Assembly: GCF_026222555.1 (NCBI RefSeq)
Contig: NZ_CP098511.1
Coordinates: forward strand, 3,763,501 to 3,827,500
Source: Aquimarina sp. ERC-38
GTDB lineage: Bacteria > Bacteroidota > Bacteroidia > Flavobacteriales > Flavobacteriaceae
DNA: 64,000 bases
Direction of reading: 5' to 3'
Shown: positions 1 through 64,000 of the stretch, piece by piece
How positions within the stretch are numbered: position 1 is the stretch's first letter
Layout of the letters: the number at the start of each line of letters is the position of its first letter
Made by a program: the position numbers and the translations under genes
The notes under the pieces: generated by a model
Databases searched by the model: none
Told to the model about the DNA's origin: nothing
What the model saw: only the letters and a program-made list of their open reading frames with translations

Positions 1-286
1 ATGTGGAGTGTAGCAAGGTATATGTTTAAACGTCTTGGCTAAAAATAGTTTCAATTTCGTAGAGTAGCCATATTTCTTGTCATTGTTGTAGATAGTTTTA
101 TATGGAATCTGTTTTTTTAATAGAAATGTATTTAGCTAAACCAAGCCCTTCACTTTTCCATTTTTCTTTAATTAAACAAAAACCGAACTTTAAAAATTTT
201 CTTTAACTAAACCTGGCATTTGAATTATTTCAACAAATCAGCCAAATTATTTTTTCTCACTGGAACTCCTAATTTTTCTTTCTAAA
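1..286. other. left-edge non-coding stretch
   Basis: This is AT-rich sequence with no convincing gene. A plus-strand frame open from base 1 encodes only 13 residues (MWSVARYMFKRLG) before TAA at 40-42. It could be the tail of a gene lying outside the window, but nothing confirms this. Confidence 0.35.
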
Positions 287-1081
287 CTATTTATCATCAT
301 CCAATTTAAACTTATCAATGGTGTAGTCTAAAAGTTCTACCCCTCCGTATTGACCGTGTCCGGGAATAATCCTTTTTAAATTAGGATAAGCTTTCTTAAT
401 GGCTATAACGGTTTCTGACCACTTTTGAGTATTAGCGTCTGCCAAATTTCCTTTTCCAGAATGCAATGCCTTTATTAAACAACCCCCAAAAAGAAGATTT
501 TTAGAAGGAATGTAACTGACGATATTATCATGAGTATGACCCGGACCAAAATAGGAATTTATGACTTCTTCTGTACCGATCTTTAAATTAATTTCTCTAT
601 CAAAACTGATTTGAGGTACTACTTCTTCATTCTTTTTAGCTAAGGTAATAGTTTCTTTATAAGCATAAGAAGGTATATCCCTACTATGAAATTCTTGCAA
701 ACCTCCCAGACAGTCTTTATGGAAATGATTGATTACAACTGCTTTTATCTTAAACCCTTTTTCTTCTGTAATCCAATTTATTAATTCTACCGTGGTTGAA
801 TCATTAATGGCCGTATCAAATACAATTACTTCCTTTTTATGAGCAAATATTAATCCATTACAAGGAAAATCCCCATACTTTGGAATTTTGATATAAGAAG
901 TGTGTAACCAGGTATTTCTACTTAACTTCTCAATTTTTAGTCCTTTAGATTGATAGGTATATTTTGTTGATTCCTGTGCACTGGTATTAAACTGAAAAAG
1001 TATAAAAAGTAAGACTATAATTTTTATTATAAATGTTGAACTAGATTTTACTAAGAGGTTTTGATCGATAATAAATTTCAT
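287..1081 (-). CDS. bla: subclass B1 metallo-beta-lactamase
   Basis: Predicted periplasmic zinc hydrolase that opens the beta-lactam ring, 264 residues. Residues 1-35 form a signal peptide with a basic start, a hydrophobic core near 19-31 and a likely cut after NTSA. The B1 ligand set is visible: H119, H121 and D123 (NHFHKDC), H182 (GPGHTHDN), C201 (GGCLIK) and H242 (PGHG). K204 follows the cysteine, as in carbapenem-hydrolysing B1 enzymes, and the GNLADA stretch near 211 matches the usual Asn loop. Length is normal for chromosomal B1 enzymes of flavobacteria. It is monocistronic with no mobile element next to it, so it looks resident. The B1 call is secure; substrate range cannot be read from sequence. 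Confidence 0.92.
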   Translation of the reverse strand: MKFIIDQNLLVKSSSTFIIKIIVLLFILFQFNTSAQESTKYTYQSKGLKIEKLSRNTWLHTSYIKIPKYGDFPCNGLIFAHKKEVIVFDTAINDSTTVELINWITEEKGFKIKAVVINHFHKDCLGGLQEFHSRDIPSYAYKETITLAKKNEEVVPQISFDREINLKIGTEEVINSYFGPGHTHDNIVSYIPSKNLLFGGCLIKALHSGKGNLADANTQKWSETVIAIKKAYPNLKRIIPGHGQYGGVELLDYTIDKFKLDDDK

Positions 1082-1134
1082 AATTTTTCAATTTAATGCT
1101 ACTACCCTATCTAAACTATAACTACTAGGAGATT

Positions 1135-1439
1135 TTAATCCAATCTTCTTCTTTGTATTAAAATAGAGGACTGTATGGTCTGCTCTTTTAAGTGTAAAAA
1201 CTTCTTTCGCTCTTTGTCGAGTTTAAAATTATTAAAATCTTGTTGGGTATTAAATTCTACCAAGTGTATTTCAAACGATATCTCCATATTACTTTCTATA
1301 ATATAATTTTTACTTGGAAGAATTCTAAAGCTTAGCCGACCTTTGTATTTTAATATTATTAGAATTGCACAGCTTCAAACTAATTAAAAACCACTTCCTG
1401 CCCTTCTTTGATATAAATTAACTGGGTTATGTAAATCAT
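1135..1439 (-). pseudogene. decayed DUF1330-like small protein
   Basis: Reading the minus strand from an ATG at 1437-1439 gives MIYITQLIYIKEGQEVVFN and then an in-frame TAG at 1380-1382. A single frameshift near 1360-1370 restores a coherent frame (ILKYKGRLSFRILP, EIHLVEFN, QDFNNFK, KFLHLKEQTIQSSILIQ) that ends at TAA 1135-1137. The joined product would be about 100 residues and resembles small alpha/beta-barrel DUF1330/monooxygenase-like proteins (family judged from memory). Two disabling lesions in an otherwise protein-like frame indicate a pseudogene. The intact 50-codon 3' part starting at 1287 could still be translated but would lack the first strands. Confidence 0.6.
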
Positions 1440-2297
1440 TGGTTATCGTTTTATAAAACTAACTTAAGAAAATTGATGCTATAAGCCTTCAAATGGACTC
1501 ACTTAAAATAATATTTCCTACAAAAAGTCGCTTTTTTAATTAATAAATTAAAGGGAAATTTAAAATCTTATGACCCGTTATAAAATTTTATGTGAATTCA
1601 ATATGTTATTTTTAATAGTATATTTATAAATAATGGTTAATAAAACACTTAAATTATTACCTATTTCATAAAAAATTAAAACTCAGTACACTTCTTGTCT
1701 AGTTGATATGTGGTTTAATTCACATTTGTACAGTTTCAGTCTACGTTAAAATAAACCTCTATTTACGTACATCCTATAATTTTACCATTGTATTATATAA
1801 ACTATAATTTTTCGGAGAAATGCTACGGCTAATTACTTCTTATATAACTCATATTTTATACATATATATGTTCAAAAGGCATTTTTTACTTTGGAAATAA
1901 TTAATCGAATTTTAATTATTAGGTAAAAATTTTTGAATAATAATTTAGCCTTAAAAAGAACAGAAACAATAGTAAGGGTTTATATTCCTTTAAATTTTAA
2001 TTAACAAATATCTACTTATGACTACAGTTAACACAAACTTGATAAAGAATTCTTTATCTAAAAAATTTCTAAGGTATTATACTGCCTATTAGCATTCCTT
2101 ATTTAATAGTTCACTAAGTAGCAGATATTCCAATAGTACGGATTCAAACGATCGCTAGTAGTAATCTATGGCATACCTTTTAAAATCATGTGATATCAAA
2201 AGTATCATCATCTTACATATTTTGATCTGATAATTTGAGGAACAAAATATTATTAAACTAATATAAATTGCATAATTCAATATTTTAATTTTTAACT
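1440..2297 (+). promoter_or_regulatory. long leader upstream of first GH86 gene
   Basis: This 0.86 kb AT-rich region carries no ordinary gene. From about 1480 onward it aligns, with roughly a quarter to a third of positions changed, to the leader of the second GH86 gene (about 5100-5914). Shared words include TTTGTACAGTTT near 1727, AAAATAAACCT near 1749, AAAAGGCATTTTTTACTT near 1875, ATGACTACAGTTAACACAAAC at 2018 and about 30 identical bases spanning the GH86 start. The conserved islands suggest regulatory function, perhaps induction by algal sugars, but no named site is recognised. Confidence 0.5.
2018..2092 (+). CDS. 24-codon leader ORF, copy 1 (putative)
   Basis: An ATG at 2018 opens a 24-codon frame starting MTTVNTN and ending in TAG, 205 bp before the GH86 start. 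The second GH86 leader has a frame of exactly the same length in the equivalent place. The first seven codons are identical, and many later changes are conservative (I/V, K/R, R/K, Y/F). No indel separates the two, although the flanking DNA has diverged. It could be a leader peptide, a tiny membrane or export protein, or a chance frame inside a conserved RNA element. No homologue is recognised and translation is unproven. Confidence 0.3.
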   Translation: MTTVNTNLIKNSLSKKFLRYYTAY

Positions 2298-4721
2298 ATG
2301 AAAAAACACAGACTATTCTATTATATACCGCTTCTTTTACTATTCCCGATAGTAGGTATAGCTCAAAATGTCGAAGTCGATGTGAACGTCGATATCAAAC
2401 ATTCGGTAAACGGAGTCTCGGACTTCGGAAGGGAACGACACATTACCATACATTCCAATCTATATGAAGGTGACTGGGAAGGGGAAATGGACAAAGCGAA
2501 ATACCTTATCGATGACCTGGATGCTTATTTTGGTAGGGATAATGGTAACGCATCTTTCTTATTTGGGTTTACCCCGGCAGATCCGGACAGGCGTAACAAA
2601 CACGACAGGGATAGCTTATCTAACATGTTAGGGTTTTGGCGTGGTTTTTTTGAAGACCGCCTCGTTGATGAGAACCGCGTGCAATTTAAAGATAAGATAC
2701 AGAGTATGATCATGGGTACCAACCCCCACCCTACCTATCCTACTTTGTCCTATCGTCACCCTAGTGGTTCCACTTGGGGACGTGCCAATGGAACTATTTG
2801 GATTCCTCAAGATATTGAAACTTCTGCGGAATGGGTAGTTCAGTATATGGACGAATTCTTTTCAACAGAAGATAACAATGAAATGCCCCTACCAAAGTAC
2901 TGGGAGGTAATCAACGAACCTGACTTTGTGTTGAACACAGGACAGTTTATGATGTCCAGTTGGGAAGATATCTTCGAATACCATAACCTGGTTGCCAAAG
3001 GGGTCAAAGAGAAGTTGGGTAGCAAGGCACCTAAGATTGGGGGTATGACCTGGGGGCTTCATGACCTGTTTAGAAGAGACGGTTTCTCCAGGTTTAAAAA
3101 TGTAGACTACCCTAAGAATTTCTATGGTAATACACCCGGTGACCAGGTAGCAATAGATTATGCAATCAGCCAGGTGGACAAACCTTCTTTCTTTGTAGAT
3201 AGAGCACAACCATGGTTCCAGTGGGATGTTATCTGGAAAGGTTTTATGGATACTGCCGGTAAGAACATGGACTTTTATGCAGTACATTTATATGATTGGC
3301 CTACCTATGACAACAACGGGGGTGTGACCAGAAGGGGTGGACACGTGGAAGCTACCCTGGAAATGTTAGAATGGTATGACGTATCTAAAAACGGAGCAGA
3401 AAATAGAAAGCCTGTCGTAATTTCAGAATACGGAGGGGTAAATGGTTCCTGGGATTTCAAACCGCATGATACCCGGTATGACTGGGAGATCATGAAACCC
3501 TTTAGTGCCATGCTAATGCAGTTCTTAGAAAGACCGGACTATATTGAACTTACCATGCCATTTACCCCTACTAAAGCACAGTGGGGGGATACGGATACGA
3601 ACGGGGATGGTACCCCGGAATATAGGTACCAATACAAAATGCTACGGGATGATGATGGCGATGGTGAATGGGAATGGAGTGACTATATCAAATGGTTCGA
3701 ACTTTGGTCAGAAGTAAAAGGTACCCGGGTAGATACCAAGTCTACCGATCCTGATATCCAAGTAGATGCTTATATTGATGGGAATGACGTTTATTTAATT
3801 TTAAACAACTTAGAACCCATAGCCAGGGACCTTAACCTTAACTTCTTTGGTAACACCCCTAACTTGCAAAGTGTAAATACAAAGCATTTATACTTATCCG
3901 GGATAAGGGACGTAAAGCTAGACAATACTACAAGTACTACTGCCCCAGGTTCTGTAGAGTTAGCAGCAGATGGGACTATGATTATCAAATATACCTATGC
4001 TAGTGACATCAGCATCAACCAGAATTCTATTGAGAAGAAGTTCTATGGTGAGGCGGTTAGTAACAATGAGCGGGTACAGATTAAACCAGGGGACAATAGT
4101 TTTTCTGTAAACGGGGTAACCGTACCTTCTAACCCAGCACAGGCGGAAGCCATGCTAAAAGTAACAGCAAACCTATTTAACGATGAAGATAACGATCCAA
4201 ATAGCTTTTTAAGTATTAAAAAGCTAGTATTTAACGGAACCGAGATAGAAGCCCCTATCGATTGGAGGGGTGGGGATCAGAACAGAAGTAGATGGTTCGG
4301 GACTTTGGAAATCCCAATTCCAACAAATCTACTAAAAGAGGATAATGACATCGTAATCGATTTCCGTCATAACGGGGAAGTGAACGTAGTGAATTTACTT
4401 ACCTGGGAATTCAGTAAAGTACCGGGAAGGTCTACCAAAGGAAATACGCTAAGTTCTTCTATTGAAGGTCTAACTAATGAGTCACCGGAAAATATCTTTT
4501 TATTCCCGAATCCTGCGACAGGACAGGTATTTATCCAAGGATTAGCAAAAGATGAGCAACATACGATAAAGGTATATGACCTAAAAGGTGCTCAATATCT
4601 AGATCAGGAACTTGGTAAAGATCATATCCTCAATATTGACAGTTTACCACAAGGGGTATACTTCCTTACGCTTATTAACCAAGCACAGGGAAATAAAACT
4701 TTAAAACTGGTAAAGAAATAG
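2298..4721 (+). CDS. GH86 beta-agarase/beta-porphyranase, T9SS-secreted, copy 1
   Basis: Predicted secreted endo-hydrolase for agar or porphyran, 807 residues. Residues 1-22 are a signal peptide ending GIAQ. The catalytic (beta/alpha)8 domain covers about 25-480. The clan GH-A acid/base is E207 in WEVINEPD and the nucleophile is E377 in VVISEYGG. Two Asp-rich loops (DTDTNGDGTPEY near 431 and DDDGDGEW near 451) look like calcium sites. Beta-sandwich accessory domains follow at about 485-715. Residues 733-807 (FPNPATG to KLVKK) are a type IX secretion C-terminal sorting domain. The neighbour at 5915 is about 96% identical, so this is a tandem duplication. GH86 is assigned by motif recognition; agar versus porphyran preference cannot be decided. 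Confidence 0.85.
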   Translation: MKKHRLFYYIPLLLLFPIVGIAQNVEVDVNVDIKHSVNGVSDFGRERHITIHSNLYEGDWEGEMDKAKYLIDDLDAYFGRDNGNASFLFGFTPADPDRRNKHDRDSLSNMLGFWRGFFEDRLVDENRVQFKDKIQSMIMGTNPHPTYPTLSYRHPSGSTWGRANGTIWIPQDIETSAEWVVQYMDEFFSTEDNNEMPLPKYWEVINEPDFVLNTGQFMMSSWEDIFEYHNLVAKGVKEKLGSKAPKIGGMTWGLHDLFRRDGFSRFKNVDYPKNFYGNTPGDQVAIDYAISQVDKPSFFVDRAQPWFQWDVIWKGFMDTAGKNMDFYAVHLYDWPTYDNNGGVTRRGGHVEATLEMLEWYDVSKNGAENRKPVVISEYGGVNGSWDFKPHDTRYDWEIMKPFSAMLMQFLERPDYIELTMPFTPTKAQWGDTDTNGDGTPEYRYQYKMLRDDDGDGEWEWSDYIKWFELWSEVKGTRVDTKSTDPDIQVDAYIDGNDVYLILNNLEPIARDLNLNFFGNTPNLQSVNTKHLYLSGIRDVKLDNTTSTTAPGSVELAADGTMIIKYTYASDISINQNSIEKKFYGEAVSNNERVQIKPGDNSFSVNGVTVPSNPAQAEAMLKVTANLFNDEDNDPNSFLSIKKLVFNGTEIEAPIDWRGGDQNRSRWFGTLEIPIPTNLLKEDNDIVIDFRHNGEVNVVNLLTWEFSKVPGRSTKGNTLSSSIEGLTNESPENIFLFPNPATGQVFIQGLAKDEQHTIKVYDLKGAQYLDQELGKDHILNIDSLPQGVYFLTLINQAQGNKTLKLVKK

Positions 4722-4743
4722 ACTAATTTCAGTCTACGTAACG

Positions 4744-4784
4744 AACTACCCTCAAGGCAAAGCCATTGAGGGTAGTTTATTTTT
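4744..4784 (+). terminator. rho-independent terminator after GH86 copy 1
   Basis: The arms AACTACCCTCAA and TTGAGGGTAGTT pair perfectly around a 10-base loop and are followed by a T-rich tract. The site lies 22 bp after the stop codon. Confidence 0.8.
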
Positions 4785-5344
4785 ATGTATATCTTACAAA
4801 TTAGAATTTAATTCTTCTGAAGGATAACAAACCCAGGAAAGTATTATTGAAGGAAAAAAAGGTCTAAATAATATATCTTATAAATACTGCTAGATAAACA
4901 AACCTTTAAATAATTTAGGTTAATAGTTAAATCAACATAAAATTACAAAAACCCTTATATAAAAAATCCTATGTCTGTGTTGAAAAGCCTCGTCTGAGCT
5001 AAGGTTATTTCTACTTTTTTTCCCTTTAATTCCCAACTAATTTATTTATGAATCTTCTACTTATCAAATATCTATTTAGCTTTATAACTTGAATACAATA
5101 ATCAATTAGGAACCATTTTAGTTTAAATCTTCCAACAAATTGCAGCTTATTCCTTTTAATAATAAAAGGGGAATTTTAAAATACTAATTCGCTATAAATT
5201 TTTATAAAAATCTTCTGTAAATTAGATATGCTATTTATTGAGTGTATTTATAAATAATAATCAATAAAACGATTAAATAACTAACTATTCCCCATAATAT
5301 CAAAGTTCAGTTTACTTCTTGTACAGTTAATACGTAGTTTAATT

Positions 5345-5352
5345 TACGTTTG
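5345..5352 (+). promoter_or_regulatory. candidate -7 box (TACGTTTG) of GH86 copy 2
   Basis: TACGTTTG fits the Bacteroidota -7 consensus TAnnTTTG, with a TTG 23 bases upstream. The first leader has the aligned octamer CACATTTG at the same spacing, which misses the first base. If used, the transcript would have an untranslated leader of more than 500 bases that includes the 24-codon frame. Confidence 0.25.
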
Positions 5353-5642
5353 TACAGTTTGAGTCTACATCAAAATAAACCTTTAATTACCTATCATCAT
5401 ATAATTTTGCCATGGTATAATAGGAACTATAATTTTTAGGGGAATTTGGTATAACTGACCAAGTCCTATATACTTTATAGTATTTATTTAATATTTGTTT
5501 AAAAGGCATTTTTTACTTCGGAAATAACTAACCTATTTTTAGTTGCCAGGTAGAATTTATTTTAAATAAAAAAAATTTAAAAAGAACGGAAATAATAGCA
5601 AGGTTTTAAATTCCTTTAAAAATTAATTAACCACTCATAACT

Positions 5643-5717
5643 ATGACTACAGTTAACACAAACCCAGTAAGAAAAATTTTATTAAAAAATTTTCTAAAGC
5701 ATTTTACCACCTATTAA
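5643..5717 (+). CDS. 24-codon leader ORF, copy 2 (putative)
   Basis: This is the counterpart of the frame at 2018. It starts ATG at 5643, shares the opening residues MTTVNTN, has 24 codons and ends in TAA, 197 bp before the second GH86 start. About half of the residues match the first copy and no indel separates them. The stop falls at the same codon but uses a different triplet. Translation and function are unproven. Confidence 0.3.
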   Translation: MTTVNTNPVRKILLKNFLKHFTTY

Positions 5718-5914
5718 AATATCTAAATTGGCAGTTTAGTAAATATTAAGATATCCATATGGATATAATTATTTGCAGCTGAACCTTTCTCATATTTTCT
5801 AAAATCCATGTGTTGTAAATATACGTGATACCGCATATTTAGATCTAAAAACTTAGGGAATATAATTTATACAATCTACATAATCTCTATTAATCAATAT
5901 TTTAATTTTTAACT

Positions 5915-8338
5915 ATGAAAAAACACAATCTATTTTATTTTATCGGGCTTCTGATGCTATTTCCGATAGCAGGTATTGCCCAAAATGTTGAGGTCGATGT
6001 AAACGTCGATATCAAACATTCGGTAAACGGAGTCTCGGACTTTGGGAGGGAACGACACATTACCATACATTCCAATCTATATGAAGGCGATTGGGCTGGG
6101 GAACTAGATAAAGCGAAATACCTTATCGATGACCTGGACGCTTATTTTGGTAGGGATAATGGTAACGCATCTTTCTTGTTTGGGTTTACCCCAGCAGATC
6201 CGGACAGACTTAACAAACACGACAGGGATAGTCTTACAGATATGCTTGGATTTTGGAGAGGTTTTTTTGAAGACCTATTGGTTGATGAGGACCGCGTGCA
6301 ATTTAAAGATAAAATACAGAGTATGATCATGGGTACCAACCCCCACCCTACCTATCCTACTTTGTCCTATCGCCACCCTAGTGGTTCCACTTGGGGACGT
6401 GCCAACGGAACTATTTGGCTTCCACAAGATATTGAAACTTCTGCGGAATGGGTAGTTCAGTATATGGACGAATTCTTTGTTGATAATGCCAGTAATGAAA
6501 TGCCCCTACCAAAATATTGGGAGGTAATCAACGAACCTGACTTTGTACTGAACACAGGGCAGTTTATGATGTCCAGTTGGGAAGATATCTTTGAATACCA
6601 TAACCTGGTTGCCAAAGGGGTTAAAGAGAAGTTGGGTAGCAGGGCACCTAAGATTGGGGGTATGACCTGGGGACTTCATGACCTATTTGCTGGAGACGGT
6701 TTTTCCAGGTTTAAAAATGTAGACTACCCTAAGAATTTCTATGGTAATACACCCGGTGACCAGGCAGCAATCAACTATGCAATCAGCCAGGTGGACAAAC
6801 CTTCTTTCTTTGTAGATAGAGCACAACCATGGTTTCAGTGGGATGTTATCTGGAAAGGTTTTATGGATACTGCCGGTAAGAACATGGACTTTTATGCAGT
6901 ACACTTATATGACTGGCCTAGTTATGATAATAACGGAGGGGTGACCAGAAGGGGTGGACACGTAGAAGCTACCCTGGAAATGTTGGAATGGTATGATGTT
7001 TCTAAAAACGGAGCAGAGAATAGAAAGCCCGTCGTAATTTCAGAATACGGAGGGGTAAATGGTTCCTGGGATTTCAAACCGCATGATACCCGGTATGACT
7101 GGGAAATCATGAAGCCCTTTAGTGCCATGCTAATGCAGTTCTTAGAAAGACCGGACTACATCGAACTATCAATGCCCTTTACTCCTACTAAAGCACAATG
7201 GGGGGATACGGATACGGATGGTGATGGTACCCCGGAATATAGGTACCAATACAAAATGCTACGGGATGATGACGGCGATGGTGAATGGGAATGGAGTGAC
7301 TATATTAAATGGTTTGAACTTTGGTCAGAAGTAAAAGGTACCCGGGTAGATACAAAGTCTACCGATCCTGATATCCAAGTAGATGCTTATATTGACGGGA
7401 ATGATGTTTACCTGATTTTAAACAACTTAGAACCCATAGCCAGGGACCTTAACCTTAATTTCTTTGGTAACACCCCTAACCTGCAAAGTGTAAATACCAA
7501 ACACTTATACTTATCCGGGATAAGGGACGTAAAACTAGACAATACTACAAGTACTACTGCCCCAGGTTCTGTAGAGTTAGCGGCAGATGGGACTATGATT
7601 ATCAAATATACCTATGCTAGTGACATCAGCATCAACCAGAATTCTATCGAGAAAAAGTTCTACGGTGAGGCGGTTAGCAACAACGAGCGGGTAGAGATTA
7701 AACCGGGGGACAATAGTTTTTCTGTAAACGGGGTAACCGTACCTTCCAACCCGGCACAGGCGGAAGCCATGCTAAAAGTAACAGCAAACCTATTTAACGA
7801 TGATGATAACGATCCGGATAGCTTTTTAAGTATCACCAAATTAGTATTTAACGGAACCGAGATAGAAGCCCCTATTGACTGGAGGGGTGGGGATCAGAAT
7901 AGAAGTAGATGGTTCGGAACTTTGGAAATCCCAATTCCAACAAATCTACTAAAAGAGGATAATGACATCGTAATCGATTTCCGTCATAACGGGGAAGTGA
8001 ACGTAGTGAATTTACTTACCTGGGAATTCAGTAAAGTACCAGGAAGGTCTACCGAAGGAAATACGCTAAGTTCTTCCATTGAAGGTCTAACTAATGAATC
8101 CTTGGAAAATATCTTTTTATTCCCGAATCCTGCGACAGGACAGGTATTTATCCAAGGATTAGCAAAGGATGAGCAACATACGATAAAGGTATATGACCTT
8201 AAAGGTGCTCAATATCTAGATCAGGAACTTGGTAAAGATCATATCCTTAATATTGACAGTTTACCACAAGGGGTATACTTCCTTAGGCTTATTAACCAAG
8301 CACAGGGAAATAAAACTTTAAAACTGGTTAAAAAGTAA
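5915..8338 (+). CDS. GH86 beta-agarase/beta-porphyranase, T9SS-secreted, copy 2
   Basis: Paralogue of the preceding GH86 enzyme, of identical length (807 residues) and about 96% identical. It has the same signal peptide, E207 and E377 catalytic pair, Asp-rich loops and C-terminal sorting domain. Differences cluster in the signal peptide, at 100-125 (helix before the active-site face), at 189-193 (VDNAS versus STEDN) and at 259-260 (AG versus RR). The last two sites lie near substrate-facing loops and could tune specificity. The last third of the two genes is nearly identical even at silent sites. The enzyme probably works with its twin on the cell surface or outside the cell. Confidence 0.85.
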   Translation: MKKHNLFYFIGLLMLFPIAGIAQNVEVDVNVDIKHSVNGVSDFGRERHITIHSNLYEGDWAGELDKAKYLIDDLDAYFGRDNGNASFLFGFTPADPDRLNKHDRDSLTDMLGFWRGFFEDLLVDEDRVQFKDKIQSMIMGTNPHPTYPTLSYRHPSGSTWGRANGTIWLPQDIETSAEWVVQYMDEFFVDNASNEMPLPKYWEVINEPDFVLNTGQFMMSSWEDIFEYHNLVAKGVKEKLGSRAPKIGGMTWGLHDLFAGDGFSRFKNVDYPKNFYGNTPGDQAAINYAISQVDKPSFFVDRAQPWFQWDVIWKGFMDTAGKNMDFYAVHLYDWPSYDNNGGVTRRGGHVEATLEMLEWYDVSKNGAENRKPVVISEYGGVNGSWDFKPHDTRYDWEIMKPFSAMLMQFLERPDYIELSMPFTPTKAQWGDTDTDGDGTPEYRYQYKMLRDDDGDGEWEWSDYIKWFELWSEVKGTRVDTKSTDPDIQVDAYIDGNDVYLILNNLEPIARDLNLNFFGNTPNLQSVNTKHLYLSGIRDVKLDNTTSTTAPGSVELAADGTMIIKYTYASDISINQNSIEKKFYGEAVSNNERVEIKPGDNSFSVNGVTVPSNPAQAEAMLKVTANLFNDDDNDPDSFLSITKLVFNGTEIEAPIDWRGGDQNRSRWFGTLEIPIPTNLLKEDNDIVIDFRHNGEVNVVNLLTWEFSKVPGRSTEGNTLSSSIEGLTNESLENIFLFPNPATGQVFIQGLAKDEQHTIKVYDLKGAQYLDQELGKDHILNIDSLPQGVYFLRLINQAQGNKTLKLVKK

Positions 8339-8347
8339 TTATATTTT

Positions 8348-8395
8348 AAACTACCGACCAAAATACAGTATTGCATTTTGGTCGGTAGTTTTTTA
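8348..8395 (+). terminator. rho-independent terminator after GH86 copy 2
   Basis: A perfect 17-bp stem (AAACTACCGACCAAAAT with its complement) and a 10-base loop are followed by a T run, 9 bp after the stop. The sequence is unrelated to the terminator of copy 1. Confidence 0.85.
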
Positions 8396-8534
8396 CTCAT
8401 TGAAATAGCTTGGACTTCTCTGATTAGATCCAATAAATAGGTGTTTCTTGCGTAGTTGAAATCATTTTTCAATTGCATAAATTCGTTTTTTTAACCTAAG
8501 GAGTTGTATAAGACTTACTAAAATTATTGGTAGT

Positions 8535-9044
8535 TTAGTTTTGCATAAAGATGTTACTAATATTTCTTTCAATTAAAGTCGAGTCAATGTTAGTTATGTC
8601 GAGGTTTATTTTTACATCAATTTGTATCTCCCACGATGTAGCGTTTAATTTTTTCCCAGATATTGTTCCTTCTGTTATTCTTACGCTTTGGATATTAGAG
8701 CAAAAACAGGTAGCTCTGTAAAAAGCATTGATATCTTCCAGGCTTTCGTTATTTAAGCTAAATTCCTCCATATCCGATTCAATTTCAAAAATAATCTCTT
8801 CACTAAAACCTGAATCAGCTATTTGAGGATCAGAAGGTGAATCAAAAGTGTATTCAAAAACAAGTTTATTTCCTGATTCAATTGTAGCAATAAAAGAATC
8901 TGAATTTTGAGACGGTATTTTAATTTGAGAATCAGTTCTAATAGTATATTCTTTAGTATCAACTTGATTTTGGTCATCATCTCCTTTACATCCGAAAATT
9001 AAAAATAGCAGTATTACATTTAAAAAGATTAGTATATTTTTCAT
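8535..9044 (-). CDS. small lipoprotein of unknown function
   Basis: 169 residues. The N-terminus is a hydrophobic signal with a lipobox ending FGC at about residue 19, followed by KGDDDQNQ. This is typical of flavobacterial lipoproteins, where acidic residues after the cysteine favour surface export. The rest is predicted to be beta-rich, with no motif recognised and two paired cysteines (CFC) near 115. It stands alone, convergent with the GH86 gene, and has no evident partner. Confidence 0.65.
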   Translation of the reverse strand: MKNILIFLNVILLFLIFGCKGDDDQNQVDTKEYTIRTDSQIKIPSQNSDSFIATIESGNKLVFEYTFDSPSDPQIADSGFSEEIIFEIESDMEEFSLNNESLEDINAFYRATCFCSNIQSVRITEGTISGKKLNATSWEIQIDVKINLDITNIDSTLIERNISNIFMQN

Positions 9045-9296
9045 TGAGTTATTTTATACGTAGATACAAAATTTCAAAAAGGTTGCTCAATTGCCCTCAA
9101 CGTCAGTGTAACAAACATATGACAAATAATAAGCATTTTTGCTTCGGATTATTGTTTAACTAAATATAAATATTTTGTTTCTATCTTTTCTTCTATAGAT
9201 GCTAATTTTAAAAATTTAGCGGACTTTATAAAAATGCCCAAACTTTAATTAATAAAATAATCAGCTATCAGTTATATACAATACCGGCAGTAGGTT

Positions 9297-9647
9297 TTAT
9301 TCTGAAGTTTGAATTGGTGTACAAATTTCTATAATAAATCCGTTCAAATCTCTTAAATAACCAACTTCTTGACCCCAAGGTTTCGTTACCGTTTTTTCTA
9401 AAAGTACAGCACCATTTTTAACTGCATTTTGCATTAATTTTTCAACTGTTGATGTCGTAAATGCTAATTCAATACCAAAGGGCTTGTCATTCAAGGTGCT
9501 TTCACTAAAACCTTTTTTAAAGTTCGAGTTACCAAGCTCAGTATTGGCAAATGCAATTGTTGTCGTTCCTGAATTTATCTCGCCGTAGTCCTTTTCAGGT
9601 GTGAGAAATTTTTGTACAAATCCAAATGCGTTTTTGTAGAATTCCAT
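9297..9647 (-). CDS. VOC/glyoxalase-fold protein, start codon lost or non-canonical
   Basis: Vicinal-oxygen-chelate fold protein. The first ATG (9647) gives 116 residues starting MEFYKNAFGF. That start removes the usual first beta-strand. The frame stays open upstream to a TAA at 9720-9722 and encodes a good VOC beginning (IQYAYTILYVKDVPKT) with no ATG, GTG or TTG in the extension. So either translation starts at a rare codon, the original start was mutated, or only the short form is made. The C-terminal half is intact (PWGQEVGYLRDLNGFIIEIC). VOC proteins include glyoxalases, dioxygenases and drug-binding proteins, and the substrate cannot be told. The frame lies just outside the first cassette-like repeat. 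Confidence 0.6.
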   Translation of the reverse strand: MEFYKNAFGFVQKFLTPEKDYGEINSGTTTIAFANTELGNSNFKKGFSESTLNDKPFGIELAFTTSTVEKLMQNAVKNGAVLLEKTVTKPWGQEVGYLRDLNGFIIEICTPIQTSE

Positions 9648-9872
9648 TGTTTTTGGAACGTCTTTTACATATAAAATTGTGTATGCGTACTGAATATCTA
9701 TTTCTTTTGTTTTAGATTCTTATTTATGAACCGTACTATTATGTAGACTATTGACCTCATTTACTCAAGACAGATACACAACTAAGCTGATTGATAAAAG
9801 ACAAAATTTTAAATTGGTATTTAGGCACAAAATTACGCTACTAGTATAATTTCACTTAGTAAAAAAACGACA

Positions 9873-10598
9873 TTATCTAAAGTAGCTTGGATTTTCTCCT
9901 GAAATTCGATTGAATTCATAATTCATATGGGAATGGTCAAAAAAACCTGAATCAAAAGCAATTTCTAAAAGGCTCGTTTCAGTGAAAGAATTTATTAGTT
10001 CTTTAGTGTTTCTAAAACGTACCACATTTGAAAATTCCTTTATTGTTAAACCAATATAACTTTTAAAACGCCTTTCTAATTGTCTTAAGCTAATGTTGTT
10101 TGATTTTGCTATATCGCTAATTTTTATATTCCCTTTTAATGACCTTATTTTTTGTACTACCGACAAAACCAAGTTATCCTGTCTATTATAGTTTTTTTGA
10201 AATAATGTTATTACAAAGTTCTCAAGAAAATCAACTTTATGCAATGTTTGCTTGATATTGTTTAATTCGGTCAATAAATTTTCTTCATAGAAAGGAAATA
10301 TTTGAGATAGTTCAGTTCTTAGGTTTTTGGTTTCGTAGAGCGGGATTTCAAATAGAGAGCCAAACTTTTCGGTTTTAAAACGAACTCCAATTAAATCCGA
10401 TTCGATCGTTAATTCCCGAAGTTGGTAATTGGTCATAATACCTGAAAGAAAGGCTTTATTTTGATTAAGGTCAAAAATCAAATCTGCACAGGTATCAGGC
10501 AATACTTTAAAATTCTCGCTCGCCTTATTCTGTGAGAAAATCCAAAAAGAATCGATGATAGCGTTAAGTCTTTCCGATGGTTTTATCTCTTGGTACAT
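9873..10598 (-). CDS. AraC-family transcriptional regulator
   Basis: About 241 residues from the ATG at 10596-10598 (MYQEIKPSERL). An alternative ATG at 10619 would begin at the edge of the adjacent GC-rich repeat and is less likely. The N-terminal half (about 1-140) resembles the DUF6597-type sensor found on AraC proteins (PDTCADLIFDL). The C-terminal half has two helix-turn-helix motifs: ISDIAKSNNISLRQLERRFK, then LLEIAFDSGFFDHSHMNYEFNR ending GENPSYF, the standard AraC signature. Target genes are unknown; the downstream VOC gene is a possible one. It is preceded directly by repeat copy R1. Confidence 0.85.
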   Translation of the reverse strand: MYQEIKPSERLNAIIDSFWIFSQNKASENFKVLPDTCADLIFDLNQNKAFLSGIMTNYQLRELTIESDLIGVRFKTEKFGSLFEIPLYETKNLRTELSQIFPFYEENLLTELNNIKQTLHKVDFLENFVITLFQKNYNRQDNLVLSVVQKIRSLKGNIKISDIAKSNNISLRQLERRFKSYIGLTIKEFSNVVRFRNTKELINSFTETSLLEIAFDSGFFDHSHMNYEFNRISGENPSYFR

Positions 10599-10616
10599 TG
10601 TTTTTTGAATGAATGC

Positions 10617-10814
10617 CAATGCGCGGGCGGCTATGGTATATTTTTGCAGAGCAAGATATGAAATATCCTAACGGAGAAAAAGTGCGTTATCCCGCCCACG
10701 GCTGGACAAGTAGCAGTCAGTTCTTGCCAGTTCTCCACTCTCGGCGGTGACCGGCAAGAATTGGTGGCGTAGCCGCTCACACACTCAATCCCATACGGAG
10801 CATGGGCTTGAACG
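10617..10814 (-). repeat. GC-rich cassette-like repeat R1
   Basis: Copy of the six-member family, long form. It runs from AATGCGCGGGCGGCTATGG to GGGCTTGAACGG. It contains the AAGATAT/ATATC hairpin, the CAGTTCTTGCC/GGCAAGAATTGG hairpin, and a shortened terminal hairpin (CCCATACGG-AGCATGGG). Its inner end lies about 20 bp before the AraC start codon. Confidence 0.85.
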
Positions 10815-10942
10815 GACGTGACTATGAGTAGTTGCGTGGTTTAGTACTTAACTTAGCAAATACATACCGAACTGAAAATCCGAGAGGATTTACAGAAGTA
10901 GGCAAAAACAAGCAATTACTTATAGCCATTGTCTGCATTTCG

Positions 10943-11956
10943 TTATTTTTTTTCAGCTTCTAATTTAGCAGTCATTTCTTTATGCTTTTCAACATCCCAA
11001 GTTATATTCCAATTTGATATATATTCTTGTAAAGAACCAAGTCCGACTTCATATCTTCTTTCATCAACTTTTTCCGGATTTTCGATTGGTGAAACATAAA
11101 ACTCTCCTGTTTCTTGGTTTCTTCCAATTTGGCTACCGTAAATTTGTCTTTTACCAGTTCTTAAAGCTACTCTGTCCTCTAATAATGCTAAACTACTTGA
11201 TCGTGCATTATTTTTCTTAACTGCATCTCTAATCATTGGTAAGTACTTTTGCTGTATTTCAATTGGCGAATGTTGAATGACTAAAAATAATGTCATATTT
11301 CCTTGTCTTCCAATTATGTCTTGACCAAGCCAACCTCTTTCGTCAAGTATCTTCTGTATTTTTATAAGATTGATAGAGTCTTTTTCCCTTATGGTTTTCC
11401 AATGCATCCTCATTTCGTCTGAATCTCTACCATATTTTTCCTCAACTTCGCTTATTTGTCTTCTTAAACCTTGGTCTTCTTGATATACTGTATCAAGTAT
11501 TGCAACTAAAGGTTTGTCTAAATTTTCTTCAGCTTTTTCTTTATTACTCTTAACTAAATTCAAAACCTCATTCCATCTTTTGTCAGAATGTAGAGCGTTC
11601 AAATCTCCATCTGTTGTAATATGTCCATAATTACTATAATTACCTTTTTCCGCTATTCTGAATAATTGCGCGAATGATGAGTCAATTTGATTGGTTAAAG
11701 CCCAAGAACAAGCAGCGTTATATCTGTCATTTGTATTTTCTTTATTTCTAAGAATAGTAAATGCTTCCGAATATTTCTTTGCAGATGCTAAATAGTCTTG
11801 GTTTTCGTAAAGATTCCAAGCTTCGGTTTTCAATTCAGCATATTTTGCTCTTTCCTCTGAAGTAGGTACTCTTTCTACTATATTTTCTTTTTTTTTCTCT
11901 GTGTTTTTACAAGACGAAAATATTGTTAGTATGACTAGAATTAAAATGTGTTTCAT
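10943..11956 (-). CDS. DUF6624-like lipoprotein with TPR-like region
   Basis: 337 residues from the ATG at 11954-11956. The frame stays open further upstream only because it runs through repeat R2, so the longer start is rejected. MKHILILVILTIFSSC is a lipoprotein signal with the lipid cysteine at 16. Residues 35-140 look helical and TPR-like (AWNLYENQDYLASAKKYSEAF). The C-terminal 150 residues carry the DUF6624 pattern (DERGWLGQDIIG, FLVIQHS, LPMIRDAVKKN, LLEDRVALRTGKRQIYGSQ). The function of that family is unknown. The protein is probably anchored in the outer membrane. It is a single-gene module between repeats R2 and R1. Confidence 0.8.
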   Translation of the reverse strand: MKHILILVILTIFSSCKNTEKKKENIVERVPTSEERAKYAELKTEAWNLYENQDYLASAKKYSEAFTILRNKENTNDRYNAACSWALTNQIDSSFAQLFRIAEKGNYSNYGHITTDGDLNALHSDKRWNEVLNLVKSNKEKAEENLDKPLVAILDTVYQEDQGLRRQISEVEEKYGRDSDEMRMHWKTIREKDSINLIKIQKILDERGWLGQDIIGRQGNMTLFLVIQHSPIEIQQKYLPMIRDAVKKNNARSSSLALLEDRVALRTGKRQIYGSQIGRNQETGEFYVSPIENPEKVDERRYEVGLGSLQEYISNWNITWDVEKHKEMTAKLEAEKK

Positions 11957-11985
11957 AAGTTTCTGGGTTTTGTTAAAATGAATGC

Positions 11986-12192
11986 CAATGTACAGGCGAC
12001 TATGGCATATTTTCATGGAGCAAGATATGAAAATCTTAGCGGAGAAAAAACGCGTTATCCTATCAACGCCTAAACAAGTAGCCACCAGTTTATGCCCGTT
12101 TTCCGCTCTCGGCGGTGACGGGCAAGAACTGGTGGCGTAGCCGCTCATACACTCAATCTCATACGGGCATAGCGGAGTATGGGATTGAACGG
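11986..12192 (-). repeat. GC-rich cassette-like repeat R2
   Basis: Long-form copy, about 207 bp, the most diverged at its outer stem (AATGTACAGGCGACTATGG against CCGCTCATACACTC). It keeps the large CAGTTTATGCCCGT / ACGGGCAAGAACTGG hairpin. Its inner end lies 29 bp upstream of the lipoprotein start codon at 11956. Confidence 0.85.
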
Positions 12193-12322
12193 TTAGTACA
12201 TAAAAAGTAGGCAATTATAAAGAACCAAACTTTCGGTTAAACGCAAAGTTTGATAAGAGTCAAGAGCTTTGGATTTATTAATACTTCGCCTATTTTATAT
12301 ATATATTGTTCTAAGCAAGTAT

Positions 12323-13186
12323 TTAAGATATTCTTTCTCCGTTTAAGTATTCTTGGATATTTTCTAAATTCCCATTCTCATCATAAAGAAATCTTTTACC
12401 CTCAAGTTCTCCATTATTATAATACTCTCTTATAGATTTAGTTCCATTGCTGTTGTACCATACTCGTTCCCCGTTTTCTTTCCCATTTACAATAATTCCT
12501 TCTCTCATTTTATTTCCGGTTGGATAGAAAACCGTTTCTTTGCCATTTGGAATATCTCCTACGTATTCTGTTTCGCTATAAATTCCGCCATCAACTACTT
12601 TACCCTTAAAGTCCCATAATTCGTAGACAAGTCCTTCAATTTTTCCATTATTGTAAAACTTCTTTCTCTTTAGCTTTCCATTTTCTAAGTATTCTTCACT
12701 TTCTCCAACTTGAAGCCCATTTATAAAGTTTTCTTTAAATTTCAACTGTCCATTCTCGTACCATTCACATTGTTCTCCATTTAAATTTCCATTGACGTAA
12801 TTCTTTTCTTTTTCTTTCTGCCCAGTGCCAAACCATTCTTCCCATTTACCATTGAGTTGATCATTCTTCCATTCTTGTCGAGTTTTAGAACCATCATCAT
12901 AAAAGTTTTCTGAAACACCTTCCATTAAACCTTCTTTATAGCTTTCTATTAGGTAGATTTTACTTCTATAGTTCGGATATTGAAAAAAAGGCTTTTTCAT
13001 TCTGCCAACCAAACTGCCATTTAGTTTTTCACCTTTATAGTTCTCTTCTAAAGTATAGTTATCAAAAATCTGCAATTTTTTATCAATTCCATCTTTTTGA
13101 TAAACTTGGAATGTTGAAGTTTCTTCTTTGAGAGTCCAACCCTCAAGATTTAGTTCTTCTATTTCTGATATATATGTCGGTTTCAT
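12323..13186 (-). CDS. MORN-repeat (YwqK-like) protein
   Basis: 287 residues, cytoplasmic, with no signal peptide. From about residue 85 to the end there are at least seven degenerate units of about 22 residues of the MORN_2 type (for example YENGQLKFKENFINGLQVGE, NGKIEGLVYE, NSNGTKSIREYYNNGELEG). Proteins of this kind are often annotated as YwqK-family antitoxins. No toxin gene is adjacent here, so an antitoxin role is not supported by context. It is a single-gene module just downstream of repeat R3. Confidence 0.82.
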   Translation of the reverse strand: MKPTYISEIEELNLEGWTLKEETSTFQVYQKDGIDKKLQIFDNYTLEENYKGEKLNGSLVGRMKKPFFQYPNYRSKIYLIESYKEGLMEGVSENFYDDGSKTRQEWKNDQLNGKWEEWFGTGQKEKEKNYVNGNLNGEQCEWYENGQLKFKENFINGLQVGESEEYLENGKLKRKKFYNNGKIEGLVYELWDFKGKVVDGGIYSETEYVGDIPNGKETVFYPTGNKMREGIIVNGKENGERVWYNSNGTKSIREYYNNGELEGKRFLYDENGNLENIQEYLNGERIS

Positions 13187-13198
13187 TTAATTGCTTAG

Positions 13199-13385
13199 AA
13201 TGCACGGGCGGCTATAGCATGTTTTCACGGAGCAAGATATGAAATATCTTAGCGGAGTGGAAATATGTTGTAGCCGCCAGTTCTTACCTGTTCTCCGCTC
13301 TCGGCGGTGACGGGCAAGAACTGGTGGCGTAGCCGCCTGCACATTCAAGCCCATACGGAGCGTAGCAGAGTATGGGCTTGAATGG
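13199..13385 (-). repeat. GC-rich cassette-like repeat R3
   Basis: Short-form copy (187 bp), lacking about 20 bp in the middle compared with R1, R2, R4 and R5. The ends AATGCACGGGCGGCTA and TAGCCGCCTGCACATT pair with one G-T wobble. It is followed by a perfect CAAGCCCATAC / GTATGGGCTTG hairpin. It lies 12 bp upstream of the MORN gene start. Confidence 0.9.
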
Positions 13386-13575
13386 TTCGGCTATGGCAAG
13401 TAGGGCAGGCAAGGAAACTTTTCGTTTCCGTCTGGTCTGCTAGCCAGAGCTTTTCGTTTTGTAATTATCTTTTCTTTTTTAATTACCAAATCCAAAAGAT
13501 TTGGCGGACTCAATAAACACGCCCAAGCCAATGTCTACAAGACTTAACGCCCTATTTGCTATAGCCATTGTGCTT
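13386..13575 (-). other. module-end sequence between R3 and IS1182
   Basis: No gene is present. On the minus strand it begins GCACAATGGCTATAGC and contains GGGCGTTAAGTC and an AAATC...GATTT hairpin. A similar ACAATGGCTATA word follows the stop of the lipoprotein gene near 10925-10935, and ACAATGGTAAC lies beside the other end of IS1182. These shared words probably mark the 3' end of each accessory module. Confidence 0.35.
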
Positions 13576-15284
13576 GTTGCACAAGATAGTAAAAAGCTAA
13601 CATTGGGTTAATATGTTTAGTTCTTTGATTTCTTATCTTGAAGTATGCAAGGCAAGAAAATATATCAGGAGAAGTTGTTCAGTAGTTTCCAGCTTAGTGA
13701 TCGTGTTGGCAAAGGTAATTTTTACCGCAGGCTCAAAGAGGCTTTGGACCTGGACTATTTATACAATCTTACTTCAAAGTTTTATGGTTCTAGCGGTCAA
13801 AAAAGTATTGATCCAGTGGTTTTCTTCAAACTCTGTTTGGTAGGTTATCTGGAGAATATCATAAGTGACCGCAAGCTTATTGAACACTGTAGTATGCGAC
13901 TGGATATTCTTTATTTCTTAGGGTATGATATTGATGAAGAACTTCCTTGGCATTCGACTATCTCGAGAACACGTCAGTTATTTCCGGAGTCCATATTTGA
14001 AGAGGTCTTTACAAAAGTACTTGAGTTGTGTGTGGAAAAAGGTATGGTCAGTGGTCACACCCAGGCTATTGACAGCGCCCCTGTAAAAGCCAATGCATCC
14101 ATGGATAGTTTAGAGCTTAAAGTCCCAAGCCAAGATCTGGATGCCCACCTGGCAGAAGTACGCCATATCAGTAAAAGAGATAAACAAACCTTCAGAAAAG
14201 CCAAGCAGGATAAATCCAGTAAAGACCAAAGAATCATTACTGCTAATGAGAAAGAACTGCAAGGAATCACTTCCAGGAACAAAAGATGGTCAAAAGATCA
14301 GGATCAGCGCCCGGGAGCTGGAAACAAAGGAAGTCGTTATACGAGTAATAAAACTCATTACAGTCCCACAGATCCGGATGCAAGGATCAGTGTTAAGCCA
14401 GGTAAGGCCAGAAAACTGAACTATTTAAGCCAACTCAGTGTAGATACAAACAACCACGTCATTACCGATATAAAAGCTTACCATGCAGACGGCAAGGATA
14501 ACCAGCAACTACCTGATATTGTAAAGCGCTTACAAAGGCGGTTATGGAAGCAAGGTATGTTTTGGGAAAATTGTGTAGCTGATACTGGTTATAGTAGTGG
14601 AGAGAACTATGCATTTTTGGAAAGTCAAGGTATAAAAAGTTTTATACCGCCTCACGGCACCTATAAGGGTGGTCCGGATGGTTTTCAGTATATAGAAACA
14701 GAAGATCATTATCTGTGTCCCAAAGGAAACGTAATCCCATTTACCAAAGAGTTTTTAGATTATAGAACCAAAACAAGAAAGAAGGAATACAGAGCCAGTA
14801 AAAAGATATGTACCGGTTGTCCACTGCGTAAAGAATGCCTAAAGAGCAGTCAGGAGAAACGAATAACGGTTACTTATTACCGGGCGGAATATGAGCGTAA
14901 CATAGCTAGAGTAAACAGTAAACAGGGGCGCTATATGAAAGCCAAACGGCAGAGTACTGTGGAGCCGGTATTTGGGACTCTTACCCAATTTATGGGACTA
15001 CGAAAAATTAATACTATTGGAATCCAGCAAGCAAACAAGATTATGCACTTGGCGGCTATTGCTTATAACTTGAAGAAATACCTGAAATTCACCAAGAAAA
15101 ACCCAATAAGTAAAGTGGGAGTCTGTTTAGCCCATAATTTTTCGATTAAAATACCTTTTAAGGCGTAAAATAAGCAATTTAGCGCTAGTTGTATTGAGGT
15201 AGTTATGAATATATCCCTCTAGAAAATCAGGGCTTAAACTCAAGATTATTGATTGTCCTTTGACTTTTTAGGGGCTTGTGCAAC
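13576..15284 (+). mobile_element. IS1182-family insertion sequence
   Basis: Terminal inverted repeats begin GTTGCACAAG on the left (13576) and end CTTGTGCAAC on the right (15284), with further matches inward around AAAAAG. The 1.7 kb length and single transposase gene fit the IS1182 family. It sits between two cassette-like modules. The transposase frame is intact, so the copy may be active. No clear target duplication is visible. Confidence 0.8.
13645..15168 (+). CDS. IS1182-family transposase
   Basis: 507-residue DDE transposase. The N-terminal DUF772-type region is at about 50-115. The catalytic acids are probably D143 (AIDSAPVKA), D313 (VADTGYSSGENY) and E440 (STVEPVFGTL). A four-cysteine cluster (C358, C389, C392, C398) typical of the family could bind zinc. 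The ATG at 13645 gives the standard start (MQGKKIYQEKLFSSF). An overlapping frame from 13613 is a shadow. Full length, with no lesion seen. Confidence 0.92.
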   Translation: MQGKKIYQEKLFSSFQLSDRVGKGNFYRRLKEALDLDYLYNLTSKFYGSSGQKSIDPVVFFKLCLVGYLENIISDRKLIEHCSMRLDILYFLGYDIDEELPWHSTISRTRQLFPESIFEEVFTKVLELCVEKGMVSGHTQAIDSAPVKANASMDSLELKVPSQDLDAHLAEVRHISKRDKQTFRKAKQDKSSKDQRIITANEKELQGITSRNKRWSKDQDQRPGAGNKGSRYTSNKTHYSPTDPDARISVKPGKARKLNYLSQLSVDTNNHVITDIKAYHADGKDNQQLPDIVKRLQRRLWKQGMFWENCVADTGYSSGENYAFLESQGIKSFIPPHGTYKGGPDGFQYIETEDHYLCPKGNVIPFTKEFLDYRTKTRKKEYRASKKICTGCPLRKECLKSSQEKRITVTYYRAEYERNIARVNSKQGRYMKAKRQSTVEPVFGTLTQFMGLRKINTIGIQQANKIMHLAAIAYNLKKYLKFTKKNPISKVGVCLAHNFSIKIPFKA

Positions 15285-15383
15285 GGTTACCATTGTTGGC
15301 ATAAGTTTTTCTTTTCACGTAACGATTACGTTTAAGTAAAGTCCATCTGCGCAACGATTTTCAGTTCCATTTGCACAGCTTTT

Positions 15384-15508
15384 TCACACTCTACTTTCAA
15401 TTCTTTGCATCATACTTGAATTCAAGTTGTCAATTTTTAAATTAGAACGAATTTCTTTAAGAAGTGTTAAATATAGTTGGAATATTTTATCGTGTGAATT
15501 ACAATTCT
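15384..15508 (-). pseudogene. 3' fragment of gene split by IS30 copy A
   Basis: The minus strand, read in the phase that continues the gene at 16627-17041, gives QNCNSHDKIFQLYLTLLKEI and on to SMMQRIESRV, then TGA at 15384-15386. Removing the IS (15509-16626) joins ...GAATTAAATC to AGAATTG... in frame. The restored product would be 179 residues. This supports both the IS boundaries and the disruption. Confidence 0.65.
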
Positions 15509-15513
15509 TACAT

Positions 15514-16512
15514 TCAAGTTATAAATGCGACAGTTTGGGTTTTGTTGATAAAAGTTGCGTATACCTCATTGGGTGTTTTATACCCGAACCTTTTCCTGGG
15601 CCTATTGTTTAAAATGTTTTCTACTTTCTCTACCGCTTCCTTAGTTATCTCTGCAAAGCTACTACCTTTTGGGAAATATTACCTTATCAGCCCGTTGAGG
15701 TTTTCATTGGCACCCCGTTGCCAGCTATGGTAGGGTTTTGCAAAGTAGAAATCAATGTCAAGCTCCTCTGCTATTTCCTGATGGTTTGCAAACTCCTTCC
15801 CGTTGTCACTGGTAATAGTTTTAATGAAGGGCTTCCAATCTTCCAGTAGTTCTTCCGTTTTCACCTGGACTTCCCGGGCTGATTTGTTTTCTATATGCCC
15901 CATCCTTAGCATCCCTGTAGCCCTATCGTTTATAGTGACAAGGGCACCTCTATGGTCTTTACCTATCACCAGGTCAATCTCAAGGTCACCTATCCTTTCT
16001 TTTTTGTCTACTACCCGGGGGCGTTCTGTTATGTCCCTTCTATTAGGGATGCACCCCCTACCTGCTTGCTTACCGCCCCTTTTCTGGTACTTCCTTCCCT
16101 GGTTACGCAAACAAAGGTATGCTTTCCCGCCTGCTTTCTTATCTTGCCATATAAACTGGTAGATACGCTCATGCGATACACAAGGGGTCCCTTCTAACAT
16201 AGCCCTTCCTTTGATCTGTTCCGGGCTAAGGTGGTCTTGAAGCCCATCGCAAACAAGCTTCTCCATGGAAGGGGTAAAAACCTTATGCTTTGTTTTATCC
16301 TTATGGCGTTTTTGGGCTTTTCTTTGGGCTAGCTCAGCATTGTACTTCCCACTTCGGTGATCAGCATTGCGTCCTACTTCCCTATATATAGTAGAGCGAT
16401 CCCGACCCAACTGTTCTGCTATTTCCTTTTTAGGGGTTTTAAGTTCTAAAAGCGCTGATATTTTGTACCTTTCCTCCAGCGTTAAATGTTCCATATTCTT
16501 TAAGTTTTCCAA
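15514..16512 (-). pseudogene. IS30 transposase with nonsense codon
   Basis: This copy is almost identical to the intact transposase at 21624, but codon 278 is TAA where the intact copy has CAG. Translation stops after 277 residues (ANENLNGLIR). The three catalytic acids (D180, D236, E270) lie before the stop, but the C-terminal 55 residues are lost. The remaining downstream frame is still recognisable up to the terminal repeat, so the lesion is recent. The product is probably inactive, although copy B could act on these ends in trans. Confidence 0.85.
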
Positions 16513-16536
16513 CCCAAAGGTATGAGATTTTTAGCC

Positions 16537-16582
16537 GCCCCCACCATAGTTTTAGCCCTAGGGCTAAAACTATGGTGGGGGC
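16537..16582. repeat. 46-bp perfect palindrome inside IS30 copy A
   Basis: GCCCCCACCATAGTTTTAGC reads into its exact complement with no loop. It lies between the terminal repeat and the transposase start. As RNA it would form a strong hairpin followed by a T-run on the plus strand (GGGGGCTTTTT), so it may terminate transcription entering the element. Confidence 0.85.
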
Positions 16583-16609
16583 TTTTTATCAACAGCTAAG
16601 CTGTTGCAT

Positions 16610-17041
16610 TTATGTGTTGAATCTAAGATTTAATTCAGTATCAAAGTGTGCATATTGAGTAATATATTTAATGCAATACTGTGAAAATTCTAAGGCTGCA
16701 TTCAAAGTCTCGCTAGGAAGATAAAATGATGATTTCATAATGACTCTTTCTATTTCCAAGGCAATTTCATCCATTTTCATAACTTCTTTTTCATAATATT
16801 TGGTCCATTTATCTTTGTCCTTATAATCATAGATTTCAACGAGAGGTGAATTATTTGGATTCAATTTGTTGAATGCGTTAAAACATAGCTCGTTCAGTTT
16901 TGAGTATGTCTCAAATTTCATATTGAAAATTTTGTCTTCATAATCTTTCTTTTTGTAAAATCGATATGTTAAGTACCCGACAAGAAATGTCGCTGATGTT
17001 AGGAGGATATTTATTGAAGTTAAAACTTGTTCAGAATTCAT
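16610..17041 (-). pseudogene. small membrane protein truncated by IS30
   Basis: The 5' part of a gene starts at ATG 17041 (MNSEQVLTSINILL). A TTG at 17059 inside the repeat edge is less likely. One transmembrane helix lies at about 8-27, followed by basic residues and a helical, probably coiled cytoplasmic region. The last codons (RFNT, TAA at 16610) are supplied by the IS30 terminal repeat, so the native C-terminus is lost. It continues at 15384-15508. The layout resembles small membrane-anchored proteins of unknown function in accessory regions; no family is recognised. Repeat R4 lies 17 bp upstream. Confidence 0.7.
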
Positions 17042-17057
17042 TTTTGAAATTTGTGCC

Positions 17058-17264
17058 AATGCGCGGGCGGCTATGGCATGTTTTCACGGAGCAAGATATG
17101 AAATATCTTAGCGGAGTGGAAATTTGCTATCCTGCCTACGGCTGGACAAGTAGCAGCCGGTTCTCGCCCGTTCTCCGCTCTCGGCGGTGACGGGCAAGGA
17201 CTGGTGGCGTAGACGCCTACACATTCAAGCCCATACGGAGAGTAGCGGAGTATGGGCTTGAACG
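17058..17264 (-). repeat. GC-rich cassette-like repeat R4
   Basis: Long-form copy, 207 bp, close to the family consensus. It has ends AATGCGCGGGCGGCTATGG and GTATGGGCTTGAACG, with all three hairpins present. It lies 17 bp from the start codon of the IS30-split gene and 67 bp beyond the stop of the DinB gene. Confidence 0.9.
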
Positions 17265-17330
17265 CCTCTTGTATGGTGCGTTTGATTCCCGAAGGGAGCA
17301 AATGAACTATATAAACTGTTGTGATGCGTT

Positions 17331-17867
17331 TTAAATTATATTTTTGGCTTTTTTAAGTTCAAATTTGTATGGATTACCTATTGTTCTCTTTAAACTGGCT
17401 ATCTGTCCGCAATGCCACATTGTATGTTTTATATTCCAATCAATGGCTTCAAATTTTGTCTTAGCAACAGGATGTTCCACTTTTCCGGGTATCAATTCAT
17501 TTTTAAGTTCTTCCGGAGTTAAAGAATTGATTATTTCTAGGGACTTTTTTTCAATAATCTCAAGATGATTTTTTAATTCCGTCGTGGTCAGTTTTCCAGC
17601 AGAATCTTTAGGTGAAGAATAAAACGTATATAATTCAGAATACTTTTTTATTGGAATTTGCTTTAGAATATCTTCTTGATGTCCTTTAATAACAAGAATC
17701 GAATGATAATAAATGCTAATTACTAAATGTCCAACTTGCCAAGAGACATTCGACTCTAAGATTTCAGGAGTTTCATTCCATTTTTCTTCAGGAATCGAAT
17801 CTACCAGTTTATGAATCCATAGATAAGTATCCTTAGTTTGCTTACTAAAAATTTCAATTTCTGTCAT
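17331..17867 (-). CDS. DinB-fold putative metalloprotein
   Basis: 178 residues with the DinB/YfiT four-helix-bundle pattern. It begins with SKQTKDTYLWIHKLVDSIPEEKW, has a first histidine in SWQVGHLV (about 47), and has paired histidines in IKHTMWHCGQIASLKR (about 149 and 153). These are the usual three metal ligands. Family members are often thiol-dependent S-transferases or of unknown role. It is cytoplasmic with no signal peptide. It is a single-gene module between R5 and R4. Confidence 0.85.
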   Translation of the reverse strand: MTEIEIFSKQTKDTYLWIHKLVDSIPEEKWNETPEILESNVSWQVGHLVISIYYHSILVIKGHQEDILKQIPIKKYSELYTFYSSPKDSAGKLTTTELKNHLEIIEKKSLEIINSLTPEELKNELIPGKVEHPVAKTKFEAIDWNIKHTMWHCGQIASLKRTIGNPYKFELKKAKNII

Positions 17868-17897
17868 TTCTTTACTTTAATATATCCAATAAACTAT

Positions 17898-18104
17898 AAT
17901 GTGCGAGCGACTATGGCATGTTTTCACAGAGCAAGATATGAAATATCTTAGTGGAGTAAAAATGCGTTATCCTGCCAACGGCTGGACAAGTAGCAACCAG
18001 TTGTTGCCCGTTCTCCGCTCCTGGCAGTGACAAGTAAGATCTGGTGGCGTAGCCGCCCAAACATTCAAGCCCATACAGAGCGCAACAGAGTATGGGCTTG
18101 AACG
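17898..18104 (-). repeat. GC-rich cassette-like repeat R5
   Basis: Long-form copy, 207 bp, with several changes in the outer stem (AATGTGCGAGCGACTATGG against CCGCCCAAACATT) and the big hairpin (CTCCTGGCAGTGACAAG). It lies 31 bp from the DinB start codon. Its outer end is only 7 bp from the 3' end of the group II intron. Confidence 0.88.
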
Positions 18105-18111
18105 GGTTTTT

Positions 18112-18795
18112 GTTAAGTAGACAAGGAGATGCTCACCCCCCTAACCTCTCACAGATCCGTATCCCAATCTGCATTGGGACAAACTGTGATAGTCTCCAAT
18201 CATACGGCTCTTTTTATACAAATCTATTAATGATTTTATCTCATTCCATAAAGTCATCCTCTCTCAAGTCTGTATAAGCCCATCCCTTCGCTTCGGATTC
18301 ATTACAAAACCCTCATAACTACTACGGACGGGTCCGCCCCTGTATACCCTATCGGTATTCTGCCCCTAAGTTGTACTTATTGTACATTTCCCTTTGCACG
18401 GGTATACAAGTTCCCCGAGTTCCATTCATAAGCCCAGATAAAAGTCATGTCTCCTAAATGACGCCTGTCGCTTAGCCTGTAAACAGGTTTGCGCTAAACT
18501 GATCACGGATCATATATTTGAGTCCGCTTTTGATAGAGTGTGGCACTTCTCCGGCACTTCATCAGAGGTTCATTCTCATTCGTCTCTTTTATCTATACCT
18601 GAACGCGTTCTTGACGCGATCTTTTACATAACGCTCAATACCTTGGCTCTTTACCAAAGCACCCCCGCATCAAGTGCGGGGCAAGCTTTATGGGGGTTTG
18701 ATGCGCTCTCCTGTAAGACAACACCGGTGGGTCGGTTCCACCATCTTATAAACAGTTGCGTAACGATTTTCAGCCGTTCATTACTCTCGGTACAC
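18112..18795 (-). ncRNA. ORF-less group II intron
   Basis: Read on the minus strand it begins GTGTACC (18795) and contains typical domain I-III words (GAACTCGGGGAACTTG, GGACCCGTCCGTAGTAG, GCGAAGGGATGGGCTTATAC). Domain V starts AGAGCCGTATGATTGGAGAC at 18211 and closes with TACGGATCT near 18152. Domain VI follows and ends CTACTTAAC at 18112, with an A seven bases from the end as likely branch point. The length of 684 nt leaves no room for a reverse transcriptase in domain IV, so any mobility needs help in trans. Domain V has an extra 22-25 nt hairpin (TCCCAAT/ATTGGGA) at the catalytic bulge. The exact 5' end is less certain than the 3' end. Confidence 0.75.
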
Positions 18796-18915
18796 ATATG
18801 AAAAGTAGCGGATTTTACTCACTTATTTTTCAGTTTTACAATGACCTTATTTTATTTATTTTCTTTCGATTAAGCGATAAAATCGCTATTTTTTATATAC
18901 GTTACGTGCTAGCTT

Positions 18916-20238
18916 TTATTTATTTTCTGTTTTAAATTCAATCAAATACGGTTTTAATGGAATCCAATCTGTTGTTCTAAAATTGTTGTGTAATAAAATT
19001 TGATACTGTTTATTAGGTTCTAAATCTACAGGAATTGTATAAGATTTATTGTCTTCTGACCAATATCTACCAACTGCGCTATTTTTAGGGAAATAGTCCT
19101 TGCTTAAAGGCCCAAATTCTATTCCTGTACTAGTACCATTTAATGGCTCTGAAAATTCTACAGTGATTTGGTTCATTTTTGGATTCACATTTTTATTTTT
19201 GTTTTCAAATTGCTTTATTCCTATTACAGTAGGTCTTTTATTCTTAAAATTTTGATAAAGTTCATCAAGCGATGCTGAAAAAAAACTTGTTGAATGTACG
19301 AATTCCTCTATTTCGGTTTCGTTGTTAAAATCTAATTCGATAAGCTTTTTAATGGCTTCTTTCTTATTTTCTGCTTGTTCATAAAAGTTTTCTGCCATTT
19401 GATACCCTATGTAATATATTAAATCTCGCACTCCAAATTCATTAGATGTACCACTGCTCCATAACCATTTGAATCTATTGTTGGTATAGAACATTTCTTG
19501 TTCAAATTTATCTCTAACACTATCTGCATTTTTCTTCCCAAATTCAATAGAAGGTGCAGCAGAAGGAACATCCATTGCTTTTACAGAAACAAATTCTGCA
19601 ACACCTTCATAGATTGACAAAGAAAGTAAGTTGTGAACCATTGGTTTCTGTTGTGTATGGACATATTCATGAATGTTCAATAGAACCAAATTATCAATGG
19701 GACTACTATCAAAAAATGTTCGTCTATCTTCTCGCTCTTCTTTAGGAAATTCAGTTGATATTGTATGTTTATCTGCCATTGCCAATTCGCTGCCTATTAG
19801 TACTAAACTGTCTAATGTGGTTCCATTTGTTCTAAATGCTCCAATTGTAAAATAGATTTTTGCAGGTTTTAGGTCAGGATAAATTTTACTAAATTTTTCG
19901 ATTCCATCTTGTAATTCAGAACTAAATTGGTTGGCTTTTAAAGTGTTTTCTCTTATTGAAGTCCAAAATTCGGGATAGTTGTTAATAGTGCGTAAGTAAT
20001 CTTGTAGCGTATAATTTCTTACTTGTCGGATAGCTTTTAATCCTTCTGTCCCTTTTTTAAAGTACAGGCTGTCGAGATATTGGTATTGCAAAGTTGAATC
20101 TTGAGTCGATGTGATTTTGTCATAGGCTTCCCAAAAGTTATTTATGTCTGTTGTTACAATGTTTTTATAGCCCTTTTTTTCTGTTTGACGACTCACTAAA
20201 ATTATTACTGTTGTCAGTAAACCTAAAAGTTTTATCAT
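18916..20238 (-). CDS. HExxH zinc metallopeptidase-like protein
   Basis: 440 residues. The N-terminus (MIKLLGLLTTVIILVSRQTEKK) is a signal segment that looks like a lipoprotein leader with arginine where the lipid cysteine should be (VSRQ for VSCQ). A zincin motif HEYVH spans 190-194, and EGVAEF at about 211-216 supplies a possible third ligand. The pattern resembles DUF2268/gluzincin-type proteins whose roles are unknown. The C-terminal 110 residues look like an immunoglobulin-type domain (QITVEFSEPLNG). Probably periplasmic or surface-located. It is a single-gene module just after repeat R6; the group II intron lies 120 bp beyond its stop. Confidence 0.7.
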   Translation of the reverse strand: MIKLLGLLTTVIILVSRQTEKKGYKNIVTTDINNFWEAYDKITSTQDSTLQYQYLDSLYFKKGTEGLKAIRQVRNYTLQDYLRTINNYPEFWTSIRENTLKANQFSSELQDGIEKFSKIYPDLKPAKIYFTIGAFRTNGTTLDSLVLIGSELAMADKHTISTEFPKEEREDRRTFFDSSPIDNLVLLNIHEYVHTQQKPMVHNLLSLSIYEGVAEFVSVKAMDVPSAAPSIEFGKKNADSVRDKFEQEMFYTNNRFKWLWSSGTSNEFGVRDLIYYIGYQMAENFYEQAENKKEAIKKLIELDFNNETEIEEFVHSTSFFSASLDELYQNFKNKRPTVIGIKQFENKNKNVNPKMNQITVEFSEPLNGTSTGIEFGPLSKDYFPKNSAVGRYWSEDNKSYTIPVDLEPNKQYQILLHNNFRTTDWIPLKPYLIEFKTENK

Positions 20239-20269
20239 ATTTATTTCAGTGTTTTATTCAGCTTGAACA

Positions 20270-20456
20270 TAATGTGCGGGCGGCTATGGCATGTTTTCAC
20301 GGAGCAAGATATGAAATATCTTTGCGGAGTGGAAATTTGCTATAGCAGCCAGTTCTTGCCCGTTCTCCGCTCTCGGCGGTGACGGGCAAGAACTGGTGGC
20401 GTAGCCGCCCGCACATTCAAGCCTATATGGAGCGTAGCGGAGTATGGGCTTGAACG
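20270..20456 (-). repeat. GC-rich cassette-like repeat R6
   Basis: Short-form copy (about 187 bp) with the best-preserved outer stem. AATGTGCGGGCGGCTA pairs perfectly with TAGCCGCCCGCACATT, and CAGTTCTTGCCCGT pairs perfectly with ACGGGCAAGAACTG. Its inner end lies about 32 bp upstream of the metallopeptidase start. It is the copy nearest the tRNA gene. Confidence 0.92.
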
Positions 20457-20645
20457 TAGGTATATACAAACCTATCAAAAAAAGAACTGATAACTCAATC
20501 AAAGAAAGTAATTATCACAACATTTTAATAGTCATTTTTATAACTCTCAACAAGTCAGCTATACCAACCTTTTAGTATCTCAAATGAAAGTATGTATAAA
20601 AGAAATCCCTTTAAAACCTTACAATTTTAAAGGGATTACCGTATG

Positions 20646-20720
20646 TCGGGTAGAGAGGATTCGAACCTCCGATCTCACGCCCCCCAGACGTGCACTTTAA
20701 CCGGACTAAGCTACTACCCG
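20646..20720 (-). tRNA. tRNA-Pro(GGG)
   Basis: The minus strand folds as a full cloverleaf. The acceptor CGGGTAG pairs with CTACCCG followed by discriminator A. The D-arm is GCTTAGTCCGGTTAAAGT. The anticodon stem CACGT/GCGTG encloses loop CTGGGGG (anticodon GGG). The T-arm is GGAGGTTCGAATCCTCT. CCA is not encoded. The 3' end points toward the accessory island, the usual side for island integration. Confidence 0.95.
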
Positions 20721-20772
20721 TATTTCATTCTTTCCAAAGGTGTCACTAATTCCATTCTTCCCGCTACAACCA

Positions 20773-20803
20773 GGACACTTTAAACGGACTAAGCTACTAC
20801 CCG
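20773..20803 (-). repeat. partial duplicate of tRNA-Pro 5' half
   Basis: This repeats the first 31 bases of the tRNA-Pro gene with three mismatches, in the same orientation, 53 bp upstream of the real gene. It lacks the anticodon arm and 3' half, so it cannot be a tRNA. It is probably a scar of slippage, recombination or island integration. Confidence 0.85.
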
Positions 20804-20886
20804 TTGATAGCAGTTCTATACTACCATTTCCAAATTTTGGTTTGCAAATATAAGGATACTACCATAAATAGAAAATGTTTTAAAAA

Positions 20887-21360
20887 CTATCTCTGTAAAA
20901 ACTCAATTTTAGGTAGAAACCTGCCGGTAGTTTTCTGGTAAGCCCCGTATTCTTTAAAGTAATTAGCCAAAAGCTGCTCTTCATAATTACTTTTATAATA
21001 AAACAAAATTAGCAACAATACGGAAATAAGTACTTTATAAAAGGATCCTTGGTAAATAGCGGAACCAAAAAACAACATCAATATTCCACTATAAATTGGA
21101 TGACGTATATATTTAAAAATTCCACTGGTAATCAATTTCCCCTTTTCACGCGGACTGGGAAAAGGAGAAAGTTGCTTTCGTAATTGGAAAATACTTATAA
21201 TGATTATAAGAAAACCTACAACTTTAGCCAGATAACAGAATAACATTACATTATATCCTACTTCAAAAACATACCAGGTAAAGGGTAGTAAAAACAAAAT
21301 AAATAGCAATGCCTGTAGACCTACTAATAGCTTATCCTTTTTAGGAAGTACTGTAAACAT
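20887..21360 (-). CDS. isoprenylcysteine methyltransferase-like membrane protein
   Basis: 157 residues with about four transmembrane segments (near 12-30, 37-58, 88-105 and 110-125). The C-terminal half carries the ICMT/PEMT-type SAM-binding pattern: YIRHPIYSG, then E (YEEQLL), F..YG.YQ and TGRFLPKI. Bacterial members methylate small lipophilic or isoprenoid-linked substrates that are mostly unknown. It stands alone between the tRNA and IS30 copy B. The start MFTVLPKK is the only ATG before the first helix. Confidence 0.85.
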   Translation of the reverse strand: MFTVLPKKDKLLVGLQALLFILFLLPFTWYVFEVGYNVMLFCYLAKVVGFLIIIISIFQLRKQLSPFPSPREKGKLITSGIFKYIRHPIYSGILMLFFGSAIYQGSFYKVLISVLLLILFYYKSNYEEQLLANYFKEYGAYQKTTGRFLPKIEFLQR

Positions 21361-21553
21361 TTAATAACTTTATTTTGCAACAAAACTACGTACTATTTCT
21401 GATCTTTATACATTCCTATTTTAATCAATTTCGAACCTTTAGACTTTTTAAAGCGTTTCTAAGTTACCCTAATTTGCATTTATCTTTCTAAAAAATTATT
21501 TTAAAACTTCTTAGATTCAACACATAAATGCAACAGCTTAGCTGTTGATAAAA

Positions 21554-21599
21554 GCCCCCACCATAGTTTTAGCCCTAGGGCTAAAACTATGGTGGGGGC
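21554..21599. repeat. 46-bp perfect palindrome inside IS30 copy B
   Basis: Same palindrome as in copy A, without a single change, 25 bp before the transposase start. Perfect retention in both copies suggests a function, such as termination of read-through transcription or transposition control. Confidence 0.85.
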
Positions 21600-21623
21600 G
21601 GCGAAAAATCTCATACCTTTGGG

Positions 21624-22622
21624 TTGGAAAACTTAAAGAATATGGAACATTTAACGCTGGAGGAAAGGTACAAAATATCAGCACTTTTAGAACTTAAAAC
21701 CCCTAAAAAGGAAATAGCAGAACAGTTGGGTCGGGATCGCTCTACTATATATAGGGAAGTAAGACGCAATGCTGACAACCGAAGTGGGAAGTACAATGCT
21801 GAGCTAGCCCAAAGAAAAGCCCAAAAACGCCATAAGGATAAAACAAAGCACAAGGTTTTTACCCCTTCTATGGAGAAGTTGGTTTGTGATGGGCTTCAAG
21901 ACCACCTTAGCCCGGAACAGATCAAAGGAAGGGCTATGCTAGAGGGGACCCCTTGTGTATCGCATGAACGTATTTACCAGTTTATATGGCAGGATAAGAA
22001 AGCAGGCGGGAGAACATACCTTTGTTTGCGTAATAAGGGAAGGAAGTACCAGAAAAGAGGCGGTAAGCAAGCAGGTAGGGGGTGCATCCCTAATAGAAGG
22101 GACATAACAGAACGCCCCCGGGTAGTAGACAAAAAAGAAAGGATAGGTGACCTTGAGATTGACCTGGTGATAGGTAAAGACCATAGAGGTGCCCTTGTCA
22201 CTATAAACGATAGGGCTACAGGGATGCTAAGGATGGGACATATAGAAAACAAATCAGCCCGGGAAGTCCAGGTGAAAACGGAAGAACTACTGGAAGATTG
22301 GAAGCCCTTTATTAAAACTATTACCAGTGACAACGGGAAGGAGTTTGCAAACCATCAGGAAATAGCAGAGGAGCTTGACATTGATTTCTACTTTGCAAAA
22401 CCCTACCATAGCTGGCAAAGGGGTGCCAATGAAAACCTCAACGGGCTGATAAGGCAGTATTTCCCAAAAGGTAGTAGCTTTGCAGAGATAACTAAGGAAG
22501 CGGTAGAGAAAGTAGAAAACATTTTAAACAATAGGCCTAGGAAAAGGTTCGGGTATAAAACACCCAATGAGGTATACGCAACTTTTATCAACAAAACCCA
22601 AACTGTTGCATTTATAACTTGA
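21624..22622 (+). CDS. IS30-family transposase
   Basis: 332 residues. The N-terminal helix-turn-helix (LTLEERYKISALLELKTP to DRSTIYREVRRN, about 10-50) binds the terminal repeats. The rve-type DDE core has D180 (LEIDLVIGKDHRGA), D236 (ITSDNGKEF) and E270 (YHSWQRGANENLNGLIRQYFPKG, the IS30 signature). Full length, no lesion. It probably also serves copy A in trans. Confidence 0.95.
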   Translation: MENLKNMEHLTLEERYKISALLELKTPKKEIAEQLGRDRSTIYREVRRNADNRSGKYNAELAQRKAQKRHKDKTKHKVFTPSMEKLVCDGLQDHLSPEQIKGRAMLEGTPCVSHERIYQFIWQDKKAGGRTYLCLRNKGRKYQKRGGKQAGRGCIPNRRDITERPRVVDKKERIGDLEIDLVIGKDHRGALVTINDRATGMLRMGHIENKSAREVQVKTEELLEDWKPFIKTITSDNGKEFANHQEIAEELDIDFYFAKPYHSWQRGANENLNGLIRQYFPKGSSFAEITKEAVEKVENILNNRPRKRFGYKTPNEVYATFINKTQTVAFIT

Positions 22623-22652
22623 ATGTAGGCATAGATAAATCTAAATTGTACT

Positions 22653-22949
22653 TTAATAAGATTTAATCTTCCGGATCAGGTCATTTTTTGATAAAACACC
22701 GGACTGTCGCCAGAGTTGCTTTCCGTCTTTAAAAACCATCATGGTAGGAACTCCCCTCACCTGGAATTGATTAGCCAGGTTTTGATTTTTATCCACATCA
22801 ATTTTAACAATTTTTACCTCATCCCCCATTTCGGATTTTACTTCTTTTAAAACCGGAGCTAATGCTTTACAAGGGTCACACCAGTCCGCATAAAAATCTA
22901 CCAGTACAGGTGTCGAGGTATTTATAATATTTTTAAATGAATCTGTCAT
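22653..22949 (-). CDS. trxA: thioredoxin
   Basis: 98-residue cytoplasmic thioredoxin. The active site is W23-C24-D25-P26-C27-K28, differing from the usual WCGPCK by Asp for Gly. The rest is canonical: VDFYADWC, KIDVDKNQNLANQFQVRGVPTMMVFKDGK with the cis-proline near 73. The Asp variant is common among Bacteroidota thioredoxins (from memory) and shifts redox behaviour. It follows cbpA and cbpM on the same strand with gaps of 9-15 bp, so a three-gene operon is likely. Confidence 0.92.
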   Translation of the reverse strand: MTDSFKNIINTSTPVLVDFYADWCDPCKALAPVLKEVKSEMGDEVKIVKIDVDKNQNLANQFQVRGVPTMMVFKDGKQLWRQSGVLSKNDLIRKIKSY

Positions 22950-22964
22950 AATTTTATCTTTTAC

Positions 22965-23261
22965 TTAAAAATCTTCGTATAACCTTAGTCGTTTTTGTAG
23001 TACTTTCATTTCATCTTTGACTTGTTGCATTTCATCAAGTAAGCGTAAAATCACATCCACTCCTTCTACATTAATATGTAAATCCTTATTAAATCGTACA
23101 ATTTGTTCCAACCTGGGTAAGGTGTCCTGCTCAATATAATAAGACTGATGAACAGAAACAACCTGGATCAGCCCCATATCTTGCAGTTCACGGATAAAAG
23201 TATCCTCTACCTTATGATTTTTACAAAAATCCAATAAGGGTATTAAATGTTCTGATGTCAT
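22965..23261 (-). CDS. cbpM: CbpM-like chaperone modulator
   Basis: 98 residues with a MerR-like winged-helix fold (LLDFCKNHKVEDTFIRELQDMGLIQVV, ... LPRLEQIVRFNKDLHINVEGVDVILRLLDEM) and a short C-terminal coiled coil. CbpM binds the J-domain of CbpA and restrains its stimulation of DnaK. Position directly after cbpA (9 bp gap) supports the call. Confidence 0.88.
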   Translation of the reverse strand: MTSEHLIPLLDFCKNHKVEDTFIRELQDMGLIQVVSVHQSYYIEQDTLPRLEQIVRFNKDLHINVEGVDVILRLLDEMQQVKDEMKVLQKRLRLYEDF

Positions 23262-23270
23262 AAGCCTGAT

Positions 23271-24197
23271 TTAAAGTTTAGACAATTGTGTAAATAATTC
23301 TTTTTGTTTTTCAGAAAGCTTGGTTGGAATTTCTACCTTATAAGTGATATAAAGATCTCCAAATTTTCCTTCATTTTTGTAGATAGGAAATCCTTTTCCT
23401 TTTAACTTGACCTTCGTATCGCTTTGGGTTCCAGGTTTTACGTTAAGTTTTACTTTACCACTAAGGGTATCAACAGTAATATTTCCTCCTAAAACTGCCG
23501 TGTATAGATCTATTTTTACGGTTTTATATAGATTATTATCTACTCTTTTAAACTCCGTATTATTAATTATCTGAAAAGTAATATATAAGTCTCCCTTAGG
23601 ACCATTATTTACCCCGGAACCGCCATGTCCTTTTATACGGATAGTTTGTCCGTCCTCTACGCCAGCCGGAATAGTTAACCGAATGTTTTTACCATTAACG
23701 GTTAAAGTTCTTTTTTCAGTAGTTAGTACATCTGTTAAATTGAGCTGCAAGCTTGCATTAAGATCCTCACCTCTATACTTAACCTGATGACTGCGATAGG
23801 ATTGACCCGAGCCACCAAACATAGATTCAAAGAAATCTGAAAAATCTGATTCTGAAAATTCATCACTTGTATATCCTGCATTACTATATCCTGTACCTCC
23901 AAAATCGTTGTAGCTACGTTGCCCACCGGAATAAGCTCCTTGAGATTGTTTTGCTTTTTCAAACTCATCAGCATGCTTCCAGTTTTCACCGTATTGATCG
24001 TATTTTTTACGATTTTCTGCATTACTTAAAACTTCATTCGCTTCATTGATCTCTTTAAATTTCTTTTCAGCTTCCTTATTATTTGGGTTGAGGTCAGGAT
24101 GATACTTTCTGGCTAACTTTCGATACGCTTTTTTTATATCTTTGTCAGAAGCATCTTTGGCTACGCCTAAAACTTTATAGTAATCAATAAATTGCAT
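23271..24197 (-). CDS. cbpA: DnaJ-class co-chaperone CbpA
   Basis: 308 residues. The J-domain is at 3-70 with the essential HPD (YHPDLNP, about 34-36). A Gly/Ser/Tyr-rich linker spans 85-130. Two DnaJ C-terminal substrate-binding domains cover about 140-300 ([53 protein letters not shown]). There is no zinc-finger domain, which separates it from DnaJ. It works with DnaK. First gene of the cbpA-cbpM-trxA cluster. Confidence 0.93.
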
Positions 24198-24307
24198 ATA
24201 ATAGACTTGCGTTTATGATATTCTAAAAATAAGAATTTGCTAAACTACCCATGTATTTTAAAGCCTAAATTATTAACCCGGTTTTAGTTATTTTATAAAA
24301 ATAGATA

Positions 24308-24524
24308 TTAGTGTCCGGGTGAAATAAATAAAAGTTTATAAAGCATAGTCAAATGAGGTAATTCTAAACTTTAAAGTATTTGTAAGTTGCTTTTTCAAAC
24401 CTTTAAAAGTAATTCATTTTTAAACGTGAATTTTATTATAATATTGATTTTCAATAGTATAACAATTAGTCTTGATTCTTGATCCTAGAAGTGATAGGAA
24501 TTTTAAATCTTTACAGAATACTAA
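24308..24524 (+). repeat. MITE-like repeat M1
   Basis: 217 bp with ends TTAGTGTCCGG and ACTAA, non-coding. Shared internal words are TTTATAAAGCATAGT, AAACTTTAAAGTATTTG and TTGATTTTCAATAGTATAA. It lies in a 770-bp gene-free gap; the rest of the gap (24525-24880) is AT-rich with nothing recognised. Confidence 0.75.
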
Positions 24525-24880
24525 TGAAAAAATACTACGTTTTATTCTGAAAGCTTACATATAGTATTGCCTAGAACTTTTTTTAAGCGAAGTTGAAAAT
24601 TAATGATTGAATTCTCTCATAATTTTAACTACGCTTGATACGACAAAATAGTAATTCTATTACTTTTCAAACAATTTTATCTACAAAACAAACAGTCTTC
24701 AAAGAATTTATGATTATTTCAGTTTATTCAATAATATATTTGAAGCTAAAAATAAGTTGTTCGTTGAAAATACTACACTTTTAAAACACGTAGTTTAAAG
24801 GCCATAAACACTAGAAAACTCTTGTAATTCAAAAAATATAAATTAGCTATCAATTATTCGAAATTCAAGTTTCTGTAAAT

Positions 24881-24914
24881 AGTAAATCCCGGCATATCTA
24901 TACCAGGATTTACT
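24881..24914 (-). terminator. hairpin downstream of fasciclin gene
   Basis: AGTAAATCC pairs with GGATTTACT around a 16-base loop, about 50 bp after the fasciclin stop. No strong T-run follows, so terminator function is only probable. Confidence 0.4.
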
Positions 24915-24966
24915 ATCAAGATGTAAACAAACATCCTGAGGGCTAACTCAAAAATTTATTTCTTAA

Positions 24967-25518
24967 TTATTCTCCTCCGGCAATCACACTTACCGTAGGC
25001 TTTATCACCGCATTTACAATATGTACAATACCATTACTCGCTTCGATATCTGACTTAATTACTTGTGCCCCTCCGATATATACCAAATTATCATCTGCGC
25101 TTACTGAGATTTCTTCATCTTCTTCGGTACTAATTACCTGCCTTGTTTCAAATTCTGATGCCATTCTTTTATTAGGTAATACATGATATTTTATAAACTT
25201 TACCAGTTCCACTCGATTTTTAGGATTTGTTAAATTAGCAAATTCCTCAATAGTCATATCATAGAAGGCTTCATTAGTAGGAATAAATAAAGTATGATCA
25301 TCTGTCATGTACATTGAAGTTTCCAGACCACTTAAGGCAACCAGATTGACAAACGTTGATAAATTACGATCCATTTGTGCCAATTCGATCGTTTTATACA
25401 TTTTTGAATCTTCAACCTTACTTAAAATAATATCTTCTTTATCCTGTGCGTTAACACTAAGGCTTGATAGGGAGATTACAAATAATATGGAAATTAGTGA
25501 ACGTAAATAAGTTTTCAT
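24967..25518 (-). CDS. secreted fasciclin (FAS1) domain protein
   Basis: 183 residues with a signal peptide ending SVNAQ (about residue 24) and one FAS1 domain at about 38-175. The two conserved FAS1 blocks are visible: TLFIPTNEAFYDM near 76-88 and GIVHIVNAVIKP near 163-174, with YHVLP between them. FAS1 domains mediate cell-surface adhesion. Export is probably to the periplasm or outside; no sorting domain is present. Monocistronic. Confidence 0.9.
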   Translation of the reverse strand: MKTYLRSLISILFVISLSSLSVNAQDKEDIILSKVEDSKMYKTIELAQMDRNLSTFVNLVALSGLETSMYMTDDHTLFIPTNEAFYDMTIEEFANLTNPKNRVELVKFIKYHVLPNKRMASEFETRQVISTEEDEEISVSADDNLVYIGGAQVIKSDIEASNGIVHIVNAVIKPTVSVIAGGE

Positions 25519-25807
25519 AATCAGTGTTTTAAATTAAACTATTCTTCTTTTTCAGATACGAAATTAAAAACTCCTGTAATTGCAGAAAGACGTAAAAACT
25601 TCGGGAATTAATTCAAATAATAGTTCCCCCTAAACTTTTAAATGACCTTAACATAATCAATTGCTACAACCCATTTTTTTAAGATTTTTTAATAAAGCTT
25701 TTTAAAGACGAAGTTCCTGTTTTTTATAAAAATCAGTTTTTCATAAAATTAGCAACACCTTTATTTTATACCTACCATGTGGTTTGAGTAGAATTGTGTG
25801 TGTTTTT

Positions 25808-26018
25808 TTGGTGTCCGGTTAAAATAAGTATATAAAGCAAAGTAAAATAAGATGATTCCAAACTTTAAAGTATTTGAAGCTTGCTTTTCTACATTTTTAA
25901 AAGTAATTTGTTTTTTAAGGTGAATATTGTTATAACATTGATTTTCAATAGTATAATAATTAGTCTTAATTCTTGGTTCTAATATTGATAGTAATTTTGA
26001 ATCTTTATTGGAAACTAA
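25808..26018 (+). repeat. MITE-like repeat M2
   Basis: 211 bp, the same family and orientation as M1 (start GTGTCCGGTTAAAATAA, end AAACTAA). It ends about 20 bp before the anmK start codon, so anmK transcription must start in or cross this element. Confidence 0.72.
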
Positions 26019-26038
26019 TTAATTTTTTACCCATCTGT

Positions 26039-27106
26039 ATGCAATACAAAGTAATAGGCTTGATGTCAGGAACCTCCCGTGATGGTTTGGATATTGCTTT
26101 TTGCCAATTTGACAAGGTTGGAGGAGCTTATACCTTTGAACTGATAGCCACTCAACATATCGAATATGATACGGATTTAAAAGAAGTATTAAAGAATGCG
26201 ATTAACCTCGATGTTCCTGATATTTTAGAGCTAGATAGTACTTATGGACAGTGGATCGGCGAACAGGTAAATCTTTTTATCAAGAAGAATAAAATCACAC
26301 CTGATTTTATTGCTAATCATGGGCATACCATACATCACCGTCCGGAGAAAGGTTTTACCCTACAAATTGGCTCGGGACAAGAAATTGCCCTTGCTACTAA
26401 ATATCCGGTAGTAGCAGACTTTCGTTCAAAAGATATTGCTCTGGGCGGACAGGGAGCTCCCCTGGTTCCTATAGGAGATCAGTTATTATTTTCAACATAT
26501 GATTGTTGTGTGAACCTGGGTGGTATTAGCAACCTTTCTTTTACCCAAAACAATAAGCGTATTGCCTATGATATAGCACCCGTCAATATGTTACTTAATT
26601 ATCTAAGCAAAAAAGTTGGCTTGGAATATGACAAAAATGGAAAAATGGCTTCACAGGGAGATATTAATATTAAAATACTACAAGAACTAAATCAACTATC
26701 GTATTACACAAAATCTTTTCCAAAATCTTTAGGTTTCGAATGGTTTCAAGACAAAGTCATTCCTATAATCGATAAAAGTCAGGACTCCGTTACTAACTTA
26801 CTACGTACTTCTATAACCCATATCGTACAACAAATTAATTTGGCTTTACAAAGTATAAAAAAGGATAACCTAAAAGTTCTACTGACCGGCGGTGGCGCAA
26901 AAAACACCTTTCTTATCGAACAACTACAACAGGCAACAGGGGTTAACATTCAAATTATAGTTCCGTCTGAAGAGTTAATAGATTATAAAGAAGCATTAAT
27001 ATTTGGTTTCCTGGGAGTTTTATCAAAAAATAAAGAAATCAATTGCTTACAATCTGTAACGGGTGCCAGCCAGGACTCTTCTTCCGGGGTTTGGTATTAT
27101 CCATAA
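26039..27106 (+). CDS. anmK: anhydro-N-acetylmuramic acid kinase
   Basis: 355 residues from ATG 26039 (MQYKVIGLMSGTSRDGLD). An earlier ATG at 25973 lies inside repeat M2 and adds a non-conserved tail. The enzyme phosphorylates and opens 1,6-anhydroMurNAc to MurNAc-6-phosphate in cell-wall recycling. Family hallmarks are GLMSGTSRDGLD, NHGHTIHHRP, VVADFRSKDIALGGQGAPLVPIGD, CCVNLGGISN and TGGGAKN. Length is normal. It stands alone upstream of the udk operon. Confidence 0.95.
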   Translation: MQYKVIGLMSGTSRDGLDIAFCQFDKVGGAYTFELIATQHIEYDTDLKEVLKNAINLDVPDILELDSTYGQWIGEQVNLFIKKNKITPDFIANHGHTIHHRPEKGFTLQIGSGQEIALATKYPVVADFRSKDIALGGQGAPLVPIGDQLLFSTYDCCVNLGGISNLSFTQNNKRIAYDIAPVNMLLNYLSKKVGLEYDKNGKMASQGDINIKILQELNQLSYYTKSFPKSLGFEWFQDKVIPIIDKSQDSVTNLLRTSITHIVQQINLALQSIKKDNLKVLLTGGGAKNTFLIEQLQQATGVNIQIIVPSEELIDYKEALIFGFLGVLSKNKEINCLQSVTGASQDSSSGVWYYP

Positions 27107-27265
27107 TAAAGTTTAGTATTTCGTTTTAGTCTAAATTACCAGTAAATTATTTGTCTTCCTTTACATTCATAGTTCTTTGGTCAAATTTGTAAAAGAGGTT
27201 TTACTATTTCTTAAAGATTGCCAAAAAAGAAAATAGCAATTGTTCCTACTGTAACTAACAATCTA

Positions 27266-27273
27266 TATTTTTG
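27266..27273 (+). promoter_or_regulatory. candidate promoter of the udk operon
   Basis: TATTTTTG fits the Bacteroidota -7 box TAnnTTTG, with a TTG 23 bases upstream at 27240-27242. It lies 13 bp before the udk ATG, so the leader would be very short. Confidence 0.4.
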
Positions 27274-27286
27274 CAAAAAACTAAAT

Positions 27287-27895
27287 ATGTTGATAATTGG
27301 TATTGCCGGTGGAACAGGATGTGGCAAAACAACGGTGGTAAATCAAATAGTAACCGAACTTCCTGCTTGTGAAGTCACCGTAATTTCTCAAGACTCTTAT
27401 TACAAAGATACCAGTCACCTTACTTACCAGCAACGGGTAGACATCAATTTTGATCATCCACAATCTATTGACTTTAAACTATTACATCAACATCTTATAG
27501 AACTAAAAAAAGGCAATACTATCCAGCAACCCGTCTATTCGTTTGAAGAACATAACCGTACCAATAAAACCAAAGAAACAAAAGCAGGTAAAGTGGTGAT
27601 TGTAGAAGGAATTTTAATTCTGACTGACCCGGAAATTAGAGATTTATTTGATATTAAAATCTATATTCAAACCGATAGTGACGAGCGCTTAATCCGGAGG
27701 CTTAAAAGGGATGTTGCGGAACGGGGAAGGGATGTAGAAGAGGTACTTACTCGATATCAAAATACTTTAAAACCTATGCATCAGCAATTTATAGACCCTA
27801 CAAAACAGTTTGCGGACTTAATTGTGCCTAATAACACCTATAATAATGTGGCTATTGATGTATTAAGGACAATTATAAAAGAACGCCTTAATTAA
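27287..27895 (+). CDS. udk: uridine kinase
   Basis: 202 residues from ATG 27287 (MLIIGIAGGTGCGKTT). A longer frame back to 27218 adds an unconserved tail across the promoter and is rejected. It phosphorylates uridine and cytidine (pyrimidine salvage). The Walker A is GGTGCGKTT at 8-16. ISQDSYYKD, NFDHPQSID, PVYSFEEHNR and VEGILIL follow as in Udk. First gene of an operon with ftsB and mutA (gaps of 3 bp, then an 8-bp overlap). Confidence 0.95.
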   Translation: MLIIGIAGGTGCGKTTVVNQIVTELPACEVTVISQDSYYKDTSHLTYQQRVDINFDHPQSIDFKLLHQHLIELKKGNTIQQPVYSFEEHNRTNKTKETKAGKVVIVEGILILTDPEIRDLFDIKIYIQTDSDERLIRRLKRDVAERGRDVEEVLTRYQNTLKPMHQQFIDPTKQFADLIVPNNTYNNVAIDVLRTIIKERLN

Positions 27896-27898
27896 GTT

Positions 27899-28291
27899 TT
27901 GTACCTTTATAAGTATAAGCAAAAGACCCCATTGAGAATTAAAAAATACATCCGAAACATTAAGGAAGCACCTCAAAAATATCCGGTGTTAAGTGTATTA
28001 TTCAATAAGTACATCTTAATACTATTGGTTTTTGTGGTTTGGATGTTGTTTCTGGATACCAATTCCTTTCTAATTCATCACGAATTAAATAATGAGATTG
28101 AGCAATTAAATGATAATAAAAAATACTATCAAAAAGAAATTCAGGTAGATCAAAAGCAGATTAAATCTTTAAAAAATGATGCTTCCTTAGAGAAATTTGC
28201 AAGAGAAGAGTATTTTATGAAAAAAGAAAACGAAGAAATTTATATCATTGAATATGAAGATAGTTTAAATAAAAGGTATAGGGATGAGTGA
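27899..28291 (+). CDS. ftsB: FtsB/DivIC-like septum formation initiator
   Basis: Up to 130 residues. One transmembrane helix (KYILILLVFVVWMLFLDTN, about 37-55) is followed by a coiled coil (HHELNNEIEQLNDNKKYY to KQIKSLK) and the family ending LEKFAREEYFMKK. FtsB-type proteins recruit septal peptidoglycan synthases. No ATG precedes the helix, so the start must be a TTG: 27899 (3 bp after udk) or 27932 (in frame, giving MRIKKYIRN). The gene order udk-ftsB-mutA is usual in flavobacteria. Confidence 0.85.
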   Translation: MYLYKYKQKTPLRIKKYIRNIKEAPQKYPVLSVLFNKYILILLVFVVWMLFLDTNSFLIHHELNNEIEQLNDNKKYYQKEIQVDQKQIKSLKNDASLEKFAREEYFMKKENEEIYIIEYEDSLNKRYRDE

Positions 28292-29660
28292 CTTTTTATT
28301 TGAAGAATTTGACCCTGTTAGTGCCAAACAATGGAAAAATCAGATACAGTTTGAACTTAAAGGTGCTGATTATAACAACCTTCTCACCTATCAAACCCTG
28401 GAAGGTATTAGCATTAAACCTTTTTATCATCCAGAAACGGTAAAAGAAAGTTTACCGGTCTCTCTCCCAAAAACATGGAGAATTGCCGAAGTGATTAGAA
28501 ATACAAAAGTAGATTTGTCTTTAGAGGAAATAACAAATGCCCTACATAAAGGGGTAGAGTCTCTTTTCTTTACCCTGTATGAACTTCCGTCAGAATTAGT
28601 AAACCTTCTACAAAAAGAAGCACAGGAAGCCGAGGTATATATACAATTAAAAAATAATTCGGAAGAAATAATTCGTAGTCTTAATAAATTAGGAGAACTC
28701 CCTACTCATTGGTTTTTTGAAAATGATATTATCCACTCCTTTCTTCAATCCGGGAATTGGCAAAAGACTAGAAAAATTGATTTTACCAGGTTATTTCATT
28801 TGGTAGAAACGGTAGATACAGATCATTTTATGCTAACTATAGATACTAGTATTTATCAAAATGCCGGGGCAACCATGGTACAACAACTGGCGTATAGTTT
28901 CAACCATTTAGTGGAATATCTACATCTTTTTGAAAATCATAATAAAAAGTTAATAGAAAATATAAAAATTCAATTTAAAGTTAGTGTAGGTTCTAATTAT
29001 TTCTTTGAAATCGCTAAAATAAGGGCAATTAGGATTCTATATGCAATTTTCAATAAAGAATATAATTTGTTAAAAAAATGTTATATATTTACTCAGCCTT
29101 CAGAAAGAAATAATAGCGTGTTAGACTATAATGTAAATATTTTAAGAGCTACTACTGAATGTATGAGTGCCGTTTTAGGAGGCGCTGATACCGTAGCTAG
29201 TTATGCTTATGATACAATTTTTAAAGCTAAAAATGAATTCTCATCCCACATTGCCCGAAATCAATTACACATTCTAAAAGAAGAAAGTCAGTTTAGAAAC
29301 GCCGGAACTATGGCAGAAGGTTCTTTTTATATCGAAGAAATTACCCGACAATTGGTAGAAAAAGCTTTATCACTCTTTAAAGAAATCGAAAAAAACGGTG
29401 GACTTTTTAGTCAGGTAAAAAAAGGTGTTTTACAAAAGAAAATTAGAGAAAGTGCCTTAAAAGAGCAACAAATGGTAGATAAAGGTAAAATAAATATAGT
29501 AGGAGCTACCATCTTTCCATCTTCGGAAATACCTGAAAACACTAGGGTAAAAAAGGATAAACCGCCAAAAAGTAAGAAGAAAACAATAATTTCACCGATA
29601 AAAGTTAGTAGATTAACGCAAAAAGTAGAAAATAATTGTATATTTGAAAGAAAAATCTGA
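28284..29660 (+). CDS. mutA: methylmalonyl-CoA mutase small (beta) subunit
   Basis: 458 residues. It starts DFLFEEFDPVSAKQWKNQIQFELKGADYNNLLTYQTLEGI, the recognised N-terminus of the Bacteroidota beta subunit, and has the (beta/alpha)8-like body with ECMSAVLGGADTVASYAYD. This subunit does not bind B12; it supports the catalytic alpha subunit MutB. It overlaps ftsB by 8 bp (ATGAGTGA). The C-terminus (VENNCIFERKI) is odd, and mutB, which normally follows at once, is absent. Loss of mutB by deletion would leave this subunit without its partner unless mutB lies elsewhere. Confidence 0.88.
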   Translation: MSDFLFEEFDPVSAKQWKNQIQFELKGADYNNLLTYQTLEGISIKPFYHPETVKESLPVSLPKTWRIAEVIRNTKVDLSLEEITNALHKGVESLFFTLYELPSELVNLLQKEAQEAEVYIQLKNNSEEIIRSLNKLGELPTHWFFENDIIHSFLQSGNWQKTRKIDFTRLFHLVETVDTDHFMLTIDTSIYQNAGATMVQQLAYSFNHLVEYLHLFENHNKKLIENIKIQFKVSVGSNYFFEIAKIRAIRILYAIFNKEYNLLKKCYIFTQPSERNNSVLDYNVNILRATTECMSAVLGGADTVASYAYDTIFKAKNEFSSHIARNQLHILKEESQFRNAGTMAEGSFYIEEITRQLVEKALSLFKEIEKNGGLFSQVKKGVLQKKIRESALKEQQMVDKGKINIVGATIFPSSEIPENTRVKKDKPPKSKKKTIISPIKVSRLTQKVENNCIFERKI

Positions 29661-29702
29661 TATACTGTTTTTATAAATAATATCATAGTAAAATCTTAAT
29701 CG

Positions 29703-30335
29703 ATGCCCCAGAAGATAAGATCCTTAGTGTTAATTTGTATTTGCTTTCTTGCTATAGCCAGGATGCAATCGCAAGATTTTAATTGTTCAAATCTGGACAA
29801 TACCGGATTCATAGATCAAGCTTTTGAAACTTTTGAAAAAGACCTGTACAACCATTACCAAAGTTTTAGTTCTGACCCTATAAAAGTATACCGTAAGTTT
29901 TTAACCGAAGTTGCCAGTCTTTCTATTGATTTACGCAAAATCCCTTCTAAAGATGCGATTGACCTGGCAAGGTTATTTAAAACTAAGACTACATCGACCA
30001 ATTCCATTTGGGTAAAATTAAGTGACTACGAAAGTAATGAAGCAACCGATTCCTCATCTCCGTACACCAACCCTAAAAAAGATAATAAAGAAGAAATTTA
30101 TACCTTTAATTACCGGGGAGGATTTATACAATGTTTAAAAAATACGTCTAATAGCGAAGACTTTAAAGATATTGTAACCATTCTTGAAAATGATGGTAAT
30201 ATAAGCACCTCTCTTATTGCACAACGCCTTTATTATATGACCGATGCAGAAATTCTAAAGAGCCAGGTTAAAAAATTCGTTGCATTCGATATTTATTACT
30301 CCATTTTAATGGTTATCGAGCGAGCGTTTGGATAA
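29703..30335 (+). CDS. secreted protein of unknown function
   Basis: 210 residues with a signal peptide (hydrophobic core at about 7-17, likely cut after RMQSQ). The mature part is mostly helical, with a cysteine pair and no recognised motif. It lies 42 bp after mutA and may be co-transcribed. It may originally have followed mutB in the ancestral operon. Converges on ndk. Confidence 0.6.
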   Translation: MPQKIRSLVLICICFLAIARMQSQDFNCSNLDNTGFIDQAFETFEKDLYNHYQSFSSDPIKVYRKFLTEVASLSIDLRKIPSKDAIDLARLFKTKTTSTNSIWVKLSDYESNEATDSSSPYTNPKKDNKEEIYTFNYRGGFIQCLKNTSNSEDFKDIVTILENDGNISTSLIAQRLYYMTDAEILKSQVKKFVAFDIYYSILMVIERAFG

Positions 30336-30355
30336 TATTACTAATAAAAACACAA

Positions 30356-30386
30356 AACGCCCTTAGTCTAAAACCAAAGGCGTTCT
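30356..30386. terminator. bidirectional terminator between 29703 gene and ndk
   Basis: AACGCC pairs with GGCGTT around an 11-17 base loop, flanked by A-rich and T-rich stretches, midway between two convergent genes. Confidence 0.5.
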
Positions 30387-30409
30387 TACGTAATCTTGTA
30401 TATCTTTCT

Positions 30410-30829
30410 TTAAAATTGCTCTCTTCCTGAAAAATGAAATGCACCTTCTATCGCTGCATTTTCATCACTATCACTACCATGTACTGCATTTTCACTAATA
30501 GAAGTAGCAAACTTTTGCCGTATCGTACCTTCCGCAGCTTCTTCCGGGTTTGTCGCTCCGATCAACGTTCTGAAATCTTCTACAGCATTCTCTTTTTCTA
30601 AAATAGCTGCTACAATGGGACCACTTGTCATATACTCTACAAGATCATTGTAGAATGGACGTTCTTTATGTACTTCATAAAAAGTCTTTGCATCATTTAC
30701 AGTAAGTTCTGTTAGCTTCATTGCCACAATCCTAAACCCTGAAGCGGTAATTTGTTCCAGAATTGCCCCGATATAGCCTTTTCGTACTGCATCAGGCTTT
30801 AACATAGTAAAAGTTCTATTTGTTGCCAT
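30410..30829 (-). CDS. ndk: nucleoside diphosphate kinase
   Basis: 139 residues, the normal length. It transfers phosphate from ATP to NDPs through the phospho-histidine H117 in [10 protein letters not shown]11 (TMLKPDAV) and the RTLIGATNP loop are also present. Cytoplasmic housekeeping enzyme, monocistronic, with a clear -7 box upstream. Confidence 0.97.
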
Positions 30830-30878
30830 CTTTATATTAGTTACGTGAGTTATTTTCGTATTTTCATGTAAAACGGTG

Positions 30879-30886
30879 CAAAAGTA
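30879..30886 (-). promoter_or_regulatory. candidate ndk -7 box (TACTTTTG)
   Basis: TACTTTTG on the minus strand, 50 bp upstream of the ndk start, fits TAnnTTTG. A matching -33 box is weak. Confidence 0.4.
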
Positions 30887-30967
30887 GTTATAATCACCGC
30901 AATAACCAGTAAGAATTACAGAAACTAGCTTTAACTTTAGTTAACCCCCTTATCTTAAATCACTATA

Positions 30968-31984
30968 CTAATTATATTCCTGCACCAACTCCTTAAGTTT
31001 TGTACCATTCACCCCATACATACTCATGACTACTTTTTTGTTCTTTAGATCAAAGCTTAGCATACCAAAAGATTTTTTAACTAGCATATCCTGAACACGG
31101 TACGTATTAAATTCATTCTCATTTTTTTTATAAGAGTGCGTTAAACCACTTGAAGTAAAATCAATAATAGGATAGGGTAATCCTTCTACCTCTTGTCTTG
31201 AAAATTCGGAAATATGCCGGTCTCCGCTTAAAATTATAACCTTCTTATCTTTATTTTTTTTAAGAAGCTGTTCCATTTTTTTAATTTCATGTGGAAAGTT
31301 ACCCCAGGTTTCATATCCATGATCCCTGGATAAAAATTGAATGCTGGAAACCACAACTATAAAATCTGCATCAGAAGAAGCCAGTTCGTCGGCTAACCAA
31401 TTCCATTGTTTATTACCTAACAAGGTAGTCGTGGTATCTGTAGTAGGGATGTACCTTTTGTTACCGGAAGTATCTTTTTCTAATGGGGAACGGAAGTATC
31501 GGGTATCTAACAAAATAACTTTTACAGAACCTACCTGATTAGCTAAAGTATAGGTGTTATAAATTCCTTCTTGGTTTCTACGAACATCATTTTCAGAAGC
31601 GCCAAAAAAATCTAAGAACAATTGCTGGCTTTCTTTCTTCTTTTCCCATTCTACCCCGGAATCATTAATTCCATAATCGTGATCGTCCCAGGTACCGATC
31701 ACCGGTATTTTTGAACTAAATGTTTTATAATCTTCTTGGTCCTGTAAGAGCTGGTATTTCTCTTTAAGTAATACCATATCGTCCGTATCTCCATAAATAA
31801 TATCCCCACCCCAGATAAATAAGTCGGGTTGAAGTTTGATAAGTTGTTGCCAGTGCGGTTGTGGTAGTTCCTGTTTATTACAACTACCAAAAGCTATAGT
31901 CACTAATGAATCTTCTACTACCTGTTGTTGGCAGGTAATCGTAGAAAACACAAACATAAAAAGCATAAAAATTCTAAATATCAT
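30968..31984 (-). CDS. PhoD-like metallophosphatase lipoprotein
   Basis: 338 residues. The signal ends with a lipobox (FSTITC, about residue 18), so it is a predicted lipoprotein. Phosphodiesterase/alkaline phosphatase D motifs are present in order: IAFGSCNK, FIWGGDIIYGD, GTWDDHDYGIND, ILLDTRYFRS, FIVVVSSIQF and ILSGDRHISEF. The metal-binding Asp and His residues are all visible. Likely substrates are phosphodiesters or phospholipid-type phosphates. Divergent from nrnA. Confidence 0.9.
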   Translation of the reverse strand: MIFRIFMLFMFVFSTITCQQQVVEDSLVTIAFGSCNKQELPQPHWQQLIKLQPDLFIWGGDIIYGDTDDMVLLKEKYQLLQDQEDYKTFSSKIPVIGTWDDHDYGINDSGVEWEKKKESQQLFLDFFGASENDVRRNQEGIYNTYTLANQVGSVKVILLDTRYFRSPLEKDTSGNKRYIPTTDTTTTLLGNKQWNWLADELASSDADFIVVVSSIQFLSRDHGYETWGNFPHEIKKMEQLLKKNKDKKVIILSGDRHISEFSRQEVEGLPYPIIDFTSSGLTHSYKKNENEFNTYRVQDMLVKKSFGMLSFDLKNKKVVMSMYGVNGTKLKELVQEYN

Positions 31985-32051
31985 AAGCGTAGATTTGTTG
32001 AAGAGCTGTTAAAATTACGTTTTTTACTAATTGCAATTTAACAATTAACAT

Positions 32052-32059
32052 TATATTCG
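32052..32059 (+). promoter_or_regulatory. candidate -7 box (TATATTCG) of nrnA operon
   Basis: TATATTCG lies 7 bp before the nrnA ATG and fits the flavobacterial TAnnTTCG variant. It implies a very short or absent leader, so it is tentative. Confidence 0.3.
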
Positions 32060-32066
32060 CCCCTCT

Positions 32067-33080
32067 ATGAACACAGCTGATCTGGACACCGTACGCAAAT
32101 TACTAAGTACTTCAAAAAATATAGTAATTATTCCGCATAAAAATCCGGATGGGGATGCTATTGGCTCCACCCTGGCACTGCATCATTATTTGTCAAATAA
32201 AGGACATCAAAGTACAGTAATTACCCCAAACGAATATCCGCAGTTTTTAAAATGGATTCCCGGAGAAAATACTATTAAAAAGTACAGTACGGATACTGAA
32301 AAATGCATTTCATTACTGGATCAAGCTGACCTTATATTTACGTTAGACTTTAATCATTTTTCCAGGACCGGAGATATGGAAGCTTTACTCGAAAAAAGTA
32401 CGGCTCAATTTATTATGATTGACCATCATCAGCAACCGGATACGTATGCCGCCGTAACCTATAGTGACACTGGTATGAGTAGTACCTGCCAGATGGTGTA
32501 TCATTTTATAGAAAAACTAAAAGATACAGATCAGATTAATCAAGCAATTGCTACCTGTTTGTATGTTGGGATTATGACAGATACGGGGTCCTTTCGTTTT
32601 CGATCTACCACCAGTACTACCCACCAGGTAATTGCGGATTTGATAGACCGTGGGGCAGACAATACGATGATCCATGAAAAGATTTATGATACTAATACCT
32701 ATTCACAACTTCAGTTAAGAGGAGTAGCTTTAAAAAATTTAAAAATACTCTCCGATTATAAGACAGCGTATATTACCTTATCCCAACAAGAACTGGACGA
32801 CCATAATTTCAAAAAAGGAGATACTGAAGGACTGGTCAATATCGGCCTCTCCCTGGAAGGCATAAAATTTGCTGTGATTTTTATTGAAAATAAAGGAGAA
32901 GGTATTATAAAGATATCCTTTCGTTCCAAAGGTGACTTCTCAGTAAATAATTTTTCCCGAAGTCATTTTGAAGGAGGCGGACATCATAATGCGGCAGGAG
33001 GTAAAAGCGAACTTTCTTTACAACAAACCGTTGATAAATTTATTAGTATCTTACCTTCTTATCAAAAGGAATTGCAATGA
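32067..33080 (+). CDS. nrnA: NrnA-like DHH phosphoesterase
   Basis: 337 residues. The DHH domain is at about 15-165: NPDGDAIGS (about 26-34), TLDFNHFSRTGD, then DHHQQPD and TDTGSFRF. The DHHA1 domain is at about 215-330, with GGGHHNAAGG near the end. Enzymes of this family degrade nano-RNA (oligoribonucleotides) and/or dephosphorylate pAp; some act on cyclic dinucleotide products. It overlaps gldI by 4 bp (ATGA), forming an operon with gldI and the next PPIase. Confidence 0.92.
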   Translation: MNTADLDTVRKLLSTSKNIVIIPHKNPDGDAIGSTLALHHYLSNKGHQSTVITPNEYPQFLKWIPGENTIKKYSTDTEKCISLLDQADLIFTLDFNHFSRTGDMEALLEKSTAQFIMIDHHQQPDTYAAVTYSDTGMSSTCQMVYHFIEKLKDTDQINQAIATCLYVGIMTDTGSFRFRSTTSTTHQVIADLIDRGADNTMIHEKIYDTNTYSQLQLRGVALKNLKILSDYKTAYITLSQQELDDHNFKKGDTEGLVNIGLSLEGIKFAVIFIENKGEGIIKISFRSKGDFSVNNFSRSHFEGGGHHNAAGGKSELSLQQTVDKFISILPSYQKELQ

Positions 33081-33631
33081 AGCTACAAGGCTTACATATT
33101 ATCTGCTGTATAATTTGTTTATGGGGTTGTAAAACTCCCGAAGCACGCAGGCCGGTAAGTGTTTCATCCGGGTCGTTTATACAGGAGTCCATTCAGCGTA
33201 ATAAAAAGTTGGCCGCACGTGAAGAGGCGCAGATTAAACGCTTGATTGCACAGGATACTTCCCATACCTATTTGACTTCTCAAAACGGATTTTGGTACTA
33301 CTACCGTCAAAAAGATACCATGGCAACACAACAACCTGTTTTTGGAGATGTGGTTACCTTTAACTACAATATTAAAGATTTAAACCAAAATACCATTTAT
33401 TCTGAAACAGAAATTGATACCGTCCGGTATGCTATTGATAAAGAAGAATTATTTCAGGGATTACGGGAAGGATTAAAACTAATGAAAGAAGGTGAAACAG
33501 TCACCTTCTTATTTCCCAGTTATCAGGCTTATGGATATTACGGAGATAATGATAAGATAGGAACTAATATTCCGTTAGTATCAACAGTAACATTACATAC
33601 AATTACCAAACAATCAACAAAAGAAAATTAA
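33077..33631 (+). CDS. gldI: gliding-motility lipoprotein GldI (FKBP-type PPIase)
   Basis: 184 residues with lipoprotein signal CLWGCKTPEA (lipid cysteine at 18). The FKBP-like domain (about 80-178) shows GDVVTFNYNIKDL, LFQGLREGLKLMKEGETVTFLFPSYQAYGYYGD and an ending VTLHTI. GldI is needed for gliding and type IX secretion in Flavobacterium, presumably helping periplasmic proteins fold. It fits the T9SS-tagged GH86 enzymes here. Overlaps nrnA. Confidence 0.88.
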   Translation: MKLQGLHIICCIICLWGCKTPEARRPVSVSSGSFIQESIQRNKKLAAREEAQIKRLIAQDTSHTYLTSQNGFWYYYRQKDTMATQQPVFGDVVTFNYNIKDLNQNTIYSETEIDTVRYAIDKEELFQGLREGLKLMKEGETVTFLFPSYQAYGYYGDNDKIGTNIPLVSTVTLHTITKQSTKEN

Positions 33632-33644
33632 AGTAACACAAAAA

Positions 33645-34799
33645 ATGAGAAAACTAAATCTTTTTTTATTAGCTATTTTAGCTATCACTTTCTACAATTG
33701 TGATGAACAATACCCCGAATTAGAAGACGGGATGTATGCAGAAATTAAAACAAATAAAGGTACTGCCATTGCAGAGTTATATTTTCAGGATACTCCGATG
33801 ACGGTTGCCAACTTTGTAAGCCTTGCCGAAGGTACCAATACCATGGTGGATAGTACGTATAAGGGTAAGAAATATTATGACGGCATCATCTTTCACCGGG
33901 TGATCAAAGATTTTATGGTACAGACCGGAGATCCTCTGGGTACCGGTACTGGTGATCCGGGATACAAATTTCCGGATGAGATCGTGGATTCTTTAAGACA
34001 TGATAGCAAAGGAATTTTATCCATGGCAAACAGTGGTCCCGCGACTAATGGAAGCCAGTTTTTTATTACACTTAAAGAAACTCCCTGGTTGGATGGAAAA
34101 CATACCGTTTTTGGGGAAGTTATTAAAGGTCAGGAAGTGATTGATAGCATCGGATCCGTTAAAGTGGGAACCGGGGACAAGCCGGAAACCGAAGTAAAAA
34201 TGGAAACGGTTACCATTATCCGAAAAGGAAAAGAAGCTAAAAACTTTGATGCCAAAGCTGAATTTGATGAAAAACTAGCTGCTATTGAAGAAGAAGATAA
34301 AAAGAAAGAAGCCTTAGCTGCTGAAAAAGGAAAAGAAGTAGCTGCCAAATACGAAAAGCTAAAGGAAAATGCAGAGAAACTGGACAGCGGGCTGGAGATT
34401 GTATTTACTAAAAAAGGCGAAGGTCCAAAACCTAAAACTGGTGAAACCGTTTTAATTAACTACCAGGGGTATTTTACAGATGGAAAAATCTTTGATACCA
34501 ATATCGAGTCCGTAGCTACTGAAATGGGTGTTTTTGACCAAAGAAGAAAAGATCATCCTATGGGGTATGCTCCAATCCCTATGCCCTACTCTCCGGATGC
34601 ACAAATGATCCCCGGATTTAAAGAAGGCGTACAACAGATGAAGGTAGGTGATGAAGTAGTCCTTTATATCCCTTCACATTTAGCCTACGGCGAAAGAGGT
34701 GCCGGTCCTATTCCTGCTAACGCCGATTTAATTTTTGAACTAGCATTAGTTGATATTCAAAAGGAAGAAGCCACACCTCCCACTCCTGAAAGTAACTAG
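33645..34799 (+). CDS. dual-domain peptidyl-prolyl isomerase (cyclophilin + FKBP)
   Basis: 384 residues. The signal/lipoprotein-like start is TFYNCDEQYPE (cysteine at 19). Residues 30-185 are a cyclophilin domain (FHRVIKDFMVQTGDP, NSGPATNGSQFFITL, WLDGKHTVFGEV). A charged Glu/Lys-rich helix (about 195-245) links to an FKBP domain at 262-372 (VLINYQGYFTDGKIFD, MIPGFKEGVQQMKVGDE, YIPSHLAYGERGAG). Two unrelated isomerase folds in one envelope protein is a known flavobacterial arrangement. It lies 13 bp after gldI, in the same operon. Confidence 0.92.
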   Translation: MRKLNLFLLAILAITFYNCDEQYPELEDGMYAEIKTNKGTAIAELYFQDTPMTVANFVSLAEGTNTMVDSTYKGKKYYDGIIFHRVIKDFMVQTGDPLGTGTGDPGYKFPDEIVDSLRHDSKGILSMANSGPATNGSQFFITLKETPWLDGKHTVFGEVIKGQEVIDSIGSVKVGTGDKPETEVKMETVTIIRKGKEAKNFDAKAEFDEKLAAIEEEDKKKEALAAEKGKEVAAKYEKLKENAEKLDSGLEIVFTKKGEGPKPKTGETVLINYQGYFTDGKIFDTNIESVATEMGVFDQRRKDHPMGYAPIPMPYSPDAQMIPGFKEGVQQMKVGDEVVLYIPSHLAYGERGAGPIPANADLIFELALVDIQKEEATPPTPESN

Positions 34800-34830
34800 T
34801 AATAATTAGTTTAGATAACATCATATAATA

Positions 34831-34865
34831 AAAATCCCGCTCACTTTTGAAGCGGGATTTTTTAT
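34831..34865 (+). terminator. terminator of the nrnA-gldI-PPIase operon
   Basis: AATCCCGCT pairs with AGCGGGATT around a short loop, followed by TTTTTATTTT. Confidence 0.85.
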
Positions 34866-34892
34866 TTTATATGGTCGTATATTGTAAAAAAA

Positions 34893-35153
34893 ATGATGGA
34901 TAATATAAATATATCAGGTGATAGATCTCAAAGTTGGATAGCTATAATTTTTAAGGCTTTAGAAGGTGCTACCAACCCTTTTTTGTATTTAGTGTTTTTA
35001 TTCTATTGCCCATTCTACTTTTTGGTTAGCAGTTCCCCGTTAAAATTGATCTTTGCATTTAACGCTTTAAATACATTTAAGATAGTATTAAATATTGCAT
35101 CAGTAAGTTTGTTTTCAATTCTTTTAATTAAGTTATTTTTCGTATATTTATAG
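34893..35153 (+). CDS. possible small membrane protein
   Basis: 86-residue frame starting ATGATG at 34893. It encodes two strongly hydrophobic segments (about 28-47 and 62-84) with a short polar N-terminus. No homologue is recognised. AT-rich DNA easily produces such frames, so reality is uncertain; it begins 28 bp after the operon terminator. Confidence 0.3.
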   Translation: MMDNINISGDRSQSWIAIIFKALEGATNPFLYLVFLFYCPFYFLVSSSPLKLIFAFNALNTFKIVLNIASVSLFSILLIKLFFVYL

Positions 35154-35224
35154 CATCAAAAAATATTGGATTGGGCATTTCCCGGTCGGCATTTCTCCTC
35201 GGTCTTTACTGGGGAATTTGTTTT

Positions 35225-35956
35225 TTAAGGAAATATTTTATATCTATAAATTTTTGAATTAATTATATCATAAGCTCTGTTTGGTTGTGATGGTTTTAAA
35301 TAATGTAATCCAACAGGTCTTGCCGTCAAATCAGCTAATTGTAATCCACTAGAATTAGATTTCTTATCAGCAAGTAATAATCGGTAAGTCATTTCCTCAA
35401 AGTCTGTCTGTTTGTATCCAAACTGTTCGTCTTTTTTACAAATTCTTAAAAACTCAAGTTCTAAATCCTTATCTTCCTTACGCCCTCTTTTTTCGCAAAT
35501 TAAATAAATTTCTTTTTCTACTTGATCTTTGCGTAATAAGACTTCATTTAACTTTTCAAGACCAAAACGAAGCCCTAAATGATATGGATTGAATGGTTGA
35601 GCATATTTCGTTTTTAGTTTACTTTTATCTATCACAATAGGAACAATTATAAAAGGTGTTTTTTCTATAATATTTGACAGGTCTGATAGAAAATTACTTC
35701 TTAAATCTTTACTTGTTCTTAAAAATTGAAAAGGATCTTTGTTTTTTCTAATATCAGTTTCGTGAAGTATTATTTGATCATGTCCAAAATATTTAAATTT
35801 AAACTTTTGAAGAGCAGGGACTGCAATATCAATATATTCAGGTATTTTAAAACAACAAAAAGTAAGTACGAATATGGGATAATTTGGGTCTATATTTTTT
35901 AATCCGTGATCACCTGATTCATCAATATATACAATATAATCTCCTTTTTCAATCAT
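35225..35956 (-). CDS. DUF3800 protein
   Basis: 243 residues. The DUF3800 hallmark YIDESGDHG is at the N-terminus (about 10-18), with further family features HETDIRKN near 65 and SGLQLADLTARPVG near 205-219. The fold is thought to be RNase H-like with acidic catalytic residues (D12, E13, D16, D210 are visible candidates). Members are frequent in defence and mobile islands, but the function is unproven. Same strand as and downstream of the Shedu-like gene, 102 bp apart with a bulged hairpin between them. Confidence 0.85.
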   Translation of the reverse strand: MIEKGDYIVYIDESGDHGLKNIDPNYPIFVLTFCCFKIPEYIDIAVPALQKFKFKYFGHDQIILHETDIRKNKDPFQFLRTSKDLRSNFLSDLSNIIEKTPFIIVPIVIDKSKLKTKYAQPFNPYHLGLRFGLEKLNEVLLRKDQVEKEIYLICEKRGRKEDKDLELEFLRICKKDEQFGYKQTDFEEMTYRLLLADKKSNSSGLQLADLTARPVGLHYLKPSQPNRAYDIINSKIYRYKIFP

Positions 35957-35992
35957 TAATATAATTCAGATTTATTTTTTTACGTATGAAAT

Positions 35993-36053
35993 ACAACGGA
36001 TGATAGTATGTCATCGTCTCTGACGAAAGAGGATATGCGATCATACTTGTTGT
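35993..36053 (-). repeat. bulged imperfect hairpin (attC-like) between defence genes
   Basis: ACAAC...AGTATG pairs with CATACT...GTTGT, leaving a 7-base bulge on one side. Inside lies a smaller CTCT/AGAG stem. Read on the minus strand the flanks are GCATAAC and GTTGTAT. This asymmetrical shape recalls integron attC sites, but the core triplets only partly fit GTTRRRY. Confidence 0.35.
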
Positions 36054-36058
36054 TATGC

Positions 36059-37228
36059 TCAGTGCTTTATGGTTAATAGTTCCAATCTTTTCAAATATTT
36101 TACTTGATAATCCAATAAGTCATCATAAGTTATAATATTGATTTTAGAGTTCATCTGATTCATTCTATCATTTATGATATGCTTATTCTCTTCTTTATGG
36201 TCATTTCTTCCTATTAAAATATTGTATTCAACATTTTTAGGAATAAATCCGAAGACATTATTAATTTGCTTTTTGTATTCTACTTCTTCTAAGTATGCTT
36301 TATAGTCGTTTATTTGAAATAGATGATCTATGAATTTAGCTCTTAGAGTTGGGTGAAATTTCTTCTTTTTTGCAATTAGTTCATTTGGTAATTTTACTTC
36401 AAGAATGCTGAGGTCTGTTTCAAATGTCATTTCAGGTTTCAATACATAATCAGGTTCATAAAAATTTTTGTCGGTATAGTACAATTTAGGTTCGTAAAAG
36501 TGTCCTGAGAATGAATCTCTTTTAATGAATGATAAGTTTTCGTTAAAAAACCTATGATACTTTTTCTCTTCACTCTTTTTGGATCGCATGGATCGCTTAA
36601 GTTTTTTTATGTATTTATCAATTTTTATTTTGATTTGTTCGGTATCATTTACTAACCAATCATAAAATATTTTTCTTGGGAATAGTTTGAAATTACTTGA
36701 TAAAATTTTAGTATCAATTTTAAATCGTCGATTAGAAGAAAAATAATTTGAATAGTCTATTTTTCCGCTATTTAAATTGATTCCAAGATTTTGCATTTCT
36801 TCGAGAACTTGTCTTCGCCAATTTTTTATCTGTACTGCATATTGCTCAATATTTAACACTTCTTCTCTTTGGTTAGAAATTGAATTTTGACTCCAGGCAT
36901 TTGTATAATAATCCACTGCCATTCTCCTATTCGAAAAAACAACTGAGGTAGAAATCTCCCTTATATTATAATCTCGATTAGAATATGTATCTTCTATATT
37001 TGATCTTATTTCATCAAAGTATTTTGTACTTGATTCATTTTTGACCATATAATCTCCGATAATTAAATCAAGAGGCTTTTGCTTATTTATAATTTCTTGA
37101 CGGATAAAATTTCTCGCTTCCGTAATTGAATAAACGAAAAGCAAAGACCATTTTTCACTTAATGGTTCTAATTGATTTCTTCTAGATGTTTCATTTAATC
37201 GGTTATTTGAAATGAAAAGTATTCTCAT
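36059..37228 (-). CDS. Shedu-type (DUF4263) nuclease with receiver-like N-domain
   Basis: 389 residues. Residues 1-115 resemble a response-regulator receiver: MRILFISNN, then DLIIGDYM with a candidate phospho-acceptor D59, but asparagines replace the usual acidic pair at 8-9. Residues 222-375 match DUF4263 (SduA): HRFFNENLSFI, FYEPDYVLKPE, DLSILEVKLP, FQINDYKAYL, NILIGRND and INIITYDDLLD. The PD-(D/E)xK residues are D260, E277 and K279, with Q305 as in the family. Shedu is a known anti-phage nuclease system. The helical middle (120-220) is unassigned. Upstream of the DUF3800 gene; a two-gene defence module is inferred. Confidence 0.82.
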   Translation of the reverse strand: MRILFISNNRLNETSRRNQLEPLSEKWSLLFVYSITEARNFIRQEIINKQKPLDLIIGDYMVKNESSTKYFDEIRSNIEDTYSNRDYNIREISTSVVFSNRRMAVDYYTNAWSQNSISNQREEVLNIEQYAVQIKNWRRQVLEEMQNLGINLNSGKIDYSNYFSSNRRFKIDTKILSSNFKLFPRKIFYDWLVNDTEQIKIKIDKYIKKLKRSMRSKKSEEKKYHRFFNENLSFIKRDSFSGHFYEPKLYYTDKNFYEPDYVLKPEMTFETDLSILEVKLPNELIAKKKKFHPTLRAKFIDHLFQINDYKAYLEEVEYKKQINNVFGFIPKNVEYNILIGRNDHKEENKHIINDRMNQMNSKINIITYDDLLDYQVKYLKRLELLTIKH

Positions 37229-37443
37229 TCAATTTCTATTTTTTTCTGTATTAAGTATAACAAAGAAATAAAAGAAATATCTAATTTATACATTACGTAG
37301 AAGAAATATTTAACCTTTACACTACTACAGCTTTTATAACCATTGAAGAATTATATACGCTATTAATTCCTTCTTGTGAAACATTCATATACTTATCTAA
37401 AACAGTAAGAAAATAAAATTACTTAAACCATCCAGTTCCATAC

Positions 37444-38901
37444 TCACTCCCCAGGAATATTCACCAAAACCTCCTTCGTTAATTTCCAAAATTTTTGAAC
37501 GGAGGAGATGCTTACACGTTCGTCGGGAGAATGTGCTCCTTTGATCGTTGGGCCATAAGAAACCATATCCATTTCCGGGTATTGTTGGCCAATAATACCA
37601 CATTCCAATCCGGCATGACAGGCAGCAACATGTGGTTTTTCAGAAAATAGATCGGTATAAGTTTTTTCCAATACTTTAACAATCGGAGAATTCATATTAG
37701 GGTTCCATCCGGGATAACTACCACCTGTCGCTACGTTGAACCCATAATACTTAAAAATAGCAGTTAGGTCAGCAACCAATTCAGCTTTCCCATCCTCGGA
37801 GCTACTACGGGTAAGGCACTCCACTTGTATTTTGCCTTGCATTACCATAACCTTTGCAATATTATTAGAAGTTTCTACCAGATCCGGAATGGCTTTACTC
37901 ATTGTATACACTCCGTTATGTAAATTTTCTAAAGCATCCAATAAAGATTGTTGTACTTCTTCATCTACGATCTTTTCCACTTCCTCAATTTGGTCAATTT
38001 CGACCAAAAAATGAGGGTCCGTATCTTTAAATTCTTTCGTTAATGCTTCCGCTTTTTGAAGCAAAGTTTCTTTCCATATCTCACCAGAGGTAAAATCTAC
38101 TGCAACTTCAGCAACACTTTCCCTGGGAATGGCATTCCGCAGGCTACCTCCCTGTAAACTGGATAAATACATTTTAAATTTACCTCCTGACCGTAGCAAG
38201 GTGTTCATCAATTTATTAGCATTCCCCAGATTTTTATGAATATCCATCCCGGAATGCCCACCGCTTAACCCCGAAATTTTTACACGATAACTTTTAGTAT
38301 TCCCCGGATTTGCTTTTTCCGTATAGCTTCGGGTACCGGTAACATCAATACCTCCGGCACAACCTACCCCGATTTCGTCATCTTCTTCGGTATCCAGGTT
38401 TAAAAGAATCTGACCTTGTAACCAGTCCGGACGTAACTGAAAAGCCCCGGTCATTCCGGTTTCTTCATCAATAGTAAATAAAGCTTCAATCGCGGGATGT
38501 TCCAGGTCATCAGCTGCTAGAATAGCCATAATAGTAGCGACACCAAGCCCGTTATCTGCCCCAAGCGTAGTTCCTTCGGCTTTGACCCAATCCCCGTCTA
38601 CTTTCATCCGGATTCCTTCAGTTTCAAAATCAAAAGCAGTTCCTTCATTTTTCTGATGAACCATATCCAGGTGAGACTGCAATACAATGGTTTTACGATC
38701 TTCCATTCCCGGGGTAGCCGATTTCCGGATCAATACATTTCCAGCATCATCTTTTTCAACCGGTAAGCCCAGTTCTTTTCCGAAGTTAAGCATAAAAGCA
38801 ATAACACGTTCTTCCTTTTTTGAAGGTCTTGGCACCGCATTTAGTGCAGCAAAATGTTTCCAAATGGCTTTGGGTTCCAAAGCAGTAACGGCAGTACTCA
38901 T
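37444..38901 (-). CDS. pepD: M20 aminoacyl-histidine dipeptidase
   Basis: 485 residues, normal for PepD. It cleaves Xaa-His and other dipeptides using two zinc ions. Metal and catalytic motifs are LQSHLDMVHQK (about 80), TTLGADNGLGVA (about 115-126), FTIDEETGMTGAF (about 146-158) and LNLDTEEDDEIGVGCAGG. The lid-domain signature SGLSGGHSGMDIH follows, and a terminal histidine sits in KGAHSPDERV. Cytoplasmic. Divergent from the DUF3810 gene, 66 bp apart. Confidence 0.95.
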   Translation of the reverse strand: MSTAVTALEPKAIWKHFAALNAVPRPSKKEERVIAFMLNFGKELGLPVEKDDAGNVLIRKSATPGMEDRKTIVLQSHLDMVHQKNEGTAFDFETEGIRMKVDGDWVKAEGTTLGADNGLGVATIMAILAADDLEHPAIEALFTIDEETGMTGAFQLRPDWLQGQILLNLDTEEDDEIGVGCAGGIDVTGTRSYTEKANPGNTKSYRVKISGLSGGHSGMDIHKNLGNANKLMNTLLRSGGKFKMYLSSLQGGSLRNAIPRESVAEVAVDFTSGEIWKETLLQKAEALTKEFKDTDPHFLVEIDQIEEVEKIVDEEVQQSLLDALENLHNGVYTMSKAIPDLVETSNNIAKVMVMQGKIQVECLTRSSSEDGKAELVADLTAIFKYYGFNVATGGSYPGWNPNMNSPIVKVLEKTYTDLFSEKPHVAACHAGLECGIIGQQYPEMDMVSYGPTIKGAHSPDERVSISSVQKFWKLTKEVLVNIPGE

Positions 38902-38967
38902 AAATCCTAAGGTATAACGAATTAAATCAATGCTAAAAGTTGTAGTTTTACGCTTCTTACGAAGCTA

Positions 38968-40047
38968 ATGCAAGATAAAACGAAAATCTTACTTACCCTA
39001 CTCCTACCCGTTCAAATTATAGGGATACAACTGATTTCGTTCTTCCCGAAATTTATTGAAGATTATTACAGCAATGGTCTCTATTTGTATATATCCCGAG
39101 GACTTCGTTACACCTTTGGATGGATTCCCTTTTCCTTTGGGGATATCGGATATTTTATATTTATCATCTTTATCATTCGTTTTATTTATAAGCAATTTAA
39201 AACAAAGCCGTTTTCCTGGAAAAAGTTAGTCATAGAAATCGGAAGTACCTTGTCCGTGGTCTATTTTATGTTTCACATCCTATGGGGATTGAATTACTAC
39301 CGGCAACCTATGCATAAAATTTTGGATATTGACGATACCTATACAGAAGCAGAACTAATACAGGTAGCCAAATATTTTATTGAGAAATCTAACCAAATCC
39401 ACCAACAACTACAACCTGATGACTCGCTAGCAGTTGAAATTCCTTATACTAAAGACGAGATTTTTGATAAAACTATTGCTGCTTATCAAAATCTGGTAAA
39501 AAAATACCCTTTTCAATCTTATCAACCAGCGAGCATTAAAAAATCCATGTTAAGCCTACCCTTAACTTATATGGGGTTTAGTGGATATCTCAACCCAATT
39601 ACAAATGAAGGACAGGTCAATTCCTTAATTTTAAATTATAAAACACCTACCACCACCTGCCATGAGGAAGCGCATCAAATAGGATTTGCTAAAGAGAATG
39701 AAGCTAATTTTATCGGAGCATTGGCAGCATTGAATTCGGATGATCTATACTTTCGATATAGCGGTGTGACCTTTGCCCTTAAGTTTTGCTTAAACGATTT
39801 GTACCGTCGCGACGAACAAAAGGCAATCTGTCTTATCGAACAAAACTTACGTCACGGAGTACGGATGAATTATAGGGCAGTAAACGAATTTTGGGAAGCA
39901 TATCGCAATCCTATAGAACCACTTTTTAAAGAAAGTTATGATTCGTATCTTAAAGCCAATAACCAACCGGACGGGATGGAAACCTATAGTTATGTTTCCG
40001 CTTTGTTAGTGAATTATTTTAAGGGAAAAGAGGTATTGGATTTTTAA
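38968..40047 (+). CDS. DUF3810 membrane protein
   Basis: 359 residues with three N-terminal transmembrane helices (about 8-24, 56-72 and 90-110) and a soluble domain. The C-terminal part contains TTCHEEAHQIGFAKENEANF, a HEExH-type motif with a downstream glutamate that suggests a zinc-dependent hydrolase. The family is widespread in Bacteroidota and Firmicutes, with unknown substrate. The active-site reading is inference. Confidence 0.88.
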   Translation: MQDKTKILLTLLLPVQIIGIQLISFFPKFIEDYYSNGLYLYISRGLRYTFGWIPFSFGDIGYFIFIIFIIRFIYKQFKTKPFSWKKLVIEIGSTLSVVYFMFHILWGLNYYRQPMHKILDIDDTYTEAELIQVAKYFIEKSNQIHQQLQPDDSLAVEIPYTKDEIFDKTIAAYQNLVKKYPFQSYQPASIKKSMLSLPLTYMGFSGYLNPITNEGQVNSLILNYKTPTTTCHEEAHQIGFAKENEANFIGALAALNSDDLYFRYSGVTFALKFCLNDLYRRDEQKAICLIEQNLRHGVRMNYRAVNEFWEAYRNPIEPLFKESYDSYLKANNQPDGMETYSYVSALLVNYFKGKEVLDF

Positions 40048-40090
40048 TAAAAGGAGTGTTTTTTCAACGTTTTTACATCTATTTATAGCT

Positions 40091-40594
40091 ATGAACACTA
40101 ATTTACAGATTCGACCTATGATTCCACAAGACTGGAAAGCTGTAAAGCGTATTTATAAAATAGGAATGGAATCCGGTAAGGCAACTTTTGAAACCAAAGT
40201 GCCGGATTGGGAACAATGGGATCAAAAACATCTGGATATTGGTAGATTAGTAGCCATACTTGACCAAAAGGTAGTAGGTTGGATTGCCCTAAGTGCCACT
40301 TCTACCCGTCAAGTATATTTCGGCGTAGCTGAAATAAGCGTTTATATCGATCCTGATTTTAGAAAACGAGGTATTGCCAGAAAGTTACTGGAAGAAGTTA
40401 TTAAAGTAAGCGAGGAAGAAGGTTTTTGGACCTTACAATCCAGCATATTTAGAGAAAATCATGCCAGCTATCAGTTACATAAAAGTTTAGGTTTTAGAGA
40501 AATTGGGTACCGTGAGAAAGTTGCAAAGCGGGACGGAGTTTGGAAAGATAATATTTTACTTGAACGTAGAAGTAATGTAATTGGTTTGGATTAG
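40091..40594 (+). CDS. GNAT acetyltransferase (phosphinothricin/Pat-like)
   Basis: 167 residues. GNAT motif A is VYIDPDFRKRGIARKLLEEVI (acetyl-CoA binding), preceded by AEISV. FRENHASYQLHKSLGFREIG is the motif-B region typical of the Pat/YncA group that acetylates phosphinothricin, methionine sulfone and similar amines. Single gene, 44 bp after DUF3810. The natural substrate is unknown. Confidence 0.88.
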   Translation: MNTNLQIRPMIPQDWKAVKRIYKIGMESGKATFETKVPDWEQWDQKHLDIGRLVAILDQKVVGWIALSATSTRQVYFGVAEISVYIDPDFRKRGIARKLLEEVIKVSEEEGFWTLQSSIFRENHASYQLHKSLGFREIGYREKVAKRDGVWKDNILLERRSNVIGLD

Positions 40595-40658
40595 TTTATA
40601 AACCGGTTTATCTTTATTTCGCAACCGTAATCCAACCACATTTCAATAAATAACAACT

Positions 40659-41288
40659 ATGGAAAATAGTATACGTATCCTTATTTATATGCATGCCTTC
40701 TTTGGCGGAGTGGGATTATTGACCGGTTTTGGTAGCGTAATTGTAAAAAAAGGAAGTGTGTTACATAAAAAAATGGGGAAACTCTTTTCAATAAGCATGG
40801 TTATAAGTTCCTTAAATTCTTTACCTATAGCCTGGATGTCCAACCATAAGAACATTTTTCTCTTTTTGATAGGCATATTTACCATCTACTTAGTATTAAC
40901 TGGTAATCGTGCGTTAAAATTAAAAAAAGAAAAATATGCCGGTAAAATTGACCTGGTTATTTCCGGTAGTATGATTATTTTCTCATGTATCATGATACTA
41001 ATAGGAACCTATAGACTTCTAAATTCACAATCCAATAGTATCCTCTTTCTGTTTTTTGGAGGTACGGCTTTATTTTTATCCTCAAAAGATTTCCGTTTTT
41101 ATAAAAAATTGGATAAAGTTAAAAATGTCTGGTTGATTGCCCATACCGGTAAAATGATTGGTGCTTTGATTGCATCTGTAACTGCTTTTATCGTAGCGGG
41201 TTTACAATTAGATAATTTAATATCGTGGATACTGCCTACCTTGTTAGGAACTATATATATCATTTATTGGAATAGAAAAATAGCATGA
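40659..41288 (+). CDS. multi-pass inner-membrane protein (DUF2306-like)
   Basis: 209 residues with about seven hydrophobic helices. It contains KKGSVLHKKMGKLF near the N-terminus and VWLIAHTGKMIGALIASVTAF near the C-terminus, histidine-bearing patterns seen in DUF2306-type membrane proteins. Its function is unknown. The stop overlaps the start of the next gene by 4 bp (ATGA), so the two are translationally coupled. Confidence 0.78.
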   Translation: MENSIRILIYMHAFFGGVGLLTGFGSVIVKKGSVLHKKMGKLFSISMVISSLNSLPIAWMSNHKNIFLFLIGIFTIYLVLTGNRALKLKKEKYAGKIDLVISGSMIIFSCIMILIGTYRLLNSQSNSILFLFFGGTALFLSSKDFRFYKKLDKVKNVWLIAHTGKMIGALIASVTAFIVAGLQLDNLISWILPTLLGTIYIIYWNRKIA

Positions 41289-42274
41289 CAAAGACGTTTC
41301 CCGTAATCTCTTCTATACTTTCAGCAAAAGAGATAGGTGATTTTATTAAAACAAGATACCAACTCAACCCAAAACTTCAGTGTCGCCTATTTCGAACAGG
41401 AATGAACCATACTTATATCTTATCTGGTTCTGAGGAAAAATACGTACTTCGATTGTATACGTACAACTGGAGAACGTTGAATGAGATTAAAGCAGAATTA
41501 CAGCTTTTACTTTATTTACATCAAAAAGGAATTCAGGTTTCCCTTCCCATTCCGGATAAAAACGAAAATTTAATTCAACAAATCGAAGCTCTGGAAGGAA
41601 TCCGCTACGCAGTACTATTTTCATTTGCTAGTGGAGAAAAGAAACGCTTTATCAAGGATAAAACTGCTGCGACTATTGGTTTAATAATGGCAAAATTCCA
41701 TCAGGTAACGGTAGACAAAAAAATTGATCGAATTTCCTATACTAAAAATACACTTCTAGAAAAACCTTATCAAAATTTAAAAAGCTATTTCTCAGAACAA
41801 CTTCCTGAAATGCGATTTATAGAAGAATATATTAAGTCCTTTTCAAATGTTGAATTTGAAGATATGCAAAAAGGAAGCGTACATATGGATATCTGGTACG
41901 ATAATATGGCAATATTAAATGACATTGATATCACCCTATTTGATTTTGATTTTTGCGGTAATGGATGCCAAATTTTAGACGTAGGTTATTTCTGTAAGCA
42001 ATTATTTCATATAGAATCAGATAAACAACAGTTTTTACTCAAAACTCAAAGTTTTTTAAAAGGCTATCATACAAATCGACCACTTTCTAAAAAAGAAATT
42101 GATTTTATACCTCGAGCGGGGGTTTTAGTCTTCTTGTTTTATCTGGGAATACAGGCACAACGGTATGACTGGTCTAACATCTTCTTATCCGAGAATTATG
42201 TAAAGATGTATATGGCTAAAATACAATCATGGATCAACTTCTGCCAGGAAAACAAAATAGATTTGAACGGTTAA
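41285..42274 (+). CDS. APH-fold phosphotransferase
   Basis: 329 residues with an aminoglycoside-phosphotransferase/homoserine-kinase II fold. The N-lobe includes TYILSGSEEKYVLRLY with the ATP-binding lysine region. The Brenner motif HMDIWYDN gives H200, D202 (catalytic base) and N207, and LFDFDF (D220/D222) binds magnesium. A C-terminal helix packs the substrate pocket. The closest described types act on small hydroxyl compounds; clinical resistance is not implied. Coupled to the upstream membrane protein. Confidence 0.85.
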   Translation: MTKTFPVISSILSAKEIGDFIKTRYQLNPKLQCRLFRTGMNHTYILSGSEEKYVLRLYTYNWRTLNEIKAELQLLLYLHQKGIQVSLPIPDKNENLIQQIEALEGIRYAVLFSFASGEKKRFIKDKTAATIGLIMAKFHQVTVDKKIDRISYTKNTLLEKPYQNLKSYFSEQLPEMRFIEEYIKSFSNVEFEDMQKGSVHMDIWYDNMAILNDIDITLFDFDFCGNGCQILDVGYFCKQLFHIESDKQQFLLKTQSFLKGYHTNRPLSKKEIDFIPRAGVLVFLFYLGIQAQRYDWSNIFLSENYVKMYMAKIQSWINFCQENKIDLNG

Positions 42275-42360
42275 ATATAAATATACATGTGATTGTAGTA
42301 AACGCAAAAATGCATTAGTATACATTTTTGAAAAGAAGAATAAATGTACTTTGTATAACA

Positions 42361-42503
42361 TTAATATCCAGTTAAAATTAATAGTTTATAGACATCATAA
42401 AATAAGTTAATCCTAAACTTTACATTAGTTTTAATTCTTGATTCTAGAAGCGATGGCAACCTGCCCGTTTACAGGTGGGTCTTAAATCTTTACCAGACAC
42501 TAA
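42361..42503 (+). repeat. MITE-like repeat M3, internally deleted
   Basis: 143 bp. It has ends TTAATATCCAGTTAAAAT and CCAGACACTAA, with the middle third missing. It contains a GC-rich hairpin (ACCTGCCCGTTTACAGGTGGGT) shared only with M6. Confidence 0.65.
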
Positions 42504-42549
42504 TGTTTATATACTTATAACTTAACCAATCTTCATCAAAAATACCAAA

Positions 42550-43119
42550 ATGGAAACGACTATCCCCAATAACTACATGCAAAGTACCCGTAAACAGTTT
42601 GAATATTATAAAATCCTAGGAGAGAACACTTTTGATCAACTTCAGGAAACGGATTTATTCTGGTAACCTGGCAAAGATGTAAATTCGATTGCGATTATTG
42701 TAAATCATCTTTGGGGTAATATGCAATCAAGATGGACAAATTTTCTAACTGAAGATGGCGAAAAAACCTGGAGAACCCGTGACCTAGAATTTGAACCTGG
42801 TATCACTACAAAACAGGAATTACTACAAAAATGGAACGAAGCCTGGAAAACGCTTTTTACAGCCTTAGGTACCATCAACGAAGCTAACTTTAATACTAAA
42901 ATTTTTATTAGAAACCAGGAACATACGATTATCGAAGCAATTAACCGGCAGATGATGCATTATGCTTATCATATTGGTCAAATAGTGTATATCGGTAAAA
43001 TTATAAAGAATGAACAATGGAAAAGCTTATCCATTTCAAAAGGAAAATCTGAAGAGTTCAACCATAAAAAGAAGATAAAAGGGAAACATGGCGGACATTT
43101 TAGTGAAGATATTACGTAG
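42550..43119 (+). pseudogene. DinB-like DUF1572 gene with internal stop
   Basis: ATG 42550 opens a frame (METTIPNNYMQSTRKQFEYY to QETDLFW) stopped by TAA at 42664-42666, codon 39. The same frame then continues without shift (PGKDVNSIAIIVNHLWGNM to GHFSEDIT) to 43119. Restored, it would be 189 residues with the DUF1572/DinB metal histidines (VNHLWG, MMHYAYHIGQIVYIGK). A one-base CAA to TAA change explains the stop. A shorter product from ATG 42721 would lack the first histidine. Confidence 0.8.
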
Positions 43120-43236
43120 TATACTAACTCGGCTAAAATAATTAATTTCAAAATGTTTGTTTAAGACAACATAACTCCCAAATGAATTTTTATCACCCCT
43201 TCCCTTTCCGTATCTTTAGTTCATAAAAAGAAGGGC

Positions 43237-45243
43237 ATGCGATTTACTATAGAATCTGACTTTAAACCAACCGGAGACCAACCGGAAGCTATTAAACAAC
43301 TAGTGTCTGGGATGCAATCCGGTGATAAATACCAAACCCTGCTAGGTGTAACCGGATCCGGAAAAACCTTTACTGCAGCAAATGTTATTGAAGGAACTCA
43401 GCGTCCTACCTTAGTACTATGTCATAATAAAACTCTGGCAGCCCAACTTTATTCGGAGTTTAAACAGTTTTTTCCTAATAATGCCGTAGAATATTTTGTT
43501 TCCTACTACGATTATTACCAACCCGAAGCTTTTATTCCCAGTTCAGGAACTTATATTGAAAAGGATCTGTCCATTAACGAAGAGATTGAAAAGTTACGCT
43601 TAAGTACCACCTCTTCCCTTCTCTCCGGACGTCGGGATGTACTGGTAGTGGCCTCCGTATCTTGTTTATACGGTATTGGTAATCCGGTCGAATTCCAAAA
43701 GAATGTAATATCTATCGCTAGCGGACAATTTGTATCTCGTACCGCACTTTTACAACGCTTGGTACAGAGTTTATACGCCCGTACCGAAGGGGAATTTAAA
43801 AGAGGAAACTTTAGGATTAAAGGAGATACCGTAGATATTTTTCCCGGATATGCTGACGAAGCCTATCGTATCCACTTTTTTGGAGACGAAATCGAAGAAA
43901 TCGAACAATTTGATCCTCAGACGAATAAAATTCTAAATAAATACGATCGGCTAACCATTTATCCGGCAAATATGTTTGTGACTTCGCCGGAAAGTCTTAA
44001 TAAAGCCATTGATCAGATCGCATTAGATTTGGGAAAACAAATAAATTACTTTTTAGACATTGGCAAGCCCCTGGAAGCAAAGCGTCTGGAAGAACGAACC
44101 AACTTTGACCTGGAGATGATTAAAGAATTAGGCTATTGTTCCGGTATAGAAAATTACTCCCGTTACCTGGACGGTCGATTACCAGGTACTCGTCCTTTCT
44201 GCTTACTGGATTATTTCCCGGATGATTACCTGATGTTGATTGACGAAAGCCACGTAACCGTACCGCAGGTACATGCCATGTACGGAGGTGACCGTTCCCG
44301 AAAAGAAAACCTGGTAGAATACGGGTTCAGATTGCCCGCTGCTATGGACAACCGCCCCTTAAAATTTGAAGAGTTTGAAGTTTTACAAAACCAGGTGATT
44401 TACATCAGTGCTACTCCGGCAGACTATGAACTTCAAAAAAGTGAAGGTATTTATGTAGAACAAATCATTAGGCCTACCGGACTTTTAGACCCGGTTATCG
44501 AAGTACGCCCCAGTTTAAACCAGATTGATGACCTGGTCGAAGAAATTCAAAAGCGGGTAGAATTAGACGAACGAACCTTGGTGACAACCCTAACCAAACG
44601 TATGGCCGAAGAACTTACTAAATATTTAACTAAAATCAATGTACGGTGTAGGTATATCCATAGTGATGTGGATACGCTGGAACGGGTTGAAATTATGCAG
44701 GATTTACGTAAAGGCTTGTTTGATGTGCTGATAGGGGTAAATTTACTTCGAGAAGGTCTGGATTTACCCGAAGTTTCTTTGGTAGCTATCCTAGATGCAG
44801 ATAAAGAAGGGTTTCTTCGGAATAATCGCTCCCTAACGCAAACTATTGGACGAGCTGCCCGAAATGTAAATGGTTTGGCGATAATGTATGCTGATAAAAT
44901 CACGGAAAGTATGCAGAAAACTATCGATGAAACCAATTATCGACGAGAAAAACAAATTGCTTATAATACCAAACACAATTTAAAACCAACCGCATTAAAA
45001 AAATCTTTAGATAATGCATTAGCCGGGAAAAAAGTTGAACCTTATAAATTCGAGACAGCCCCCACCTTACAAGCAGCCGAAGAAGAAACCGCTTATTTTT
45101 CTAAAGATCAATTGGAATCTCGTATTAGAAACGTACGGAAAGCGATGGAAAAGGCAGCAAAAGAGTTAGATTTTATGACCGCCGCCCGTTTACGCGATGA
45201 AATTAAAATGCTACAGTCAAAAGTACAGGATCAGAAGGTATAG
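43237..45243 (+). CDS. uvrB: excinuclease ABC subunit B
   Basis: 668 residues, full length. This is the central damage-recognition helicase of nucleotide excision repair and works with UvrA and UvrC. Walker A GVTGSGKTF lies near 38-46. The beta-hairpin YYDYYQPEAFIPSSGTYIEKD inserts between DNA strands. LIDESHVTVPQ and the helicase motif QTIGRAARN are present. The C-terminal UVR domain (LESRIRNVRKAMEKAAKELDF) contacts UvrC. Monocistronic. Confidence 0.98.
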   Translation: MRFTIESDFKPTGDQPEAIKQLVSGMQSGDKYQTLLGVTGSGKTFTAANVIEGTQRPTLVLCHNKTLAAQLYSEFKQFFPNNAVEYFVSYYDYYQPEAFIPSSGTYIEKDLSINEEIEKLRLSTTSSLLSGRRDVLVVASVSCLYGIGNPVEFQKNVISIASGQFVSRTALLQRLVQSLYARTEGEFKRGNFRIKGDTVDIFPGYADEAYRIHFFGDEIEEIEQFDPQTNKILNKYDRLTIYPANMFVTSPESLNKAIDQIALDLGKQINYFLDIGKPLEAKRLEERTNFDLEMIKELGYCSGIENYSRYLDGRLPGTRPFCLLDYFPDDYLMLIDESHVTVPQVHAMYGGDRSRKENLVEYGFRLPAAMDNRPLKFEEFEVLQNQVIYISATPADYELQKSEGIYVEQIIRPTGLLDPVIEVRPSLNQIDDLVEEIQKRVELDERTLVTTLTKRMAEELTKYLTKINVRCRYIHSDVDTLERVEIMQDLRKGLFDVLIGVNLLREGLDLPEVSLVAILDADKEGFLRNNRSLTQTIGRAARNVNGLAIMYADKITESMQKTIDETNYRREKQIAYNTKHNLKPTALKKSLDNALAGKKVEPYKFETAPTLQAAEEETAYFSKDQLESRIRNVRKAMEKAAKELDFMTAARLRDEIKMLQSKVQDQKV

Positions 45244-45295
45244 GTTTTGAAACTAAACTATTCAAATTTCTAATTTAAACTTTGAGCTTTAGTTT

Positions 45296-45445
45296 AGGGA
45301 TCGAATGCTTGAAAATATTTGAAAGTTACTTTTCTACTTTTAAAAGTAAGACAATTTTATCATTTTGATTTTCAATATGATAATGATTAGTCATGATTCT
45401 TGGTTCTAGGAGCGATAGCGATCTTGAGTCCATTCCAGACAGTAA
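45296..45445 (+). repeat. MITE-like repeat M4, 5'-truncated
   Basis: About 150 bp matching the inner and right parts of M1/M2 (TTTTCAATATGATAATGATTAGTC, then GATTCTTGGTTCTAGGAGCGATAGCGATC, ending CCAGACAGTAA). The left terminal repeat is not recognisable. It accounts for most of the 341-bp gap before the next gene. Confidence 0.6.
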
Positions 45446-45584
45446 GAAATTAAAACTAAAATACCCCTAAAAACCCAAACTAATTCATAATTTTAAATTA
45501 AGGCCCATTTCGTATACAATAAAGTACGTTTACCTAAGCATATTTTTTGTAAAAAGCTTATATTTCCACTAAAGATTTTATAAA

Positions 45585-46385
45585 ATGACCCGAGCAGAAG
45601 TAATTCGTAGAAACAATATCTCTTTTCAGGGAGACGGCGAACAGGTTTTACTATTATCTCATGGATTTGGTTGTGACCAGAATATGTTTCGTTTTCTGAC
45701 CCCTGCCTTTAAAAAACAGTACAGAATCATACTTTTCGACCACGTAGGATGTGGCAAATCAGATTTGGACGCTTATCATTTTGAGAAGTATGAAAACCTT
45801 CGTGGATACGCTCAGGATATTATTGATATCTGTGAAGTCCTACAGTTAAAAGATGTGATTTTTATCGGACATTTAGTGAGTGCGGTTATTGGAGTACTGG
45901 CGTTTAACTTACGCCCTTACCACTTTTCAAAAATGGTATTGATTTGTCCTTCTCCTAAATATACAAATGAAAACGAGTATCACGGAGGTTTTGAAGCGCA
46001 AGACCTGGAAGAACTTATGGAAGTAATGGAAAATAACTATGAAGGCTGGGCTAGTTTTCTGGCTCCCGTAGTGATGAAGAATGAAGACAAACCTTTATTA
46101 GTAAAAGAACTGGAAGAATCTTTTAAAAGTATTGACCCTTTAATTACCCAGAACTTTGCAAGGGCTACTTTTTTCTCAGATAACCGAAATGACCTTAAAA
46201 AACTCACCATCCCTACCTTAATTCTACAATGCCAGGAAGATTCTATAGCTCCTAACAACGTAGGGCACTATGTACATAAGCAGATTAAAGGCAGTACCTT
46301 ATTAGAAATGAAAGCAACCGGTCACTGTCCGCACATGACCCATCCGGAAGAAACTATTGCTGCCATTCAATCTTTTTTATCGTAG
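45585..46385 (+). CDS. RsbQ-like alpha/beta hydrolase without nucleophile serine
   Basis: 266 residues of the RsbQ/strigolactone-receptor-like hydrolase type (SHGFGCDQNMFRFL, VGCGKSDLDAY, QCQEDSIAP, GHCPHMTHPEET). The nucleophile elbow reads GHLVSAVIG, so the catalytic serine expected at residue 97 is leucine. The codon is TTA, one base from the serine codon TCA. The Asp and His of the triad remain (ED near 223, GHCPH near 248). It is therefore probably not a hydrolase; it may be a ligand-binding partner or an inactivated copy. The next gene, 14 bp on, is a histidine kinase. Confidence 0.85.
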   Translation: MTRAEVIRRNNISFQGDGEQVLLLSHGFGCDQNMFRFLTPAFKKQYRIILFDHVGCGKSDLDAYHFEKYENLRGYAQDIIDICEVLQLKDVIFIGHLVSAVIGVLAFNLRPYHFSKMVLICPSPKYTNENEYHGGFEAQDLEELMEVMENNYEGWASFLAPVVMKNEDKPLLVKELEESFKSIDPLITQNFARATFFSDNRNDLKKLTIPTLILQCQEDSIAPNNVGHYVHKQIKGSTLLEMKATGHCPHMTHPEETIAAIQSFLS

Positions 46386-46399
46386 TAATTTTATAATAA

Positions 46400-47554
46400 A
46401 TGCATAAAGCTTTTGAAGAGTTACCTTGTTTTGTTATAAAAACTAATCCTATTGGGGAACTTCTTTATTATAATCGTTATACGACTGAGCAATTAGATCA
46501 TCAGACCACCTTTAAGAGTATTACAGATATCTTGACAAAAGGAAGCATTATATTTTTTGAAACCTATTTACTTCCATGTTTCTCAAACGAGACCATTAAA
46601 AATGAAGTGTTTCTTACTTTAAAAGGTAAAGACAAACGTATTCCCGTACTATTTAATATTAGTAAGAGTACTACTTCTACCGCCCCCGGATTGTTATTTA
46701 CCGGTCTACCAATTAAAAATCGTATTGCACAAGAAAAACAAATAATTGAGGATAAAAAGAAACTTGAACAGGAAAACCGGGAGAATAAGAAATATTTGGA
46801 TTTAAAAAAAAATCTAGAGCTACACCAGTTCCAACTAGAAGAAAAACTAAAAAATCAGTCGCGAATAAGTAACGAACATAGAGAGCTGAACAAAGTATTA
46901 TCTCATGATCTACAAGAACCTATCCGGAAAATAGGTTTATTTAGTGACCTCATTCTAGCTAACCCAAAAAAAGACAGAACACATTATTTGGAACGGATAA
47001 ACATTCTTGCAAATGATAATAGAAATTTACTTCGTAATATTCAAAAATATTTATTACTAGAAGAAACCTTTGAACCATACGATAGTACTACTATAGATGA
47101 AATTCTGATTGATGTTAAAGCAGATTTAAATGAGCAAGACTATCGTATACATATAGAAAATAAAGAAAACCTACAGTTCTTAGGAGATTATCGGCATTTG
47201 GTTTTTTTATTTACAGAAATAATTCGAAATTCGATTCAATTTGTTAAAGAAGATCAGCTTCCTACAATTTCAGTAAAAGTTGATTTGATTGAAAAAAATG
47301 TGTTTGAAATTTCTAAAGACCTTTATAAATACAAACCATTTTTAAGAATAATGATCACTGATAACAGTATAGGATTCGAAAAAAAATACGCAACAAAAAT
47401 CTTTGAACTCTTTCAAAAACTTCAGGTATCTAAAAATTTAGGATTGGGATTGTCCTATTGTAAAAAGATTGTACAGCTACACCAGGGGACAATTGAGTTT
47501 ATACATCCGGAACCCGGATCACAAGTTTTAGTAATTACACTTCCTAAAGAATAA
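46400..47554 (+). CDS. PAS-type sensor histidine kinase
   Basis: 384 residues, cytoplasmic with no transmembrane helix. The N-terminal PAS-like domain is at 1-110 (FVIKTNPIGELLYYNRYT). A coiled coil spans 112-165. The HisKA box VLSHDLQEPIRK has phospho-acceptor H169. The ATPase domain has N-box FTEIIRNSIQF, G1 ITDNSIGFEKK and G2 LGLGLSYCKKI. G1 has Ser where Gly is usual (DNGIGF). It follows the RsbQ-like gene by 14 bp. In Bacillus, RsbQ works with the PAS phosphatase RsbP, so a sensing pair is plausible here. Confidence 0.85.
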   Translation: MHKAFEELPCFVIKTNPIGELLYYNRYTTEQLDHQTTFKSITDILTKGSIIFFETYLLPCFSNETIKNEVFLTLKGKDKRIPVLFNISKSTTSTAPGLLFTGLPIKNRIAQEKQIIEDKKKLEQENRENKKYLDLKKNLELHQFQLEEKLKNQSRISNEHRELNKVLSHDLQEPIRKIGLFSDLILANPKKDRTHYLERINILANDNRNLLRNIQKYLLLEETFEPYDSTTIDEILIDVKADLNEQDYRIHIENKENLQFLGDYRHLVFLFTEIIRNSIQFVKEDQLPTISVKVDLIEKNVFEISKDLYKYKPFLRIMITDNSIGFEKKYATKIFELFQKLQVSKNLGLGLSYCKKIVQLHQGTIEFIHPEPGSQVLVITLPKE

Positions 47555-47663
47555 AGTTCTATAAACTATATCTGATAAAATCTTCGGATTAGTTTTGTAA
47601 CTATCATTTCATAGAAAAAAGAAAATTTTAGTCAATTACCGAAGGCTAATAGGCTTAAAATTA

Positions 47664-47826
47664 TCAGTGTCCTGTTAAAACAAATTAAAGTTTGTAAAGC
47701 ATAGTAAAATAAGGTGATACAAAACTTTAAAGTATTTGGAGGTTGCTTTTTTGTTTTTTTTGGAAGGAATTTGTTTTTAACATGGATAATTTTATAATAT
47801 TGATTTTTGATATTTTATAATCAACC
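47664..47826 (+). repeat. MITE-like repeat, left part (M5)
   Basis: Begins CAGTGTCCTGTTAAAACAA and follows the family sequence (TTTGTAAAGCATAGTAAAATAAGG, AAACTTTAAAGTATTTGG) up to TTTTATAAT, then breaks off. The missing right part appears at 49284, beyond the IS110 element. Confidence 0.6.
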
Positions 47827-47861
47827 CGTGGTGCATTTGAATAATAACTATTATCATAAAA

Positions 47862-47990
47862 TCCGTCAGTTCGAGTGCTTCGACCAAAGGAAGAAGTGTA
47901 TCGAGAACAAGGATTTTAGCCAAAAAAGCTATGTAGTCCTGAGTTAAACCGAAGGACTCGATATCCTCGACCAAGTCAAGGACAGGCTAT
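47862..47990. repeat. REP-like intergenic element
   Basis: Contains CCGTCAGTTCGAGTGCTTCG, GTATCGAGAAC, GTCCTGAGTT and GAAGGACTCGATATCCTCG. These short inverted words are typical of dispersed palindromic elements in flavobacterial genomes (from memory). They can pair as GTCCTGAG.../...GAAGGAC. No coding potential. Confidence 0.5.
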
Positions 47991-48077
47991 TTTTTCTTCA
48001 TTTCCTTACGAAAAAACACTCCTTTAGACTTGCATTAGCAAAATTATGTTTAATCTAATATATTTAAATCATTAAAA

Positions 48078-48239
48078 TTGAAAGAGAGCGGTTGTTGAAG
48101 TACACTAGTATCACTTAGAGTAAAACTCATAATTCGATTCAGACTTGAACAGCCTTCTTTATAGTAATCTCAAATAGAAATTAGGGTTCTTAAAGCCCAT
48201 TATCAAGGAGTCGAGTTATTATAAAGTGCCCTCTCTCAA
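48078..48239 (+). ncRNA. candidate IS110 bridge RNA
   Basis: The non-coding 5' end of the IS is bracketed by complementary segments TTGAAAGAGAG (48078) and CTCTCTCAA (48231-48239), enclosing 162 nt just before the transposase start. IS110-group elements are known to encode a bridge (seek) RNA here, whose loops pair with target and donor DNA. The internal loops were not resolved by eye. Confidence 0.45.
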
Positions 48240-48265
48240 CTTCGTTTCATGTTAAAGGCAAAACT

Positions 48266-49243
48266 ATGAAAAACATTTTTATCGGTATTGATGTATCTAA
48301 GAAAAACGTAGATATCAGTACCTTCAAAGACCAAACCTACACCTCAGAAGTAGTAGTCAATAAAACTAAGGAACTAACTAAGTTCTTTAAACAGTTTACA
48401 AACCAAAAGGTCCTTGTTGCCATGGAAAATACAGGAAGGTACAACTTCCCGCTTTATGAAGCACTGGCAGGGTTTGAGTTTGATGTTTACGTGGTTCACC
48501 CTATACATATAAAACGGAGTATTGGCCTTACCAGGGGGAAGAACGATAAGATAGATGCAAAACGTATTTGTAGTTTTTTACAAAAAAACTATAGTGACCT
48601 ACCCCAGTGGAAGCCAAATTCAAAGTTAGTGGACGAGTTTAAAATACTGCTTAGTGAGCGAAAGTCACTAGTTAAAAGGGAAGCTGCTTTAAAAAAACAG
48701 GTTAAAGAATTGAAAGTTATTAATTCCAAAGTAATAAACAAGTTGATTACTTCTAAGGGCAAACAAATAAAAGGGCTTAGCAAGAACATTGTTGAGGTGG
48801 AAAAAATGATCGTAGCACATTTGGAGAAAGACCATACCCTAAAGGAAGATGTAGAAAGGATAAAGAGTATCCCCGGTGTTGGTAAGGTAGTGGCGTGGAC
48901 CCTGCTGGCCAAAACAAATGGTTTTACCAGGCTATTAGACCCACGCAAACTAGGTTGTTTTGCAGGTGTTGTACCTTTTGAACAGCAATCCGGGACTAGC
49001 ATAAAAACTAAACCAAGGGTTTCTAAGATGGCAGATATGGAACTTAAATCCGTACTCCAGATGAGTGCCATGCGTTCGGTAAGGCTCAAAGATAGTTCCC
49101 TCAGGGTCTATTATGAAAGAAAACTAGCGGAGGGTAAAAACAAAATGAGCATCCTAAACGCAGTGAGGAATAAAATTATACACCTTGCCCTAGCACTTGT
49201 CAACAACAAAACTTATTACAAATTTAACTTGCAATTGTCATAG
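48266..49243 (+). CDS. IS110-family transposase
   Basis: 325 residues. The N-terminal DEDD (RuvC-like) domain has D9 (IGIDVSKKNVDI), E in MENTGRYNFPL (about 60) and D in KNDKIDAKRI (about 97-100). A coiled-coil middle is followed by the C-terminal Tnp_IS116/110 domain (SIPGVGKVVAWTLLAK, CFAGVVPFEQQSGTSIKTK), which carries the catalytic serine. Full length and apparently intact. Confidence 0.93.
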   Translation: MKNIFIGIDVSKKNVDISTFKDQTYTSEVVVNKTKELTKFFKQFTNQKVLVAMENTGRYNFPLYEALAGFEFDVYVVHPIHIKRSIGLTRGKNDKIDAKRICSFLQKNYSDLPQWKPNSKLVDEFKILLSERKSLVKREAALKKQVKELKVINSKVINKLITSKGKQIKGLSKNIVEVEKMIVAHLEKDHTLKEDVERIKSIPGVGKVVAWTLLAKTNGFTRLLDPRKLGCFAGVVPFEQQSGTSIKTKPRVSKMADMELKSVLQMSAMRSVRLKDSSLRVYYERKLAEGKNKMSILNAVRNKIIHLALALVNNKTYYKFNLQLS

Positions 49244-49283
49244 AAATCGAATTGACGCTTTTTAACCCAATTGTAGCAGAGGT

Positions 49284-49361
49284 ACAATTATTCTTAATTC
49301 TAGAAGCAATAGCGACCTGCCCGTCCGCAGGCGGGTCTTAAATCTTTACCAAACGTTAATA
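49284..49361 (+). repeat. MITE-like repeat, right part (M6)
   Basis: Begins ACAATTATTCTTAATTCTAG and follows the family sequence through GCGACCTGCCCGTCCGCAGGCGGGTCTT to CCAAACGTTAA. It complements the left part at 47664, so the two appear to be one MITE split by the IS110 insertion. Confidence 0.6.
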
Positions 49362-49387
49362 ATTTAAAATAGTAGTAATTTTACCAT

Positions 49388-50371
49388 ATGATGCAATTGA
49401 CAAAACCCATTCGCTGGGGAATTATAGGGGTAGGTAATGTTACCGAAGTAAAAAGTGCTCCGGCTTATCAAAAAACGGAAGGTTTTGAAATTTCCGCAGT
49501 AATGCGGAGGAATAAGGAAAAGTTGATAGATTACGCCAAACGTCACAATATTCAAAAGTGGTATACTGATGCCGATCAGTTAATTCACGATCCGGAAGTA
49601 GATGCGGTTTATATTGCTACCCCACCGGATTCACACTGCTACTACGGATTAAAAGTAGCAGATGCTGGTAAACCTTGTTGTATAGAGAAACCTTTAACTC
49701 CCTCCTATCAAGATTCTAAAAAAGTAGTTCAGGCATTTCAGGAGAAAAACATTTCATTATTTGTAGCTTACTACCGTAGGAGCTTACCCAGATTTGAACA
49801 AATCCGACAATGGCTTGCTGAAGAAAAGATAGGAAAAGTACGTCATATCCATTGGCACTTAAGCAGATCACCCAAACCTATTGACCTGACCAATCATAAA
49901 AACTGGCGAACCAATGCTGAAGTTGCACCAGGAGGCTATTTTGATGACCTTGCGAGTCATGGATTGGATTTATTTGCACACTACTTTGGGAATTATAAGG
50001 AAGTCCATGGAATTAGTACCAATCAACAACAATTATACAGCGCTAAAGATGCGCTCGCTGCTTCTTGGGTACATAAAAATGGAATTACCGGTACCGGATT
50101 ATGGAATTTCGGTAGCTTTATCAACCGGGATCAGGTTGAGATTTTAGGAAGTAAAGGAAGTATTCAATTTTCTATGTTTTGGGAAAACCCTTCAATTTTA
50201 AATGTAAATGGAAATATAGAAGAACATTTTATTAAACATCCACAGCACGTACAGCAATACCATGTAGAAAATATAAAAAAACACTTATTAGGAGAAGTAA
50301 AACACCCCTCAACAGGAATTTCCGGGTTACATACCAGTTGGGTGATGGATCGGATTCTAGGTAACATATAA
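49388..50371 (+). CDS. Gfo/Idh/MocA-family oxidoreductase
   Basis: 327 residues. The N-terminal Rossmann domain (WGIIGVGNVTEVKSAPAY, about 9-26) binds NAD(P). The catalytic lysine is in CCIEKPLTPSY (about 97). The C-terminal domain has GGYFDDLASHGLDLFAHYFG with the conserved Asp/His pair. It probably oxidises or reduces a sugar or cyclitol; the substrate is unknown. ATG ATG at 49388/49391 leaves the start ambiguous by one codon. A hairpin follows the stop. Confidence 0.92.
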   Translation: MMQLTKPIRWGIIGVGNVTEVKSAPAYQKTEGFEISAVMRRNKEKLIDYAKRHNIQKWYTDADQLIHDPEVDAVYIATPPDSHCYYGLKVADAGKPCCIEKPLTPSYQDSKKVVQAFQEKNISLFVAYYRRSLPRFEQIRQWLAEEKIGKVRHIHWHLSRSPKPIDLTNHKNWRTNAEVAPGGYFDDLASHGLDLFAHYFGNYKEVHGISTNQQQLYSAKDALAASWVHKNGITGTGLWNFGSFINRDQVEILGSKGSIQFSMFWENPSILNVNGNIEEHFIKHPQHVQQYHVENIKKHLLGEVKHPSTGISGLHTSWVMDRILGNI

Positions 50372-50393
50372 TAACACAACTTATATAAAATAG

Positions 50394-50421
50394 AAGAGTG
50401 CGATCTGGAAATCGCACTCTT
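50394..50421 (+). terminator. hairpin after oxidoreductase gene
   Basis: AAGAGTGCGAT pairs perfectly with ATCGCACTCTT around a 6-base loop, 22 bp after the stop. The T-run is short, and the hairpin may serve both strands. Confidence 0.65.
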
Positions 50422-50478
50422 ACTAACACATACATCTATTTTATAATCGCTATAGATGAACAAACAACTCTTTATATT

Positions 50479-51903
50479 TTAATTTCTTACAACCTCTATC
50501 GAATTACTTAGGGCAAATTCACCTTCAAGATCAGCAGCATTAGCTCCCATCACAGCCCCCTGTAAACCATCGTTAAAACGTAAGTACCAGATTAAACAAA
50601 CCCCAGTTCCAGCTCCATCAAAATTTACACCTTGTGCCGCCTGTAAAGTTGGTGGAAGCCCTAAAATATTTAATTTATCATCAGTAATAACCCAGGTGCT
50701 ATTGGCTCCGGTAGCCATAGAGCTATCTACGCCTAGATCCGTAGCAAAATCTGCAGTACCATCTACATCAAAAACATAAGGCCCTCCTGAAATTACACCA
50801 GGTACCACATTTTGTACTCTATTTACTTCAATAGGATTTGATAGATCAAAATCACCTTGAAGATCATTGGCATTAGCACCCATATCGGCTCCCATTAATT
50901 CACCATTAAACCGTAGATACCAAATAAAACAAATACCCGGTCCTGCACCATCAAAATTAACCATCTGTGCCGCTTCTAATGTAGGAGGTAATCCTAAAAT
51001 ATTACCTTGCTCATCAGTAATAACCCAAGTACTGTTTTCACCAGATGCTCTGGTTGCATCTAATGTCAGGTCAGTTGCAAAATCCGGAATACCATCTACC
51101 TGAAACTCATAAGGTCCTCCTGAGATAGTACCAGCGTTGGTTACTTCATTTCTAATGACTTCAATTGAATTACTTAAAGCAAATTCACCTTGAAGGTCAG
51201 CTGCATTAGCTCCCATTTCAGCACCTTCTAATCCGTCATTAAAACGTAAGTACCAGATTAAACACACCCCGGTTCCAGCAGCATCAAAATCTACTCCCTG
51301 TGTCGCTTCCAACGTTGGCGGAAGTCCTAAAATATTCAATTGATCGTCAGTAATAACCCAGGTACTATTAGCTCCGGTAGCCATAGAATCATCAACATCG
51401 AGATCCGTAGCAAAATCTGCCATATCATCAACATCAAATTCATAAGGCCCGCCGGAAATTACTCCAGGTACCACATTTTGAACTCTATTCACCTCTATCG
51501 AGTTGGATAGATCAAAATCTCCACTAAGATCATTAGCATTTGCTCCCATCTCTGCTCCTTCCAATTCGCCATTAAATCTTAAATACCAAATAAGACAAAC
51601 GCCTGGACCTGGATCGTCAAAATTCACCATCTGAGCTGCTTCCAGAGTTGGTGGTAAACCCAATATCATACCATCTGCGTCGGTAATTACCCATGAACTG
51701 TTGTCACCAACAGATTCAGCATCATCAAGACCTAAATCCGTAGCAAAATCAGGGATACCATCTACTTGAAAGTTATAGGGGCCTCCAGTAATGGTACCTG
51801 CATTTACTTCGCTACCATTGTCAATCACTTCATTGTCATCATCATCACAAGACGTAAAAGCTAAACCTATAGCTAGTAGTCCAATTAAAATTCTATTTTT
51901 CAT
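50479..51903 (-). CDS. acidic lipoprotein with four ~110-residue repeats
   Basis: 474 residues with lipoprotein signal LAFTSC (cysteine 19) followed by DDDDNE, favouring surface export. The rest is four tandem repeats (about 36-146, 147-256, 257-367, 368-474). Each has GGPY.F.VDG, FATDL, STWVITD, ILGLPPTLEA, GVCLIWYLRF and a closing DLSN.IEV. Each repeat has one cysteine. Repeats 1 and 3 resemble each other more than 2 or 4, and 2 resembles 4, so a two-repeat unit was duplicated. Similar repeats occur in flavobacterial surface proteins (from memory); function is unknown. Confidence 0.85.
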   Translation of the reverse strand: MKNRILIGLLAIGLAFTSCDDDDNEVIDNGSEVNAGTITGGPYNFQVDGIPDFATDLGLDDAESVGDNSSWVITDADGMILGLPPTLEAAQMVNFDDPGPGVCLIWYLRFNGELEGAEMGANANDLSGDFDLSNSIEVNRVQNVVPGVISGGPYEFDVDDMADFATDLDVDDSMATGANSTWVITDDQLNILGLPPTLEATQGVDFDAAGTGVCLIWYLRFNDGLEGAEMGANAADLQGEFALSNSIEVIRNEVTNAGTISGGPYEFQVDGIPDFATDLTLDATRASGENSTWVITDEQGNILGLPPTLEAAQMVNFDGAGPGICFIWYLRFNGELMGADMGANANDLQGDFDLSNPIEVNRVQNVVPGVISGGPYVFDVDGTADFATDLGVDSSMATGANSTWVITDDKLNILGLPPTLQAAQGVNFDGAGTGVCLIWYLRFNDGLQGAVMGANAADLEGEFALSNSIEVVRN

Positions 51904-51971
51904 ATTTTGGTAATTTTTATTTAAATCAAAATTACCAGATAATGATGAGATAAAATGTTAGCTACCTAACA

Positions 51972-52637
51972 CTAAGCAGCTAATAATCGAATTTGTTTAC
52001 GGTCAAAATCAATAATTTTATGATTTTTCAACTCGTTCATAGTAATATTAAGGGTAGAACGTGAGGTACCAATAAGATTAGCAATATCACTTTGTGTGTA
52101 TGGATGTTTAATAATAGTATCCCCGGTATTAGGGCAACAATATCCGTAATCTTCTTTTAATTCTGTAAAAAATTCAACCAGGCGGGTTTTTGTATCTTTA
52201 AAAAGTAGCAATTGTAAACGACGCTCTAACTTTCTAAAACGTAAACCCATAAATTTATAGATTTTTAAACTAAAAGAATGGTTATCTCGCATTAAGTCGT
52301 GCATGGTATCTACACTAATCGGACAAATAGAAGTTGATTTATCTACGGATTGTGCAAATTCGTTCCGAGTGTCTTCACCAAGAATTGCTTTTTCTCCAAA
52401 GATTTCTCCGCTAGTCAAAATAGCCTTAACTACTTCACTGCCATCTTCTGCATAATAACCTATTTTAACTTTACCCTTTTGGATAAGGTACACCTTTGTG
52501 GCAGAATCATCTTCAAAATAAATGTAATCACTTTTTTTGTAGGCTTTAAAAGTGTGATTTTTCTTGTAAGCTTTGAATTTGTGAGGACATAAAACCTTAA
52601 ACAGGTTAGAATCCTCAAAGAACCAGATTGTACTCAT
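51972..52637 (-). CDS. Crp/Fnr-family transcriptional regulator
   Basis: 221 residues. A cyclic-nucleotide-binding-type beta-roll lies at about 20-130 (VYLIQKGKVKIGYYAEDGSEVVKAILTSGEIFGEKAILGE). A long dimer helix is followed by the HTH_Crp motif (YTQSDIANLIGTSRSTLNITMNELKNHKII, about 178-207). The cAMP-contact residues of E. coli CRP are not conserved, so the ligand is unknown. It may control its neighbours, the repeat lipoprotein or aconitase, but no operator was identified. Confidence 0.92.
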   Translation of the reverse strand: MSTIWFFEDSNLFKVLCPHKFKAYKKNHTFKAYKKSDYIYFEDDSATKVYLIQKGKVKIGYYAEDGSEVVKAILTSGEIFGEKAILGEDTRNEFAQSVDKSTSICPISVDTMHDLMRDNHSFSLKIYKFMGLRFRKLERRLQLLLFKDTKTRLVEFFTELKEDYGYCCPNTGDTIIKHPYTQSDIANLIGTSRSTLNITMNELKNHKIIDFDRKQIRLLAA

Positions 52638-52751
52638 TTTGTTTGTAGTGTATTAGTGTTTGTTTAAATGTGTGTAATAACAAACAGTTGGTCGTAGTTT
52701 CTTGATAATCTTTACATAGAAGTGAAATTTTAACACTTATTTAATAATCAA

Positions 52752-52783
52752 AAAAAACCGCTTGTAAAAACAAGCGGTTTTTT
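52752..52783 (-). terminator. aconitase terminator
   Basis: AAACCGCTTG pairs perfectly with CAAGCGGTTT around AAAAA. On the minus strand it is followed by a T-run, about 20 bp after the aconitase stop. Confidence 0.85.
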
Positions 52784-52805
52784 AAAGTGTATATTCTGTT
52801 TTAAA

Positions 52806-55070
52806 CTAAGTATTTTGTTTTTTAATTAAATTTAAAGCCGATCCTTCTTTAAACCATTCTATTTGCGAAGCATTGTACGTATGGTTTAACTTTATAGTGT
52901 CTTTAGTTCCGTCTTTATGTACGATTTCCAGAGTCAATGGTGTATCAGGTGCAAAATGTTCTAAGTCAATAAAATTAAAGGTATCATCCTCCTGAATCAG
53001 GTCATAATCTGCTTCGTTAGCAAAAGTTAACCCTAACATCCCCTGCTTTTTTAGGTTAGTTTCATGGATTCTAGCAAAAGATTTTACAATAACTGCCCTT
53101 ACTCCCAGGTGTCTTGGTTCCATGGCTGCATGTTCCCGAGAAGAACCTTCTCCGTAGTTATGGTCTCCCACCACAACAGTTGGAATATTTTTTGCTTTGT
53201 ATTGTCTTTGTACATCAGGTACACCGCCATACTCTCCGTCTAACTGATTTTTTACAAAATTGGTTTTCTTATTATACGCGTTAACCGCCCCAATCAGACA
53301 GTTATTAGATATATTATCTAAATGTCCCCGATAACGTAACCATGGACCTGCCATAGAAATATGATCAGTAGTACATTTACCGAAAGCTTTAATTAACAAC
53401 TTAGCCCCCATGATATTTTTACCATCCCAGGGTTCAAAAGGAGTTAATAACTCCAGTCTTTCGGAATCTTCTGCCACTTTAATTTGCACATGACTTCCAT
53501 CTTCCTCCGGGGCTAAGTACCCAGCATCTTCAACGTCAAAGCCTCTTGGTGGAAGTTCGATACCTTTGGGTTCGTCCAATTTAATTTCTACACCTTCTTC
53601 ATTTAATAAAGTGTCATTCATCGGGTCAAAATCCAGCCGACCGGAAATAGCGATAGCCGCTACCATTTCAGGAGAACCTACAAATGCATGGGTATTTGGG
53701 TTTCCGTCTGCTCTTTTAGAAAAGTTACGGTTAAAAGAATGTACAATTGTATTCTTCTCATCACCCTTTAAATCACTACGATCCCACTGACCGATACAAG
53801 GCCCGCAAGCATTTGTAAAAATAGTAGCACCTACATTTTCAAAAACTTCCAGAAGTCCATCACGCTCAGCAGTAAACCTGATTTGTTCGGATCCCGGATT
53901 AATACCAAAATCTGATTTAGGTTTTATCTTTTTAGCAACAGCTTGTTGTGCAATAGAAGCTGCCCTTGTTAAATCTTCATAAGAAGAATTGGTACAGGAA
54001 CCAATTAATCCCCAATCCACTTTAATAGGCCAATCGTTCTTTCTAGCTTTTTCACCTAATTCGCCTACCGGTGTAGCTAAATCCGGTGTAAAAGGACCAT
54101 TTAAATGAGGACGTAAGGTATCTAAGTCAATTTCTATTAACTGATCAAAATAATCTTCAGGATTTGCGTATACTTCTGGGTCAGCCGTCAGATGCTCTTT
54201 TACTTCATTAGCTGCATCTGCAACTTCAGCTCTACCCGTAGCTCGTAAATACCGATCCATAGACTCATCGTACCCGAAGGTTGAAGTCGTTGCACCAATT
54301 TCCGCACCCATATTACAAATGGTACCTTTACCTGTACAAGAAAGAGCTTTAGCCCCGGGACCAAAATACTCGACGATACATCCGGTACCTCCTTTTACTG
54401 TAAGAATACCAGCTACTTTTAAGATAACATCTTTTGCAGAGGTCCATCCGTTTAATTTACCAGTTAGTTTGACACCAATCAACTTAGGAAATTTAAGTTC
54501 CCAGGCCATACCTGCCATTACATCTACGGCATCAGCACCACCAACTCCAATCGCTACCATTCCTAAACCACCCGCATTCACCGTGTGAGAATCCGTACCA
54601 ATCATCATCCCGCCGGGAAAAGCGTAGTTTTCCAGAACTACCTGGTGAATAATACCCGCACCGGGTTTCCAGAATCCAATACCGTATTTATTAGAAACAG
54701 ATTCTAAAAAATCAAACACTTCTGAACTTGTAGAATTTGCAGATTTTAAATCCGGTTTTGCTCCTGATTTCGCCTGAATTAAATGATCACAATGTACCGT
54801 AGTCGGTACTGCTACTTTACTTTTTCCTGCCTGCATAAATTGCAATAGTGCCATTTGTGCGGTGGCATCCTGACACGCAATACGATCCGGAGCAAAATCC
54901 ACATAATCTTTTCCTCTGGTAAAAGCTTTGGATGCTTTACCATCCCAAAGATGTGTATATAAAATCTTTTCTGCCAACGTTAAAGGTTTACCGGTGATTT
55001 CACGCGCTGTATTAACACGTTCAGCTACCTGGCTGTACACCTTTTTAATCATATCTATGTCAAATGCCAT
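52806..55070 (-). CDS. acn: aconitate hydratase
   Basis: 754 residues, mitochondrial-type aconitase as usual in Bacteroidota. It interconverts citrate and isocitrate in the TCA cycle with a [4Fe-4S] cluster. Cluster cysteines lie in [12 protein letters not shown] and [11 protein letters not shown]. Substrate-loop motifs are [24 protein letters not shown] and [11 protein letters not shown] in the swivel domain. Monocistronic with a strong terminator; a possible -7 box TATTTTCG sits at 55102-55109. Confidence 0.97.
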
Positions 55071-55505
55071 GTATTCTTATTTTTAAATATATAAAACGCG
55101 ACGAAAATACGAATTTTAAAGTATTTTTTTATAGGAATATTTTGTTTAGTGAATTTTTAGAAAATCTCAAAAAAAGTGATCGAATTTCAGAAATTTATAT
55201 CGAAAAACTACATTTCATCATCTTAATCTGCTGATAAATGTAATGAAGATGTTCTTATTTATATAATTTAAAATAGCTGTTACTGCTTAGAATGAACTTT
55301 ACTAATTTAATTCATTTCTGTTCATTTCCTTTTTTTACCATAATAGTTATCCAAAAGACAAAAGCATAAAACTTTATTTTCTTCTAAGAAGGTTATACCC
55401 TATTTAGCTTTACGTGACTGAAAAGAAATTGTATAAGGTAAAGTAGATCAAATTAGGAAGTACACGAAAGATGCGTTATTAAAAAGCTACATTATAAACT
55501 AGAAT
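55071..55505. other. gene-free gap between aconitase and moxR
   Basis: 435 bp of AT-rich sequence. Apart from the probable aconitase promoter near 55102-55109, no gene, repeat or hairpin of note was seen. Confidence 0.6.
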
Positions 55506-56462
55506 TTAAAACAAACTTTCAATAATTGCTTCGATACCCACTCCTTCAGCTTCGGCTTTATAATTCTTGATCATCCGGTGACGTAAAATTCCTTTAGCAA
55601 CAGCTTTTACATCTTCAATATCAGGAGAAAACTTTCCGTTTACTGCGGCATTGGCTTTGGCTGCCAGAATTAAATTCTGTGACGCCCTGGGACCTGCTCC
55701 CCAATCCACGTATTCCTTAACCAGATCAGGAATGGCATCAGACTGAGGCCTGGTTTTACCTACCATTCTAACCGCATATTCTATCACATTGTCTGCTACC
55801 GGAATACGTCGGATAAGATGTTGGTAATCCACTATTTCTTGTGCCGTAAACAAAGCATTTACTTTTTTTGTTACGTCCCCGGTCGTACTTTTTACTACCT
55901 GTACTTCTTCTTCAAACGTTGGGTATTGCAACTCAATGGCAAACATAAATCGATCCAACTGAGCTTCGGGTAAAGGATAGGTTCCTTCTTGTTCTATAGG
56001 GTTTTGGGTTGCTAATACGAAATAGGGCAACTCTAGTTTATAATGGTGACCAGCTACCGTAACCGCACGTTCCTGCATGGCTTCCAGAAGGGCAGCCTGG
56101 GTTTTAGGGGGTGTCCGGTTGATTTCATCTGCAAGGATAATATTTGCGAAAATAGGCCCTTTGATAAATTTAAAATGCCGGGTTTCGTCCAGTATTTCAC
56201 TTCCTAAAATATCACTGGGCATCAAATCGGGCGTAAACTGAATCCTTTTAAAATCCAAACCAAGAGCCTGGGCAATAGTGTTTACCATTAAGGTTTTAGC
56301 CAAACCCGGAACTCCAATCAACAAAGAATGACCTCCGGAAAAAACAGAAAGTAATATTTGATCAATTACTTTTTCCTGACCAATAATCACTTTAGCAATC
56401 TCTTTCTTAAGGTCGGTATGTTTTTGAACCAGTGTTTTTATCGCTGTAACGTCATCAGCCAT
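55506..56462 (-). CDS. MoxR-family AAA+ ATPase
   Basis: 318 residues. Walker A GVPGLAKT lies near 54-61, Walker B ILADEINRTPPKTQAALLEAMQE near 110, and the sensor motif LATQNPIEQEGTYPLPEAQLDRF near 150-170. MoxR ATPases act as chaperones for maturation of partner complexes, often with VWA-domain proteins. No VWA gene is in this window. Here it is the last gene of the folding-factor cluster, 1 bp after the SurA-like gene. Confidence 0.95.
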   Translation of the reverse strand: MADDVTAIKTLVQKHTDLKKEIAKVIIGQEKVIDQILLSVFSGGHSLLIGVPGLAKTLMVNTIAQALGLDFKRIQFTPDLMPSDILGSEILDETRHFKFIKGPIFANIILADEINRTPPKTQAALLEAMQERAVTVAGHHYKLELPYFVLATQNPIEQEGTYPLPEAQLDRFMFAIELQYPTFEEEVQVVKSTTGDVTKKVNALFTAQEIVDYQHLIRRIPVADNVIEYAVRMVGKTRPQSDAIPDLVKEYVDWGAGPRASQNLILAAKANAAVNGKFSPDIEDVKAVAKGILRHRMIKNYKAEAEGVGIEAIIESLF

Positions 56463-56463
56463 A

Positions 56464-58011
56464 TTAGTCTTCGGTTTTTAGCCAATTACCACTGTATTCA
56501 CATTCACGGTAATCACCATTAATTTTTATATACGTATCATTAATTTTTTCTTCCTGCCACTTACGGATCGCATCAATTTGTTTTTTACGTAATGCCAGTT
56601 CCTGTACCTTTAAATAATCCTTTGCATAATCTGCAATATGCTCATCAAAACGGTTTAATACGGTGATTAGTTTAAATTTAGGCTTCCCTTGCCGATCCTG
56701 GTCCGGAATTACCTTTGATACTTCATTCTCAGTAAGTTTTGAAACCTGATCGTATAAAATCGGATCAATTTTAGTCAGTTCAAAACGTGTATCTCCGGTA
56801 GTAGGGTTTAATAATTGACCCCCGTCTTCCCGGGTTTCTTTTTCATCACTAAACTTTCTTGCTGCTTCTTTAAACTTAATAGAACCGGCAATAATTGCCG
56901 TTCGGATGGAATCGACTAACTTTTTTGCTTCGTTTACACTGGAACGGGTAACCTCTGGTATTAATAAGATATGTCGAACGTCAATCTCCTCCCCTCTGAT
57001 ACGGTCTACTTTTACAATATGCCATCCAAAATCGGTTTGAAACGGTTCACTTACTTCTCCTTCCTGCAAACTAAAAGCAACATCTTTAAATTCTTTAGCA
57101 AAACCGGTCTGTCTGGTGATTGTATATTTACCTCCGGTTGACTTAGAACCCGGGTCTTGTGAATACAATACAGCTTTAGTAGCAAAACTACTTCCATTTT
57201 CTACGATATCTTCTCTGAATTCCCGTAAACGTTGTATGACTTTTTCTTCTTCTTCCTCCGGAACTTTTGGGTCGATCACAATTTGCGCCAACTCCAATTC
57301 GGTACCAAACAAAGGGCGTTCTTCTTCTGGTATTTTGTCATAAAAAGAACGTACTTCTTCAGGGGTTACTTCTACTTCTTCAATGATTTTAGACCGCATC
57401 TTTTCAGATAACCGATTTGATTTGTTAATATCAAACAATTCTTTACGGAACTCTTCTTCACTATCCTTTTTATAAAACTGTAAAATTTTCTGTATGGTTC
57501 CCAGTTCATTTTTCATATAAGCTAACTGCTGGTCTACCATCGCGTTAATTTCAGCATCGCTGATTTCAATACTATCCTGAACTGCATGATGGGCGTATAA
57601 TTTATTTTCAAATAAACTTCCGGCTAATTCACATTGGCCTACTTCGCTTGCGGATACGCCTTCGCTAACTAATTGTTGATAGGCAATAGCAACATCGCTA
57701 TCTAAAATAACATATTCCCCGATTACCGCAGCTACCCCGTCAATTTTTATACGATCCTGAGGGTTCAAACCAGATGTATTAGGAGAGGTACTAGTTTTTG
57801 TAGCAGATAAAGAATCAGTAATAGTCTCTCGGATTTGAGGAATTGCATTTACGACTAGGGTATCTACAATTTTTTCTTGTAGAACCTTAGTTTGTGCAGT
57901 ATCTTTAATTACTTGTCCAAAAAACAAGCCGGGTATGATAAAACAACCTATCCGGAAACCGCCTATAAAAAAATTAGTTAAAAACTTCAAATTGTTTATT
58001 TTCAATTGCAT
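56464..58011 (-). CDS. SurA-like parvulin peptidyl-prolyl isomerase
   Basis: 515 residues from ATG 58011 (MQLKINNLK); an alternative ATG at 58032 adds seven residues. A hydrophobic segment is followed by GLFFGQ as signal peptide. The SurA N-domain covers about 95-230 (RIKIDGVAAVIGEYVILDSDV). Two parvulin domains follow, the first near 240-345 and the second starting DVRHILLIPEV near 350. It assists outer-membrane protein folding in the periplasm. The start overlaps the upstream lipoprotein gene by 38 bp. Confidence 0.88.
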   Translation of the reverse strand: MQLKINNLKFLTNFFIGGFRIGCFIIPGLFFGQVIKDTAQTKVLQEKIVDTLVVNAIPQIRETITDSLSATKTSTSPNTSGLNPQDRIKIDGVAAVIGEYVILDSDVAIAYQQLVSEGVSASEVGQCELAGSLFENKLYAHHAVQDSIEISDAEINAMVDQQLAYMKNELGTIQKILQFYKKDSEEEFRKELFDINKSNRLSEKMRSKIIEEVEVTPEEVRSFYDKIPEEERPLFGTELELAQIVIDPKVPEEEEEKVIQRLREFREDIVENGSSFATKAVLYSQDPGSKSTGGKYTITRQTGFAKEFKDVAFSLQEGEVSEPFQTDFGWHIVKVDRIRGEEIDVRHILLIPEVTRSSVNEAKKLVDSIRTAIIAGSIKFKEAARKFSDEKETREDGGQLLNPTTGDTRFELTKIDPILYDQVSKLTENEVSKVIPDQDRQGKPKFKLITVLNRFDEHIADYAKDYLKVQELALRKKQIDAIRKWQEEKINDTYIKINGDYRECEYSGNWLKTED

Positions 58012-58828
58012 CTTTTGTAATATCCTTTTCAATTTTTTTTATCAAATCTTTTTTCCGGCTGCTCAGGATGATCTGTTTTATGGTAGGTGCTACGTAAGAC
58101 AAAGGGGCTTTCTGGTTTTTACGGAGTACCTCTTTAATCTTTATCATATAACTACCTAAAGAATCTTTACGTTGTATGTATGTATTCTCTCTAAGTATTT
58201 TATTCTTTTCTTCTTCTATTAACACCGGTATTAATGAAAAGACTCGGTCAATAGGAATCCAGATAGAATCTTCAAAAGAAAATTTTACAAATTCCAACTT
58301 TTTCCGAATTAAATCTTCTTGATCATCAGTATTAAAACGATCAAACATCGTTTGTGTGACAATCATATCATTATAACCCGGAGGCAAATGTAAGTAACGT
58401 AATTTTACTAACTCCTTATTGAGGTTGAAATTTTTCTGATTCTCCTGATAATACGAAGCAATTTCCTGATCGGACACCCGCATATTAATAGATTTGTCTA
58501 CAATTGCATTTTTATAGGCGGTTATCAATAAGGTATTTCGATAATCTTCTACCAGTTCTTCAAACTCCTGTATGGTAGTATCGTCCAGATTTTGTTTGGA
58601 TTGATCCAGGAATAGTTGTTGTGTTGCCCACTGTCTAATAAAGTTATTTACCTGAGCCAGGCTATCCTTTGCAGAACTATTCTCCGGAACAATATCTTTT
58701 AACGCCGACTTATACAGATAATTGGTATTAACCCTTGCTACTGGTACATCATTGATTACTTTTTCGTCAGAAGAACAACCTAAGGTAATTACTAAAAGAA
58801 TACTAAGTAAGTACGGAAGAATGTTCAT
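57974..58828 (-). CDS. SurA-N-like lipoprotein lacking a parvulin domain
   Basis: 284 residues with lipobox ITLGC (cysteine 18). The body resembles the chaperone part of SurA/PpiD (VARVNTNYLYKSALKDIVP, SDQEIASYYQENQKNFNL, KIKEVLRKNQKAPLSYVAPTIKQIILSSRKKDLIKKIEKD), but no parvulin active site is present. It is probably a membrane-tethered periplasmic chaperone. It starts directly after the stop of the PpiD-like gene. Confidence 0.78.
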   Translation of the reverse strand: MNILPYLLSILLVITLGCSSDEKVINDVPVARVNTNYLYKSALKDIVPENSSAKDSLAQVNNFIRQWATQQLFLDQSKQNLDDTTIQEFEELVEDYRNTLLITAYKNAIVDKSINMRVSDQEIASYYQENQKNFNLNKELVKLRYLHLPPGYNDMIVTQTMFDRFNTDDQEDLIRKKLEFVKFSFEDSIWIPIDRVFSLIPVLIEEEKNKILRENTYIQRKDSLGSYMIKIKEVLRKNQKAPLSYVAPTIKQIILSSRKKDLIKKIEKDITKDAIENKQFEVFN

Positions 58829-60787
58829 TTAAGAATTCAATTCTTTTTTAATGGCTTTTAACGTCCTTTTATTAACCTTAACTTCGTATTTCTCTCTTAG
58901 TTCCTGCATCCATTTTTTCTCAATTTCTTCCTGGTAATCACTGATTACTTTACCTTTTATTTCTTCAAAAGATTTAATTTTTTTGGGGTTAATTTTGATT
59001 ACTTTCAGTACTGTATACAGATCACCTTCATTGATACTCACTACCTCGTTTTCTTTACCGGTTAATTTCTTTGTTAGATTGGTATTACCTTCTTCTACCT
59101 CTTCTTCTAACCAGATTACATTTGCAGCCTTACCAGCTTCCGTTAGGTTTTTTTCAATAGCTTCTTTTGACAGACCTTGATTAAATAATTTTTCTACGTC
59201 TGCAATCACCTCCTGATCGGTAGAAGATGCTTTAACAATCTGATAGGACTTTTCTTTGACGTAAGCTTCTTTATTAGCCTCATAGAATTTTTGCAAGGCT
59301 ATGGAATCGGTTTTTGCGGCATTCCATACTTTGGTTTCCATAAGGTCAAAAAGTAGTAAACCGTCCCGGTATTCGACCAGCACCTTTGCAAAATCTTCAT
59401 TATCATTTTCCAGGTTCTCTTCGTGAAAAGAAAGCAATTCTTTAGTCTCATAGTTTTTATAACTATCTTCTATAAACGCCGCTACGTTTTGATACTGCCT
59501 GTTATTCGCCGCAGTTTCTTGAATATATTTAGCAAAATCTCCGTAGCTATATTTTTTAGTTTTTAAAGAGAAAATAGTTTTCTGCATAGCGGTATCCGTA
59601 CTATCCGGTTGCCAGTTACCATCAAAAACGGTAACAGGTACGTTATTTTTAAAGTATTCAACAGCTTCTTTATTAGAAACCAGATTATACTTTTTCTTTA
59701 ATTTATTCGTAAATGAATTGGTTATAATTTGCGACCTGCTATCTCTCTTAATTTTTTGGGTCAATTCTCCCTTTAACTTATCATATTCTTCTAACGGATT
59801 TTTTTCTATCAGTTTTATAATATGCCATCCGTAGTCCGTTTTTACAGGTTCGGAAATTTCTCCGGGAGTTTGAAGGGCAAAAGCCTTTTTCTCAAATTCC
59901 GGCGCATTTAATACCCCTTGTCCGAATTTATTCATTTTACCTCCGTTTACTGCAGTATTTTTATCATCACTGTATTCCTTTGCCAGTGCTTCAAAAGAAG
60001 CTCCCTGATCCAATTGTTTTTTAATGTCTTTTATCCGGGTATGCGCTTCCTCTTCTTTTACTTCGGGCGTGGTAGCAATCATGATATGAGCCACCGTTAC
60101 TTCACCTAACGAGGCTTCTTTATCATTTACTTTTAAAATGTGATAACCAAATCGTGTACGAAACGGCATAGAAACTTCACCAACTTCGGTGCTAAACGCT
60201 GCATCTTCAAACGGATAGACCATTCTAAAAGCAGAAAACCAACCTAAATCGCCTCCATTATCTTTGGCTGAGGGATCTTCACTGTTCCTTTTTGCTATTT
60301 CATTAAAATTTCCTCCGTTAACAATACTATCTCTTATTTTTGAAATTTTATTGTAAATTTCCAATGTATCTTTTGGTGCGGCATTTGGGGTGACCTGTAG
60401 TAATATATGACTGGCATTAACCCGTTTTTTCATACGGTCATACGCTTCTTTTACCAATTGTTCTGAAACTTCGTTATCTGTTAAATACCCGGAAGCTAAT
60501 TGTTTTTTATAGCCTTCAAACTCTTTGATATATTTTTCGTTCTTATCAAGTTCTAAAGCTAATGCCTCATTAAGTTTCAATTTATAATCTACAAAAAGAT
60601 TGAGATACTGATCAATATCTTTTTGAGATTCGTCTTTGACCAGATCAATATTTTTTAAATAAACCCTTTTAAACTCTGAAGTGTAAACGGGTTGACCATT
60701 AATATTTAATAGTACTGCATCTTTTTTTTGCGCTGAAACAACGATGGTTGCCGCTGAAAATAAAAAGATAAATAATGTCTTATGCAT
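58829..60787 (-). CDS. PpiD/SurA-like isomerase with two parvulin domains
   Basis: 652 residues with a signal peptide ending VVSAQ (about 20). The N-terminal chaperone helices run to about 120. Parvulin domain 1 has NASHILLQV (H127) and DLGWFSAFRMVYPFEDAAF. Parvulin domain 2 has VTVAHIMIAT and GKMNKFGQGVLNAPEFEKKAF. A long C-terminal helical region follows. First gene of a four-gene minus-strand operon with two further chaperones and MoxR, all tightly spaced. Role: folding of secreted and outer-membrane proteins. Confidence 0.9.
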   Translation of the reverse strand: MHKTLFIFLFSAATIVVSAQKKDAVLLNINGQPVYTSEFKRVYLKNIDLVKDESQKDIDQYLNLFVDYKLKLNEALALELDKNEKYIKEFEGYKKQLASGYLTDNEVSEQLVKEAYDRMKKRVNASHILLQVTPNAAPKDTLEIYNKISKIRDSIVNGGNFNEIAKRNSEDPSAKDNGGDLGWFSAFRMVYPFEDAAFSTEVGEVSMPFRTRFGYHILKVNDKEASLGEVTVAHIMIATTPEVKEEEAHTRIKDIKKQLDQGASFEALAKEYSDDKNTAVNGGKMNKFGQGVLNAPEFEKKAFALQTPGEISEPVKTDYGWHIIKLIEKNPLEEYDKLKGELTQKIKRDSRSQIITNSFTNKLKKKYNLVSNKEAVEYFKNNVPVTVFDGNWQPDSTDTAMQKTIFSLKTKKYSYGDFAKYIQETAANNRQYQNVAAFIEDSYKNYETKELLSFHEENLENDNEDFAKVLVEYRDGLLLFDLMETKVWNAAKTDSIALQKFYEANKEAYVKEKSYQIVKASSTDQEVIADVEKLFNQGLSKEAIEKNLTEAGKAANVIWLEEEVEEGNTNLTKKLTGKENEVVSINEGDLYTVLKVIKINPKKIKSFEEIKGKVISDYQEEIEKKWMQELREKYEVKVNKRTLKAIKKELNS

Positions 60788-60938
60788 TTGTGTTGTATTT
60801 AGTTTGCCTTATTCCGACAAAAATAACAATAAATTAATGTCTTACAAATAATAGCAGAAATGTGAAAAGCTTTTATTTTAGTATATAGGTTTGTAAAATA
60901 CGCTTTATTAGGCTTCAACTTTTAAAAATTTAATAATA

Positions 60939-61178
60939 ATGAAAAGAATTAAAATGATTTGGGATTTTAGAGGTCCTACAGCTAAGCAAATAGCAAATCA
61001 TCATGTTATTCATCTAAAAGATTACGTACAAACACATAAATTATCGAATACTCTGGCAGATTTTACTGAAGTCAACGAGATGTATACGATGGCTTACCTG
61101 GTAGTTGATGAATCGGATATGCTGATTACCCGAAATCAGTTAAAACCGCATCGCGGACAATTATATATAGATAACTAG
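60939..61178 (+). CDS. small protein of unknown function
   Basis: 79 residues, cytoplasmic with no signal peptide. It starts MKRIKMIWDFRGPTAKQIANHHVIHLKDY and contains MYTMAYLVVDESDM and a C-terminal LKPHRGQLYIDN. The sequence looks protein-like, and short proteins of this type are conserved in flavobacteria (from memory). No function is known. It is divergent from the folding operon. Confidence 0.7.
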   Translation: MKRIKMIWDFRGPTAKQIANHHVIHLKDYVQTHKLSNTLADFTEVNEMYTMAYLVVDESDMLITRNQLKPHRGQLYIDN

Positions 61179-61280
61179 TAATAGCAACAGGTTTATATAG
61201 TTAAATCAACATAAAATAACATGAATCTTCATATAAGAACCTGATTTTCGGATTGATAGTTACTTTTATTTTTAAAATAC

Positions 61281-61288
61281 TATCTTCG
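61281..61288 (+). promoter_or_regulatory. candidate -7 box (TATCTTCG) of ompH
   Basis: TATCTTCG fits the flavobacterial TAnnTTCG form and lies 30 bp before the ompH ATG. A TTG occurs about 25 bases upstream. Confidence 0.4.
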
Positions 61289-61317
61289 CAGCAATTTTCA
61301 AAAAAAATTTTATTAAA

Positions 61318-61860
61318 ATGAAAAACGTACTTACTATTGCGTGGTTTACCTTATTTTCTACAGCTGTTCTTATGGGACAATCAAAAGTAGGAACCATTGA
61401 TACGGAATATATTTTATCCCAAATGCCGGAATTAACAAAAGTTCAGGAAGATTTAAAAACCTACAATACAAAACTAGAAGCAGAACTCAAGGAAAAAGTG
61501 GAAGTTTACCAGGCAAAAGTAGCTGCTTATCAAAAAGAAGTGGCCACCTTAACCGATCCCATGAAAAAGACAAAACAAGACGAAATTATCAAATTAGAAA
61601 ATGATATTACTAAGTTTCGTAATAACGGAACACAATTAGTACAGATAGAACAAGACCGTTTGTTACAACCCTTATATCAAAAAATCGGTAAGACACTAGA
61701 AGAAATTGCTAAAGCAGAAAAATATACCCAGGTATTTACCATTTCTACTAGCGGACTTGCTTATCTGGATCCGAAATTTGATGTTACTCAATCTGTAATC
61801 AAAAAGTTAGGTATTGTGGTAAAAACACCTGCTACCAATACTCCCAGTGCTAAAAAATAG
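61318..61860 (+). CDS. OmpH/Skp-family periplasmic chaperone
   Basis: 180 residues with a signal peptide ending LMGQS (about 22). It then has SKVGTIDTEYILSQMPE, a long charged coiled coil (about 45-110) and a conserved end region (LLQPLYQKIGKTLEEIAKAEKYTQVF). Skp forms a trimer that holds unfolded outer-membrane proteins, matching the nearby SurA/PpiD cluster. Convergent with guaB. Confidence 0.92.
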   Translation: MKNVLTIAWFTLFSTAVLMGQSKVGTIDTEYILSQMPELTKVQEDLKTYNTKLEAELKEKVEVYQAKVAAYQKEVATLTDPMKKTKQDEIIKLENDITKFRNNGTQLVQIEQDRLLQPLYQKIGKTLEEIAKAEKYTQVFTISTSGLAYLDPKFDVTQSVIKKLGIVVKTPATNTPSAKK

Positions 61861-61880
61861 AAATATTAATAAAAAGTATA

Positions 61881-63481
<1,601 letters not shown>

Positions 63482-63523
63482 TTACCTTAAATTAAAAATA
63501 ATTGCTATTTAAAAATAGTCAGA

Positions 63524-64000
63524 TTATGCCGCTTCTTCAAAAGCAATATAATTTACTAACTTGCCATTCGTACTAAATACCGGAAATCCTTGAATCTTAC
63601 AGATATACGTAGAATTATCTTTTCTGTAATTTAAAACGGAAACTTCAAAAGGTAATGCTTCCTTCACCGCTTTACCCACTTTAGTAGTAGTTAGTTTACA
63701 GGTATCCCGGCCCTGAAACATTTTAGGCGATTTTCCAATAACTTCCTGAGGAATATATCCATTCATTCGTTTTATATTATGAGAAGCATATACAATTTCT
63801 AAAGTAGGTGTAGTTACTACTACTACTTTATGATTCACCACCATTTCTTTAACGTAGTCTTCATTAAAATTCCATTTAACCGAAATCTTATTAAGCTGGT
63901 CAATATCGTTTTTAAAATTAATAACGCTTTCAAAATACTCACTATAAAATTCCCAGGAGTTTAAAGGTAAAATACTATTAAAACTACTTTTGTAATAATT
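63524..64000 (-). CDS. PAS-domain protein, 5' end outside window
   Basis: The frame is open to the window edge (159 codons visible), so the internal ATG at 63844 is not the real start. A PAS domain occupies the last 100 residues: VVVVTTPTLEIVYASHNIKRMNGYIP, VIGKSPKMFQGRDT (the FQG motif seen in LOV/PAS domains), YRKDNSTYICKIQGFPVFSTNGKLVNYIAFEEA. No output domain follows. The LOV-type cysteine region (NCRFLQ) is replaced by KMFQG, so flavin photochemistry is unlikely. Upstream domains are unknown. Confidence 0.8.
   Translation of the reverse strand, partial: NYYKSSFNSILPLNSWEFYSEYFESVINFKNDIDQLNKISVKWNFNEDYVKEMVVNHKVVVVTTPTLEIVYASHNIKRMNGYIPQEVIGKSPKMFQGRDTCKLTTTKVGKAVKEALPFEVSVLNYRKDNSTYICKIQGFPVFSTNGKLVNYIAFEEAA

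Follow-up and report, generated by a model that had tools for sequence, protein, structure and literature searches.

The attC sites of classical integrons have been described as 57-141 bp in size and bounded by RYYYAAC and GTTRRRY (PMC3053210), and IntI as a recombinase carrying an IntI-specific additional domain (PMC9668308, PMC8138268). Clusters of attC sites that have no integrase are termed CALIN (PMC9024848). Integron surveys target IntI with its extra domain together with classical attC sites. We analysed a window of 64,000 nucleotides from the genome of Aquimarina sp. ERC-38, in which a sequence-only reading had noted six GC-rich repeats upstream of different genes. Judged from sequence comparisons, these repeats are very probably geneless cassettes lying between gene cassettes, in an integron-like array without an adjoining recombinase gene, and the builder of such arrays was likely a tyrosine recombinase of the Xer type, akin to the integron integrases but not one of them.

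The six repeats are present at the places originally reported, in a single orientation, and are 64-92% alike over 137-207 nt. Once their end points had been rechecked and all six aligned, they measured 185-206 bp each. Each ends just 5' of a minus-strand gene with an ATG start, as had been claimed, and the gap is 12-32 nt in the window. Of the gene names first proposed, AraC (DUF6597 and HTH_18), DUF6624, MORN_2 and DinB_2 scored over Pfam cut-offs, whereas "membrane protein" and "metallopeptidase" were not confirmed, because the 143-aa and 440-aa proteins concerned gave no Pfam hit. Two transposase genes (13645-15168 and 15679-16512) and a group II intron remnant within the array had escaped the first reading. 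The features of the array, from its head, are:

20645..20720, minus strand, tRNA-Pro(ggg) adjoining the array head
20456..20560 (outer limit approximate), minus strand, array head, putatively attI-like, ATAGGTTTGTATATACCTACG|TT
20271..20455, minus strand, geneless cassette, copy 6 (185 bp)
18916..20238, minus strand, cassette gene, 440 aa, no Pfam hit
18104..18915, minus strand, 3' interval (attC position) of the 440-aa gene cassette, with group II intron remnant
17898..18103, minus strand, geneless cassette, copy 5 (206 bp)
17331..17867, minus strand, cassette gene, DinB_2 (Pfam), 178 aa
17264..17330, minus strand, 3' interval (attC position) of the DinB cassette, whose start and end cores no longer match
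17058..17263, minus strand, geneless cassette, copy 4 (206 bp)
16610..17041, minus strand, cassette gene, 143 aa, no Pfam hit, with the IS30-like element directly after it
15504..16586, minus strand, presumed IS30-like element, transposase ORF 15679-16512, an inverted copy of 21550-22632
13568..15291 (ends approximate), plus strand, presumed IS1182-like element, transposase ORF 13645-15168
13199..13383, minus strand, geneless cassette, copy 3 (185 bp)
12323..13186, minus strand, cassette gene, MORN_2 (Pfam), 287 aa, cassette start (ATT)CTAAGCAA
12191..12318, minus strand, attC-like site of the MORN cassette, R'' TTGCTTAG-AAC matching its own start over 8 nt
11987..12190, minus strand, geneless cassette, copy 2 (204 bp)
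10943..11956, minus strand, cassette gene, DUF6624 (Pfam), 337 aa
10814..10939, minus strand, attC-like site of the DUF6624 cassette, partial core match by eye
10618..10813, minus strand, geneless cassette, copy 1 (196 bp)
9873..10598, minus strand, cassette gene, AraC type (DUF6597 and HTH_18, Pfam), 241 aa

BLAST of one repeat copy against its own genome returned 21 hits, 13 of them with E < 1e-50. Since one hit repeats part of another in inverted form, the hits mark 20 distinct places, and the ERC-38 genome holds about 20 repeat places grouped in several clusters, with further copies to the left of the window. Places with a conserved repeat 3' end number 21 (the 20 distinct BLAST places and 4092196), and at 19 of these a called ORF starts 8-59 nt past that end in the same orientation. 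The two exceptions are 2815862, with a gap of 147 nt, and 2817855, with no ORF called within 150 nt. Among 56 genomes searched, a repeat-sharing array was found in just one other, that of Aquimarina sp. U1-2, where 20 geneless-cassette ends lie within one array of about 32 kb.

In many gene cassettes, the first 7 nt beyond the (G/A)TT junction recur as their reverse complement directly in front of the AA(C) that lies just past the stop codon of the same gene, as they should if every cassette is circularised at a single core. Core matches of X at least 7 were found in 22 of 92 own-gene pairs against 53 of 8372 other pairs in eight arrays of other genomes (p 1.4e-26), and in 5 of 51 against 14 of 2550 in the ERC-38 genome (p 2.2e-5). 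At 20 Aquimarina loci the counts were 32/154 own and 180/23562 other. At 20 loci from 20 other genera they were 43/219 and 376/47742, in a set where 7 of the 20 loci have fewer than two scored genes and some of the scores of 6 are chance matches rich in A/T. An initial own/other test with plain longest matches gave values of at least 8 in 42/97 own pairs and 158/1580 other pairs overall, and was not significant in the window alone, where 1129 of 5000 permutations were as high. Only the MORN cassette, one of six genes in the window, has kept a full match of start and end. Even near recombinases, most called genes lack an own-gene match (the 22/92 and 43/219 above), in part through ORF calls and drift.

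On its sequence, the GC-rich repeat is best read as a geneless cassette in its own right instead of an attachment site belonging to the gene before it. The bases at its start pair with an inverse core inside the repeat, and a gene cassette is joined on at its end, CA|TT. The helix formed by its start, G|TTCAAGCC, and its own inverse core carries both-side changes in 5 of 10 pairs. Over the geneless cassette, both-side changes occur in 13 of 49 pairs, against 4.7 in shuffles, with 0 of 500 shuffles as high; one copy folds well (DNA fold z -5.3), and a relative in a Cyclobacteriaceae array has a core change matched on both sides. The objection that the repeats do not match attC core triplets proved partly right: the repeats have CATT, and CA|TT stands opposite AATG, a departure from the G|TT and AAC found elsewhere that is matched on both sides. 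We suggest that each geneless cassette would have been the acceptor for a gene cassette, and that the pair would then have been moved or copied jointly, which would account for the near-alternation in the array.

The repeat could instead be an extended 3' portion of the attC site that belongs to the gene cassette before it, in which case the mobile unit would be the gene up to CA|TT. The stretch between stop codon and CA|TT is indeed contiguous, and the conserved end TAGCCGCCCGCGCATT could, by eye, partly pair with a GGCTATA-like piece past some stop codons. We nevertheless regard this as rather unlikely, given that the repeat has a start of its own matched to its own inverse core, that in the window, in U1-2 and at locus L119 it comes first at the array head, ahead of any gene, and that arrays without the repeat have complete attC sites.

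This last point comes from 41 attC-like sites, taken from eight arrays, 11 of the 20 other-genera loci and 6 of the 20 Aquimarina loci, chosen for scored cassettes. Complete sites of 136-142 nt were found in 26 of the 41 cases (gene cassettes in arrays without a geneless cassette). The sites have a mean of 11.7 end-to-end pairs, compared with 1.85 in shuffles, and 28/41 have at least 6. All 41 carry a GTT core in a search that also allowed ATT, and the bases past GTT often break RRRY, as in GTTGTAA, GTTGTGG and GTTACCA, departing from the RYYYAAC/GTTRRRY pattern. The DNA fold of the MORN attC-like site alone was not significant (z -1.5). At the other end of the arrays, ATAGGTT(C/T)GTATATA is common to the head of the window's array and the U1-2 head next to its recombinase gene. 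In all six pairs sharing an attI-like stretch, the heads are more alike before GTT than after (0.97/0.57, 0.93/0.53, 0.88/0.70, 0.80/0.67, 0.78/0.63 and 0.77/0.63). Divergence of the heads at GTT lends indirect support to the putative excision and integration of cassettes by a recombinase.

The earlier statement that no integrase is visible holds in and beside the window's array, where PF00589 gave no hit, but not for the array type: in U1-2 the array is headed by a divergent, intact 276-aa tyrosine recombinase with the full catalytic set, the kind of co-occurrence that the sequence-only reading had proposed looking for. In the ERC-38 genome no intact member of this family was found at E<=1e-60, only a broken one at 2.81 Mb. 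Because a repeat-sharing array is known from this one other genome, the maker of the window's array is assigned by likeness to U1-2. A relative of about 380 aa is common in Flavobacteriaceae, with its array downstream of its own gene and, in many of them, an attI-like junction just past its own stop codon; for this type, too, a recombinase gene next to an array was seen among the 20 Aquimarina loci and the 20 loci of other genera. The recombinase family was found in 188 of 299 Flavobacteriaceae genomes searched, and a scored cassette was present at 11 of the 13 recombinase loci whose array side spans 800 nt or more. Among recombinases of at most 46% identity, L138, L140, L141 and L142 lack a cassette scored 6 or more and L139 has one.

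We compared 63 recombinases, members of the two types and shown beside an array in part of the cases, with IntI. In 63/63 the spacing of two catalytic Arg, R134-R226, is 91-93 residues, against 134 in 11/11 true IntI, and the insertion of about 42 residues, regarded as essential in IntI and present in all 11, is absent from all 63, a point against the proposed role of these enzymes. The U1-2 recombinase scores 181.9 bits against TIGR02249, below the cut-off of 265. For XerC/D-type genes in the same genome as such a recombinase, identity is only about 33%. Structure comparison gave a match at fold level only. In trees, the 276-aa clade (100/99) and IntI (100/100) each form one group, the rows of about 380 aa do not, and no firm order emerges among these three and Xer. 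The trees took every second row of both recombinase types; IntI was represented by two rows in one tree and by 11 of 12 loci in the other (none was found in L247), and the set of about 380 aa comprised 36 of 40 loci, the remaining four giving no ORF by the motif used.

That the arrays were made by a classical IntI-type integron since lost, with the neighbouring Xer-like recombinases unrelated, is highly unlikely. The array logic and the GTT/AAC cores are those of integrons, and IntI exceeds the NCBIfam cut-off in 84 of 296 genomes of a phylum sample. However, none of the 85 genomes with a match belongs to the same family and one belongs to the same class, no TIGR02249 match for a classical IntI exceeds the cut-off in the ERC-38 genome, and the Xer-like genes sit exactly at the array heads. 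Two further possibilities raised by the sequence-only reading fared worse still, and both are scarcely credible. One takes the repeats for REP/MITE-like elements moved by a Y1 (RAYT) or other transposase, coming to lie 5' of genes by chance or selection. Hairpins, many copies and Y1 transposase genes in both genomes (two hits in ERC-38, four in U1-2) suit it, but none of the four U1-2 hits is on the array contig, the bases that follow the repeat match those at the far end of the gene they precede, and no target-site duplication was seen by eye in the alignment. The random positions relative to genes that had been named as telling against cassettes were not seen either: the copies lie in ordered arrays, tied to ORF starts at 19 of 21 places. 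The other takes them for a mobile RNA leader resembling a riboswitch or attenuator, which selection for regulation would have spread, as a conserved structure directly 5' of genes might suggest. Against this, no Rfam family scored over its cut-off at the repeats (from 8000 to 24000 only the tRNA and a group II intron model did so), the conserved pairing extends to the cassette cores, and arrays that lack the repeat show the same junctions. A regulatory side role of the repeat may exist.

IS1111-attC elements and group IIC-attC introns are known elements tied to attC sites. In the window, the element that we take to be IS1182-like sits between R''-like and L''-like pieces of an attC. Of nine near-identical copies in ERC-38, seven abut N7-AACA and an eighth N7-AATA, while the copy at 3.249 Mb abuts no AAC core; 7/9 are no more than 5.5 kb away from one of the listed repeat ends. 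The group II intron remnant was identified by RF01999 at 18597-18742 (62.1 bits, over the cut-off), with RF00029 at 18112-18212 below its cut-off at 24.1 bits. Both thus resemble the known attC-associated elements in occupying attC positions; they differ in that the IS belongs to another family by its transposase, and the intron class is known from the Rfam match only. The tRNA-Pro(ggg) is probably a mere neighbour of the array: its candidacy as an integration site was rejected, ARAGORN finding no tRNA in 72 kb around the U1-2 array. By eye, a partial copy of its 5' half lies at about 20770-20806.

The integron-cassette geometry proposed for the window is borne out by the core pairing, the recombinase at the U1-2 head, the attI-like junctions and the IS copies in sites, with the revision that the repeat is probably a geneless cassette of its own. 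Like chromosomal integrons, these arrays have a recombinase gene at the head, an attI-like junction, cassettes in one orientation with short 5' ends, GTT/AAC cores, a cassette start matching its own R'', and folded attC-like sites of similar size. Unlike them, the recombinase lacks the IntI-specific insertion, the matched core is GTT plus 7 nt and often breaks GTTRRRY, the type of about 380 aa has its array downstream of the recombinase gene, and geneless cassettes lie between genes in some arrays. Their placement at array heads and the low identity to XerC/D-type genes set the recombinases apart from Xer and XerA. The enzyme would recognise the folded single strand of the site, joining cassettes between G (or A) and TT. 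With sites and genes but no adjoining recombinase gene, the window's array may be likened to a CALIN, except that its sites are of a non-classical kind. It looks like an orphan, with two ISs and the remnant of a group II intron inside it, and may be decaying.

In the literature searched, outside subscription journals and bioRxiv, no account of a system of this kind from Flavobacteriaceae was found. We consider it probable that a second integron lineage exists in most Flavobacteriaceae. Its Xer-type recombinases, devoid of the IntI-specific domain, would take up gene cassettes at folded attC sites whose core is GTT plus 7 nt. The array would run either divergently from the recombinase gene or downstream of it, and in some lineages nearly every captured gene would have as its partner and landing pad a geneless cassette that crossed between orders. 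If this is true, integron surveys would overlook a system for capturing cassettes, one with a recombinase family present in well over half of the Flavobacteriaceae genomes sampled (the 188/299 above), a domain held essential for attC recombination would be dispensable in another lineage, and the origin of structure-specific recombination from Xer-like enzymes would become directly testable. The arrays also form a large, little-read pool of apparently mobile genes.

The six GC-rich repeats that the sequence-only reading had reported in the window proved genuine, collinear and well beyond chance when the copies were compared and aligned. The window lies at 3.7635-3.8275 Mb in the 4.43-Mb single-contig genome, and a BLAST search of this genome with one repeat copy gave 21 matches, representing 20 distinct places, with clusters near 2.80-2.82, 2.99-3.00, 3.76-3.78 and 4.09 Mb and additional single places. 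The earlier observation that the repeats sit just 5' of genes extended to this wider set, as a called ORF begins 8-59 nt past the conserved repeat end, in the same orientation, at 19 of the 21 listed places. The repeat is also present in Aquimarina sp. U1-2, a genome of the same genus.

In gene direction, the repeat opens with (G/A)TTCAAGCC or a near variant, and these first bases are complementary to GGGCTTGAATG, located ~20 nt downstream. It continues into TGCGGGCGGCTA, whose partner is formed by the terminal repeat bases, TAGCCGCCCGCGCATT. The consensus structure predicted from 16 copies (alignment A2; 13 from this genome and 3 from U1-2) had 93.7% of cells paired. Two-sided changes were present in 13/49 pairs compared with 4.7 in shuffles (0/500 shuffles as high), a comparison biased in favour of the structure, which was predicted from the alignment used to test it; shifting the pairing partners caused a sharp drop in such changes. 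Since the start of the repeat and its inverse core match each other as in a cassette, but without a gene, we read the repeat as a putative geneless cassette with CA|TT at its end. The Cyclobacteriaceae array L119 contains three copies of a comparable geneless element, which ends CACG|TT with CGCGAACG on the opposite side, and the cores are compensated: A against T of AATG in the window version, G against C of AACG in L119.

In integrons, the bases following the crossover are the cassette's own, and the inverse core at the far end of that cassette repeats them in complemented form. Here, CA|TT is followed by a short gene-specific stretch and then the gene. We scored each called gene by the longest X for which (A/G)TT-X lies shortly 5' of the gene and complement(X)-AA lies at most 47 nt past its stop, testing every gene against itself (own) and against all others (other). 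With X of at least 7, eight arrays of other genomes gave own 22/92 versus other 53/8372 (p 1.4e-26), and this genome gave 5/51 versus 14/2550 (p 2.2e-5); a plainer initial own/other test on the window alone gave no significance. The inverse core was mostly located within 11 nt past the stop in the scored genes, and had the form N7-AAC followed by ACCGTATATAA or AATGGCTATAA. Within the window, only the MORN cassette has a full core match (8 nt) and the DUF6624 cassette a partial one, the cores of the remaining cassettes having drifted or been interrupted.

We folded as DNA 41 attC-like sites, each flanked by two scored cassettes. They showed a mean of 11.7 end-to-end pairs versus 1.85 in shuffles (mean z -2.5), with at least 6 such pairs in 28/41 and a length of 136-142 nt in 26/41. 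Six pairs of array heads sharing an attI-like stretch each showed higher likeness before GTT (0.97-0.77) than past it (0.70-0.53). The heads of L133 and L135 (loci in Allomuricauda and Flagellimonas) carry a different GC-rich palindromic stretch (GGGAAAAATGCCTGCGGCCG..) directly past the GTT of the attI-like junction, which may represent a further geneless-cassette family.

A second array-associated recombinase of ~380 aa is about 39-46% identical, in Aquimarina, to the 276-aa tyrosine recombinase heading the U1-2 array. Its attI-like junction lies directly past its own stop codon (for example TTATAACATTGTT|N7), with the array downstream. Twenty Aquimarina loci of this type, four with <200 nt downstream, gave own 32/154 versus other 180/23562 (p 1.2e-34). 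Twenty loci from 20 other genera, picked from the family-wide listing with flanks unseen (19 single-contig genomes and one of ten contigs), gave 43/219 versus 376/47742 (p 7e-45), and 13/20 had at least two genes scoring at least 6. At 2.81 Mb in this genome, a broken recombinase carrying stops adjoins another repeat cluster, and is nearest by likeness to the ~380-aa type (42% over the piece). Counting this copy, the recombinase family was found in 188/299 Flavobacteriaceae genomes (151/236 genera, mostly one member each; E<=1e-60 with alignment A1), with arrays checked in part of them.

Mobile elements were also found in the sites. An IS1182-like element has nine near-identical copies in this genome, of which seven abut N7-AACA, the eighth N7-AATA and the ninth (3.249 Mb) neither; for 7/9, the distance to one of the listed repeat ends is at most 5.5 kb. 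A more distant IS1182-like copy, at locus L259, directly follows GGCTTACAAC. The copies at 542098-543628 and 2892665-2894195 of this genome are remote from listed repeats yet abut N7-AACA, and possibly mark lone cassette sites. Some IS elements and group II introns favour classical attC, and the window contains one intron remnant:

18112-18742, minus strand: group II intron remnant (RF01999, 62.1 bits), occupying the attC position in the cassette that carries the 440-aa gene; the listed ORFs include no long reverse transcriptase for it.

Several other features of the window were noted. An inverted IS30-like pair (15504-16586 and 21550-22632, 97% alike) flanks the array head and tRNA-Pro, both copies containing an identical perfect 46-nt palindrome (16537-16582, 21554-21599). 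By eye, a partial copy of the tRNA-Pro 5' half (20770-20806) lies directly upstream of the intact gene. Elsewhere are a ~300-nt unit repeated four times in tandem (50479-51777, spacing 333 nt, 65-83% alike to the reference), a duplication (1617-3176 / 5241-6793, ~3.62-kb spacing, 72-94% alike in pieces) that takes in the start of an 807-aa ORF (5915-8338), and a 71-nt direct repeat (42434-42504 / 49290-49360, 85%) with a GC-rich CCTGCCCG..GGCGGG hairpin.

The layout, the core pairing, the divergence of heads at GTT and the folding of the sites are shown by sequence for these arrays. Mechanistically, a folded single strand would be recombined at (G/A)|TT; geneless cassettes would serve as acceptors and may move jointly with a gene cassette, and the window's own array is probably in decay.

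Excerpts from a literature search, including PMC9024848, PMC2426708, PMC8618304, PMC9668308, PMC8138268 and PMC3053210, describe no such Flavobacteriaceae system. The defining feature of the classical integron integrase IntI is an extra domain, stated as necessary (PMC9668308), and the insertion is described as essential for function, yet incompletely conserved within an integron-like subgroup (PMC8138268). The first and second catalytic Arg are 91-93 residues apart in 63/63 recombinases of the two types described here, in contrast to 134 in IntI (11/11), and the strict integron core GTTRRRY is often broken. IntI scored above the TIGR02249 cut-off in 84/296 genomes of a phylum sample; the 85 genomes with a TIGR02249 match include a single member of the class to which ERC-38 belongs and none of its family. 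By two tested features, the system is not a member of the integron family as defined, and the sequence evidence suggests that it works like an integron.
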